Part shown: positions 1 to 64,000 of the stretch, one piece after another
How the letters are laid out: the number at the start of each line of letters is the position of its first letter
How positions within the stretch are numbered: position 1 is the first letter of the stretch
Origin: Epinephelus fuscoguttatus
Lineage: Eukaryota > Chordata > Actinopteri > Perciformes > Serranidae
Length of the DNA: 64,000 nucleotides
NCBI RefSeq assembly: GCF_011397635.1
Contig: NC_064770.1
Span: 33,380,598 to 33,444,597 of the forward strand
Direction of reading: 5' to 3'
The notes under the pieces: generated by a model
Database searches by the model: none
Seen by the model: the letters and a program-made list of their open reading frames with translations, nothing else
Told to the model about the DNA's origin: nothing
Position numbers and translations under genes: made by a program

Positions 1-1355
1 TAATGCTCAGAGGTATTTCCAAAAACCTCTTAGAAGTTCTGTAAAGAAGCACAAATGTTGTAAAGTTACAGCTGTGTTTCTGGGGGGAACTTCCCTTACA
101 TCAATATGTAAAGTATCTCCAGTGTTCGGTCATTATTAGCTCCTGTCCCATAATCAAATCATTTCTGTCCAGATTTTAATCAAGTTAAAAATCATCCGGT
201 GTCAGGCTAATAAGAAACTTCCCCTTTCAGCCTCCAAAGTCTTGATCTTCCTTTAATTACATATCCTCCATCTCTGTCTGTCAGCCTGTCGCTGTTCCCA
301 GGCACAAGAAACCCCAGACAGCCAAAAAACAGCCCACACATCGGACCTCTGAACCTCAGGAGAACTGCAGAGGCATTTCTGCCGGTGGAGGAAAAGATGA
401 AAAGAGGGAAATGAGGAGGAAGGGGCAAGCTGCTCGGTGACCGCAGGCCTGGAGGCTATCAGCTTTTCATTAGTCAGTGAGTGAGTGAGTGAATGAGTGT
501 GATCGGTGGAATGGTAAAATCGGAGAAGCCATGCTGGGCCATGTCGCTTATTAGGGTGATTTGGGGGCTCCCACTGACTCCTATTGTGCATTGTACCAGA
601 AGTGAACAACCGAGGCTCAACAGTGAGCCTTTGTGTGGGACATTTAAATGGTTGTTAGCATGCTAATTATGGGATGTGTGTGTGTCTGTGTGTGTGTCCA
701 TCATCCTCTCGACCTTTCCATTCCTCTATCTCTCTCCTGGGATTTACACTCCTCCAATTCTTCTTCCCATGTCACCTCTTTACTATCTATCCCCGAGGCA
801 ATAATGCACCACTGATCTCTGTTGCTGCCCCTTTTCAAAGTTCTTCCCTTTGATACCATCACTTCTGTCTTCATTTCAAATTCTGTGTGATCCCAATGTG
901 TGTTTTTTATTCTTTTAAATTAATCAGCTGCTTCTGATTCTGCCATGCTCGGATCCGTTTCGCTCTCACTCTGATGTTTAAACATTAAGCCTCTTTCTCA
1001 CAGTCAGTGCAGGACATTATCCTCACATTTAGCGGTGGAAAAAAAAAACATTTCAGACATGCCCCCCTTTCATAAGTGACAACTCCCCCGGAAAACTTTT
1101 CAGCCATCTTGAGCCTGTGCTTCGATGTCACCTGTTGCTGTATTAGGGGTGTACAGTTACGGATTCCAAAAATACTTTCTGTCCAAAGAGAATCATCCTG
1201 AAAGGGAAAGGGAAAGAAATGGAGCTGGCAACCTGCTTTTAAAGAGGACGACACAACAACCTAAAAACCTGTCAAACATTTTGCTGTTAAACCAGAAGAA
1301 ACAGTGGAAGGGGTCTCTGTCTACCCTCTCTGTACCTGCTGCTAAAACCAGCCTG

Positions 1356-1397
1356 GTTGCACTCCAAGGGCATCAAAATATGCCCTTGGAGTGCAAC
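1356..1397. repeat. Perfect 18-bp inverted repeat with 6-nt loop
   Basis: GTTGCACTCCAAGGGCAT, loop CAAAAT, then its exact reverse complement. Imperfect pairing extends a few bases outward (CCAGCCTG against CAGGTTGG). Could be a MITE remnant or a small hairpin RNA precursor. Confidence 0.7.
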
Positions 1398-1607
1398 TTG
1401 CAGGTTGGAGACCATGGTGAATAAATGTGTAGGAAAATGATGTGGAAACTCGATTAAAACAAAAAACAAAAACATATACACACTACAGTGACTTTTGGGG
1501 TCGTTTTTGTGAGAGGATTTTGCTTCCGCATCTAAAAACCCACTAACCGGAAGTGATGTAGCGTCAGGGAGTCTGGCTGAGTTTGACTGAGTGTAACATT
1601 AATAAAC

Positions 1608-2165
1608 ATGGATCCCAGTACTAGTTTTGAGACTGAAGAGGTTGAAAATGTACATTCATATGCATATGATGGCCCACAGGCTTATAATTATGAGCCTGCT
1701 AGGCGTCCAAGAGACCAGGAGCAGATCAGGGTTAGGAGAAATAACGGCCACAGGAGAGAAATAGAGCTGTGGTGTGAGGAGAACCAGTGGAGAACTGGGC
1801 AGGTGTCTTGGTGAGCGACCAGCGTTAGCTAACAACAGCTAACGATGTCCAACGCTGTGTTCACATCACAACATTAAGTTTGCCATCACATATTAGGTTA
1901 TAACAAAGCTACCAGTAGTTCTGCCAGTACTATTAGATAACTAATGCTACTTACCCATAATAGAAACTAATGCGCAAATATCAGCTTGTATCAGCCGTAT
2001 CTTGCTATGTGTGTTATAACTCTGCATTATAGTGTATTGACGTCCGCAGGGGAGAGAGGGAGAGAGAGAGAGAGAGAGATACGAAGATTTCCTGACAATT
2101 TTTTGTATGATAGGTGCTTGTGTGGGAACTGCCAGCCCATGTCCTCAGCTGTGGAGGGCGGTGTC
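1608..2165 (+). pseudogene. P2X7-C-terminal-domain-like exon pair, interrupted
   Basis: Exon 1 (1608 to about 1811) reads MDPSTSFETEEVENVHSYAY, then PYNYEPxRRP-like and WCEENQWRTGQVSW sequence, and ends TG|GTGAGC. A second piece begins after TATGATAG at about 2125 and continues WCLCGNCQPMSSAVEGGV. The Cys-rich start resembles the cytoplasmic tail domain of P2X7, which in fish occurs in many dispersed P2X7-like genes. A MITE begins at 2163, right where the Cys-rich domain should go on, and no continuation was recognised after it. Probably a dead fragment. Confidence 0.5.
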
Positions 2166-2456
2166 AGACCTGTTAAAACGTAAGTGAACGGGCAACCTTC
2201 AAGATTTCAGGCACAGTATGAGATCGCTGCTTGTTCTTGCGATATTTCGGCCGTGCTTTGGAAAGCAGAGCTAAATGGTAAACAAACATGGCACCACACC
2301 AGTAAGGTAAGACAACACGTTTACATGTCGTTTTCTATATGTTCTCTGACATTTATCCTAACGATATGAGGCGGTCTTTGTGGAAAAAAAGCTTGTTTAG
2401 TGGACTAACTTTGCACTTGAAGGTTGCCCGTTCACTTACGTTTCAACAGGTCTGAC
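2163..2456. mobile_element. ~294-bp MITE with ~41-bp terminal inverted repeats
   Basis: Left end GTCAGACCTGTTAAAACG... through CTTCAAG at 2203 is mirrored by CTTGAAGG (2416) ... GGTCTGAC (2456), with one or two mismatches. No coding capacity. No clear target-site duplication is seen, so the precise ends are uncertain. Confidence 0.75.
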
Positions 2457-3039
2457 GCTACTATGCGCCCCGGCTGTATCTAGGCTAACGGCTAACATGC
2501 TAACTATTATTTTTATGTCACTAGTCACTTGAAACAAATTTAGGACGATAGGAGACAGGTTGAAATAAACCGAAATTTCCCTTTAACTAAAAAGATCTGA
2601 AGATTTGTCAACATGGTAACTTTCCACAGCTTAACCGCAGCGGACTTGTCTAATCATGCTTTATGAAATTAATGGCTTTTGAATTTGATCGCTGTAATCA
2701 TCTTGTGGTAATGGGTACAAGATGATTTGTCATGTTTATTACGAGTATTTTCATTGAACTGATTAACACACTATGCATTTTTCTTAAACTCTAGGAGTTT
2801 GTTAGTCTGTTTTTGTTGTCCTTAAATATACTCCCTGCAGCAGTGCTGTGGTTGTGTGTAGATATACAGTAAAAGAGGTAAATGAAGAGGAATCCTCAGT
2901 TGTTTTCTGTAGGTGTTTTTTATTGAATTGTGAATCTTTCGGATCAGTTTGAAGAGTGCATATGGTTTGCATGTTCGACATATTCACGGTGACTTCAACC
3001 ATTGGTTTATGGACTTACATTCTGAAGCCTCAAGTTAAG

Positions 3040-3690
3040 CATTTTAGCCATCGCCATCTTGGATGTTTTGAGCCAGCAGTGAGTATATTTGGATGACAGG
3101 GGTGGATCTGACTCGTAGACTGTGGTGACACCTGGCAGACAGTGAGTCAAAGCGGTTCTGCCCTTAAATATGCATAACTTTAAGCCCTATAAAATTTAAA
3201 CAAGTGAGCAGCTAACTTCTGGTTTAGCTCTCCACTAAGCTGAATGGTGACAAAATGATTTAATCATGCAGCTTTTCTACACTTTTGAAATGTTATCGGA
3301 CTGAATGGATCAAATCTCAATAGTGAATCGAGACATTTCACAGGGGTTGCATGCTCAAAAAAACAAACAAACAAACTACTGATTTACATATGTCTCTTTC
3401 ACAATGTATATCTATGGGAAGTCTTTTTGGGCTCAATGGCATTACGTGACGGACCTCAAAGTTGTAATTCCACTGTTTGGCCACTACGAAAGTTGGCTAC
3501 AAAGCCCGGCACACTTCCTGTACTTGGATCGACTTGCTTCTAGAGTCAGCCTCAAGTGGCTGTTCAAGAAACTGCAGTAACTTCTGTATTGGCTTCATTT
3601 TTTAGCCCCGGAGGTTGGCACTTTGTCAAACAGTGTGGGATCGGCACTTGTCTGGCCTTCACTCGGTCTCAGCTTAGGTGGTCTTGACCA
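3040..3690. repeat. Dispersed fish repeat of uncertain class
   Basis: I recall segments such as GCATTACGTGACGGACCTC and the text around GCCATCTTGGATG as a common interspersed repeat of perch-like fish. It has no open frame and no terminal repeats that I can see. The class is not assigned. Confidence 0.4.
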
Positions 3691-3805
3691 CAACTGTCTA
3701 CCAGAGACTGATGTTCATCATTGACAGGTTTACTGGGCGATAAATCTTTCTGAATCCTTGAGCCTTGTGTCTCAATTTGTTATTCACAATATGCATGATC
3801 TCTTT

Positions 3806-3843
3806 GTGTGTGATCAACTGATGTTGATCAGTTGATCACACAC
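3806..3843. repeat. 17-bp inverted repeat with 4-nt loop
   Basis: GTGTGTGATCAACTGAT, loop GTTG, then the exact complement. It abuts a GT/CA-rich tract, so part of the symmetry may come from simple sequence. Confidence 0.7.
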
Positions 3844-3890
3844 ACCTTAAAGGCACTGCAAGTGCATGTGACTCTGTTTGTTTGTGTAAC

Positions 3891-3930
3891 TGTGTGTGTG
3901 CGTGCATGTGTGTGTGTGTGTGTGTGTGTG
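3891..3930. repeat. (GT)n microsatellite
   Basis: Nearly pure GT dinucleotide run with a few interruptions at its left end. Confidence 0.85.
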
Positions 3931-5778
3931 CTTGTTTACCTGTATACAGCTGAGTATGGAGAACATAAATGCAGATGTATCTCTGCAAGTAGTTTGCATT
4001 TCTGTCTGTATATTTTAGTTAAGTGTGTGTGTTTGCATGTAGACACCAATGTTTTCATCCATGTATGTACCTCTGTATGTGTGTGTGTGAGTCTACATGA
4101 GCAGCTGTGGGCCCTGTGTTTGAACTCTCGCTCACATGGGCAGAGCGAGGGAGGGCCGCAGGGTGAGAAAGCGATGGGAGAGGGAACTGATGTCTGACAA
4201 ACTTGCCATCTCCCTCTCCCCTTTCATCTCCCTCTCCCAGCATCGAACAACAAACTCTTTGATTCAGGCATCTTTGCGGCCAGCCGCCCCCAGACCCTCG
4301 AGGCCCCCACCCGTTCACGCTGCTTAATTCAATGTTCCGAGAAAAACTCATGATTGGAAAGTGACTTTTTTTATCCTCCTCCTTTTCCATATCTCCTCCT
4401 GAGAAGCATCACCCTTCTTCCTGTTCTCCCTGACTCTGTTTTTCCCCTCTCACATCAAAATAGCTTCAGTCCTGTGAACACAGAGGAAGTAGAACGCAGT
4501 TCGATTCACTCTCAGAGGTCGACTGCACAGTGACAGATGCCAGAACATTACACTACTGGCATTAATATGATGTAACAATGCTTTCTGTAGTAATTTGAAT
4601 GCAACTTTCATCTCTTGAAGGACCAACATTCACTCATACTAACACAAGAAATTAAAGCAGTCTTTCATAAATTGAGGGTCAACTCATCTATCCATTGAGC
4701 GACAAAGATGTGAATGACTCAGATCAGCTTTTTATGTGCACGACTTAATTGAGCAACACAAATTACCGTCTTCATGTCCTTTAGTGCAAAATTAACTTGA
4801 AGTGAATTAATTTCTCTTCAACTGTAAATAACGATGCCAACGAGATATGCCCAACCAAACTATCTCAATAGGATGTTTCTAATCCACTTGCATGACTCAT
4901 CAGATTGGCTGTCTTAAAACAATGATTACATCAGTACAATGAACTTCAGTAATATGTAGACAAAGTTACAATGCTGTCCAAGTCCCTGTCTCACTCCCAG
5001 CTTGGTCAGTAGCCCACGGTGTCAGATATGGACATACAATGCACCCTAGAGAATTACTTTCTGTAGCGACTGCACATAACTTTGACCCAGGAAACTGGCG
5101 TTTGTGTCCCTTGTGAAACTAAAAGTCAAATTTTAGTGATTTTGTGACATTAGTCATTACTCGCATGACTCGACTGAGTGCCTAATGTCAGCCACAATGT
5201 TTTCCTAATCCTAAGCAAGTAGTTTGAAAGCTAATGGTGACGATACACTGCATCTACTGACTTTTGTGACAATGATGAATCCTATTCTTTTTCTTTGGAG
5301 AGTGGGAGATCCGGAAGTACATTGCATGATGAATACAGCACAAGTTCACCATTCCCTGTATCTGAATTTGCATAATCAGATAAGTCAACTTTGTGAAAAT
5401 AAAGACTTGCATTCAAGATTTTACATAAATATTGTATAAAATCAAAAGTAAAAGTAGTCACCTTTCAGAATGTTTTCTTACTGTCGTATTGCTGGTTTAT
5501 TATCACTGATGCATGATGCATGGTGCAAGCAGCACATAACCTGGGTCACTTTCAAGCCACTTCTAATTACAATCAGTTAATTTACAGGAATGCCTCATAT
5601 TTTATATTGAAGAGGTATTCAGTTTTAAGCAAAAAAAAAAAAAGCCCCAGTGAGCGCTGGGTGATATTACATGGGTTATTATTACTAATGCATTTATTTA
5701 TGAGGATGGAGGGACAACTGTCAAATAAAAAGTGGAGTTTAAACCACAATATTTTCTTCTTAAAGATTCTGTATGTGA

Positions 5779-6240
5779 CATCCATCCATCCATTTTCATT
5801 TGTTTATCCAGGGCCGGGTCACGGGGGCAGTAGACCAAGCAAAGCACCCCAGACGTCCCCCTCCCCAGCAACATTTTCCAGTTCCTCCTGAGGGACCCCA
5901 AGGTGTTCCCAGGCCAGATGAGATACGTAATCCCTCCACTGTGTTCTGGGTCTGCCCCGGGGCCTCCTACCAGTGAGACGTGCCCGGAACACCTCTAACA
6001 GGAGGCATCCAGGAGGATCCTGATCAGATGCCCGAACCACCTCAACTGACCCCTTTCGACACAAAGGAGCAGCGGCTCTACCCCAAACTCCCTCCAGATG
6101 TCCGAGGTCCTTACCCTATCTCTAAGGCTGAGCCCAGCCACCCCACAATAACTCATTTCAGCCGCTTGTATCCACAATCTCATTCTTTCAGGCACTACCC
6201 AGAGCTCATGACCATATGTGAGGGTTGGGACGTACAGTAG
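5779..6240 (-). mobile_element. LINE 3' fragment (truncated, frameshifted)
   Basis: On the minus strand, IQAAEMSYCGVAGLSLRDRV and RTSDIW continue as LRWFGHLIR. After a frame change come EVFRARLTGRRPRGRPRTQW and HLGVPQEELENVAGE. This is the C-terminal part of a fish non-LTR retrotransposon polymerase, with a (CATC)n-like tail at 5779. It is 5'-truncated and dead. I lean to an RTE/Rex-like clade, but the clade is not certain. A second copy lies at 40439. Confidence 0.8.
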
Positions 6241-7483
6241 ATGATGTCTTGCATGTTTGGAGAAAAAGAGACGTCTTTGCTTGGTTGTCTTCTATGCGAC
6301 ATTCAGAACATTAATATAGCAGTAAACACCTATTTGCTACGTAAAGATATAGTGGGGTTATGGCGTCCTAAGCAGAGAATGAAGCCATGCTGCTTATGTG
6401 CATTTTGTGTTCCGAGCTTCTCTGTTCGATGTTGTAGTAAGCCAGTCCAGCCACGCCTGCGTATCACAGTGTTGCGAAAACGTATCACCCAGTTACCCTT
6501 TGCTAAACATTGTTAGCTCTGTCAGTACTGTTGCCCTTGTTCAGTGTTATTTATGGAGTTACCACTGTTAGCTGCTAGCCATTAGCTCAGCCACCTCTAT
6601 GTTTGGAACCATGTGCAGACAACTCATATGCTTTGAATTTAGCATGAAGCCCCATTAAATGTATGGAATGCAAATACTCACCTGAAGCAGAAAACTCAAA
6701 GAACTTGAGTAAATGTACTTAGTTACACTGTTTGCAAGTATCTGAAATGCCAGTTGTTGCTCTCAGCTCCCAGGATGTCACGCTAAATTAGACATTTGAT
6801 AAGAATTTTGTTTTTGTGTCTAGGGGGCAAAAACAGTCTGAGACAATCATTAAAACTGAACATTTTTAGAGAGGCGCATCAGTGCTATGTGATGATGTCC
6901 CAAACAGCAGCCAGCCAGACATGCAGCAGAAACATCCTAACAAAGGACCCTCTTGTTCCCAGCTGAATTCTTGAACATCATTTTCTGCATTTTCCTGCAA
7001 ATGACTCAATCTCCACGTCCCTCGCTTCTCATTCCGCCCAATTATCATTTTTCAAGCATGTCCCCTCGACCCACAGAGACACACTGTTTGGGGAGTTTCC
7101 AAATCTTGCCATGAAATCTGCATATATGTGTATGGATGGATGTGTGACGGGTTTCACAGTCAAAAAACACACACATACTATACACACATTCAAACTGCAC
7201 GGTAGATGAAAAGAAGTGGATATAAAAGAATAATGTGACTGATTTTGCTCTGCGAGGGAGACAGGAGACAGTTGAGAAGGATACAAGGCAGCATTGAGGA
7301 TTCTCTTTCTCTTATTCTTCCTGAATCGTCCCTTTTTCCCCCTTTTGCCTCTTGTTGCAGTCACAGCTGCAGCAGGGCTCAGCAACCCACAGCTTTTAGG
7401 GCTTGGTTGATGCAAATGTGTGTGTTGCTTATCAGTTTGCTATTGGCTGCTCAGTGCTTCTGTAGCCAACCCAGTTGCCAGAT

Positions 7484-8170
7484 AAAATGTTGGCATTGTA
7501 CGTTTCTGCAAACCCTGAATACTGTATGTTCCATTAAAATGTTATTATGTCGCGAATACGTTGAAACGTTATGTTTCAACAACACTGTGGTTAATGTTAG
7601 GTGAGGTTTAGGCACAAAAAATAATTTGTTACGGTTAGGAAAAGAGCATGTTTTGGCTTAAAATACCCTACTTTGGGGGCATAATCCCTGCTGAAAAAAA
7701 CAGCAATGTTGTTATAAAAAACAACCGCTTTTCATGCCACTATCCCAGCAGGAAACACAGCAATGGCTCTGTAACAAACAACCGCTTTTCATGCCACTAT
7801 CCCAGCAGGAAACTCAACAACTGCACGCTAAAGAACAACCGCTTTTCATGCCACTATCCCAACAGGAAACACAGCAACAGCTCTGTAACAAACAAGCGCT
7901 TTTCATGCCACTATCCCAGCTACCATCCCAACAGGAAAAACAGTAATGACTGAAAACAACCAATTTTCATAGCACTATCCCTGCTGGAAAAACAGCTATG
8001 GGTCACTAAAAAACACCCTCATTCGGGGAGGTGAAAAGCTGCTGGAAAGAAAGCCAGCGTTTGCTAAAAAACACCTTTGTTTGAGGGCTTAAAAGCCGAA
8101 GGAAATATAGCCACTGGTGCCTAAAGAACATGATTCAGTGCCTAAAAAGCTGCCTGAAATGCAGCAATGC
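7484..8170 (+). repeat. Dispersed element with a short 57-bp tandem repeat inside
   Basis: The segment GGCACAAAAAATAATTTG at about 7609, then the run to 7690, matches the region at 9979-10150 in order and spacing. It is followed by about four 57-bp units (ACCGCTTTTCATGCC recurs near 7724, 7781, 7838 and 7895), then diverged units resembling the 56-bp array (GGTCACTAAAAAACACC at about 8001). The frame through the units is open, but only because 57 is a multiple of three. Confidence 0.75.
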
Positions 8171-8950
8171 ACTTACTTGTGTGACATAAGTAGGGGAATA
8201 TAGCGCGTTTCATTAAAATTTTTCAGCTTCCATATTTGCCACAAGTTATAAACAGTTGCCAGGTGGCAAAGAAGCGTGCAGTTGATTCTTTAATAAAACA
8301 ACAGATCTTCTTCAACTGTAAATAACACATAACATTCTTAATCAAATATCCACATGTTGGAGGTGAAGAGTCCTTCCAGGATAAGCCTTCTGACCAGAAA
8401 AGTAGAGCTTGGGCTCTACGTCTTGATGGATGTACACTTGTATTTAGTGCTGTCCACTTGTGGACAAGAATGACCCAAGATGCACGTTAATACCAGGTAT
8501 AAACAGGCTCTTACATTTAACCAAGTTGCAATAATGTGTTTTAAGCCAAGAAAAAAAAATGTAACTTTCCATAAACTTACTGAAGTAACACAAACATGCA
8601 ACACTGTAACTCTGAACACAGTATGATGAACAATCAACTGACTCAACTGAAAACAGGAAATATGAGCAAAGCTCTTCCAAGAAGGAGAAGGATGATTATG
8701 GAATACCAGCCGCGATCAGCCACAGGTAACTAAACTCTCTCTCTGTTTCACCTGGGACCCTTACCCCAGTACCCCTGCTCCCTCCAACTACCACCACCTC
8801 CACCTTTCCCCACACACCCCACCTCAACCCCCATGTATCAATTTCCTTTAGATGTTCCCCCTCACACAATTGAAGTAACTAGATTCTTTCCTTTGGCTGG
8901 CCGGTGGAGATATGGAGCAGGATGCACAATGGGCTATTCATTAAGGTAGC

Positions 8951-8951
<1 letters not shown>

Positions 8952-9001
<50 letters not shown>
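8952..9001. repeat. (AC)n microsatellite
   Basis: About 25 uninterrupted AC units; the first of three AC tracts within 320 bp. Confidence 0.9.
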
Positions 9002-9004
<3 letters not shown>

Positions 9005-9111
9005 TCACCCCCATTCATCCCCATTCAACCAACAACAGCACCATCCATGACACATGTATTTATCAACCATGTCCTTCTGTAACATACATGCAGGCATACA
9101 ACACAGACTGT

Positions 9112-9115
9112 GCAC

Positions 9116-9156
<41 letters not shown>
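9112..9156. repeat. (AC)n microsatellite
   Basis: Second AC tract, ~45 bp. It produces open frames of Thr/His repeats that are not genes. Confidence 0.9.
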
Positions 9157-9158
<2 letters not shown>

Positions 9159-9226
9159 ATAATAGACACACACATCCCAACTCACTGCCCAGCTGCAGTG
9201 AAAGCCCTTCCAAGTTCTTGCCAACC

Positions 9227-9229
<3 letters not shown>

Positions 9230-9264
<35 letters not shown>
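9230..9264. repeat. (AC)n microsatellite
   Basis: Third AC tract, ~35 bp, in the same orientation as the other two. Confidence 0.9.
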
Positions 9265-9266
<2 letters not shown>

Positions 9267-9978
9267 CTCCTCCCTGACCAGTAACTCAGAGACAAGGCGA
9301 CAAACACAAAAGGATAGGAACTTCGGTGGTATGAGCACAAAGGCAGGATTCACAGACGTTCAAATGGGGGACCTATTTAAATGTAACACAGCTGCATGAA
9401 TTTATTAAGTCAGACGGACAGAGCGAAAAGATCAGGAGTGTCCACTTTAAAGATTCCTTGACATTTTAATTGGGGATGTAACTCACATTTATCATTATTA
9501 GGGGATAACCTATAAATAATAGAAGCTCACTTACATACAGTTATTATTGCCTTTCATTACGTTAGGCTGCTTTTAAATTGGCGGGGTGGTTTGATGGTGT
9601 TCTTCAGCACGAATCCTTAGCAGTTCTAGTTGTGTGAGTCTATGGCTGACCTTTGACCTCGCTGTAGGGTAGGAAAATAAATGGGAATCCATCAGTATCT
9701 CATTATTATAAGACAGAGTTGATTACGTTTATAATAACTTAATAACTGTGGCCCACCGGATCCCTCTTCAAGGCTGACTGATCCACTTCAACGGGCAAAT
9801 ACTGACACACCTGCAGCTCTGTCCTGCACAGGTGCACGCAGAGACACACAGAGGGCAGAGCGAGTTTGTGAGTAAGAGAGGGATGTAAACTGCTTTCAAA
9901 CGATTCAGACTTTTGAGATTCTTACCTATCAGAGTCAGCAGAAATATGTTTGTCTAAAAAACAAATGCATCTCCAGGA

Positions 9979-10220
9979 AAAATGTTAGCATTGTTTCTGC
10001 AAATCAAGTTATCATATAGCAGGTAGATTAAAACTTTGGTTAATGTGTGGGAAGGTTAGGGCACAAAAATCATTTGGTTATGGTTAAAAAAAGAGAATTT
10101 TTGGCTGAAAATACCAGTTTTTTGGAAGGCATAATCCAGACAGAAAAAGCAGCAATGTCTCAATTAAAAAAACAAAACTTTTTGCACCACCATTCCTGCT
10201 GGAAACACAGTGAAGGGTCA
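9979..10220 (+). repeat. Second copy of the dispersed element, leading into the 56-bp array
   Basis: Collinear with 7484-7740: AAAATGTTAGCATTG, the GGCACAAAAATCATTTGG stretch, GGCATAATCCAGACAG and CACCATTCCTGCTGG follow in the same order. The first recognisable array unit begins at about 10210 with no break, so the array grew from inside this element. Confidence 0.7.
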
Positions 10221-13200
10221 CTAAGAAAAACCCACATTTGGGGGCTAAAAAGCATCAGGTAACACAGCGATGTGTCACTAAAAAACATCCATGTTTGGGG
10301 GCTAAAAAGCTGCAGCTAACACAGCAATGGGTCACTAAAAAACACCCACGTTTGGGGGCTAAAAAGCTGCAGGTAACACAGCGATGGGTCACAAAAAACA
10401 TCAACGTTTGGGGGCTAAAAAGCTGGTGGAAAAACAGCAATGAGTCACAAAAAACACCCACGTTTTGGGACTATAAAGCTGGTGGAAAAACAGGAATGGG
10501 TCACAAAAAACCCACGTTTTGGGACTATAAAGCTGGTGGAAAAACAGGAATGGGTCACAAAAAACACCCATGTTTGGGGGCAAATAGCTGGTGGAAAAAC
10601 AGCAATGAGCCACTAAAAACACCCACGTTTGGGGGCTATAAAGCTGGTGGAAAAACAGTGATGAGTCACAAAAAACCCACGTTTTGGGACTATAAAGCTG
10701 GTGGAAAAACAGCAATGAGTCACAAAAAACACCCACGTTTGGGGACTATAAAGCTGGTGGAAAAACAGTGACGTGCCACTAAAATCACCTATGTTTAAGG
10801 CTGACACGCTACAGATAAGACAGGGATGGAATCCTAAAAAACACCCACGTTTGGGGACTATAAAGCTGGTGGAAAAACAGCAATGAGTCAGAAAAAACAC
10901 CCACATTTGGGGGCTAAAAAGCTGGTGGAAAAACAGGAATGAGTCACAAAAAACACCCACGTTTTGGGACTATAAAGCTGGTGGAAAAACAGCAATGAGC
11001 CACTAAAAACACACATGTTTGGGGGCTATAAAGCTGGTGGAAAAACAGCAATGAGTCACAAAAAACACCCACGTTTGGGGACTACAAAGCTGGTGGAAAA
11101 ACAGTGATGAGTCACAAAAAACCCACGTTTGGGGACTATAAAGCTGGTGGAAAAACAGCAATGAGTCACAAAAAACACCCACGTTTGGGGACTATAAAAC
11201 TGGTGGAAAAACAGCGATGAGTCACAAAAAACACCCACGTTTGGGGACTATAAAGCTGGTGGAAAAACAGCGATGAGTCACAAAAAACACCCACGTTTGG
11301 GGACTATAAAGCTGGTGGAAAAACAGCAATGAGTCACAAAAAACACCCACGTTTGGGGACTATAAAGCTGGTGGAAAAACAGCGATGAGTCACAAAAAAC
11401 ACCCACGTTTGGGGACTATAAAGCTGGTGGAAAAACAGCGATGAGTCACAAAAAACACCCACGTTTGGGGGCTATAAAGCTGGTGGAAAAACAGCAATGA
11501 GTCACAAAAAACACCCACGTTTGGGGACTATAAAGCTGGTGGAAAAACAGCGATGAGTCACAAAAAACACCCACGTTTGGGGACTATAAAGCTGGTGGAA
11601 AAACAGCAATGAGCCACTAAAAACACCCACGTTTGGGGACTATAAAGCTGGTGGAAAAACAGCGATGAGTCACAAAAAACACCCACGTTTGGGGGCTATA
11701 AAGCTGGTGGAAAAACAGCGATGAGTCACAAAAAACACCCACGTTTGGGGGCTATAAAGCTGGTGGAAAAACAGCGATGAGTCATAAAAAAACCCCATGT
11801 TTGGGGGCTATAAAGCTGGTGGAAAAACAGTGATGAGTCATAAAAAAAACCCACGTTTGGGGACTATAAAGCTGGTGGAAAAACGGCAATGAGTCACAAA
11901 AAACACCCACGTTTGGGGACTATAAAGCTGGTGGAAAAACAGCGATGAGTCACAAAAAACACCCACGTTTGGGGACTATAAAGCTGGTGGAAAAACAGCG
12001 ATGAGTCACAAAAAACACCCACGTTTGGGGACTATAAAGCTGGTGGAAAAACAGCGATGAGTCACAAAAAACACCCACGTTTTGGGACTATAAAGCTGGT
12101 GGAAAAACAGCAATGAGTCACAAAAAACCCACGTTTGGGGACTATAAAGCTGGTGGAAAAACAGCAATGAGTCACAAAAAACCCACGTTTTGGGACTATA
12201 AAGCTGGTGGAAAAACAGCAATGAGTCACAAAAAACACCCATGTTTGGGGGCAAATAGCTGGTGGAAAAACAGCAATGAGCCACTAAAAACACCCACGTT
12301 TGGGGGCTATAAAGCTGGTGGAAAAACAGGAATGGGTCACAAAAAACCCACGTTTGGGACTATAAAGCTGGTGGAAAAACAGCAATGAGTCACAAAAAAC
12401 ACCCACGTTTGGGGGCTATAAAGCTGGTGGAAAAACAGCGATGAGTCACAAAAAACACCCACGTTTGGGGGCTATAAAGCTGGTGGAAAAACAGTGATGA
12501 GTCACAAAAAACACCCACGTTTGGGGACTATAAAGCTGGTGGAAAAACAGTGATGAGTCACAAAAAACCCACGTTTTGGGACTATAAAGCTGGTGGAAAA
12601 ACAGCAATGAGTCACAAAAAACACCCACGTTTGGGGACTATAAAGCTGGTGGAAAAACAGCAATGAGTCACAAAAAACCCACGTTTTGGGACTATAAAGC
12701 TGGTGGAAAAACAGCAATGAGTCACAAAAAACACCTACGTTTGGGGGCTATAAAGCTGGTGGAAAAACAGCAATGAGTCACAAAAAACACCTACGTTTGG
12801 GGACTATAAAGCTGGTGGAAAAACAGCAATGAGTCACAAAAAACACCTACGTTTGGGGGCTATAAAGCTGGTGGAAAAACAGCAATGAGTCACAAAAAAC
12901 CCACGTTTTGGGACTATAAAGCTGGTGGAAAAACAGCAATGAGTCACAAAAAACACCTACGTTTGGGGGCTATAAAGCTGGTGGAAAAACAGCAATGAGT
13001 CACAAAAAACCCACGTTTTGGGACTATAAAGCTGGTGGAAAAACAGCAATGAGTCACAAAAAACACCCACGTTTGGGGACTATAAAGCTGGTGGAAAAAC
13101 AGTGACGTGCCACTAAAATCACCTATGTTTAAGGCTGACACGCTACAGATAAGACAGGGATGGAATCCTAAAAAACACCCACGTTTGGGGACTATAAAGG

Positions 13201-16200
13201 GGGTGGAAAAACAGCGATGGCTCACAAAAAACACCCACGTTTGGGGACTATAAAGCTGGTGGAAAAACAGCAATGAGTCAGAAAAAACACCCACATTTGG
13301 GGGCTAAAAAGCTGGTGGAAAAACAGGAATGAGTCACAAAAAACACCCACGTTTTGGGACTATAAAGCTGGTGGAAAAACAGCAATGAGCCACTAAAAAC
13401 ACCCACGTTTTGGGACTATAAAGCTGGTGGAAAAACAGCAATGAGTCACAAAAAACACCCACGTTTGGGGACTATAAAGCTGGTGGAAAAACAGTGATGA
13501 GTCACAAAAAACACCCACGTTTGGGGGCTATAAAGCTGGTGGAAAAACAGCGATGAGTCATAAAAAAAACCCACGTTTGGGGGCTATAAAGCTGGTGGAA
13601 AAACAGTGATGAGTCACAAAAAACCCACGTTTGGGGACTATAAAGCTGGTGGAAAAACAGCAATGAGCCACTAAAAACACCCACGTTTGGGGGCTATAAA
13701 GCTGGTGGAAAAACAGCGATGAGCCACTAAAAACATCCACGTTTGGGGGCTAGAAAGCTGGTGTAAAAACAGTGATGAGTCACAAAAAACACCCACGTTT
13801 GGGGGCTATAAAGCTGGTGGAAAAACAGCAATGAGTCACAAAAAACACCCACGTTTGGGGACTATAAAGCTGGTGGAAAAACAGCAATGAGTCACAAAAA
13901 ACACCCACGTTTGGGGACTATAAAGCTGGTGGAAAAACAGCAATGAGTCACAAAAAACACCCACGTTTGGGGACTATAAAGCTGGTGGAAAAACAGCAAT
14001 GAGCCACTAAAAACACCCACGTTTGGGGACTATAAAGCTGGTGGAAAAACAGCAATGAGCCACTAAAAACACCCACGTTTGGGGGCTAAAAAGCTGGTGG
14101 AAAAACAGCGATGAATTCCTTAAAAAACACCCACATCTGGGGGCTATAAAGTTGGTGGAAAAAACAGTGACGTGGCACTAAAAACACCCACATTTAAGAC
14201 TATAAAGCTGGTGGAAAACAGGGATGGATTCCTAAAAAACACCCACGTTTGGGGACTATAAAGCTGGTGGAAAAACAGCAATGAGTCACAAAAAACACCC
14301 ACGTTTGGGGGCTATAAAGCTGGTGGAAAAACAGCGATGAGTCACAAAAAACACCCACGTTTTGGGACTATAAAGCTGGTGGAAAAACAGCAATGAGTCA
14401 CAAAAAACACCCACGTTTGGGGGCTATAAAGCTGGTGGAAAAACAGTGACGTGGCACTAAAAACACCCACATTTAAGACCGAAAAGCTGCAGCTAACACA
14501 GGGATGGATTCCTAAAAAACACCCACGTTTGGGGACTATAAAGCTGGTGGAAAAACAGCAATGAGTCACAAAAAACACCCACGTTTGGGGGCTATAAAGC
14601 TGGTGGAAAAACAGCAATGAGTCACAAAAAACCCACGTTTTGGGGACTATAAAGCTGGTGGAAAAACAGCAGGGATGGATCACAAAACACCCACGTTTGG
14701 GGACTATAAAGCTGGTGGAAAAACAGCAATCAGTCACAAAAAACACCCACGTTTGGGGACTATAAAGCTGCAGGTAACACAGCGTTGGGTCACAAAAAAC
14801 ACCCATGTTTGGGGACTATAAAGCTGGTGGAAAAACAGCGATCAGTCACAAAAAACACCCACGTTTGGGGACTATAAAGCTGGTGGAAAAACAGCAATGA
14901 GTCACAAAAAATACCCACGTTTGGGGGCTAAAAAGCTGCAGGTAGCACAGCGTTGGGTCACAAAAAACATCCTAATTTGGGGGCTAAAAAGTTGCAGGTA
15001 ACACAGCGGTGAATTCACAAAAAACCTCCATGTTTGGGGACTATAAAGCTGGTGGAATAACAGTGACGTGCCACTAAAAACACCCAAATTTAAGACCGAA
15101 AAGCTGCAGGTAACACAGGGATGGATTCCTAAAAAACACCCACATTTGGGGACTATAAAGCTGGTGGAAAAACAGCAATGAGCCACTAAAAACACCCACG
15201 TTTTGGGACTATAAAGCTGGTGGAAAAACAGCGATGAGCCACTAAAAACACCCACGTTTGGGGACTATAAAGCTGGTGGAAAAACAGCAATGAGTCACTA
15301 AAAACATCCACGTTTGGGGACTATAAAGCTGGTGGAAAAACAGCAATGAGTCACTAAAAACATCCACGTTTGGGGACTATAAAGCTGGTGGAAAAACAGT
15401 GATGAGTCACAAAAAACACCTACGTTTGGGGGCTATAAAGCTGGTGGAAAAACAGTGATGAGTCACAAAAAACACCTACGTTTGGGGGCTATAAAGCTGG
15501 TGGAAAAACAGTGATGAGTCACAAAAAACACCTACGTTTGGGGGCTATAAAGCTGGTGGAAAAACAGTGATGAGTCACAAAAAACACCTACGTTTGGGGG
15601 CTATAAAGCTGGTGGAAAAACAGCAATGAGTCACAAAAAACACCCACGTTTGGGGACTATAAAGCTGGTGGAAAAACAGCAATGAGTCACTAAAAACATC
15701 CACGTTTGGGGACTATAAAGCTGGTGGAAAAACAGCAATGAGTCACTAAAAACATCCACGTTTGGGGACTATAAAGCTGGTGGAAAAACAGCAATGAGTC
15801 ACAAAAAACACCCACGTTTGGGGGCTATAAAGCTGGTGGAAAAACAGCAATGAGTCACAAAAAACCCACGTTTTGGGACTATAAAGCTGGTGGAAAAACA
15901 GCAATGAGTCACAAAAAACACCTACGTTTGGGGGCTATAAAGCTGGTGGAAAAACAGCAATGAGTCACAAAAAACACCTACGTTTGGGGGCTATAAAGCT
16001 GGTGGAAAAACAGCAATGAGTCACAAAAAACACCCACGTTTGGGGACTATAAAGCTGGTGGAAAAACAGCAATGAGTCACTAAAAACATCCACGTTTGGG
16101 GACTATAAAGCTGGTGGAAAAACAGCAATGAGTCACAAAAAACACCCACGTTTGGGGGCTATAAAGCTGGTGGAAAAACAGCGATGAGTCACAAAAAACA

Positions 16201-17262
16201 CCCACGTTTGGGGGCTAAAAAGCTGCAGGTAACACAGCGATGAATTCCTTAAAAAACACCCACATCTGGGGGCTATAAAGTTGGTGGAAAAAACAGTGAC
16301 GTGGCACTAAAAACACCCACATTTAAGACCGAAAAGCTGCAGCTAACACAGGGATGGATTCCTAAAAAACACCCACGTTTGGGGACTATAAAGCTGGTGG
16401 AAAAACAGCAATGAGTCACAAAAAACACCCACGTTTGGGGACTATAAAGCTGGTGGAAAAACAGCAATGAGTCACAAAAAACACCCACGTTTGGGGACTA
16501 TAAAGCTGGTGGAAAAACAGTGATGAGTCACAAAAAACCCACGTTTGGGGACTATAAAGCTGGTGGAAAAACAGCAATGAGCCACTAAAAACACCCACGT
16601 TTGGGGACTATAAAGCTGGTGGAAAAACAGCGATGAGTCACAAAAAACACCCACGTTTGGGGACTATAAAGCTGGTGGAAAAACAGCAATGAGTCACTAA
16701 AAACATCCACGTTTGGGGACTATAAAGCTGGTGGAAAAACAGCAATGAGTCACAAAAAACACCCACGTTTGGGGACTATAAAGCTGGTGGAAAAACAGCA
16801 ATGAGTCACTAAAAACATCCACGTTTGGGGACTATAAAGCTGGTGGAAAAACAGCAATGAGTCACTAAAAACACCCACGTTTGGGGACTATAAAGCTGGT
16901 GGAAAAACAGCAATGAGTCACTAAAAACATCCACGTTTGGGGACTATAAAGCTGGTGGAAAAACAGCAATGAGTCACAAAAAACACCCACGTTTGGGGAC
17001 TATAAAGCTGGTGGAAAAACAGCAATGAGTCACAAAAAACACCCACGTTTGGGGACTATAAAGCTGGTGGAAAAACAGCAATGAGCCACTAAAAACATCC
17101 ACGTTTGGGGACTATAAAGCTGGTGGAAAAACAGCAATGAGTCACAAAAAACACCCACGTTTGGGGACTATAAAGCTGGTGGAAAAACAGCAATGAGCCA
17201 CTAAAAACACCCACGTTTGGGGACTATAAAGCTGGTGGAAACACAGCGATGAGTCCCAAGAA
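10215..17262 (+). repeat. ~7-kb tandem array of a 56-bp unit (about 125 copies)
   Basis: The consensus unit contains, in order, TGAGTCACAAAAAACACCC, ACGTTTGGGGACTATAAAGC and TGGTGGAAAAACAGC. Adjacent units differ by a few substitutions (TGAGCCA for TGAGTCA, GGGGGCT for GGGGACT). Some units are shortened by 2-3 bp (ACCCACGTTTTGGG form). The left edge units are the most diverged and the centre is most uniform. Open frames of up to ~150 aa on both strands repeat the unit in three frames (56 = 3x18+2) and are not genes. Not CRISPR: there are no unique spacers. Confidence 0.95.
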
Positions 17263-20200
17263 ACACAGGCGTCTTGCGAATGTGTCATGCCATTCATCAT
17301 TCCTTCCACCCACTGATGACAAAGTCAGCTCAAATATGTCACTGGAGAAATGTTGATTTGATATGTATGGAACATATTACAACATTTTCCTCTGACAACT
17401 GGACTGCTGAAACAAAACGATCAATTTTTGCATCTTTGCTACTTTGCAGAAGAATGCTCATCTCTTGCTCCATAACACACAATGTAAAACACTTAAATAT
17501 GGATTCTAGATTCCCTGCAGTGGAGATACTTTTTCCTCCTACTTAAACTTAAATCACACCATCAGCCACGTAACTAGATACAATATACACAACAACTTCA
17601 TGTAGTTTACAGGACACATGCACCAAGTAACGTACATGTAAAATTAAGGCTCTTTAAACATGGTTTTGAAATTAGTTGGGGTCAAGCTTACATTTTAATG
17701 TTAATAAATTGCAGCACATGAACCAAATGTGTTTCTGTCTGGCTGGTATTATATTCTCTGAATCCAGTGTGCCCTACAATTTCTGTTAAATTATTACAAG
17801 TTTGTACAAATGTGTTTACAGAGAGTGACATCATCTGGCACCAAAGATCAGCCAATACCAGCTTTTACACAGATTTTGTTTAAATCCAAAGCTCCATATT
17901 TATTGCTTTATTTTTGTTTAATCCTCTCAAAAACTGCGTTATCATGTGAGTATAATGACACGACAGGCACTTGGAAACCACATCCTGAGAAACATAGGAG
18001 TGCCTCATATTTAGTAGAAATGTCAGGTTAAGAGAGGGCGATGATGATGGGCCTAACAGTCACAGGACTGTGTGGCTTCTATTTTGATGCTGTCGACCCA
18101 GAGCCCGCTGACCTTTAACTGTCACCCCTGCATGTGTGTGTGCTTCACAACAAACTACATCATCTCAGCCATGACAGGACAAGTTTTTTAGTGCCATCTG
18201 TGTGTGTTTCTTCTCTAGGTTTAAAACCTCAGTCCTTTATAATCTTTGAATTTTGTCAGTGCTGCAATGTATTTACTGGAACTAAAACAGTTTTAATTTG
18301 CAGACTGAGCCTCAAAGGTTGCACACATTGTGTTTAGACAGTGAAGTCAAATCACCAATTCAGTAAGAATCAAAGCAGATCCATTATTGCTAGGAGTTTT
18401 CCTTTTTCAAGTGATTTTATTACTTTTATATTCACTGTAAATTTCTCATGACATCACAAGTAACTATTTCAATCAAAGTTTATCCATGCAAATAATCTAA
18501 TCAAATAATTTAGATTTTTGCACAGATTTGAATGGGCAAATGTTTTTTTAATCAGCATAAAAATAATTTAATAAAGTAATTAAGATGAATTAATAAAAAT
18601 TGTAAACTTGTATTGATTATTATTTCTCAAATCTACCAAAAGGCTGGAAGTCCCGCATCATTTCACTAAAACCATATCATTTAATGTTTTATATATAATT
18701 GGAAAATTATGTTTTTTTCTTTTAAAAACTGTAAAGCTACTCAAGAAAAAAACAACTGTAATTATTGAGGCACAATTATACATTTTATAATAAGCAAGAC
18801 AAGACTTTTCAATTCTTTATTTCCCTGGAATAAATGTATTATTTATATTATTTATAGGCCTAATAGAAAAAAATGTAGGCTGGAAAAAAATAATCCGATC
18901 TTAAATAACAGGTGCATTTATAATGTTTTGGCTCATAAATTATTTTTTTATATATAGATAAAAACTGTCAATATTTGCAGCGATGAGGTATTAAAGCAGC
19001 AGAATTATCTTAGGCTATATACATAAAGCCTACATTACGCAGTTATTTTTCCGAACGTTTCATCTATCTATTTTTGGCATAATTAAATTTCTAGTCTGCA
19101 GACTACAGAGGTCATCCATCATCATCCCGAGGGCAACGTTTTCGGACAGAGGTCTCTAGGTTAGTATTTTATTAAACAAGAATAAATGATGTCGCTTTTC
19201 TCCAGGCAGATAATTTGGAAGCTTTCTCACTGATACTTAAAATAAATAAAAAGTTTACTAAAACATAAAACTCAAATCATTATTTGAGCAACCAGCACAT
19301 TACTCCACAACATCTTGTGGCCACAGAACCGTGTAAGATTAATCTGCATTTTTCGGTCTCACCTAAATGTCACTCACTCATGGAGCGATGTATTTGTTGG
19401 GCCTGTTCACTTCCCCTCACCTCCGTTATTTGCGCACAAACACACACACGCCAAAACAAGCACTCACGTCAAACCGAGGCCGGGCCGCAAATCCTCCGCT
19501 GCACAGCGGGAGAGAAATCCCCGGAGTGTCTCTGTGAAGATCCCCGGGTTTAAAGCTCCAGGAGCCGGACGGTCCCACCGCAGCCTCCCGGGGGCCGGAG
19601 TCGCCGCGCTCCTGGAGCATTTTACTCTTTATATGTGAGAGTTTGTTGAGAGGCGGACAAAGAGTGGCGGTGGAGGGGAAGACACAAGCTTTTTCCTTCT
19701 TTTCTTTTCTTTTTTCATATGCACAGAACTGCTTTTTGTTCCCCCCGCTTTTTTTCATTAAAGGGAGAAGGGGGTGCTCGTTTTTGATCACATGATTCCA
19801 ATTCACCTGAGATAAAACAAAGGACGCAAAGAAAGGAGGGAGAGAGGCAGAGAATCAGACAGAGAGATGCTCTCATGGTTAGGATTCCCTTATCACGGTC
19901 AACATTTAAAAAAAAAAAAAAAAGTGGTGATTTTTGGATTGGGTGCCAGTGTGTCGCATGGCGGGGATACAAGGGGTCATTGTTGGGGAAGAACAGCGCT
20001 GGTGTTTGTATCCGTGCGGCCCATGATGTCCCCTCTCCTCTCTCCTTTCTGCGTTAGACTGTTTGGTCTCTAACGCGCGCTCTGTTGCGCTCAGACAGAG
20101 GCGCTGATGCAATTATAACAGTCACGCGTGGACATAAAGGGGCGCACTGTCGGATGCCACCACGTAATCTTTTTAAGGGCCTTTGAATGTTATCTACACC

Positions 20201-20350
20201 TGCGATGTGGCGCTGAGTGCAAATGGATAAACATTCATATCAGTCTCAATTACACCCTCAGAATGTATGCTTTTATCTCGGGATCACTTTGGAAATATGT
20301 GTTTTTAAAGTGCTTTCCTCTGGGATGTTTGTGTCTCGCCACACCTTTGA
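17263..20350. other. Upstream non-coding sequence of sox10, AT-rich with one GC-rich block
   Basis: No gene and no recognised repeat. Mostly AT-rich, with A and T runs. A GC-rich block at about 19470-19680 (CpG-bearing, including GCTCCAGGAGCCGG and CGCGCTCCTGGAGC) stands out and could be a regulatory element. A 15-bp A run begins at about 19909. Confidence 0.5.
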
Positions 20351-20356
20351 GACGGT

Positions 20357-21300
20357 GTGCTTTTAAATTCCTAATAAAAAAAATCAAATCAGACACATTT
20401 TACCACTCTAAATCCAGCATCGGCTTCGCAGTATCATGATGTGCAATCATTCTGTGGCTCAAATGTTTGTTTCTGCCTAGAAATGGTGGAAACCTCCTTC
20501 ACACGAGCCATTTCTGATGCAAATCCATTGACAGACCTTTATAAATGTTCAGTCAAAACAAACTGTCTATGTGATCGTGTTTATGTGCGCAACGGTGCGT
20601 AAAATCTGAGCACCTGTGTTGTCAAAATGCAACATTCTCTGCTGTTGTGCTTTTAAATTCCTCACAATAACCAAATCAGACACATTTTACCACTTTAAAT
20701 CTTACATTGGCTTCGCGACATTACGATGTGCAATATAAATATTGAACATTATGTTGCACAATGAACATTATAAATATTCAGTCAAAACAAACTATCTGAT
20801 CGTGTTTATGTGCGCAAAGGTGCGTAAAATCTGAGCACTTATGCTGGCAAAATGTAACACTCTCTCCTCTGCATCTTATTTAAGACTTGAACAGCAGTAA
20901 ACATGTTTGATGAACTCCACCCTCTGTCTGTTTGTCCCCATCTTCCTCAAAAACGGTTCAGGCCTCTGATATCCTCTGACATTTTTTGTGCCATGATGCT
21001 CCTTGGAGTCGTTGTGCTTTTAAATTCCTCACTAAAATTAAATCAGACACATTTTACCACTTTAAATCTTACACCCGCTTCGCAACATCGTGAAATGCAA
21101 TCATTCTGTGGCCCAAATTTCTTCCTAGAAAAGTAGAAAAATTTCCATCACACGATGCACATCCAGTAACACTGACCTTAATAAATATTCAGTCAAAACA
21201 AACTGTCTATTTGATCGTGTTTATGTGCGCAAAGGTGCGTAAAATCTTTGTTGTCAAAATGCAACACTCTCCACTGGCTGCATCTTAGACTTGAACAGCA
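20357..21300 (+). repeat. Degenerate tandem triplication upstream of sox10
   Basis: Three units begin GTGCTTTTAAATTCCT at 20357, GTGCTTTTAAATTCCTC at 20647 and 21014. Each continues with CAGACACATTTTACCAC, then GTCAAAACAAACTG, a GTGTTTATGTGCGCAA stretch and GGTGCGTAAAATC. Later parts (GACTTGAACAGCA, ATGTTTGATGAACTCCA) are shared by the second and third. Spacing is 290 and 367 bp. No coding sequence. Confidence 0.8.
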
Positions 21301-21894
21301 CTGAACATGTTTGATGAACTCCAGCCTCTGTTTGTCTCAGTTTAACGCAAGAAGCGATCAGGCCTCTGATAAAGCTTTAATTTAAATCTGTGGATATATG
21401 AAATTGCCTCCGAGCGTGTTCTGAAATCTAAAATTAAACTGCGTCATCTTCGACACGTGAGAACACCAGTTTCTCAGCCGATGGATTGTCCTCGAAACTC
21501 CTGCAGGCGAAACACTTAATTTAATTGAGTCCATATATGTTTTAGATTCGTGTAGCTTCGATTTAAGTAAGCGTGTTTGAAATGTAAATGTTGGCACCCG
21601 TAAGAGAAATGGTCCTTTTAATTAACTGGACTTCAAGTTAACACCAAAACAAGACCTGCATAATTTCTCAGGTGTGCAATTACGTATGAATGATGGTCAT
21701 CTTCACATGAAATCGTCAGAACAGATCATGTACAAAATGAAACGCTTTTGTACTTTGCTGTGCGTAAAATTTGGTGCGCACAATTACGCACGCTTATATA
21801 TTAACTTCCACTTATTTTAAGGACACCAAACTTAAAATTTCCTCTCATTTTGATATTAAGAAAGAGCGAGAGCGCTGCAAAGAAAGAATTATTG

Positions 21895-22132
21895 CTTCAA
21901 CCAATCAGAGCTCTCTTCTCCAGCGTCCGCACTGCTCCTTTAAGACTCGTCCTCCCCAGCATCTTTTTTTTCTATCTGCCTCATACAAGGAGCTCTTTAA
22001 GCCCCGGCACCGACACACAGAGCAGGCATTCATACTCGGGCAGCGCGAGCGAGGGGGCTCGGGAGCGAGCGTCACTTTGGAAACTCACGGATTCTCGTGC
22101 TAAACCGGCGACCTCCTTTTCTCATTACTGAA
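21895..22132 (+). promoter_or_regulatory. sox10: Probable sox10 promoter and non-coding first exon
   Basis: A CCAATCAG (CCAAT box) at about 21900 is followed by a CpG-richer stretch and a donor-like GTAAGG at 22133. This is consistent with a short non-coding first exon ending at 22132 and an intron of ~3.5 kb. Non-coding first exons are known for Sox10 in other vertebrates. No TATA box is evident and the start site is not defined by sequence. Confidence 0.4.
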
Positions 22133-25100
22133 GTAAGGCGCTTAGCATTTCCAACTCTTTTCCTCTCTGCTGCTGCTGCTGGGGGCTGCTCTGACTCTGC
22201 GGTTTGATTGTTTCTTCTAGTCGGAATCGGAGAGGAGAACCCCAGACTCTGAATTACAGATGTGATTTTAGAATCAAATAATCTTAACATTGCATTGATG
22301 ATTATTAACAACTGTTTGCGAGCTCTGGCGTTGGTTTCAGACTGATCCAAAATGACTGATGACTTGTTCGTTCTTTAATAATTTAGCAAGTTATTTCAGT
22401 CACTCGGGTCCTTCTGTAGAACCACACGAGAAACGTGTCGTTAAAAGATGTTTTTTCATATTTTACGCACAATGTCCGACATTTTTTGGCGATGATTATC
22501 ATAAAAAATAATTTTCCATATCGTGATAATTCTTGTAATGATAGCCTTGTTACTGTGTCAGTGTTACAAGTGCTCCTGTTTTCAGTTATCCATCATTTGT
22601 TTGGACAGTTTTTCTTGACAAGAATTTTAAAAGTCAAGCTTTTTCTTTTTAACTTGGAGACATTAACAACCCTTTTCGCACTAAGAAAAGCATAATGCTC
22701 AAACATTTTTTTAAAGAAGGGGAAAGTTTTGAGAAGTTGTAAGAGACTGAGAAACAAATAAGCCTTATCCTCGACACGGACTTTGGTTCAGATGGAAAAA
22801 AAAGCAGTGTCTGGACTATTTATTTACATATTTTGTGCATCTTTGGCTGGTTTGTTCTATATTTACTGTTGTTCTTGGGGGCTGTGCGGACTGGATGCTA
22901 CCAGATATATGAGCTATTGTTAATCTAATCGCAGAAACAAGCAAATTAAGGCCAACTCTCTGGCAACTCAAGCGGCGATAATGAGCTCACATAGCCGGAA
23001 TTCATTACGCACAGTAAATGTGCTCAGTGATGTAAATTAACAACAAGCGTGATTTGAGGGGTGTTTCAAAAACAATTTATATGTAACATATTATCAGATA
23101 ATAAAATCAAATGACAACTGATGAGCGTGCCCAGCGGATAGACGACTCTCTGTTGAGTCCGTGATTCGCTTGTTTGTTCCTAATTTGAGGTGCAATCTGT
23201 TAAATAAATAACATACTTTATAATCAGTGTGGTCAGTGACTAAAGGGAATTAAAAGCACTTTAAGATCATTGCTCTTGTCTTTCTTTGATAAGATCGACA
23301 TGATAAGCAAACATTGGCAACGTGTGCGCAATGGCGCGTCTGGTGTCTTTACGCACGATGTTTACGCATTGTGTCTGTGCAGCAGGGACACTGTGGAGAC
23401 AGTCTGTGAAGTGGCCTTGCAGACCAGGTGGCAGGCGAATATCATTATCAATGCGCCTCGGACAGATGGTGAAGCTTTACGCACCTCTGCTGGAACTGGA
23501 TCCGATTCTTGACATTCAGTCTGACGTTAATTAAACATTGTCAGAATACGTCAAACGTTTATTAAGAGTCACACGACACCATGTGTAATTTACCTCTGGT
23601 AGGCCTATATATTGTCAGAATCATTATATAAACTCACTTACAGCAGCCTATATGCATAGTTTGTTTCTAGGCTAAACGTTAAAACAGCGCGGAACATTTT
23701 CCCCAAATATAAAGGTGAGGTAACCTGAGTGTTAAGTGGGTATATCCCCCCCTACTTAACCCACACATGAACACACAGACTGTAAAACTGACATGCTGTT
23801 TCATAATGTCACTGGACGTGAGCGAGATCGCTAATTTTCCTGCAACACGACACCGGGGCAGAAAACAAACCAACGCGCTGTGCGTTGCTGGTTCACAGGA
23901 AGTTCGCTGATTTCGGACGTAAAGTTCGAGGCGGGCGTGTTGATTTAATAGACAAAACAAGGACACATTTTGCTCCCGCCGATAGACCTGCCCCTGTTTG
24001 ACAAACAGACTGTGTCTAATTCACACACGCGGACCGTACCGACGCGCACGCACACACGAGGTTTATATTTCCAGCGCCAGGCCGTGTTTATCCAAGAAGT
24101 GCGGGGTATAAATCCAACGTCTGTGCTGCTGCGGCCTCGTATCATTCCAACACTCTCTCTCCGGGGAGCTTGGAATAACTGCTAAACCTTTAACAGTAGG
24201 AAAGGGGTGGAGGGGTGGGGGTGCAGGCCTGCAGAGGCGCGGCGCTATGGAGCTGGACCTCTGCAAACATGTATAGCCTAGACTTATTTTAAGACTGAAC
24301 TTTATACACTTTAGGAATAAAAGAAACCTCTGTGAATTTTAATTCTGAAAAAAAAATCCGAACTGTTATACCCAGTCTTGACCCATTTGATAAAACTGAT
24401 TTAATGTTCCAGGTATGTGAAAATAAAAATTGAATAGAAGCAATGAACACATGTGAGACTATTTTAGCCCATGCACCTTTGTTTCTCACATAGTTTTCAG
24501 CGAATATTAAGTCCTTTATATGTTGTCCTACATGAAAATGTCTCCAATACTCACGTGAAGTTTCAACATAAATGTAGATTTCAGATAAAAGAAGCAGAGG
24601 ATTTTTATTCTGGCGAAATTTGAGACATTTACACCATAAATTTGATGCAAACTTGCGCACAAATTCGCAGAAATAAATTCACATGAACGCACGAAATGAA
24701 ACTTCTCGTCGTACTCATACTCGTCTGTGCACACTGTAACTTTTGTCTAACAGGTTTTTGCCTGATGAAGGTCTAGTCACCGGAACATTGCAGTTGAATT
24801 AAAGTCATTATTTTTGCAAGTTAGAGAGTGTGCAGGAGTCTTTTCCACAAGTTTTGTTCTTCTCCTCCTTCTTATACGCACCTGTTTGGAAATAAATGTG
24901 TTTAGTATTCCTTTGTTGTGTGTGGCAATATCGTATCATCACACAGTGCCAAGTATCAATTTTTTAATTATATAAATTATTAATATTACAAATACAAATT
25001 AAACTTTAGGTAGCCTAGAATAATAAAATCAAATGCTTTTCCAGCCCACTATACATTTTGCGGCAAAAAAATAAAATAGCTGAAGTGAGCTGAAAACTCC

Positions 25101-25657
25101 TCTTACTTATCTTATTTGATGAAATAGATGTTCTCCTTTGGGGACATAATTTACAGTTGAAAAAAAGTAATACATCGCAATATATTTAAAATCGCAATAA
25201 TATTTTATCATGACTTAAGTATCGTGATAATATCATAACGGGATTCCCGTTGTGATATTTTTATATGTGTCCCTCCTGGAGATTGAAGCAATCACAGGAG
25301 ACTCTCTTTTTTTATATCTTTATACGGGTTGCTATAGTGTAGTTAAAGGTGGAGGCAATGTGAGGACATGGCCCCACAAAGGGACTACTTTATTGAGAAA
25401 AACTGGGGTGGGACAATCGCTTCAGGGCCAGTCTTTTAGCCTTTATAACTGTGATGGAGAGAAAATCACTGTGCAAAATCAAGCCCGAATGATCCACACA
25501 GTGAGGTCTTTACTTCGCCTCATGTATTGAAAACACTCACAGACAACAGCTCCTCCACCTGAGACATAGAGTGAATACACCTACAGGTGTTGGTGAAGTA
25601 TCTGTTGCCTGATTAGGCATTGCTGATCTGACGCTCCTGATCATTCTGCTGTTCCAG
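22133..25657 (+). other. sox10: Probable sox10 first intron
   Basis: No open frame resembles a protein. Two notable parts: scattered TTACGCAC octamers (22463, 23005, 23349, 23477), and a GC-richer block at 23820-24250 containing GGTATAAATCC. SoxE genes keep enhancers in such introns, but none can be named from this sequence alone. Confidence 0.4.
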
Positions 25658-25734
25658 GTCGTGTCTGTTGGATATCAACCGCGGGACAAACGGAGGAGAG
25701 AGTGAAGGGGAAGTCAGGAGGGAAGTGAGACTGG
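25658..25734 (+). other. sox10: Candidate second non-coding (5' UTR) exon of sox10
   Basis: Bounded by a good acceptor (pyrimidine-rich tract ending CCAG at 25657) and a strong donor GTGAGT at 25735. It contains no ATG. It lies between the probable first exon and the coding start, so an untranslated exon here would fit a spliced leader. This rests on splice signals only; transcript data would settle it. Confidence 0.4.
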
Positions 25735-26060
25735 GTGAGTTTGGTGCTGACAGCTGTGCATTAGCAGGTAAACTGGGGTCCAAGGTGCGCGCTGAGCCGC
25801 CTATGATACCAACAACACGGATGGAAAGAACTTTAATGTGGAACCCTCACAGAGTTTTGCAACGGAGGCTGAGAGTAGAGACAGACTGGCAGTTCATATT
25901 ATAACTTGAAGGAGCCCAGAGGGACAGATCAGACAGCCGACACTCCGTGCATCACTGTAGGGATTAACAGCATCAAGGACCCGACAGGTAGAGCTGAGCG
26001 TTTAGGAACAGACCTTGCATCTTCTGCGCACCTAGTGGCTTGTGTGTGTGTAGGAGGAGG

Positions 26061-26503
26061 ATGTCCAGAGAGGAGCAGAGCTTGTCGGAGGTTGAGCTCA
26101 GCCCGGGGATGTCGGACGACAGTCGCTCTCTGTCGCCGGGTCATTCCTCCGGTGCGACTGGCGGGGGGGACTCGCCTCTCCACGGGCAGCAGCAGCCGCA
26201 GCTGCCGCAGCTGACGAGTCTGGACGACTCGACGGCGGGCTGCTCGTCCATCAAATCCGACGATGAGGACGACCGCTTCCCGGCAGGAATCCGTGATGCA
26301 GTCAGCCAGGTGCTCAACTGCTACGACTGGACCCTCGTGCCCATGCCCGTGCGCGTGAACACCGGAAACAAGAACAAGCCGCACGTGAAGAGGCCCATGA
26401 ACGCCTTCATGGTGTGGGCGCAGGCGGCGCGGAGGAAACTGGCCGACCAACACCCGCACCTGCACAACGCGGAGCTCAGCAAGACCCTGGGGAAGCTCTG
26501 GAG
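26061..26503 (+). CDS. sox10: sox10 coding exon 1: N terminus, DIM domain and first part of HMG box
   Basis: Encodes residues 1-147 plus two bases of Arg148. The HMG box is split after GKLWR, the conserved SoxE intron position, by a donor GTGAGG at 26504. A TG-rich acceptor ending TAG at 26053 could make this exon begin at 26054, seven bases before the ATG. That would place the rest of the 5' UTR in upstream exons. The acceptor's pyrimidine tract is weak, so the 5' border is uncertain while the coding part is not. Confidence 0.95.
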
Positions 26504-29500
26504 GTGAGGAGGCCATTTCATGTGGATAGTTCAGCGCTGTCAGATCACTGTCATCATGCTAACACAAAAATGTGTAGACAGTAAAAGAAGTAACTACCTA
26601 CTGCTCTTTGTTTTTACTAAATAAAAAGGTTGAGGCTAAATCTGCAGATAAGGGACAGGGTTTGTTTTCAGGGTGGGGGTTTGGGGAAATAGCTCCAGAT
26701 TAGCACAGGGCAAAGGTCAGTGTCATGGTCAAGCCTGAGGGTTTCAAGAATAAATGCAACTGGGTAAAGCAATCTCAATTTCAATTTCAATCTCCTGTAA
26801 TCTTCTATTAATTTTACATTTTTGTGCACCATCAATCTTTTACCTAAGGCAATAGGAGTAGATTTTGGGGAGGACATGGGGGACAAGTCCTTCTCAATAT
26901 TTAGAACATGTGCATTTGTCCCTGCTAATAAAAACATACAAGTAGCAGAAGATTTTTATTTGAATTAAAGACACTTCCACCATAAATCGATGCAAGGCAA
27001 AAAATTATGCAGGAAAATTTTCCCCAAATGCAGGAAATTAAGAGTTTGATGTTCAAAATATCCTGGGGGAGGACTGCAAACCCCCGTTTCAAATGTACCT
27101 TCCTTCCAAGTGTTGACACAAAACCTACGCCCTTGCTTCAGGCCAACTTGAACAAGCACACTCACGTAGCTGCCGATAGACAAGTGGTGTAAGATGCTGC
27201 GTACTTTTACAGATAAAACTGTGAAAGCTCACTGTAGGTTATTGTGTAAACACTACTTCTTTATTATTCTTTTTAATCAATGATATTTTTTCTTATTATA
27301 AAATTAGGATAATTATGCAACAAGCCTTTGCCCCTTTTCTCTGGACCATTTAGTTTAAGTCATGTGCTTTATTTTCTTATGAACAAAAGGCACAGTTGAG
27401 AAAATAAAGCAAGACAACATGCCCCCACCTGAGCTGATGTGTGGTATTATATTTTCTGCTAAAACTATTTGCTGTAATTGAGTTTTACTGTATATGAACA
27501 TGATTTTTAGTAGACATCGTTGCCCTAAGACACTGCCACAGTACCTCAGTAGACATTTTTCCGCACAGCTCACCAGCTGAGAAGTGTATATATGTGTTTA
27601 CTGTGAGCTTGTCACGATCACATGTTCCTGAATCCAGGCTAATTTTATAGACTGGCCATGTACCTGGAGTAAATGGCTCCTGAGGGAAACGGAGGGTGTT
27701 TTCACAAGCTTTCGGCTCACGTTTGAAATGCAGGTTTTTAACCTTTAAACGTATGGCTTTGCAAGATTCTTTTTAACTGTGTCTGAGTGCTCGAGCGTCA
27801 ACACCGCTGCCTCACGATCACCTGCAGTTCTTTACGGTCATAGTTCTGCCAGACTACACATCCAGTGTCCGTGTTCTCACACAAAACACTCGCTACTTGC
27901 TGAAAAGAAGGTCAGAAAAGTTAAATTCATTAACGTTGTGTGGACTGAGCATTTATTAGATAAAGACTTGACCCTGGGCTCAGGCATGATTGGTTAATTG
28001 GCCCAGAAACATGAAGAACAGGGAGGTTGAGGAAGGTCAGGGGTTTCTCATGCCATTCCTGCCAGCAGTAGTAATAAGGAGCTCGGTTTCATGTTTGCAG
28101 ACAGGATGCATCTTTGGCCTGTTTTATTTCATTACTGTCTAGCAGCAGTCAAATGCCCCTGGCAGGCATTACAATGAATGCACATACACAAAATAAAGCA
28201 CTATGTATCAATATGCGCTAAAATGGACTAAACTTATTTGTGGAAAACGTGTTGCCAAGCATATCTGTGAAAATAATTTTGACCCATATACTGTATGTTG
28301 ATATTCTTTAAAGCCTGTTATTCCAGATCCTTCACTTCCTCCAGAACTCTTAAAGAAATCGTCTTAAGGTGCATTTCATGTTACCATTTACATATACTTT
28401 AAATGTTTTCAGATTCCCTACACCAAAAGAAAAGTTCCCAACATTTCCTCACTTTTGGATGACCTTGTAGAATATATATCGCAGCTAAAAGCCAACATTG
28501 TGGCTTAATTCTTATTGAGTGCTGGGACTTCTCTTCTTCATACTTTAAACAACCCAATCTACCTTCCATCTTCCCTTTTTATCTAAGGCTTCTTAATGAG
28601 AGTGACAAGCGACCCTTCATCGAGGAGGCAGAGAGGCTGCGGAAGCAGCACAAGAAGGACTACCCTGACTACAAATACCAGCCAAGACGCCGCAAGAGTG
28701 GAAAGCCGGGTTCTGGATCAGGAAGTGAGGCCGATGGCCATTCGGAGGGTGAGGTCACCCACAGCCAACCTCACTACAAGGGCCTCCAGCTGGATGTGGC
28801 CCTGAGTGGGGGAGCCGGGTCACCTCTGGCAGATGGGCACCACCCTCTTGCTGCAGGTGGGCTGCAGGCTCCCTGCCACGACGTTACTGATAGCATCCCT
28901 GTCGCACTGTTAGACCAGTGTAGATAAAACTAGACAGTGTGGCACACAGAGAATTGCTTGAGTGTGCCAAGAAAATTACTGTAACCACATGTTTTCTTGT
29001 GTCTTTACAGGTCAGAGTCACAGTCCTCCTACACCTCCTACCACTCCCAAGACCGAGCCTCAGTCTGGGAAGGCAGGGGATGGAAAGCGAGAGGGTGTTG
29101 GGAATGGGGGCTCCCGTGGTGCAATGGGAGCAGAGGGGAGCTCAGGTGCTCCGGGATCTGGCAAACCTCACATCGACTTTGGTAATGTGGACATTGGTGA
29201 GATGAGCCACGAGGTGATGGCAAACATGGAGTCTTTTGATGTCAATGAGTTTGACCAGTACCTTCCACCTAATGGACACCCAGGGGTTGGGCAGAGTGCT
29301 GGGGCAGGAGCAGCTGCAACGACTTCGCCTGTCTCTCCGTACACCTACGGCATATCCTCAGCTCTGGCAGCAGCCAGTGGACACTCCGCAGCCTGGCTCT
29401 CTAAGCAGCAGCAGCCGCTGCAACATCACGGCCCCCCTCTGGGCTCAGACCCTTCCAAGGCCCAGATCAAGAGTGAGGCTGGAGGTGCTGGGGGTCACTT

Positions 29501-29801
29501 CACAGAGGGAGCCTCAGTAGGTTCCCATGTCACCTACGCTCCCCTCAGCCTCCCTCACTACAGCTCTGCCTTCCCCTCACTAGCCTCCAGGGCTCAGTTT
29601 GCTGAATATGCTGACCACCAGGCCTCAGGGTCATACTACGCCCACTCCAGTCAGGCCTCGGGGCTGTACTCTGCCTTCTCTTACATGGGGCCCTCCCAGA
29701 GGCCCCTGTACACTGCCATCACTGACCCAGCCAGCGTACCGCAGTCACACAGCCCCACACACTGGGAACAACCCATCTACACGACACTGTCGCGGCCATG
29801 A
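26061..29801 (+). CDS. sox10: SRY-box transcription factor Sox10 (three coding exons)
   Basis: SoxE transcription factor that specifies neural crest, pigment cell, glial and inner-ear fates; nuclear, binds DNA through an HMG box. Coding exons are 26061-26503, 28588-28856 and 29011-29801. They join in phase (AG|G, then G|GT) with GT-AG borders and give 500 aa, against 466 in human. Seen: acidic N terminus, dimerisation (DIM) domain at about residues 67-100, HMG box at about 106-178 ([16 protein letters not shown], then [18 protein letters not shown]), Sox10-type [12 protein letters not shown]2 region with [11 protein letters not shown] and [11 protein letters not shown], and C terminus ending [13 protein letters not shown]. 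That tail and the [15 protein letters not shown] stretch fit Sox10 rather than Sox8 or Sox9, and the polr2f-micall1-gga1 neighbours agree. The ATG at 26061 is chosen because it begins the family's [11 protein letters not shown] opening. Possible sumoylation motifs IKSD and IKSE are present. Teleosts can carry two sox10 copies, and which copy this is cannot be told here. Confidence 0.96.
26504..28587 (+). other. sox10: sox10 intron within the HMG box
   Basis: Intron at the conserved SoxE HMG position, 2.08 kb. I see no repeat element or open frame of interest in it. Confidence 0.8.
28588..28856 (+). CDS. sox10: sox10 coding exon 2: second part of HMG box and basic tail
   Basis: Follows an acceptor ending TAAG at 28587 and starts with the base completing Arg148. 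It carries HMG helix 3 and the basic C-terminal extension (YKYQPRRRK), then a Gly/Ser-rich linker. It ends with one base of a Gly codon before a GTGGG donor at 28857. In this linker the sequence is less like mammalian Sox10 than in the box. Confidence 0.94.
29011..29801 (+). CDS. sox10: sox10 coding exon 3: K2 region and C-terminal transactivation domain
   Basis: Begins after TCTTTACAG at 29010 and runs to TGA at 29799-29801. It holds the Pro/Thr-rich [11 protein letters not shown] motif, the K2 region, a possible sumoylation motif IKSE and the Ser/Tyr-rich transactivation tail. The open frame extends upstream into the intron as far as 28962, but that part lacks family similarity. Confidence 0.95.
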
Positions 29802-31008
29802 CAGACAACGAGACCAGAGGGCACTGGTGCAGGTTCAGCCCCCATGTCAGACCCGAGGAGCAGCAGCTACAACAGCAGTGTTGGTGGTATCAGTGGTGAA
29901 AGTGGTCTGGGCTGGGGGGATTGGGCAGGCACTGGGAGAGTCGGCAGGGGAGACAGGAGGGGAGAAACCCCGTACTGCTCTCGCCCAGATGCAGAAGCGC
30001 TGTCACAGCCCAAGGATGAGCTTGGAGCGTGGTGCTTTTGAAGCGTGGTTGATTATTTGGGGCACTCAGTGTAGTAGTGAGAGAATGTATTACATTGCAC
30101 CCACCATCACAGAGTTCAGGTTAGATTCACAGCAGCCAAGCCTCTGGCGCTCTAAACAGCATAATTGGCAGTGTTCATAAGTGGAAAAGGATCATATCCC
30201 TGTCAGTTTGGTGACTCCATGTATATCAGAGGAGACACCTTGTAGTCCACAGTCCTCCCCAAGAATCCACAAGGGGTCAGTGGCACCAGAGAACATGGTA
30301 CACACTGATAATTAGCAAGACTTTGATCTGTATTGTGAAGGGTGTGACTGAGACGGAGCCAAATTCATTATATATGAAATGGGGAGTACTGTAATAGAAG
30401 AACGGAGTGCCAAACTATTTGGCTGTGGCCCATTCACTTCTCAGGCAAGATTGACCTTTTATCAAACAGATGTTAGTTTTGTATTGCTTTTGGAAATCAA
30501 TGCAACAATTACTGATGTCATTCTGTTGGTACATTTGACCCTATTCAAATGATTATGCTGTGTTCATTTAACATGCCTTTTGTACACACAATTAACGTGC
30601 ATGGAAGAAAAATGCCATAAAACTCTGCTGAAGTTTTGTTAATTGTATATTAAGTCAAAAAAAAATATTATTTTCATGATGACTGACTATTATCAGGATA
30701 GTTTGAACGATGTACTTGAAATTACAAATGTACATTTATTGATGAAGATTTGTAAAATGACCAAAGTTTTGAGACCAAAACTTGCAGAACAGAAACTGAT
30801 GTTTCTCCCAACGTGACACTCAAAACTACCTTACATTTTGTAGCTAAATAGTTTTCTCTTAGCTGTCAACATTTTTCCAATGTGACTGAAACATACTGGT
30901 GTCAAAAGCTACTTTCGCCTTATTTTTTTCCACAATGGCACTGATGAGTGTGATGAGTTTCATTAATATCTGACGCATTCATGAAGAACATTCATGACAA
31001 AAGACAAT
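29802..31008 (+). other. sox10: sox10 proximal 3' UTR
   Basis: Follows the TGA. The first ~250 bp are GC-rich and have open frames in other phases, which I regard as carry-over from compositional bias. The rest is AT-rich with no repeat recognised. Confidence 0.5.
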
Positions 31009-32531
31009 GCTGAACAAATATAAATGCAGCACTTTTGTTTTTGCTTCCATTTTTCACGAGTTACAATAAAAAATCTTATACTTTTTGCTACACACACAAA
31101 AGGTTTAGTTCTCTAAAAGGCTCTCCTTAAATCTATTTTAGTGAGCATTTCGCCAACTTAATCCACCCACGAGACAAGCGTGGCATATCAAAGTGCTGAT
31201 TAAACAGGATGGTTATTACACAGCTGTTGTCTTGAGCTGCTCACAATAAAAAGCCACTCTAAAATGTGCAGTTTGATCACACGCTGACTGCACGGATGAA
31301 ACAATAAGCCGAACATAAGCAGTCTCCAATGTTGTTTCCAAGAATTTGGCAGTACATCCAACCGGCCCAGTGAGCCAGTCCAGGACCTTCACATCAAGAT
31401 CATTTCAGCACAGCCACTGAGATGAGCTTCCCTGAGACAGCTTCTGACGGTTTGTGTAGCAATTTGTAGCAATTGTCGAATACTGGCATTTGGGTAGTGA
31501 CTTCTGCATCAGATACCAATAGAAAAAGCCGTCCTGTCATGTCGGCATGACATGCCACTGAGTACCATCAGTGTGTAATGGCACCTGATGGCATCAGGAG
31601 GAAATGCAGTGGGACGACAATTAAAGTTAAGGGGAAGAAAAGTTCGAACAGGGCAGGCGGAAGGGGTGGTGGATGGGTCCAACAGTCACTGACTTTCACC
31701 TGGTTGCCCAGAGTTTGCTTCCCGTATGAATGTAAAGCCAATCCCTGTTATATTTTTTCTAAACCTAACCATGTGTATGTGTGTTGGCAAAATATAACCA
31801 CGTGAAATTTGAAAGGAAAAAAAAAAAAAAAAAAAAAACGTTAAATCTCAATGCTGCACTGACATAGTACATTTATTTTGAAAGAGACTGTATGCAAATG
31901 GAATATTTCCTGCGAAAATGGAAGTGTATTTTGAAAAGACACAATGCATATAACAGGCTAAAGTTGACACGGCGTCCCACAACATCAACAACAGATACAC
32001 CCATATCTGAAAAGAAAAGTCCACAACCAAGCAGATATGTTACGAGGTCGGGGTGACAATGTGTTGCCGGGTTGGGTTACACATGATCTGCAGTTGTGAG
32101 GCTGATTGGATGTACTGCCAAATTCTCGCACATGACAATGAAGACGGTTTATGGTGGTAAAATTAACATTCAACTCGCAGGCAACAGCTGTGGTGGACGT
32201 TCCTGCAGTCGGCATGCCAACAGCACTCTCCCTCAAAACTTGCAACATCTGTGGCATTGTGTTATGTGATAAATGTACACGTTCTAGAGTGTTTAGAGTG
32301 TTATTGTGAGCCTCACAAGGCACACCTGTGTGCTAATGATGCTGTTTAATCAGTATGTTAATATGCCACACCTGTCAGGTGGATGGACTTTGTTGGCAAA
32401 CTGCTCACTGACACAGAATTTGTGAGCAAAATTTAAGAAAGCCTTAGCCTTTTGTGTGCATGGGAAAAGAAATAGAAACTCGAAAAATGGGATCAAAAAC
32501 AAAAGTGTTGGGTTTATATTTTTGCTCAGCG
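31009..32531. mobile_element. Tc1/mariner relic in palindromic (foldback) form
   Basis: Left end GCTGAACAAATATAAATGC and right end TTTATATTTTTGCTCAGC are inverted Tc1-family termini. From the left, plus-strand Tc1 sequence runs inward (AATTTGGCAGTACATCCAAC at about 31342). From the right, the same 5' part of the transposase runs inward on the minus strand (GMPTAGTSTTAVACELNVNF, REFGSTSN). So the 5' half is present twice, head to head, around a 250-350-bp unrelated core with an A21 tract. The transposase catalytic half is absent and the element is dead. Confidence 0.8.
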
Positions 32532-33103
32532 TACTTGCATAATCCATTTTTGCTTTCCATGGTTGCAACATGTCATAGAATACATATAGAAGCTTTTTCA
32601 TTGTTTTAACCATTGACTGTATTAATGCTTTTTGCCGTTACTTTCTCCACTAAAAATCTGCACCACTGCCTTTTCTTTTCCTTTTTAATATCATTCAAAA
32701 TGTGTATATAGAACAGTATTCAACGTGAAATGTCAGATCTTTTGATTGTAGTTGTGTAACTTTTAAAAAAGAAGCATTTTGGGGACAGTTTTAATGTGGG
32801 AGATGCCAATACTGAGAAACAGTTGCCAGAGATTGAGCGAGCAAAGCTTCCTGGAGATAATATGTTTTAACACAGCCTTATATTAAACTCAAAATGTGCC
32901 TGGTCCTTAACAATACCTGCTATTCATGCATGAAACAGAGAAGCATTTTATCTGTTATGTTTGTGCCTTTCCCAGCGTTGTGGACTATTAGTTAAACTGT
33001 TTTACACATTATGTTTATCTCTGTTTGGTATCCGTAGTCTACTGCGTTTCCTCGTCTCCAAAACAGAACTGTATTTTGAATATCTTATTCTCCACATGCT
33101 TTG

Positions 33104-33106
<3 letters not shown>

Positions 33107-33146
<40 letters not shown>
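33107..33146. repeat. (TA)n microsatellite
   Basis: About 20 TA units in the putative sox10 3' UTR. Confidence 0.9.
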
Positions 33147-33152
<6 letters not shown>

Positions 33153-33566
33153 ATCACTCAAATATTCTTTATCACTACTGGACACAGATCCAGACAATAT
33201 GCATGCATCACTGCTTGTTTTAATTCACAGTCCATGGAAGCTTAATGTCTGTTTGTATTTAACCATTGACCTCGAGCACAAGAGGCCACGTTACATCTTT
33301 GTTGCTATGTGTGAATTATGTGTAACGTTGCTATGAATTTTACATCTCCTATTTATATTTGTTTCATGTTTGTGTGCGCTGTTGAATTGTTTCTCTCCAT
33401 TATGAGGACAACTGTTGACTGTTACTGCCATTTTAGTATTTCATTTTTTGTTTTTCTTTCTTGTATAACTGTTGCCAGCACAGCACGGCAACACGACTTC
33501 TTAATAACAGCAGGAGCGAAAGCCTAAACATGTGATGATGACTAATGACCTTTTGCGCTCACTTGA

Positions 33567-33572
33567 AATAAA
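33567..33572 (+). terminator. sox10: Candidate sox10 poly(A) signal (AATAAA)
   Basis: AATAAA is followed by a T-rich stretch suited to cleavage. It is the downstream end of a low-complexity, U-rich region (32,540-33,600) that looks like 3' UTR. If used by sox10, the 3' UTR is about 3.8 kb and includes the Tc1 relic at 31009-32531. Earlier AATAAA-like sites exist, so this assignment is tentative. Confidence 0.4.
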
Positions 33573-33599
33573 GCTCTATTATTTCTGCTTTGATACAAG

Positions 33600-34740
33600 T
33601 CCGGCTCTTGGAATATTTTTATGAGGAAACAAATGATGAAACTAATAAACAGCTCATCTCAGTCATCAACAAAATGCTCCTGTTTTATGAGGCTGATAAA
33701 AACTCATCAACAAAAACATGTCTTTATGGCATCTAGTGTCTCTGCATAACTAAAGGATAATTCACTTTCCCTGGTTGGGACTCACAGCTACAGCAATCTA
33801 CAACCGTTCGCAAAGGTGAGGTGAATATGAGTGATGATGCAGGTGGTGTATGAGTGGGGACGGTATGTTTCAAAAGCAGCACGCATCAGATGTACATTCA
33901 TGTAGCCGTCTACTGTAACTGCAAGTTTCCTCAGACTGAACTTGAACTAATCCAGCCCCAGATGAGGGTAAGATTGGTTATGCGTGCCTATATGCATATT
34001 TCAGTGTGCATGTATGTGTGTGTGTTTCTCTGTGTCGCGGGTTAAGCCTGACTCCTAATTCCCTCTCTTTAATCGGCTGTGTGATACTTTGGAAAGACAA
34101 AGAGGGCCATTGAAGGGGAGCTAGGGGAGGAGGGAAACAGGGGCATTGAGGGAGCCTTACCCATAACTGCCTGGCCTGTAGCTTCACCGGGATACAAAGG
34201 GACTCTCATACTTGCTCTGCACATAGACCCTGCAACCCCCACTACCCACTACCCAACCTCCTCCTCTCATCCCCCACACTCACCCCATCCACTAAAAAAC
34301 CCCCTCTTGTTTCAGGTTGTAATGGGATTAAAACATTCCAAAAGTTAAGAGAGTTAACCAGAAGGAAGATGTAGGTAGAGATATTTCATTACGTGAATTT
34401 TGAGCAGCAAACTGTCAAAGCAGGTGTCGTTCAGGAGCAGAAGGACTGGGAACAGACGGTCGATGGAGCCATGAGGTCACCCCACCACCATACGGTGCAG
34501 AGGAAGAATGGATCAAAAGCATAGTTCGTTAAGTAGAAGGGTTTCTCCAAGTCATAGAGACACATTGAAGTTTTGGTAAAATGTAACTCAAGTATTGCAG
34601 AGCTGATTTAAGGTTCTCATTCACCTTCATGATGAGACACTAAGTAATCACATGAAGTATATAGCGTGGGTATGGACAACAATCTTAAAATATGAAAGCA
34701 TGAAGAGAAAAAAGCTAAAGCTGGCCACATTAGTTGGGTC
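33600..34740. other. Intergenic sequence without recognised features
   Basis: Low-complexity pyrimidine/purine tracts (34,080-34,310) and short GT repeats. No protein similarity noticed. Confidence 0.4.
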
Positions 34741-34744
34741 TGAT

Positions 34745-35215
34745 CTAAAAGGGACAGTTCACCCTATTTCGGCTGTAAAGATGTCTGCCTTCTGTCCAAT
34801 ATTATGGAACAAGATGGCACTAAAAACATTTAAAAAAAAAAAATTTAAAAAAAACCTCAACAGCATGTCTTTTTCTAAAAATCATGACCCAGTTATTCAA
34901 GATAATCCACAGACCATGTTGTGTGCAGTTTTATGTAGGAACTACTTTCGCTCCACTGAACTACACCCACCAACTGTGTCATTACACTGAAGGAAGGGTG
35001 CATCTGTTACCTCAGCTAGCATCACTGAGCTAACAAATGTTACAGCTCAGCCAAGGAGGACGCCATTAATGTTTACATCTTGCGCTGTCACGAGCACGAG
35101 CCTCTCGTCCATGAGTAGATGCACACTTCCTTCTGCAGAGTGCAGTTGGCGAGTGTAGTTCGGTAGAGAGAAAATAGTTCCTACATGAATCTGCTCACAA
35201 TAAGGTTTGTGGATT
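34745..35215. mobile_element. Foldback MITE
   Basis: GTAGGAACTACTTTCGCTCC near 34935 is mirrored by the GAGAGAAAATAGTTCCTAC stretch near 35165. Between them, the arms CACTGAAGGAAGGGTGCATC and GATGCACACTTCCTTCTGCA are also inverted. It is imperfect and contains no gene. It abuts the next MITE directly. Confidence 0.65.
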
Positions 35216-35218
35216 ATA

Positions 35219-36058
35219 GGCCCGTTTCCACCGCAGGAACTTCGGGGTAAATTTACGGGGCCTGGGCCGTTGGTGCGTGTCTCCACCGCAGGAACCACCC
35301 CCAAAGGACAGAGTTCCAGGACTTTTACAGGGGCTAAACAAGTCCCTGCCTCGGAGTAGGTACTCAGAACAGTCCCGAGAAACTTCTGGCTGGGGCTTGG
35401 GGATTACTTGGTGCTGATTGGATATACTCAAGGCGGGATGTGACGTTTTGTAATTAACAACATGGTTATCGTAGTTTAGCTAGGCTAACCGTTAGCTGTT
35501 AGTGGTGTCTGTAATAACTCTGGTCACGGTCCGTGAAAAAAATATTTTTCCAGCGGATATCTTAGTTACAACATGATTGAGCTAGCAAAGCAGTTTTGTG
35601 TTGCTATGTGTGGTATTTATTCAGTTACGGGAAGTCACGATGTCTAGAAAGCATCAGCTGACAGGGACAGCTAACAGCAGCAGCAAAGCTAACATCAGGA
35701 CGTCATCTCTTAAAAGCCTCCCATTGTCGGATACAACATGAAACTACTCCAGTTAGCTCAATCATGTTGTAACTAAGACATCCGCTGGAAAAAATATTTT
35801 TTTCACGGACCATGACCAGAGTTATTACAGATACCGCTAACGGCTAACAGTGTCCCTACGCCCCTATGTCGCCCCGGTCAAAATGGTCGCGAAACGATTA
35901 TGTCACATACAGAGCCCGGTAACTTTACAGGAACCTTACTCCTACTCCGCTCTCTCAGTGGAGACACGGCGGTTGAGAGGGCCGAGCGAGAGGACATTCC
36001 TGTAGTAGTTCCTGCCCCCCAAATAGTACCAGGAACTTCTTCAGTGGAAACGGGCCTT
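35219..36058. mobile_element. ~840-bp MITE with long inverted arms
   Basis: Left terminus GGCCCGTTTCCACCGCAGG and right terminus TTCAGTGGAAACGGGCC form the ends. Inside, GGTCACGGTCCGTGAAAAAA to TTACAACATGATTGAGC (about 35520-35580) is inverted around 35755-35850. TTA-rich flanks could be a short target duplication. The superfamily is not certain; Harbinger-like is a guess. Confidence 0.7.
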
Positions 36059-36744
36059 ATCCTGAGTGACCAGAGGCCTGTACTACGAAGCAGGATTTGG
36101 GGTTAGTGGGGTAACTTTAAGGTTAGCTATGAAGCTAGTTCACTTTTTACCAAGATAAATCACTGTGGTAACTTATGCTGAACAACTAACCTGCTGCAGA
36201 GCAGGTTACTTCAGAGTATCAGATCACAACCTGTCAACATCCTGACCTCTGACCAATCAGAGCACTGGAAAAAAAAGTATCCAAAGACAAAAATCCAGAG
36301 TTACAGGTAAAAAGATTATATACAGTCTATTTATAGGTGAGCAGAATAATTCCATGTCAGGCTCTGTATTTCCACTCTGGTTTTTAAAACAGAGCCTCTA
36401 ACAAACAGAGAGATTGTTTCCAACACTAAACACATGATGATGATTTAAGCAGCATTTTAATTGTACAAAGTTTATTTTGTGCCCGGAGTGATAGCTGACA
36501 GTGTGGCAGATTTTACACTAACTCCATCACTGTCACTCAGAATAATATGACACGCCTATGTGACAACTTTTGGAATAAAAAGACAGAGAACAATCCACAC
36601 ACTGTTAATCAGCTCCTGTGATTATAAATGCTACATTTTGGTCAGATAGACGTCAACAGTCATTAGTTTTCCACTCTTTGCAGAAGCAGTCTGGCATTAC
36701 TTTTAATTATTTTTATTTGGAATACTCAGAGTAGTTTCATCATC

Positions 36745-37540
36745 CATCTGGCCTCAACGATGGTGCTGGAGAGGCTGGTCTTGGCCCACCTGAGACCACA
36801 GAGACCGCAGGTGAAATCGTCCCTCGACCCTCTGCAGTTTGCCTACCAGCCTCATCTGGGAGTGGATGACGCCATCATCTACCTGCTTCAGCTCACTCAC
36901 TCACACCTGGATGGATCCTGCCGTGCTGTGAGAATCACATTCTTTGATCTCTCCAGTGCACTCAGCACCATCCAGCCACTGCTACTGAGGGAGAAGCTGC
37001 AGGTGATTGGGCAGTGTCCTGTCTGACATGGTGCTTAGAAGCACAGGAGCTCCACAGCGGCCGTTTCTGTCTCCTTTCCTTTTCACCTTATACACCACAG
37101 ACCTTCAGTGTGACTCTGGGTCATGCCAGCTGTAGAAGTTCTCTGACGGCTCTGCAGTGGTTGGGTGTATAAGTGATGGACAGCAGGACTACAAAGCACT
37201 GGTGAATGATTTTGTGGAGTGGGTTGGGAGAAATCACCTGATACTGAACGTGGCCAAGACCAGGGAGATGGTGATTGACTTCAGAAGGATGAGAACAGCT
37301 TCTCAACCCCTGAGCATACAGGGGGAGGACATCAGCATGGTCGAGGACTACATGTACCTCGGCATCCACATAGACAACAGACTGAACTGGAAGGCCAACA
37401 CTGACGCTGTGTACAAGAAGGAGATCTTTCAATGTGTGCAGCAAGAAGTTGGAGATCTTCTACCAGTCTGTTGTAGCCAGTGCACTTTACTTTGCTGTAG
37501 TCTTTTGGGGGAGCAGCATCGGACTGAATAAACTTATCAA
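36745..37540 (+). mobile_element. L2-like LINE reverse-transcriptase fragment
   Basis: LDPLQFAYQPHLGVDDAIIY and FFDLSSALSTIQPLLLREKL match the finger/palm start of CR1/L2-type reverse transcriptase. After an internal deletion come VGCISDGQQDYKALVNDF, WVGRNHLILNVAKTREMVID and YLGIHIDNRLNWKANTDAVY. The catalytic YxDD-type motif reads as a degenerate FSDGS. Frameshifts and the deletion make it non-functional. Confidence 0.85.
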
Positions 37541-37669
37541 CTTATCCATCATGGATAACCCTGAGCACCCCACATTTTCTACAACCTCTACCTCACTTTC
37601 TTTACTCCTGCAATTTTTATATTTTTATTTCATTCCTGTATATTTCTCTTTTATATTTTAAACTTTATT

Positions 37670-37860
37670 TACCAGGCACCCTGAGCAGTGGGGGAGTTCA
37701 ATGCCTTGCTCAAGGGCACCCCGGGAGTGCCCAGGAGGTGAACTGGCACCTCTCCAGCCACCAGTCCACGCTCCGCATTTGGTCTGGACGGGGACTTGAA
37801 CCGGCGACCCTCCAGTTCCCAACCCACGTCCCTATGGACTGAGCTACTGCCGCCCCCCAT
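37670..37860 (-). mobile_element. tRNA-derived SINE
   Basis: Minus-strand reading starts GGCGGCAGTAGCTCAGTCC (A-box-like tRNA head) and has the B box GGTTCAAGTCC. It continues into a core containing CCTTGAGCAAGGCATTGAAC, typical of fish SINEs. Inserted next to the L2 fragment. Confidence 0.8.
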
Positions 37861-38110
37861 CATCACCATCTCATCTTGTATCATGTGATGTACTTGACTG
37901 ATGGTTCTGATGATGTCGCTCGTAATCAACAAACCTGCCTCTTTCACATGAATGCGCTCATGGCTGGATAAAAAAAAAACAGAGTTGACTGAGTGAATTT
38001 ATAATCAGCTTTGTGATGCTGGTTATCCAGATGACCAGTGTTACAGTTAGTGAAGCTGGATGACCAAAACATATCCTGGGTTAGTTGAGCTGGCTTTGTA
38101 GTACGGACCT

Positions 38111-39480
38111 CGGGGTCATGATATGGTATTTTTTTGGCGAATTGAGCACCACAAGCCCAGTGCCATCATATCTCCAGCACTCGGCAACTCACACCAAAAC
38201 AATCTAGACTGATAAACAGCACTACAGCTGAGAGGAAAAATATGTATTTTTGACTTTAAATGTAAAGCAGAGTAGCCACAAAGATGTGTCGCTATTTGGA
38301 AAGAGGACTTGTAAAAATAACAGACAAGACCTGAAGAATTCAAGTAAGACACTATCTGACCCCCTAATCCAATAATCCAGTCTACAAATCCAGTAAACAA
38401 ATGCTGGGAATGATATACCTATTTAGTCCAGGAGCAGGAACAAGTGATGTAGTTAAAGAGTTAGTTATAAGAGAACCACAAAAAAGACATAATGTACGGA
38501 ACAGAAAAGAGAAATAAAGACATAATGTCAAGCAAATAAAGTGGAAGGTACAGGGAGTAATGTGCAAAAGCAGATAGCTGTTACCTAAACTGGATTGAGG
38601 ACGACCTGACGGTGGCCTCATTGTGGTTGGTGCTGCTGAGTGTCACATGGGCTACCCCCTCCGCCCCATGGAAGGAGTGCGTCGTCACCCCGAGGCGCCG
38701 TCTCCACCAATCAAAAGACTCACAGATTAAAGCACATTTTTAAAAATTAACAGCATGACTGCGGCTACATTCAATTATAAATACCAGTCCAAACTGGTTT
38801 CTCCCTGATGAAGATGACACATGCCTCTTGGCTTTGCTTTCACCACGGGATGACACGCTACTTCATCAGCTCGGCTATTTTGTTCCCCAGCTGCGTTTTG
38901 ATCCTTAAATTCATGTAATGCATTTTGTATAAACACACACATGCTGGATATATCATCCACTCATATGCCTATCTACCAGAGGCTGGAGTATCTTCATCAC
39001 ACAGCTTCTTCTACAACAAAGCTGTTAATCCTCTCATTCTGACAAACTTTCAGCCCCTCAATCTTGCATGCAGTGGCCCTCTTTCAGCCTGGGCAACAAC
39101 CCATTTTCACTAAACAATACAGTGACTGTTTGGCTGATTTGTGCGTGTGTTTGTATGGGGGGAAGAGGCAGGGGAAGACACAGAGAGCATCATGGCGGTT
39201 ACAGCACTTCTCCATCAGCTGCAGGAGTAAACCTGCCTCATCTCTGTGACACAGCTCCTCAACATCGAGCCAGAACCTGTCAGGCTTCCATGTTCCAGTT
39301 ATAAACGACAGGATTAAGAAATAACATGTTACACGTGTTTGACAAAGCTTTTATTGACACTTTCAGAATTGAGTATTTAGCTTAAATGATACTTTTAAAG
39401 CAGTGTTTGGTGTGATGAATGTAAGAGAAATCTGCCATATTTTTCAAGAAATGTAAATAAAAGTTGATTTTGAGCAGAAA
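38111..39480. other. Intergenic sequence, nothing recognised
   Basis: Short open frames on both strands show no family resemblance. A region at 38600-38750 is GC-richer but unassigned. Confidence 0.35.
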
Positions 39481-39489
39481 CATGCTAAC

Positions 39490-39705
39490 ATGCTAACTCT
39501 GGGGTAGACAACCTGCAGTTCAGGAGCCACATGCAGCTCCTCAGCCTTTCTCCAGTGGCTCCCTGTGGCTCTGACAAAAAATGTATGGAAAGTTATTTTT
39601 AACATTTTCAATTATCATTGTTGAAGCCCTAAAGCAATGCTTTCATTTTCCACTTGTATAAATGTGTAGCCTATACACTGAATTAAAAAAAAAAAAAAAA
39701 AAAAA
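39490..39705. repeat. Dispersed repeat ending in a poly(A) run
   Basis: Starts near CTCTGGGGTAGACAACCTGC and ends with a ~22-bp A run (39684-39705). The GGGGTAGACAACCTG start resembles hAT-type non-autonomous termini, but the opposite end is not found. Confidence 0.4.
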
Positions 39706-39839
39706 GTTTAAAATCTCATGAACTGTGTGTGATGCACGTCAACAACCTGGCACCTTTCACTAAAATTTAACAAATCTCAATCGCGACGGCTAGTCTTGAG
39801 TCTCCTTAGTAAGGCTCGCTACTGCTTCCAAATTCAAAA

Positions 39840-40430
39840 AAGCAAAAGTCATTATCCAAATTGTGTTGGCATGGTTGTGAAGTAGAGGGTACGCTGATGT
39901 ACTTGTTGTGGTACTGTCCTCTTGTCAAGCAGTTCTGGTTGGATGTTACTATCAATTTGTCATACCTTCTTAATAAAGATATCAAACCTTGCTCAGTAAC
40001 CTGTATATTAGGTGTGAAAATGCCAATTGAACAATCAAAAACTGTACATACCATCATGAGACTGGCCTTCCTATCAGCCAAGCGGATAATATTAATGACC
40101 TGGAAACAACGCAAACCGAACTGTTTCAGTGTGGAGAACTGGCGTAAGGACTTCCCGGATCTGTTATCAATGGAACAGGCTGCTTTAACTCTTCAAGATG
40201 ATGCTATGCCTGATGAACTTGACAGCCCCTGGAACTTTATTTGATCCTGTTTTGAGAAAACTTAAACAGACTGTATAATTGAATCTCTGTCATACTCTAT
40301 ACTCCCCCATCTCCTTTTCTGTTAATGTGTTTGTTCAGTTGTTTGTCTGAATGTCTGTCTGACTGTTTCTGGTATCTTTTTGGTTGTTACTTTTTCTTGC
40401 CTTATTACTTTTAAGCCTGAAATACTATCA
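39840..40430 (+). mobile_element. L1/Tx1-type LINE ORF2 C-terminal fragment with 3' UTR
   Basis: The frame at 39861-40244 begins CWHGCEVEGTLMYLLWYCPL and continues VKQFWLDVTINL. A short Cys motif followed by Trp/Cys and FW is the hallmark of the ORF2 C terminus of L1/Tx1-lineage LINEs. The frame ends naturally (SPWNFI, stop). The rest of ORF2 is missing. Confidence 0.7.
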
Positions 40431-40438
40431 ACATGGCT

Positions 40439-41135
40439 TCATCGGAGTTCCAGCACACACTGAGACAGTTTGCAGCTGAGGATGAAGCAGTCAGGATAGG
40501 AGTCAAGTCTGAGGCCATGGTTCTCAGCCAGAAAAAAGTGGATTGCTCTCTCTGGGTTGGGAGAGAGTTGCTGCCCCCAAGTGAAGGAGTTCAAGTGTCT
40601 CAGGATGTTGTTCATGAGCAAGGGTAAGATAAAGCATGAGATGGACAGGCAGATCAGTGCGTTGTCAGCAGTGAGGCAGGTGTTGGGCTGGTCCGCGTGG
40701 TGAAGAGGCAGCTGAGCCTGTTCATCTACGTTCCAACCCTCACCTTCGGTCATCAGCTTTGGGTAGCGACTGAAAGAACAAAGTCGCAAATACAAGCTGC
40801 AGAAATGAGTTTCCTCTGTAGGGTGTCTGGGCTCAGCCTTAGAGATAAGCTGAGGAGCTCTGACATCTGGAGGGAGCTTGGAGTAGAGCAGCTGAAAGGG
40901 GCCAACTGAGGTGGTTCAGGCATGTGATCAGGATGCTTCCTATTTTCCAGGCACATCCAGCTAGTAGAAGGCCCTGGGGCAGACCCAGAACACTGGGTCA
41001 CACACTCATGTGGCCTGGGAACGCCTCGGGATCCCCCAGGAGGAGCTGGAAAGCGTTGCTGGGGAGAGGGGCATTTGGAATGCCTTGCTTAGCCTACAAG
41101 CCCCACGACCCAACCCTGAATAAGCGGAAGATAAA
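40439..41135 (+). mobile_element. LINE 3' fragment, same family as 5779-6240
   Basis: Frames in succession read KSEAMVLSQKKVDCSLWVGR, IYVPTLTFGHQLWVATERTK and IQAAEMSFLCRVSGLSLRDK with RSSDIWRELGVE. These are the end of a non-LTR polymerase. Frameshifts break it. Its end lies just downstream of the polr2f 3' UTR, so a read-through polr2f transcript would carry it antisense. Confidence 0.8.
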
Positions 41136-41177
41136 GGATGCATGGAGGAATGACACGTGGTCATTTATACAAAAGAG

Positions 41178-41183
41178 TTTATT
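41178..41183 (-). terminator. polr2f: Candidate polr2f poly(A) signal
   Basis: TTTATT on the plus strand reads AATAAA on the minus strand, ~450 bp after the stop codon. It is the first perfect signal I noticed downstream. Confidence 0.4.
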
Positions 41184-41636
41184 AATAACAATAAAAAACA
41201 GTTCTTTCACACTAAGCACCTCTCTCCTTCAAAACAACTAATGGAATAATTACAACACAGGAGTATTTTGTAAAACAAAGTAAATGTTTCACTTAAGTTA
41301 CATCTCCCCCTTGTGGCTCTGAGTTATAATGCAACTGTAGATTCTGACTTTGAATTTAACTGGAGTGTAGTCGGATCACAGGTTCATACACCTGCAGGCA
41401 ACACACTCTTTCATTTCAATAAGTCCTCATGTCTGTTCGGCAGATTTCATGGATTCATATTCCACCCGCTCACAGAGTCACGCGATGTGATGGATGTTTG
41501 TGGATCACATTGCATCATGAACAGGTGGGTGATTCTTGCACCAGCGTTAGGAATCTTCTGGGTTTGTGTTGCTGACTGACCTGATACGATGGAGGGTGTG
41601 ACCCAGCATATATTGTTTTATCAGTGGATGAATTGT

Positions 41637-44213
<2,577 letters not shown>

Positions 44214-44313
44214 GTTTTAATTTGAAGCTTGTCTATGTAAATCCTTAAATTATAAATGTTCAGCGACAGTTTCTGTTGTCAACATGAACCCACATGAACG
44301 CAAACAGCTTTCA

Positions 44314-44350
44314 ACTTCCGGTAGCCTGGTCCGTTGGGAAGTCTTCCGGA
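44314..44350 (-). promoter_or_regulatory. polr2f: Probable polr2f promoter with two ETS-type sites
   Basis: About 100 bp upstream of the ATG are ACTTCCGG (44314-44321) and CTTCCGG (44343-44349). These are ETS/GABP-type sites, common in TATA-less housekeeping promoters. No TATA box is apparent. Confidence 0.45.
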
Positions 44351-44445
44351 TGCCCCGGAGGAACGTTTGTTTATCGTTCCGCTCGTTCTGCCGTTTAATA
44401 AAAGAGTGTTAAGAAAAACTTACGTCTAGAATTTGTTTTACTTTC

Positions 44446-44446
<1 letters not shown>

Positions 44447-44480
<34 letters not shown>
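44447..44480. repeat. (AAT)n microsatellite
   Basis: Eleven ATA/AAT trinucleotide units, directly followed by a TTTATATAGTATCTTTTAAA stretch shared with other dispersed repeats in the window (about 47745 and 60990). Confidence 0.85.
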
Positions 44481-44484
<4 letters not shown>

Positions 44485-45177
44485 CTGTATTTATATAGTA
44501 TCTTTTAAAACATAGTTACAAAGTGCTGTACTATAGAACTAAACACATTTAAAACACAAGGAGAATAAAACAAATAACATGTCATAAAATGTCACCAAAG
44601 TAAAAGATAGCTACAATAAAGAAGGCAAACACTAAAATCAAGATAACAAATGGAAATTAAATCACTAAGACTGCATAATAATGATGCTTTGAGAAAAATT
44701 CTTATAGAGTATTTGAAATAAAAGGCAGTTTGCAAATAAACTCCTAAAATAAAAAGGGGTGGTGGAAACTTTCTTACCTGACATGATTTCTGGGAGCTCT
44801 GGCAGAGTAATGGGGGAAATTTGAACATTTGTAATGTCTCTTGAAGACAGTAACAAGGCCACCACCTTGGTTGGCTAAAACTCGCCATATTTACTGTAAC
44901 AGTCTGTGCAGGGTTAAAACAGGTCTACAGGAAATGTGAATCAGGTTTGCAGGATTGGAAGACTTTATTGTGACCTGTTTATTTAACCTTGTCTAGACAC
45001 TGGGGTTACTATGTTTGGGTAGGTTGGAGAGGGATCTTATATGTGTCTTACACACTTACAAAATAAGGACACAGCTTCTTTATTGTTGTTAAATATACTG
45101 ATGAAGAAGTTCACGTAAGAATTCAGCCCTTGAGAGCAGTATAGCTGATGCTTTTAATGTGTTTGGTTTGCCTAGAC

Positions 45178-45834
45178 CAGGGGTGTCAAACTCATTTTGG
45201 TTCATGGGCCACATACTGTACAGCCCAACTTGATCTCACCAGTAAAAACACTTCCAAATGTTCCCTTTCTTTTAGTGTAATGAAGTACCTAAGCCTGAGA
45301 TGTCTTGGGAAAAATAAGTGCAATTTCAACAGTGTGTCTCAGTGTTTCCACATTCAGTCTACTACTCACTGTCTTACATGTGCATATTTCTATATATTTC
45401 ACTCCTGTGTAATAATGCTGGCATCACCACACCAAACTAAAGTGGAAGCTGTTGAGGAATCAGGTGAAGTTATCCCCTGCCTTACAAACTATTTCCAATA
45501 AGTTTTGACAGTGCCTTAGTGAGAGGGTTCCACCAATACTGTTTTAAGATAGAAATCTGATACAGAAGCTGCTAATTAATATTTTGCACATGTATAATAT
45601 CTTAAAATATAACCAACAATAAGGATTCATTGTTTTTTAAAGCGCTGTATTGTGGTCTGGGTGAAAAAGCCTCTTTAGGAGCATTTAACATGAAGCAGGT
45701 TACTCACCTTTTAACCTGCTCCTGAAACCTGACACATTTTAGACTTCATGAGTGCATCAATATGACATGTGCAAAGTCATTCAGTGGTTTGGCGGATCAG
45801 TTTTGGCCCACATGCTGAATGTTTGACACTCCTG
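45178..45834. mobile_element. Non-autonomous hAT-like transposon
   Basis: Left end CAGGGGTGTCAAACTC continues into TGGGCCACA. Right end GGCCCACATGCTGAATG continues into TTTGACACTCCTG. CAGGGGTG termini are hAT-like. Flanking octamers GCCTAGAC and GCCTTAAT share five of eight bases, a weak trace of an 8-bp target duplication. No transposase frame. Confidence 0.7.
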
Positions 45835-46512
45835 GCCTTAATTATTCATCTTTTGGTGACATATTAGTCAAAAGACTCCCGCAGAGCTTGTCAGGGTTTC
45901 ACAGAAAATTGATCAATTGACCCTAAAATTACTTTCTTCTCAGAAAATCCTGCAGTAATTGTGCATTGAACTAACTCTGAGCACAAGATGAGACTCGGGA
46001 GGGAGGATAAAGTTACTGCATCACAAAGCTGCATCCCTTTTTTTCAAGCTCAAACCTCCGTTCTACAGTGTTATGTCTTATTCATGAATCTCAAGACTAG
46101 CTGGCTTTTGCCTGACAGTTCTGACTGAATTCAAATGCACTTTTTCAGCACGGGATAATTAGGATCTCAGAAAACAGTTTGAGATGAGACCTGTTTAATC
46201 ATTAAATATACAATTCTTTGACACAAACAAGACAAAAAACTTCCAAATACAATATTGCATACTTTCACTGATAAAAGTATATAATGGAATAAAATAAAAG
46301 CATAAATATTGATATGTAGGAGATAGGGAAAGTAAAGAAACATGGAAGAGAAAACAATAAAACATTTGCACTGAGAATGATATTTCCTTTTGTCTATACA
46401 GCTCTTCAACATAACATTTATAAACTATTACATGTTGTGATCATATTCCACTTTTTTGCTTCTATCATCTTCATCATTTCAAAGTATGTGTTTCGGCAGT
46501 CTTGACAGTGCT

Positions 46513-48621
46513 TCAGCTCTTCTGGTCCACAGAGTCTTTGGTGCTCTCTGCTCTCTGGTTCAGCAGCTTAAACATTTTTGTGGCCTTGAACTTTCCTTTT
46601 GACTTCTTTAGCTCTTTTAGTCCCTCTTTCTGGAACTCTGTGCAGAGATATTGCAGTTAAGTGCAGGAAGACACGGGTCATCATTTTCTAAAGTTTTCAT
46701 AAGTGTGCATGAGTGTTTTATAGAGCGTGAATGTGTTTTAGAGAATCCAAGGATACATTGGATCTGTATTCTTCACAAGCAGAGAGGAGGGTAAGGGATG
46801 GAAAACATGAAAATGCACAACAGTATAAACATAGCAGTTTTTAAGGGGGACTTATTTCTATATTTTTTTTCCTCACCTTTGTTTTTCATCATAGCCTCCA
46901 TAAGATCATCTTCTTCTCTTTCCCTGATCAGACAAACAAAGCTGCGTTATACTTTAACATAAAAAATACTTTGATGTGAGAGCACCATGTACTGTTTGTT
47001 TTTCTGCGCACCTCTGCCTGTCCTGATCCAAGCTGCTGACGATCTCGTTCCTCTGTTCGATGATGGCGACCAGCTCATTCATCAGCTGCTGCTCCCGAAC
47101 TCGATCCTCCTGACTCCAGTCAGTCTCTGAATGTGAAGACGACGGCGTTTAACATTTCACAAAACTTAACACCGAATCACATTCACCACATTACGTGAGG
47201 TTGTGCATTTATGTGTTACTCCTCCTGACACAAAGACAGTTAGAAATATGGTTATTTGTATCCATCTGTCTGTTAAAGGGTAACTTCTGTTTTTTCCAAC
47301 CTGGACCGTTTCCTAAATGGGTGCAATATTGAGAGAGACTGCTGCAGCCGGCAGCAATGAAAGGCTGCAATAATCTGCAATTTAATCCCTGTGGACAAGT
47401 GAGCACCATATATTTACGTCCAATAAAAGTGCTTGTTTAGTGGATATACATTGAAGGTGCTCTATTGCCGACAGGGATTACACTACAACCGGTTCTGCCG
47501 CTGTTCCTGCTCATTACTAGGCCAAAACATGTTGTTCCCATTTGTCACTTGCACACAAATATACAGGAGAATAGAGTTTGGTTTGTAAATACACCAAAGT
47601 GACCATTTAAGGGCCAGCAAGCATCAGAAAAGTGGTATGGTGAGGAGTGAAAGAAAAAATATTGGGTCTTTTGATTATACGGGCCCCTCGTTTAAGGGTT
47701 ATTGATCTCTAAATCGATTCCCCTGCTTATCAAATCGAACTTCATTTATATCGCACCTTTCATACAATCATGCAGCCCAAAGTGCGTCACAGAGCAGGAG
47801 AAAAACAGCACAGAAAAGTAACAAGTGAATGGATAGACATTACAATAAAAAGCAATAAAATATTTTAAATAAATAGCATTAAAAAAACAAATAAACACAA
47901 GCAAAAAAAAGTACAATCACGTCAGGTACGATCTGAACCACCTTAGGACCAATCCTGAGAGACGAGCCAGTGTGGCCTCAGTACCGTGGTGAGCTCTGAA
48001 ACCTTATTGTGATAAATAACTGATAGTATTGTCAGATATGCTTGCTAGAAAAAGTGACACGTGACACACACAGTAACACACTGACCTGGTTTATTGAGGA
48101 GACATCTGAGCTCATACTCCACATCCGCCTGTCTCTCCTCTAACTGCTGCTGCTTTTTCCTGACAAAAGACACAAACACAAAATGTCTGTAAGATTCAAA
48201 ACCCTCCATCGCAACTCTCACAGGAATCTTTTGGATGCAGAGAAAACTGTAGGTGTCCCGGCCTACTTACAGGTAAACCAGCTCTGTTTCTTTGCGCATC
48301 ATAACATGTTTCTCATGGATGAGAGAGAACCACTCCATCAGCATCTGTTCCTCCTCTTTACCTAAAATTAAAAGGACAAGTCATTATATAAACATCATTA
48401 TTACACAGTATTTACGCACACTGCATTCACATAAACAGTGGTTTTGTGCCAGTAAATAATGTTGTCTTGAATAAAAAGGAACACTTTGCTGAACCATTCT
48501 TGGTGTCTCTTAGATTCCCCTCCAATTCGACTCCCCTTTGTTCCAGTGCCTCCAGATGTTTATCCAGCTCTCTGATCTCTACCTGCAGGTCTTCTGTGGA
48601 CACATTCTGGTCTGTCTGCAC
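46513..48621 (-). CDS. micall1: micall1 exons 10-15: bMERB Rab-binding coiled coil
   Basis: Six exons encode a highly charged helical region: [60 protein letters not shown] and a basic tail [15 protein letters not shown] before TGA at 46515-46513. This order and content is the bMERB (formerly DUF3585) domain of MICAL-family proteins, which binds Rab8-family GTPases. Exon 10 ends at the donor AATG|GTTCAG, chosen because it is the one that restores phase with exon 11. Confidence 0.92.
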
Positions 48622-51600
48622 CTGTCGAGCGACACATAAGGCTAAAACTTTCTGCAAACCAAGTGTTAGTTTACACCAGAGTTATTTATGTAATCCCTCA
48701 TGACTGAATCTTGTGATGAGGGATAAACAAACACTACGTGTGTTTTAAAGGATCAGCTTAAAAGAATACTTCACCCCCTGAAAATTACCATTTATATATC
48801 AGTTACCTATCCCATGTTACGTTGAATTCAAGAAAACCATTTTCTTTGCATGCCTCGACTGTGAATGAAGAATCCAAAACGAACAAAGTCATAGGCGACA
48901 GCAAAACTATATCAACATCCTTTCACAAACTCCCACACAACTCCTGCAGTATAATCTAATCAGTATATAAGTCTCATTTATCCAGTCGTCTGCTGATTAA
49001 TTCCCAGACAGACAGCCCTTTCTGACGGGAAGCTGAACAGGAAGTTAAACTATCCTATGCTCTCTTCAAAGCCAGACACCATTGACAAAAAGCGTAATTT
49101 TACCTTGCTGAACACAGGAGCTGCTGATCTACTGCTGCCTCGATCTGTTGTTTGTTTGTGTTACCGTGTGACTTTGGTGACTCTAAAGTAACCCTTTAAA
49201 ACACAAAACTTACACAACAACTCAAACAAACTAACTGATGGAGGCAGTGGTAGACCAGCAGCTCCTGTGTTCAGTAAAGTTAAATGACTGTTTTTGTCAA
49301 TGGAGTCTGACTTTGAAGAGAGAATAGGTAAGTTTCACTTCCTGTTCAGTCCCCTGTCAGAAAGGGCTGTCTGCTTGGGAAGTACTGAACATACAACTGG
49401 TTAAATGAGACTTTGATTATACTGCATGAGTTGTGTGTTTTGCCGTGTCAAATGCCGACCCCTATGTCTTCAGTTCATCAAGAATTTTGTCTGTTTTCAG
49501 ATTCATGTTCACCGTGGAGGCATGTGAGAAAAGCAAAGTTTTCTTTACGAATTCAGTCTAACCAGGGTGAGTAATTTTCTTGAGCTCTAAATCCAGACAT
49601 TGTACCTTCCTCTTGATGAGTGGAAAGCCATGTCCGGGGGCAGGGCCCCGTGTCGATGGGAGGACCTGACAGCTCTTTGATTTGAGCATCGCAGGTTTCC
49701 GATCAAAGGGATTCTCTCTGCAGGCCAGCTAGACATGGAGAGAAAATGAAGAATTGTGGGGCAGTTAAAACCAAATATGATCCTCTTGCAGGAGAAAATG
49801 TTCACATTAGATTTGATAGTCATCAATACCTCTCTTCATACCTTACTTAGAGATGAAGTGAACTGACCATATTCATTTGCCTCCGTCAAGGGAGCAGATG
49901 TGATAGCAGGCACAGAAACACTCCTGGGTAAAATGTGGCTCTGTGGCTCTCTCTCTGTATGTGAAATGGCACACAGCCCTGCTGCTGCTTCTTCTGTATT
50001 TGAAATGGCACACAGCCCTGCCGCTGCTGCTGCTGCTGCTGCTGCTTCTGTATCTACAGTGGCACACAGAATTGCTGCTGCTTCCTCTGTACCTGAAGTG
50101 GCACACGGCCCTGCTGCTGCTTCTTCTCTATCTGAAATGGCACACAGCCCTGCTGCCTCTTCTGTATATACAGTGGCACACAGAATTGCCGCTGCTTCCT
50201 CTGTACCTGAAGTGGCACACAGCCGTGCTGCCTCCTCTGTATCTAAAGTGGCATGCAGCCCTGCTGCTTCTTCTGTACCTAAAGTGGCACACGGCCCTGC
50301 TGCTGCTTCTTCTCTATCTGAAATGGCACACAGCCCTGCTGCTGCTTCTTCTGTATTTGAAATGGCACACAGCCCTGCCGCTGCTGCTGCTGCTGCTGCT
50401 GCTTCTGTATCTACAGTGGCACACAGAATTGCTGCTGCTTCCTCTGTACCTGAAGTGGCACACGGCCCTGCTGCTGCTTCTTCTCTATCTGAAATGGCAC
50501 ACAGCCCTGCTGCCTCTTCTGTATATACAGTGGCACACAGAATTGCCGCTGCTTCCTCTGTACCTGAAGTGGCACACAGCCGTGCTGCCTCCTCTGTATC
50601 TAAAGTGGCATGCAGCCCTGCTGCTTCTTCTGTACCTAAAGTGGCACACAGCCCTGCTGCTGCTTCTGTACCTGAAGTGGCACACAGCCGTGCTGCCTCC
50701 TCTGTATCTAAATTGGCATGCAGCCCTGCTGCTGCTGCTGCTGCTGTGTCTGTCACATCTGGGAGTGAACCTGCTTTGTTTTCAGTTTTATCCAAATCTG
50801 ATACAACACAAGTTTCTTTCGCTGGTTCACTTGAAGCTCCAACAGTCTCTTCAGGTGTACATTCAATGGCAGCATATCCAGCACAAACTACAGCAACTGT
50901 GTCCCCAATCCCTTCACTGACAGCTGCAGGTTCAGGTTCAGGTTCAGGTTCAGTGATCTTCTCCAGAGCCTCCTCATTCACCACCTCTGCAAATGGATTG
51001 GGAGGACGAACTCTGGGTCGAGGGCATGAGCTTCGCTGCTTAGGGATAGATTTGTATCGAGGAATGAGTAGAGGAGATTCAATTGGAGGCAGTTGTGTCC
51101 AGGGTCCAGGATGGACGATGGATAACCAAGGATGGTTGGTTTGCACCCTGGGGCTATCCCTGGTCGGGCTGGTGCTGCAAGAGGAAAGACAAGACGTGTT
51201 TTAAGACATGACTCCACAAGTGAGGAAGAACTTCTGGGGAAATCAGTGCTTATTATCATTATGGTAAATACAAAAACTCCTTTTATGTGATGCTTAAGAT
51301 TTTACGAAGATTTAGATTTTATGTTGCCACAACTTTATCTTTAAATTTTTTCTCATAATTTGTTTTCCCTTTTACAAGATTAAAATCTTAATATAACTGC
51401 GCTAATTATTGGCAGTACTTAAAGCAATAGTTCACCCTCCAAATTACCATTTGTTTATCGATAATCATCCGTGTTGCCTTGAATTTGTGAAGAAAACTTT
51501 GGTTTTCTCACACACCTCTGCGGTGAATGAAGAATCAAGATACTGAGAGTTCAAGTTTAACAACAAAACTGTATCAAAACATCTGTTTAGAAACTCTCAC

Positions 51601-54600
51601 AACTTGTGCAGTATAATCCAAGTCTCATTTATCCAGACGTATGCTCAGTACTTCCTAACTAAGCATTCCTAACTAAGCATTTTTTTCCTAAAAGTTCAGT
51701 ATTTAAAACTGAACGGAAAGTCAAACTTCTATGCTCTCTTCAGAGCCAGACTCCACTGACAAAAACAGTAATTTTACCTCACTGAACATGGGAGCTGCTG
51801 ATCCACCACTGCCTCGATCAGTTAGTTTGTTTGTGTTATTGTGTGACATTGGTAAATATGAGCCAACTCTTTGAAACACAGAAGTCACACAATAACACAC
51901 CAAAAACTAACTGATGGAGAAAGTGGTAGACCAGCAGCTCCTGTGTTCAGTGAGGTAAAATTACTGTTTTTTTCAATGGAGTCTGGCTTTGAACAGAGCA
52001 TAGATAAGTACTGAGAGTACGAATCGATAAATGAGACTTTGATTATACTGCACTAGTTGTGTGAGAGTTTGTAAACTGCTATTGTTGTACGTCAACACCT
52101 ATGACTTCAAATCATCAAGAATTTTCTGCGTTACTGGATTTTTCATTCATCGTGGAGGAATGTGAGAAAAACAGGGTGAGTAACTGATATATAAATGCTC
52201 ATTAGGGGTTTGAAGTGTTCCTTTAATCAATTTGTAGCTGTAAATTCCAAAGGTACACTGAGATGTTTAAAAATATAACACGATCAAGAGGGATACAGAC
52301 TCTTTATGTTCACTCACACACGAGATGAGACGGGTGAACATCCATCTTGGCTGGGTGGCCAACCTGCACAGAGAAAAAATTGTTTCATTTTTCCCCACTC
52401 AGTCATGAAACAGAGCAGCACATAAACATACTAAGTAAACTCCTATAGTGTCTATTTACCTGCAGAGCGGGAGCTGTACATGGGCTGGGCCGTTTTGTTC
52501 CTGGGTGTAGGAACAGGGGCTACAGAAGAGTCCAACAGTCGCCTGGGCGCTGGAACCGGCCGACTCCTTCCTTCTGTCGCTCGTTCACACTGTGAAGAGA
52601 GCTCAGATGTCTCTTGAGTCTTTGCCCCTTCCTGTTGTGACTCGCTATCTGTCGGAATGGGTGCCGATCCAGCTTTTCCAGGAAGACGAGGACGCGCTGG
52701 CTTCTTCGGTCCAACAGGTGAGTCTCTGTTTCCTTCCTCTTTCACCTCTTTGATCCTCTCCTGCCTCTCTTTCCCCTCGGTCTCTATTGTTTTACAAACC
52801 AGTCTATCCTGTGACTCTGTTTTCTTAGTGTAATGAGGGACGCTGCTAATAGCCGATCCACCCAGAGAAAAATAACCTGACTGATAATCACGTTTGGGTC
52901 GACTCTCAGCAGATCTGACTGGCTGACTGAGGTCAACGCGGGTACTTTCACTGTCTGTTAAGTGGTGAGTGCAGATCAAGGAGCCAGCATCACTTCCCTG
53001 TGTGTAAGAGCCTGGTAGCAGAGTGCTGCAGCATACTTTGCACCTATAAAACAAAGATGAAATGTGTTGCTGTGAAAGCATCCTTAAGACATTAACAGAA
53101 AAAAAGTTAATCCTATAATTTACCTGCACTGATGTCTAAATAACTCACACGTGTTATAAACCAAATGCATTGAAGGAAATCCTTTAACAATTTGAAACAA
53201 ACAAACCCAGCTCTCCTCTCCTGCTGCTTCAGCTATCGTCGTGAGTAATGGTGATCACAGTGGTCACTTGAAACACATTTGAAACACATTCTTATGTGTG
53301 AACTGTAGCTTGTCTCAAGACGTACACAGTCTAGATGAACCTGAATCTAAACACTGACAAAGCAATAAAAAAGCTGCTGTTACCTTGTGAACTGTGCTGT
53401 TACCTGAAACAGCTGCGATGGTAGACCTTCCCGTCAATCAGATGTCTCTGGATCAGGTGAACAGGCCTAAAACACAAACTACACACCGTCCGTGGCCTCG
53501 CGTTGGACAAACGATCTTCTCTACTGGTTTCCAGATGAGTCAGACTCTGAACAGGGAAGAGAAACCAGTGACTAAGACTGATAACCCTGCAGCAGAGATG
53601 ACAGGAGCATGAGAAAACACTGGGATTATATGTACGTTAAAATTACCTTCAGGGGTTTGAGACTATCCGGACTTTTAGTCTTTGTGAGGTTGTTTAGAAA
53701 AGCGACATGTGATGACTTCAAACTGGCGAGACCGGCTGCAAAGTCAAGAAAAAACATGCAAAAGGAGCAAAGTTTGGTAAACAATAAGATGAAGATGAAC
53801 ATGTGCTTAGTTGTTTTGAGAACTGGAGGGGTGTCGGCTGTCTGAATGTGATATTCCCATGATGTGAGTCGATGAGGAGTAAAAGACTGGTAATAAAGCA
53901 GTCACTACTTCACCCAAAAACTTCACCCCAAAATCAAAAATACATGCTTTTCCTCTTACCTCTGCTATTTCTCAGTGTACATTGTTTAGGTGTGAGTTGC
54001 AGATATCAGCCGTAGAGATGTCTGCCTTCTCTCCAATATAATGTAACTAGAGGGCACTCTAGGAAAAACATACTTTTGATTCTGGGGTGAGCTCTCCCTT
54101 TAAGAGCTAATTCATCGAGGGGCATGAATGTGTGTACCTTAGGGAGCCCAAACATCACAGATAAATTCCTAAGAACCTGTTAGTATCCTTAAATAATCAT
54201 GTGCCTTGGTAAAGTGCTTGGTAAAGACAATGAACCCCCACTTGCTACAAAAACAGAAAAGGCTTTACCTAGTACACCATAAGACTTCCTGTTGAAGTAG
54301 TAGTAGTACTGGGAAAGGTAGGTGATGACGCTCAAGCAATCAGGCACCTTGGCGGACACCATGTCCTTTGGGTCCAGCAGCGGGGGGATGCCCAGCTCCC
54401 TCGCTGCTGTATCAAATGCCTTCAGGAAACCAGGAAAGATAAACAGAGAATGTTGATGATTGTAGGAAGGTACTTACATGAATAAAAATTACCACAATTT
54501 TTTATTTCTGTTTTACAGCGTTAGTAATGGTCAGTAACACCAAACACAGAGTTGAGAGAAACATGCTCGATGGAAACGACTCACCAGTTTGTTATTCTGA

Positions 54601-56929
54601 TAAACATTATCTTTGGACAAGGAGCTGAAATCTCTGGATCAAGGTGAGGAAACAGAGAGATTGGGATTAAGTGATGATGAAAAGACTAAATCACAAATAG
54701 GGTTGCAACGGTATGAGATTTTTGCAGTACAATAACCGTCTCTGAAAATATTGTGGTTTCATCAGTCAGAACGACCCTCACAGGAATTAAAATGGAAAGG
54801 TTATTTTTGGTTAAACAAATGTTTTATTACTATTTCCTCCTGAGACCTGAACTATTGTTTGGCATGCATTTTTAATTTAATTTGGGATCAGTAGGACCCA
54901 ATAAGTATAAAACACTAAGCATTGTCAATGATAATAAAGTTCTAATGTCCTCAAACGAGACAATAATAAAGTCCCAATGTCCTCAAATGAGATGACCACA
55001 AAGTCCTAGTGTCCTCAAATGAGACAATAATAAGTCTCAATGTCCTCAAACGAGACAATAATAAAGTCTTCATGTCCTTAAACAGGACAACAGTTAAGTC
55101 CCAGTGTCCTCAGATGAGACGATAATAAAGTCCCAATATCCTCAAATGAGACAATAAAGTCTAAATGTCCCCAAACAGGTCTAAAGTCCCAATATCCTCA
55201 AATGAGACAATAAAGTCTAAATGTCCCCAAACAGGTCTAAAGTCCCAATATCCTCAAATGAGACTACCATAAAGTCCCAATGTCCTCAAGCGAGATGATA
55301 ATTAAGTCCCAGTGTCCTCAAACGAGGTGATAATAAAGTCCCAGTGTCCTCAAACAAGACTTAAGTCCCAGTATCCTAAAACGGGACAACAATAAAGGCC
55401 CAATGTCCTCAAACGAGACAATAATAAAGTCTTCATGTCCTTAAACAGGACAACAGTTAAGTCCCAGTGTCCTCAGATGAAACGATAATAAAGTCCTAAT
55501 ATCCTCAAATGGGACAACAGTTAAGTTAACAGTTCCCAATGTCCTCAAATGAGACAACCAAAAGTCCTACTGTCCTCAAACAAGACAATAATAAAGTCCC
55601 AATGTCCGCAAATGGGACAACAATAAAGTCTAAATGTCCTCAAACAGGTCTAAAGTCCCAATATCCTCAAATGAGACTATCAGAAAGTCCTAATGTCCTC
55701 AAACGAGATGATAATAAAGTCCCATTGTCCTTAAAAGAGATAATTGAGTCCCAGTGTCCTCAAATGAGACAACTATAAAGTCCTAGGGTCCTCAAATGAG
55801 ACGATACTAAAGCCCCAATGTCTTCAAACAAGTACTCCCTAATTATCAGCATCTTGTCTTGTTCCTGTTGCTAAAATTGGTCAAATTTGTTGCCATATCA
55901 AATGACAAACATTATTAATCATAAATAAACAAGTTTCAACCATAAATGTGATCAGGTTTTGGACCTTGTCCACTTTTGTGTTGGGATCAGCTGCAGACTG
56001 ACTTGGCAGAGATGGCTGCCATCTTGTTTTTACATGGATTAGTGTACTGTGCTCTTACTGCCACTAGATGGCACAAAAGTGTCCATGAACGAGGACAACT
56101 GGTCTAAATTGAGTAGAATGAAGTATAAAGTCGAGTAAATCCAAAATGTTTTGTCCTCATATGAGGACACAGGGTCTCAGGAGGATATTTGAAAAAGAAA
56201 CCATTTGTAATTAAAGTATGTGTAAAAAAAAGAGTACCCTCTTTTTATAAATAACTAGAATAAAGTTGAGATATAAAGTTTCAGTATCACGGTATGAAAC
56301 CGGCATACCGTTGCAACCCTAATCAGCAACAAACAAAACTGTTGACTATTGGTGAATGATAGTTCCAGACTCCACAGACATAAAATGCACACCAAGATCA
56401 GATTAAATTAGATCACTCTAGTTCAATCATTGTTTGTAAAAGGCAAAACAAACCAACTAATCCCATTAAACTGGACAAGAAAAGGTTTAGCAAAGAGACA
56501 GAGAGAGATTAAGCAGAGGAGAGCAGATTAGTCCTGGGCACAGTGTGCAGGTCCTGCTCTGCTCCAGATTAGACAGCACATTAGTCAATCTGGTGCAGCC
56601 CCAGTAGGAAGACAAATAAATCAGGACAGGACTGGAGAGACAGACAAGGACAAACAATGTGTTTACAATGAGTCCTATTCATGCAGAAGACCTGCAGGAA
56701 ATAATGCACCTCACTGTATTTATCCACCTCACTGAGCACGAGTTTGCACATCCAGTAAAGCTCTATGAAACCACTGGTCTACTTACATCAGGTCAGGTCG
56801 GTGTTTGTGGATGATGGCACAGAATGCAAGTCCATCCCTGAAGGAGGTTGACATGTTCTTTATCTCCACGTTGGGGTAATTGGCGCATGTGACGCGGCAC
56901 CACTCCAGCACAGTCTTCGGAGATGCCAT
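46513..56929 (-). CDS. micall1: MICAL-like protein 1, 15 coding exons, with an expanded Ala/Glu-rich exon
   Basis: Endosomal scaffold that links Rab8/10/13/35 GTPases and EHD1 on recycling tubules. Minus-strand coding exons: 56929-56787, 54633-54585, 54419-54269, 53735-53647, 53546-53404, 53043-52460, 52363-52318, 51174-49842, 49728-49606, 48621-48495, 48361-48271, 48159-48086, 47126-47012, 46923-46877, 46637-46513. All borders are GT-AG and phases chain without a break to 3240 nt, 1079 aa (human 863). Domains: CH at about 1-108; LIM at about 166-225; Pro-rich linker; NPF motifs in PNPFAEV (exon 8) and ENPFDRKPA (exon 9), the type bound by EHD proteins; [11 protein letters not shown]-terminal bMERB coiled coil from about 888. 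The extra length is explained by a ~265-residue repeat in exon 8. It lies head to head with gga1. Confidence 0.93.
47690..48010. repeat. Dispersed repeat in micall1 intron 12
   Basis: Contains TTTATATCGCACCTTTCATA, CAAAGTGCGTCACAGAG and an A-rich middle, ending near GGTGAGCTCTGAAACC. It resembles the repeats starting at 44485 and 60990. Class not assigned. Confidence 0.5.
48765..49578. mobile_element. Foldback element in micall1 intron 9
   Basis: The two arms are imperfect inverted copies around about 49190. ACACAGGAGCTGCTGATCTA on the left pairs with AGACCAGCAGCTCCTGTGTT on the right, and CAATGGAGTCTGACTTTG pairs with AAAGCCAGACACCATTG. Total ~0.8 kb and no coding capacity. A related copy is at 51420. 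Confidence 0.8.
49842..51174 (-). CDS. micall1: micall1 exon 8: large linker exon with coding minisatellite
   Basis: 444 codons, starting after CTTGCAG and ending AGT AAG before GTATGA. The N-terminal part has [17 protein letters not shown] and the NPF motif. From about 50750 down to 49960 the protein is a tandem of 12-14-residue units with alternating Ala runs and acidic T-E-E, plus a recurring C-A-T/C-A-I. A 357-bp (119-codon) block is present twice almost unchanged. The exon ends in ordinary Ser/Thr-rich linker ([11 protein letters not shown]). The plus strand is also open across the repeat, a by-product of unit lengths divisible by three. Confidence 0.88.
49960..50750 (-). repeat. micall1: In-frame coding minisatellite in micall1 exon 8
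   Basis: Units are mostly 36-42 bp (39 bp typical), each with TGGCACAC and a GCTGCT run on the plus strand. Spacings measured between successive GGCACAC starts include 39, 39, 36 and 39 bp. A higher-order 357-bp duplication is visible: the CCGCTG run at 50021 recurs at 50378. All lengths are multiples of three, so expansion keeps the frame. Poly-Ala tracts (GCA codons) occur at the same place in both copies. Confidence 0.9.
51420..52212. mobile_element. Foldback element in micall1 intron 7
   Basis: Same family as 48765-49578, with corresponding arms around about 51865. It contains a local 14-bp duplication (CCTAACTAAGCATT, near 51653) in the left arm. The two copies flank exons 8 and 9. Confidence 0.8.
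52460..53546 (-). CDS. micall1: micall1 exons 5-6: LIM zinc-binding domain and Pro/Ser linker
   Basis: Exon 5 (53546-53404) carries the first zinc-finger half: C-x2-C (CSLC), then H and C in YHRSC. Exon 6 (53043-52460) carries the second half with CKVC and the closing C-x2-H (CTHH). Together they give the expected LIM ligand pattern at residues ~166-225. The rest of exon 6 is a Lys/Ser/Pro-rich disordered linker with PVPAPRR and PVPTPRN, possible SH3-ligand-like stretches. Confidence 0.92.
54269..56929 (-). CDS. micall1: micall1 exons 1-3: calponin-homology (CH) domain
   Basis: Start ATG at 56929 ([12 protein letters not shown]). The run [19 protein letters not shown] is the classic CH signature; exon 2 gives [16 protein letters not shown] and exon 3 gives [13 protein letters not shown] and [14 protein letters not shown]. 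Exon 3 ends at 54269. The intron between exons 1 and 2 is ~2.2 kb and houses the VNTR-bearing element at 54835-56185. Confidence 0.93.
54835..56185. mobile_element. TIR element carrying an internal VNTR, in micall1 intron 1
   Basis: Ends TCCTCCTGAGACC and GGGTCTCAGGAGGA are inverted and flanked by TATT on both sides, consistent with a 4-bp target duplication. The outer parts are collinear (inverted) with 61068-61515. The middle (about 54945-55830) has roughly 25-27 copies of a 30-34-bp unit like AAAGTCCCAATGTCCTCAAA. Such ends with a short duplication mark a cut-and-paste DNA element. The superfamily is not assigned. Confidence 0.8.
54945..55830 (+). repeat. Minisatellite of 30-34-bp units inside the TIR element
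   Basis: Unit core AATAAAGTCCCAATGTCCTC followed by AAACGAGAC. Units vary in length and sequence, and some doublets (TCTAAATGTCCCCAAACAGG) are repeated as pairs. Confidence 0.9.
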
Positions 56930-57290
56930 ATCTTGTGTGAGATTTGAGATATAGACTGGCTGAACATGGCACTTAATTCACTTTGAGTAAAGGAGATCAA
57001 ATAAAGCTGGGCAGGTTTTGCTTTGAGGAGGAAACAGGAAACGAGCACCTACCACCCATGCAACTACTTTTTTTCTCAGAAACCTGCGGCCAGACTCGTG
57101 CATTGTCGATTGGGTGAAACAGCAGGAAGGAAGTTGTATTTCTCCCTGTGAGGTTGCTCTACCAAATAATAACCAAGGTGCCCGCGCGTGTAAAGCGACT
57201 TCACATTGCTCCAGTGTTCCCAGCCACAACATAAGTGTCAATGGTTTCCCTCACTCACTACACAATGACACTTCCCAGCACAAACCAGCA

Positions 57291-57622
57291 GAGAGCTTCT
57301 GAATGAGGCGACGTGTCGTCAAACACAGACATCTGCAGAGATCCGATGGCTCCTGGTCGATTTAATATAATGGGTGTAAACTTTAAATCAAATCCCGTTA
57401 CTTGCTGTGTAGTCCATGTTGTGGTGGTTGTGCTCCATATTCAGTGAAGTGCACAAGAGAGCTTCTGAATGAGGCGACGTGTCGTCAAACACAGACATCT
57501 GCAGAGATCCGATGGCTCCTGGTCGATTTAATATAATGGGTGTAAACTTTAAATCAAATCCCGTTACTTGCTGTGTAGTCCATGTTGTGGTGGTTGTGCT
57601 CCATATTCAGCGAAGTGCACAA
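57291..57622. repeat. Near-identical 166-bp tandem duplication
   Basis: Unit 57291-57456 is repeated at 57457-57622 with, as far as I can see, one difference (CAGTGAAG against CAGCGAAG). It lies between the divergent micall1 and gga1 genes. Each copy holds a minus-strand 16-codon frame starting MEHNHHNMDYTA. A CTCF-core-like CCACTGGAGGGC follows at 57629-57640. Confidence 0.9.
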
Positions 57623-57866
57623 TAGCTGCCACTGGAGGGCGACACAGAGCTGCTGCTCCTCTATAATTAAGGAGATGTTTTGGTTACAAGTGAATTTTTC
57701 CTCTTTTGTCTCTTAACTGTATGACAGCTAGAGATAATATATGGATTTTATTTAATAATCAAAACTTAGGTGCATTACAGGCCATTTCCGCATGCTTCCT
57801 CTCAGTTTTTGCCTTTTTAAAAAAAAAAAAAAAAAATTTAATTTAAAAAAAAAAAAAGATGTTTTT

Positions 57867-58160
57867 GTGAGCATATTACGCTTTAAGTCTACAATGTTAT
57901 TTTGTTTTGTTTATTTCTAGAAAACATCCACTTGTCATTTCAGGAAGATTTTGTCGGTCATAAAGTTTAAAACAGTACTTCCGGTTAAACAGTTTAAACT
58001 GTTAGGTCAGATTTTCTCACGTACAAATATTGCTTTCTGTGAGCATATTAAGGTTTTAGACTGCAATGGTGTTTTGTGATGTTTGGACAACACAGCCGCT
58101 TGTCATTTCATGAAGATTTTGTCAGTCGTAAAGTTTAAAACAGTACTTCCGGTAACTTCC
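57867..58160. repeat. Degenerate ~172-bp tandem duplication with ETS-type sites
   Basis: GTGAGCATATTA recurs at 57867 and 58039. Both copies end AAAGTTTAAAACAGTACTTCCGG, written here as AAAGTTTAAAACAG then TACTTCCGG. The second copy adds a further ACTTCCGG. The copies are about 80% alike by eye. Confidence 0.75.
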
Positions 58161-59639
58161 GGTAAAATAATTTAAATAAAACTACAGCAGCATCAACTTT
58201 TCCATTCTTAAAACAAAAAAACCTAAGCGACGGATCTTAACAAGTTTAAGAATAAAAATAAAGTAAACGTGCCTTGTTTCACATTTAATTTTATTAATAG
58301 ATAAGTGTTGGTGGCCGCACAAACCAAATGGACTGCTTTTATTTTGAAAGGAGTTTTACTCCGGTATGTTTCTGGTTTCTCGCTTGACGCAGCTCTATGA
58401 TAATAGATATTAAGTTGCTAGAATGGTTATTCCCATTTAAGTTTTTATTTAATTTAATTTAATTTTATTTTTGAACATACACAAAATGACAAAATAGCAA
58501 ATTGTATTCAGTGATGAAGCCCCTGCTTCAGAGGCAGCAAACTGAGTGCCTCCACCTAAAAAAAAAGTTAACATTTTCTAAGGCTATAAAGAACACAAAA
58601 ATTAACATACAGAAAATGTTATGACAACATAAATGTTATCTATTGGTTAATCTATTAGTTGTTTGTATTTAATTTTTGTTTTGTAGTTTCCTGTTTTTTG
58701 GTTGTATTTTGTTTCTTTTTGCCTTGGATTTTTAATCACATATTTGTTATACTCCGTGAAATAATTTTTGCTTGAGTGGACCCTAGAAATAGTGGTTGCT
58801 ACCTTGGCAGTGACTAACTGGGATTCAAATGAATAAGAAAAATAAAAACAAATATATGTCACAACAACAACAATATGAGATGTGTATGAAATATGTATGT
58901 ACATTTGAGTATGTGTGTCTTTGTGCATCTTTGTGTACGTGAATGAGTGCGTGCAGGTCCGTTTATCATTTATAATTATCTGTAGCTATTTGGTCATGGA
59001 CATTGGCTTTGATTTGGCATATGATACACAAAAGTATTAGGGTAAATATGACAACTCTGTGGAAGATTTTAGTTTAAAAGACAACTTTTTTTATTACATT
59101 AATAATAATAATATCAGTTAATGCACAGCAAAATTGTTCTTAGCTTCAATTAACATGTGCATGTTAGAAACAATTACAGGGAACTGTTTACATACTGTAG
59201 CTTGATATAATATAGATTAATGTTTTTCATTTTCAGATGTCTCTTCTATTCACTCTTCTTGTTTAAAAAATATTCTTTATTTCACATTTCCTTGTGAGCA
59301 TAGAGACAATAGTACGAGGGAACACAAGGGAACAACAAAGAGACAGACAGACAATGCCTGGGGTTACAAACAAATTCTGATGCAGATAAATGAAAGACAT
59401 GCAATTAAATTATAATAACATTATAACAGAATTGTAAACTTGGTCCACAAATTAGGGGTTTTCACAGCTTTTGTATTGGTTGAGGCATATAAAGTCCTGA
59501 TGTAGGATTCTGCTTCATTTTCAAAAGCACAGAAAGAGGGTTTGGTTTTTAATACCTTATATTTATGGATATAAAACTTGGCCAGCTTAAAAGAAATCTC
59601 TTTAACTTTGTTAACAAGTAGATATCTACTAGGAAGAGA
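58161..59639. other. Intergenic sequence between micall1 and gga1
   Basis: AT-rich, no gene recognised. The stretch 59260-59660 is unassigned and may be an old repeat. Confidence 0.35.
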
Positions 59640-59762
59640 CAGCTTATTCCAGGTTGCTGTTACATACCGGACTCTTCTATGCGCTCTAGTTCTATGTCTC
59701 TCCTGCTTCTACGTGTCCGTGCGTCCCTCGCGAGACCGAAGCCCCACATAAATCTCGCAGTG
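59640..59762 (+). promoter_or_regulatory. gga1: Probable gga1 promoter/5' UTR with TCGCGAGA element
   Basis: The sequence just upstream of the ATG is CpG-containing and pyrimidine-rich. It contains CTCGCGAGA at about 59728, a palindromic element found in vertebrate housekeeping promoters and bound by ZBTB33/BANP-type factors. No TATA box. The element's role here is inferred. Confidence 0.45.
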
Positions 59763-62700
59763 ATGGCTGCACCGCCCGACACGGAGAGTTTGGAGTCTCG
59801 TATCAGTGAGTATTTTAAACTTATTTAACCGAGCAGGTGTTGCCTAGAGACCCTGACACCTTCTAATTATCACCTGTGAGCTGTTGTGGATGAGATGACA
59901 GCTCACCACAGCCGCTCGTGCCCCAGCAGAGGGGACTCGGACCCTGCCGCCACATCCAGGATGCTAACCTAGCTCCGGAGCTGCTGCTGCTGCCAGCTGT
60001 CAACACACAACACAGCCAGGCGTAGCGTTAGCTTTGCGGCTCCATAGCTCAGCTAGGAGGCGGCTGACAAGACCGTAGGGACCCCGTTTATAGTCATAGA
60101 GGCTACAGTGTGATTACGGCAAAGCTATGGCCTCGGAGGAAAGTTCTAGACGAAGCAGTGTGACAGTGCGACTACCGACAGCTAGCTAGCTAACGTGACA
60201 CTGTGTTAGCACCTGCCCTGTGTATCCCTGTGCACGGTGGCATGCTGGGGTTATGTGGCAGAGACTTAATGAATTTTAAATCATGGAGGCACTCGGGCAG
60301 CCTGGAGGCCTTCTTGGGTGGTCAGCTAAAGTTTTTATGCATGTTAAAAGCTTAAACATTTGATGTAACATCTGTACAAGGTGAAGATATTCTGGGTATG
60401 AATGTTGATGCTCTCATTCATTGAAGACAGACGTTAACATATTCTGAGTTGCCAGTTTAGCCACTGCTAGCTGACGTAACACAGACTATAATACAAAATA
60501 TAGTACACAAATGTAGTAAACCCTGACCCTACCTTCATGATGGTTATGTTTTTATTCAAAAGCACATGCCCCGTGCACAGCACTGTCAGTCCTCATAGCA
60601 TGGTGCAGGTGATGGCAGGAAACACTAGACTGATAGTAAACAAGTAAATGCACTGCACACAAAGGGCTGAATTGCGTCTTCTTTTAATTTGATCTTCATT
60701 TGAAATGCTGCAAATACTGCACTTCACCCATGGCTTTATACAACAAAATACACAGGTGTTTTTAACATGGCTGCAGCTGCACTGAATCACATCAGCAGCA
60801 AGGTAATAATTGGCTGAGTAGACTTCATATATGGTCACATCTACATGCGTATCATTTGAGAATATTGTCATATAAACAGTTAGACATAGCTCATGACACA
60901 CTGCTATTATTTGGTTAAATCACTGAACTCGACAGGCTTATATTTGAGACAGGCCTTTGATTCCTTTCACATAACACTGTTGCTCAGCAAAAATCAAATC
61001 AAGTTTATATAAACAGCTACAGTTGACCAAAGTGCACTAGAAATTGAAAGAGTGACACACGAATATATCCTCCTGAGACCCTGTGTCCTCATGAGGACAT
61101 CACATATTGGGTTTACTCGACCTTACACTCGATTCTATAACTTAGACCTGTTGTCCTCATTTGTGGACACTTTTTTGTGTCATCTAGTGGCAGTAAGAGC
61201 TCAATACAGTAATCCATGTAAAAACAAGGTGGCAGCCATGTCTGCCAAGTCAGTCTGCAGCTGATCCTGAAACAAAGTGGACAAGGTCCAAAACCTGATC
61301 ACGTTTTATGGTTGAAACTTGTTTATTTATGATTAATAATGTTTGTAGTTTGATATGGCAACACACTTGACCGATTTTAGCAACAGGAACAAGTACTCAT
61401 TTGAAGACATTGGGACTTTATTATCGTTGACAATGTTTTAGTTTTTTATACTTATTGGGTTCTACCAATCACACATTAATTAAAAATGCGTACCAAACAA
61501 AAGTTCAGGTCTCAGAACATGTACACAAATATAAAACAGGATAACACTGGTAAGAGCAATTACACACATAAAAAGATGATAAAATACTAAAATATTGAAA
61601 CCACTACGAACAACCAAAGGCCGTTGAAAACCTGTATGTCTTAAGATTTGTCTTAAGTGTCACTGGAGGGGAACATTTGATTGAGAGTGAAAGGCTGTTC
61701 CAGAGCTTTGGAGCAGCTACCGCAATGATCTCCTTTACCCACCAGCCTTGATCGTGGGGTGGTAAAAGGGCATTGTTCTGAGGATCTAAGAAGTCGGGAG
61801 TTGGAGTAGGGGCAGAGAAGTTCAGCAAGATGGGAAATAGGATCAAACTGTTTATTTGAACCAGTATGATTATTACTTGTATACAAATTAGGCTGCCAGT
61901 AACATATTAATGATGTGTTATAACACTCGTTTCACGGCACCCGACACAACACCACTTTACAAAATACCTGTCAAGATAAAGATATATTGTCAAACAAGTT
62001 CACAAGAACAACCATCAGTTCACTTAAATAGAATCCAAGAGCACAAAATCCCTACATACAGAGGGAGAGGAGGGGAAATAAGGAGGGAGCGTCCTGCCGT
62101 TTCTCTCCCTCACTCAGGTACAATCACCTGAAGTCAGCAAAAACATGCAGATCTGCAATTATGACCAGAAAGAGCTTAAATCCAGTGTCTCGTTGAGGCT
62201 GTCCAAAATCCAATATGCTTTCCTTTGCAGCAACTTTTGGACCAGGTTTCCTCGCCTTGGGTTAGGAGGAATCATCTTTATACTAGTAAATTTCAGAGAG
62301 GCAGCAGGGAAATGTGTTATAGTTTCATAGATTAAATTAAGAAGCAGCCCTTGTGTGCCGTGCGTCTACTTATTTGTTATGTTTTTGCTGTGATTCTGTT
62401 GCACTGTAGTGAAGTGTTTCAAATATTTTGTTACCCTCAATGATTCAGAAAAGGCTGCATAAGATAGGTGTGCCTAATAAAGTGGCAGCTGGGTGTAGAA
62501 ACTGAACACTATTAATTTCACACAGGAGAAAAAGTTCAGTCCAGAAAGATAAATGCTTTCATGGTAATTCAATCTTTACCACTGGGACAGTGTGTTATTT
62601 AATATCACAACAGTTACTGTGATGAAAACCTCAGTCAGCTGTAATCTAATCTCAGAACAACAATAGTGATGTAACGCAGTCAGGCTGGAGTAACATCTTT

Positions 62701-63826
62701 CACCGCTGTTGTCTGACATCTCGTTTACTGACATTTCAGACAGAGCCACAAACCCACTCAACAGAGACACAGACTGGAGCAGCATCCATGCCTTCTGTGA
62801 CCAGCTCAACAATGATTTGGAGGGGTAAGAGGAGGCCATGCTTCATACCTTAATTATGGTCTGGTTAATGCAGATCCAAGGGTATAAATCCTGGAGACCC
62901 CAGCTGTGATATTGGACATGTTTTCTAAGTTTTCTCAGTTGAAATTAAAATCATTCAAATCTTTCATCTTTGTTAACTTAGCTGAACTTTGATGCAAATT
63001 AACATGTATTTAATTTGCAACCTGCATGTTAAAACAGTAGACCTTTAGGGCTACTACAGGTCTTACTTAACTCTGCACACTAGGCATGTAAAGACAATTC
63101 ATTCATTCTTTTTAACTGCTTATCCTGTAAGGGAGGCAGGGTTCACCCTGGACAGGTCACCAGACTATCACAGGGCTGACACATAGAGACAGACAACCAT
63201 TCACACTCACATTCACACCTACGGACAATTTAGAGTCACCAGTTACCTGCTTGTCTTTGGACTGTGGGAGGAAGCTGGAGTACCTGGAGAAAACCCACGC
63301 TGACACAGGGAGAACATGCAAACTCCACACAGAGGGGTTCGAAACAGGAACTCTCTTGCTGTGGTTATACAATGCTAACCACTGCACCACCATGCTACCT
63401 GTAAAGATAATAATTATAAAAAACACACACACCAAAGCCACAGTTTCTTTGTAGGTGGGGAAAATTACATTACAAGTTGCCTGTTTGGTGTTTATCATGT
63501 TGGGATTTTCAGCAGCCACTCTCAATTGTTTTAAAAATTATTATGTGGTTGATATCAGTGTTAACGTTAACATTTAAACACTGAAAACACTTTTAAAAAT
63601 CCCACAATATAATTACAGTAATAAGGGAAAAAAATAGGAATGGATATCTTGCTCAGCACTAATTGCAGCACACTTTACAACACTTGCACTTGCTCACTTG
63701 CTGTGGGCACAGCTCTGGACATTGAGTATTGTTTATGACTTGTGTTGCAGACCTCAGCTGGCCACCAGACTCCTGGCTCATAAGATCCAGTCTCCACAGG
63801 AGTGGGAGGCCATGCAGGCCCTGCTG
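59763..63826 (+). CDS. gga1: GGA1-type clathrin adaptor, N-terminal exons only (gene continues past window)
   Basis: Golgi-localised, gamma-ear-containing, ARF-binding protein; monomeric adaptor that sorts acidic-dileucine cargo from the trans-Golgi network to endosomes. Exons seen: 59763-59805 (MAAPPDTESLESRI), 62740-62824 (ATNPLNRDTDWSSIHAFCDQ) and 63751-63826 (ATRLLAHKIQSPQEWEAMQA), all in phase with GT-AG borders. They form helices 1-3 of the VHS domain, about 68 residues. Remaining VHS, GAT, hinge and GAE parts lie beyond the right edge. GGA1 is preferred over GGA2/3 from the linkage to micall1, polr2f and sox10. The first intron is ~2.9 kb and repeat-laden. Confidence 0.9.
60975..61860. 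repeat. Dispersed repeat in gga1 intron 1, split by a TIR element
   Basis: Starts CAAATCAAGTTTATATAAAC with GACCAAAGTGCAC, is broken at 61068-61515 by the TIR element, and resumes with text like GTTCCAGAGCTTTGGAGCAG and GATCTCCTTTACCCACC. The flanking parts resemble the repeats at 44485 and 47690. Confidence 0.5.
61068..61515. mobile_element. Unexpanded copy of the 54835 TIR element
   Basis: Begins TCCTCCTGAGACCC and ends CAGGTCTCAG (last five bases of the terminus missing). Its interior matches the outer parts of 54835-56185 in inverse order but has essentially one VNTR unit (GACATTGGGACTTTATTATC) where the other copy has about 25. Confidence 0.8.
63095..63402 (-). mobile_element. tRNA-derived SINE in gga1 intron 2
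   Basis: Minus-strand head GGTAGCATGGTGGTGCAGTG with a B box like GTTTCGAACCCC, then the familiar CATGTTCTCCCTGTGTCAGC and CCACAGTCCAAAGACAAGC body, ending in a (GAAT)n-like tail. It fits the common fish SINE with an L2-like tail. Confidence 0.8.
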
Positions 63827-64000
63827 GTGAGTTTAGATCTGAGCCAAGATCCGTCATAATTACCCTCCTCAGTAGTAACTGTTACACTGGGTTTTAAAGC
63901 ATTCTTTCGTGTCTCAGTTTTTCTATTCTTAGGGAGCTTTCAGACCTAGAGTCGTCTCCTTTGGTCCACAGGGAATAATTTGGTTACAAAGTTGTATAAT

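What the first reader, a model, noticed from the sequence alone, without database searches (positions are those of the whole stretch)
10215..17262. 7-kb satellite carrying an AP-1 consensus and a TATAAA in most units, 5 kb upstream of the sox10 promoter
Seen: the usual 56-bp unit contains TGAGTCA, the AP-1/TRE consensus, plus CTATAAAGC, so ACTATAAA or GCTATAAA recurs at a fixed distance. By hand I count about 85 TGAGTCA in 7 kb; many of the rest are TGAGCCA. Known: AP-1 factors bind TGA(G/C)TCA. Inferred: the array could act as a dense AP-1 sink or enhancer, or give pervasive transcription from many TATA-like sites, near a neural-crest master gene. The motif may equally be an accident of one founding unit.
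Basis: partly seen in the sequence, partly recalled or inferred. Interest (0 to 1): 0.72.

Follow-up and report, generated by a model that had tools for sequence, protein, structure and literature searches.

The report
Transposon-borne repeat array near sox10
A 7-kb run of 126 copies of a 56-base repeat, apparently grown inside an old jumping element upstream of the sox10 gene, carries a stress-factor (AP-1) site and a TATA box in most copies; both look like chance changes in one local version of a widespread repeat, and no sign of selection on them was found.

Summary
Window 10196-17270 is a head-to-tail array of 126 full ~56-bp units. TGAGTCA occurs in 84 of 126, TGAGCCA in 14 and TATAAA in 107.

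The array is the internal minisatellite of a terminal-inverted-repeat (MITE-like) element, about 9962-17406, of a family found on many contigs of the same genome. The family unit usually reads TGGGTC(A/G)...CTAAAAAG. In 659 units from 37 other loci AP-1 appears 13 times, TATAAA 15 times, both together once. Genome-wide, the AP-1+TATA pattern matches 78 times: 74 in this array, one in another family copy, three without visible family resemblance. Old-background units of the array carry AP-1 in 0 of 13, the others in 84 of 113. So the pair is local, and AP-1 is derived.

AP-1 letters are no better conserved than the rest of the unit (ranks 30 and 33 of 56). A genome-wide sink is implausible (about 129,000 sites extrapolated). 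Enhancer or promoter-array roles are untested. The nearest precedent, MORC3-restricted human tandem repeats (PMC13373173, passages and one section), mostly showed no effect on nearby genes.

Verdict: real, local, probably neutral; a good natural test case.

The parts
10196..17270 (+). 56-bp minisatellite array, 126 full units and a partial one; TGAGTCA in 84, TATAAA in 107
9962..10195 (+). left terminal inverted repeat (aligned part 9970-10011; outermost bases extrapolated and poorly matched) and leader of the element that carries the array
   Evidence: aligns to the family TIR with score 46 against a maximum of 30 in 500 shuffles; the BLAST scan at E 0.01 did not list it; leader matches the 7.6-kb copy and other loci
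17271..17406 (+). tail and right terminal inverted repeat (17372-17406)
   Evidence: TIR score 40 against a shuffle maximum of 30, not listed by BLAST; tail matches other loci
7467..8111 (+). second, older-looking copy of the same element in the same orientation (TIR 7467-7522, leader, 57-bp repeats, a unit with TGGGTCA); no right TIR found
21901..22133 (+). inferred sox10 promoter and exon 1 (CCAAT, TTTAAG, donor-like site)
   Evidence: sequence only; inference
26061..29801 (+). sox10 coding region (three coding exons inferred from open frames)
   Evidence: Pfam Sox_N 2.8e-33 and HMG_box 7e-15 in the first frame, HMG_box 2.3e-5 (25.2 bits, cut-off 25.4) in the second, no family in the third; ATG

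Best explanation
A TIR (MITE-like) transposon with an internal 56-57-bp tandem repeat inserted upstream of sox10. Unequal exchange or replication slippage then expanded its internal repeat to 126 units. One sub-lineage of units was amplified and homogenised: it had TGAGTCA, one G to A change from the family form TGGGTCA, and CTATAAAG, one A to T change from CTAAAAAG. The TATA change may be the older, since 8 of 13 old-background units have TATAAA but none has AP-1. The AP-1 and TATA sites are passengers of that founder. Most likely the array is kept in closed chromatin and has little or no effect on sox10. Shown here: the dispersed family, TIR-like ends, AP-1 as a derived state, the near-private AP-1+TATA pair and the lack of extra conservation. 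Inferred: the mechanism of expansion, the chromatin state and the lack of effect.
For: Family on many contigs. TIR hits in 35 of 38 fetched stretches and, by pairwise alignment, at both ends of this copy. Flank-duplication signal of about 7-8 bp in 11 copies. Other loci: AP-1 13 of 659 units (8 of 37 loci), TATAAA 15 of 659 (13 of 37 loci), both 1. AP-1+TATA pattern genome-wide: 78 matches, 74 in this array, 1 in another family copy, 3 without visible family resemblance; reversed control 10 and 10. A 25-mer with AP-1: 46 of 46 genome-wide hits in this array. TGGGTCA in the 8.0-kb copy; AP-1 in 0 of 13 old-background and 84 of 113 other units. AP-1 7-mer intact in 84 of 125, rank 30 of 56; rank 33 of 56 in derived units. 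A few other arrays are homogenised for other variants (within-locus identity L021 0.93, L014 0.89, L017 0.87, this one 0.85; between loci 0.65). With founders drawn at the locus-weighted rate, at least one of 28 arrays has AP-1 with probability 0.62.
Against: No other array examined has both motifs in more than one unit, and this one lies upstream of a developmental master gene. The same lottery estimate for both motifs, taken as independent, is 0.04. In shuffled 56-mers of the unit's composition AP-1 appears in 0.44% and TATAAA in 4.5%. TATA and the initiator-like CA sit at 31 bp; shuffled units give 30-31 bp in 2.4%. Four of 32 panel motifs occur in the unit against a mean of 1.1 in shuffles, P about 0.026 (recalled panel, two patterns miswritten). 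Lack of extra conservation within a homogenised array is a weak test of selection.
Confidence: 0.75

Rival explanations
1. Latent AP-1 enhancer: a homotypic cluster like the MORC3-restricted human tandem repeats, normally closed, which opens when AP-1 is high or its silencing fails and then raises sox10.
For: 84 AP-1 sites in 7 kb exceeds the motif numbers in PMC13373173, where MORC3-restricted tandem repeats (units 20-192 bp) carry SPI, AP-1 or SP/KLF clusters of up to 61 motifs (passages and section 13).
Against: In that paper only two such repeats, both SPI-type, affected neighbouring genes, and of about 1000 human SPI clusters only about 50 were accessible and PU.1-bound without MORC3. The AP-1 clusters there come from a sequence model trained on accessibility. 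No extra AP-1 conservation here.
Confidence: 0.13
2. Tandem promoter array: each unit is a small promoter, with AP-1 ahead of a TATA box and an initiator 31 bp downstream, giving repeat RNA in the sox10 direction.
For: TATA to BBCABW-type CA at 31 bp, 102 occurrences among 107 TATAAA; all units in one direction, the same as sox10.
Against: The fixed spacing follows from tandem copying, so it is one coincidence, not 102. The initiator pattern is loose and recalled. No transcript data.
Confidence: 0.07
3. AP-1 sink: the array titrates Jun/Fos.
For: 84 sites in 7.1 kb against 7 in 56.9 kb elsewhere in the window.
Against: About 129,000 sites extrapolated genome-wide; the array adds under 0.1%. 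In the loci and patterns examined, AP-1-bearing units of this family outside the array are few (13 of 659 units).
Confidence: 0.02

Closest known systems
MITE-borne satellite repeats (Xenopus miDNA4 and Xstir; passages of the review PMC9659126)
   Same: A tandem unit inside a nonautonomous TIR element is dispersed with the element and locally amplified and homogenised.
   Different: Different host, and the unit letters were not compared; here one array became an AP-1/TATA variant near a developmental gene. Nonautonomy was not tested here.
Tetris / TIR-220 of Drosophila virilis (passages of PMC4079207)
   Same: Internal tandem repeats of a TIR-bearing transposon seed longer satellite-like arrays.
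   Different: Tetris repeats are about 220 bp and lie within the TIRs; here 56-57-bp repeats lie between the TIRs.
MORC3-restricted tandem repeats / MORC3-repressed elements in human monocytes (PMC13373173; passages and section 13)
   Same: Minisatellite-sized tandem repeats with large homotypic clusters of one factor's site, AP-1 among them.
   Different: Those were found by binding and accessibility; here only sequence is available, and the two repeats with gene effects there are SPI/PU.1 types.

Membership tests
MITE-borne minisatellite | terminal inverted repeats around the tandem array | tested here: met
   both ends of this copy align to the family TIR above 500 shuffles, though BLAST at E 0.01 listed only the 7.47-kb end in the window and the outermost 14 bases match poorly (7 and 10 of 14); family: hits in 35 of 38 fetched stretches
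MITE-borne minisatellite | same tandem unit at dispersed loci within the same element | tested here: met
MITE-borne minisatellite | target-site duplication | tested here: inconclusive
   family signal at 7-8 bp: identity 0.584 over 11 of 19 end pairs against a mispaired maximum of 0.455 in 500 (pairs with poor ends dropped); not resolved for the sox10 copy
MITE-borne minisatellite | no transposase of its own | not tested
   fetched copies were not searched for transposase genes
hAT superfamily | 8-bp target duplication and CA-type termini (recalled) | tested here: inconclusive
   CAG...CTG-like ends and a 7-8-bp signal; no transposase tied to it
MORC3-restricted tandem repeat | tandem repeat with a large homotypic motif cluster | tested here: met
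   TGAGTCA in 84 of 126 units
MORC3-restricted tandem repeat | MORC3 binding and gain of accessibility on MORC3 loss | not testable with these tools
   needs chromatin data
AP-1 enhancer of sox10 | AP-1 occupancy, accessibility and effect on sox10 | not testable with these tools
   needs chromatin and deletion data

The most novel reading that the evidence does not exclude
A transposon-borne minisatellite has by chance assembled a natural AP-1-responsive promoter array (AP-1, TATA, initiator repeated every 56 bp, reading towards sox10). It is silent in normal tissue but fires on wounding, stress or loss of silencing, giving repeat RNA and altered sox10 in neural-crest derivatives.
Probability: 0.08. 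Interest if true: 0.75.

Novelty: new member of a known kind. Interest (0 to 1): 0.33.

Why it matters
The locus is a clean natural case of how tandem amplification turns a one-base change into a dense transcription-factor cluster. The same family offers sister arrays with little or no AP-1 in the same genome as built-in controls, so the question whether a chance homotypic cluster gains regulatory effect can be tested directly.

Tried and rejected
Relatives in IMG/VR and GTDB: three viral scans and two genome scans gave one 18-base match, whose surroundings show no repeat. A 16-letter string of the family unit was not found in the held papers; sox10 + minisatellite + teleost gave no paper. Higher-order repeats: no strong period at lags 1-69; the longest exact duplication is 205 bp. 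Coding: one open frame of the sister copy (7639-7953) had no Pfam match; array frames were not scanned. Global AP-1 sink: rejected on numbers. One search looked for element ends with wrong offsets for the fetched copies and was redone. One search looked for inverted repeats inside each flank on its own and found none; it does not test the two ends against each other. In the motif panel two of 32 patterns were miswritten. Not reached because the genome server did not answer: genome-wide counts of TGAGTCAC...CTAAAAAG, of TGGGTCAC...CTAAAAAG and of the TIR.

Full report
What is there. Window 10196-17270 holds 126 full units and one partial unit of a ~56-bp head-to-tail repeat. TGAGTCA is in 84 of 126 units, TGAGCCA in 14, TGGGTCA in 7, TATAAA in 107; 78 units have both AP-1 and TATAAA. 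There are 63 distinct unit sequences, the commonest 17 times; exact duplications run up to 205 bp and no strong higher-order period shows at lags 1-69, as expected of a minisatellite shuffled by unequal exchange or slippage (inference).

What carries it. Leader, tail and ends of the array match other places in the genome. Aligned copies share a terminal inverted repeat, seen; BLAST with its consensus gave 62 hits, in 35 of 38 fetched stretches plus one in the window, at 7470. BLAST did not list the two ends of the sox10 copy at E 0.01. Pairwise alignment places them at 9970-10011 and, inverted, 17372-17406, with scores 46 and 40 against a maximum of 30 in 500 shuffles; their outermost 14 bases match poorly (7 and 10 of 14). 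Of 19 copies with two ends, I kept 11 with fair ends: flanks match at 7-8 bp (identity 0.584 at 7 bp; mispaired mean 0.369, maximum 0.455 in 500). At 8 bp, 7 of the 11 match in 5 or more letters, 4 do not, and two of the 11 share one left flank sequence. This fits a TIR element of hAT-like or P-like kind; the label is recalled, the superfamily is not settled, and the sox10 copy's own duplication is not resolved. A second copy, 7467 to about 8111, lies 2.5 kb upstream in the same orientation; no right TIR was found for it.

The family. The window lies in an unnamed 1.047-Gb genome of 26 contigs; a two-unit query matched many contigs (182 matches, the sox10 array included, a lower bound and not all listed). 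I fetched 38 stretches picked from the best matches, so they lean towards the sox10 variant; 37 hold units, L047 none. In 659 units, TGAGTCA occurs 13 times (8 of 37 loci), TATAAA 15 times (13 of 37 loci), both once. The majority unit there reads TGGGTCgC...CTAAAAAG, lower case where no letter passes half. Of 27 other loci with at least 8 units, one, L016, has an AP-1 consensus, with the exact 7-mer in 3 of 25 units. Genome-wide, a 25-mer with AP-1 had 46 hits, each in the sox10 array. AP-1 followed at 18-24 bp by CTATAAAG had 78 hits: 74 in this array, one in the family copy L020 on the same contig, and three that by eye show no family resemblance; the reversed-pattern control gave 10 and 10.

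Direction of change. The 8.0-kb copy has a unit with TGGGTCA and no TATAAA. The four left-edge units have TGGGTCA twice, AGGGTCA and TGTGTCA, each with CTAAAAAG. The 13 old-background units (C at unit position 4) have AP-1 in 0 and TATAAA in 8; the 113 others have AP-1 in 84 and TATAAA in 99 (Fisher P 1.5e-7 and 0.027). So AP-1 is one G to A change from the common form and rose with the amplified lineage; TATAAA may be older within the array or have spread by exchange.

Selection? The AP-1 7-mer is intact in 84 of 125 units, rank 30 of 56; CTATAAA in 106, rank 14. Among derived units the AP-1 columns average 6.7 non-consensus letters against 5.95 overall, rank 33 of 56. No extra constraint on AP-1 is seen, though homogenisation makes this test weak. 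Few arrays are homogenised (within-locus identity L021 0.93, L014 0.89, L017 0.87, sox10 0.85, L010 0.81; between loci 0.65). With founders drawn at locus-weighted rates, at least one of 28 arrays would carry AP-1 with probability 0.62, TATAAA with 0.70, both with 0.04 if independent. AP-1 alone is unsurprising on that estimate; a shuffled 56-mer holds it in only 0.44%, but the family form is one step away. The pair is somewhat unusual, though chosen after the fact.

Possible function. TATAAA is followed at 31 bp by an initiator-like CA in 102 places; shuffled units give 30-31 bp in 2.4% and 28-33 bp in 6.9%. The initiator and AP-1 patterns are recalled. The array adds 84 sites to about 129,000 extrapolated genome-wide from 7 in 56.9 kb, so a sink is implausible. 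In PMC13373173 (passages and section 13) MORC3-restricted human tandem repeats carry SPI, AP-1 or SP/KLF clusters; only the IFNB1 and TWIST2 repeats, both SPI, acted on neighbouring genes, and most large SPI clusters were closed without MORC3's help. That sets a low prior for an effect on sox10 and names a mechanism to test.

Setting. sox10 is on the + strand, ATG 26061, 8,791 bp past the array. A first exon near 22.0 kb, and so the 'about 5 kb' distance, is inferred from sequence alone. CpG observed/expected is 0.44 in the array, 0.40 to its left and 0.72 to its right.

Known kin. Tandem repeats born in transposons are well documented: PMC9659126 (passages) lists MITE-derived satellites including one inside a Xenopus MITE; PMC4079207 (passages) describes Tetris. 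I did not find this repeat in print in my searches, which cover open-licence papers only; other papers in those lists were seen as listings only.

Noticed in passing
49836-51200 (- strand): A 454-aa open frame rich in an in-frame tandem repeat (39-bp and 357-bp periods); with the LIM-like stretch in the frame at 52452-53135 (weak match to PDB 2co8_A, NEDD9-interacting protein with calponin homology and LIM domains, E 0.0098) it may be a MICAL-like gene next to sox10 with a coding minisatellite.
   Followed up: partly
54930-55829: Another minisatellite, 32-bp type, about 29 degenerate copies; not compared with the sox10 array unit beyond reading it.
   Followed up: no
57290-57622: Two 166-bp copies 99% alike in tandem, probably a recent duplication.
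   Followed up: no
L017 1231-4900; L021 176-2393; L014 2164-4074: Other loci of the same family with long homogenised arrays of different variants (about 65, 39 and 33 copies); L021 units are 0.93 identical on average.
   Followed up: partly
L020 1993-2050: The only unit with both TGAGTCA and TATAAA among 659 outside the array, on the same contig about 4.4 Mb away; possibly kin to the founder of the sox10 array.
   Followed up: partly
10196-17270 (- strand): Read on the minus strand, the consensus unit ends GCTGTTTTTCCACCAG, which looks like a 3' splice site; CAGGTAA, 5'-splice-site-like, occurs 6 times on the plus strand. Effect unknown.
   Followed up: no
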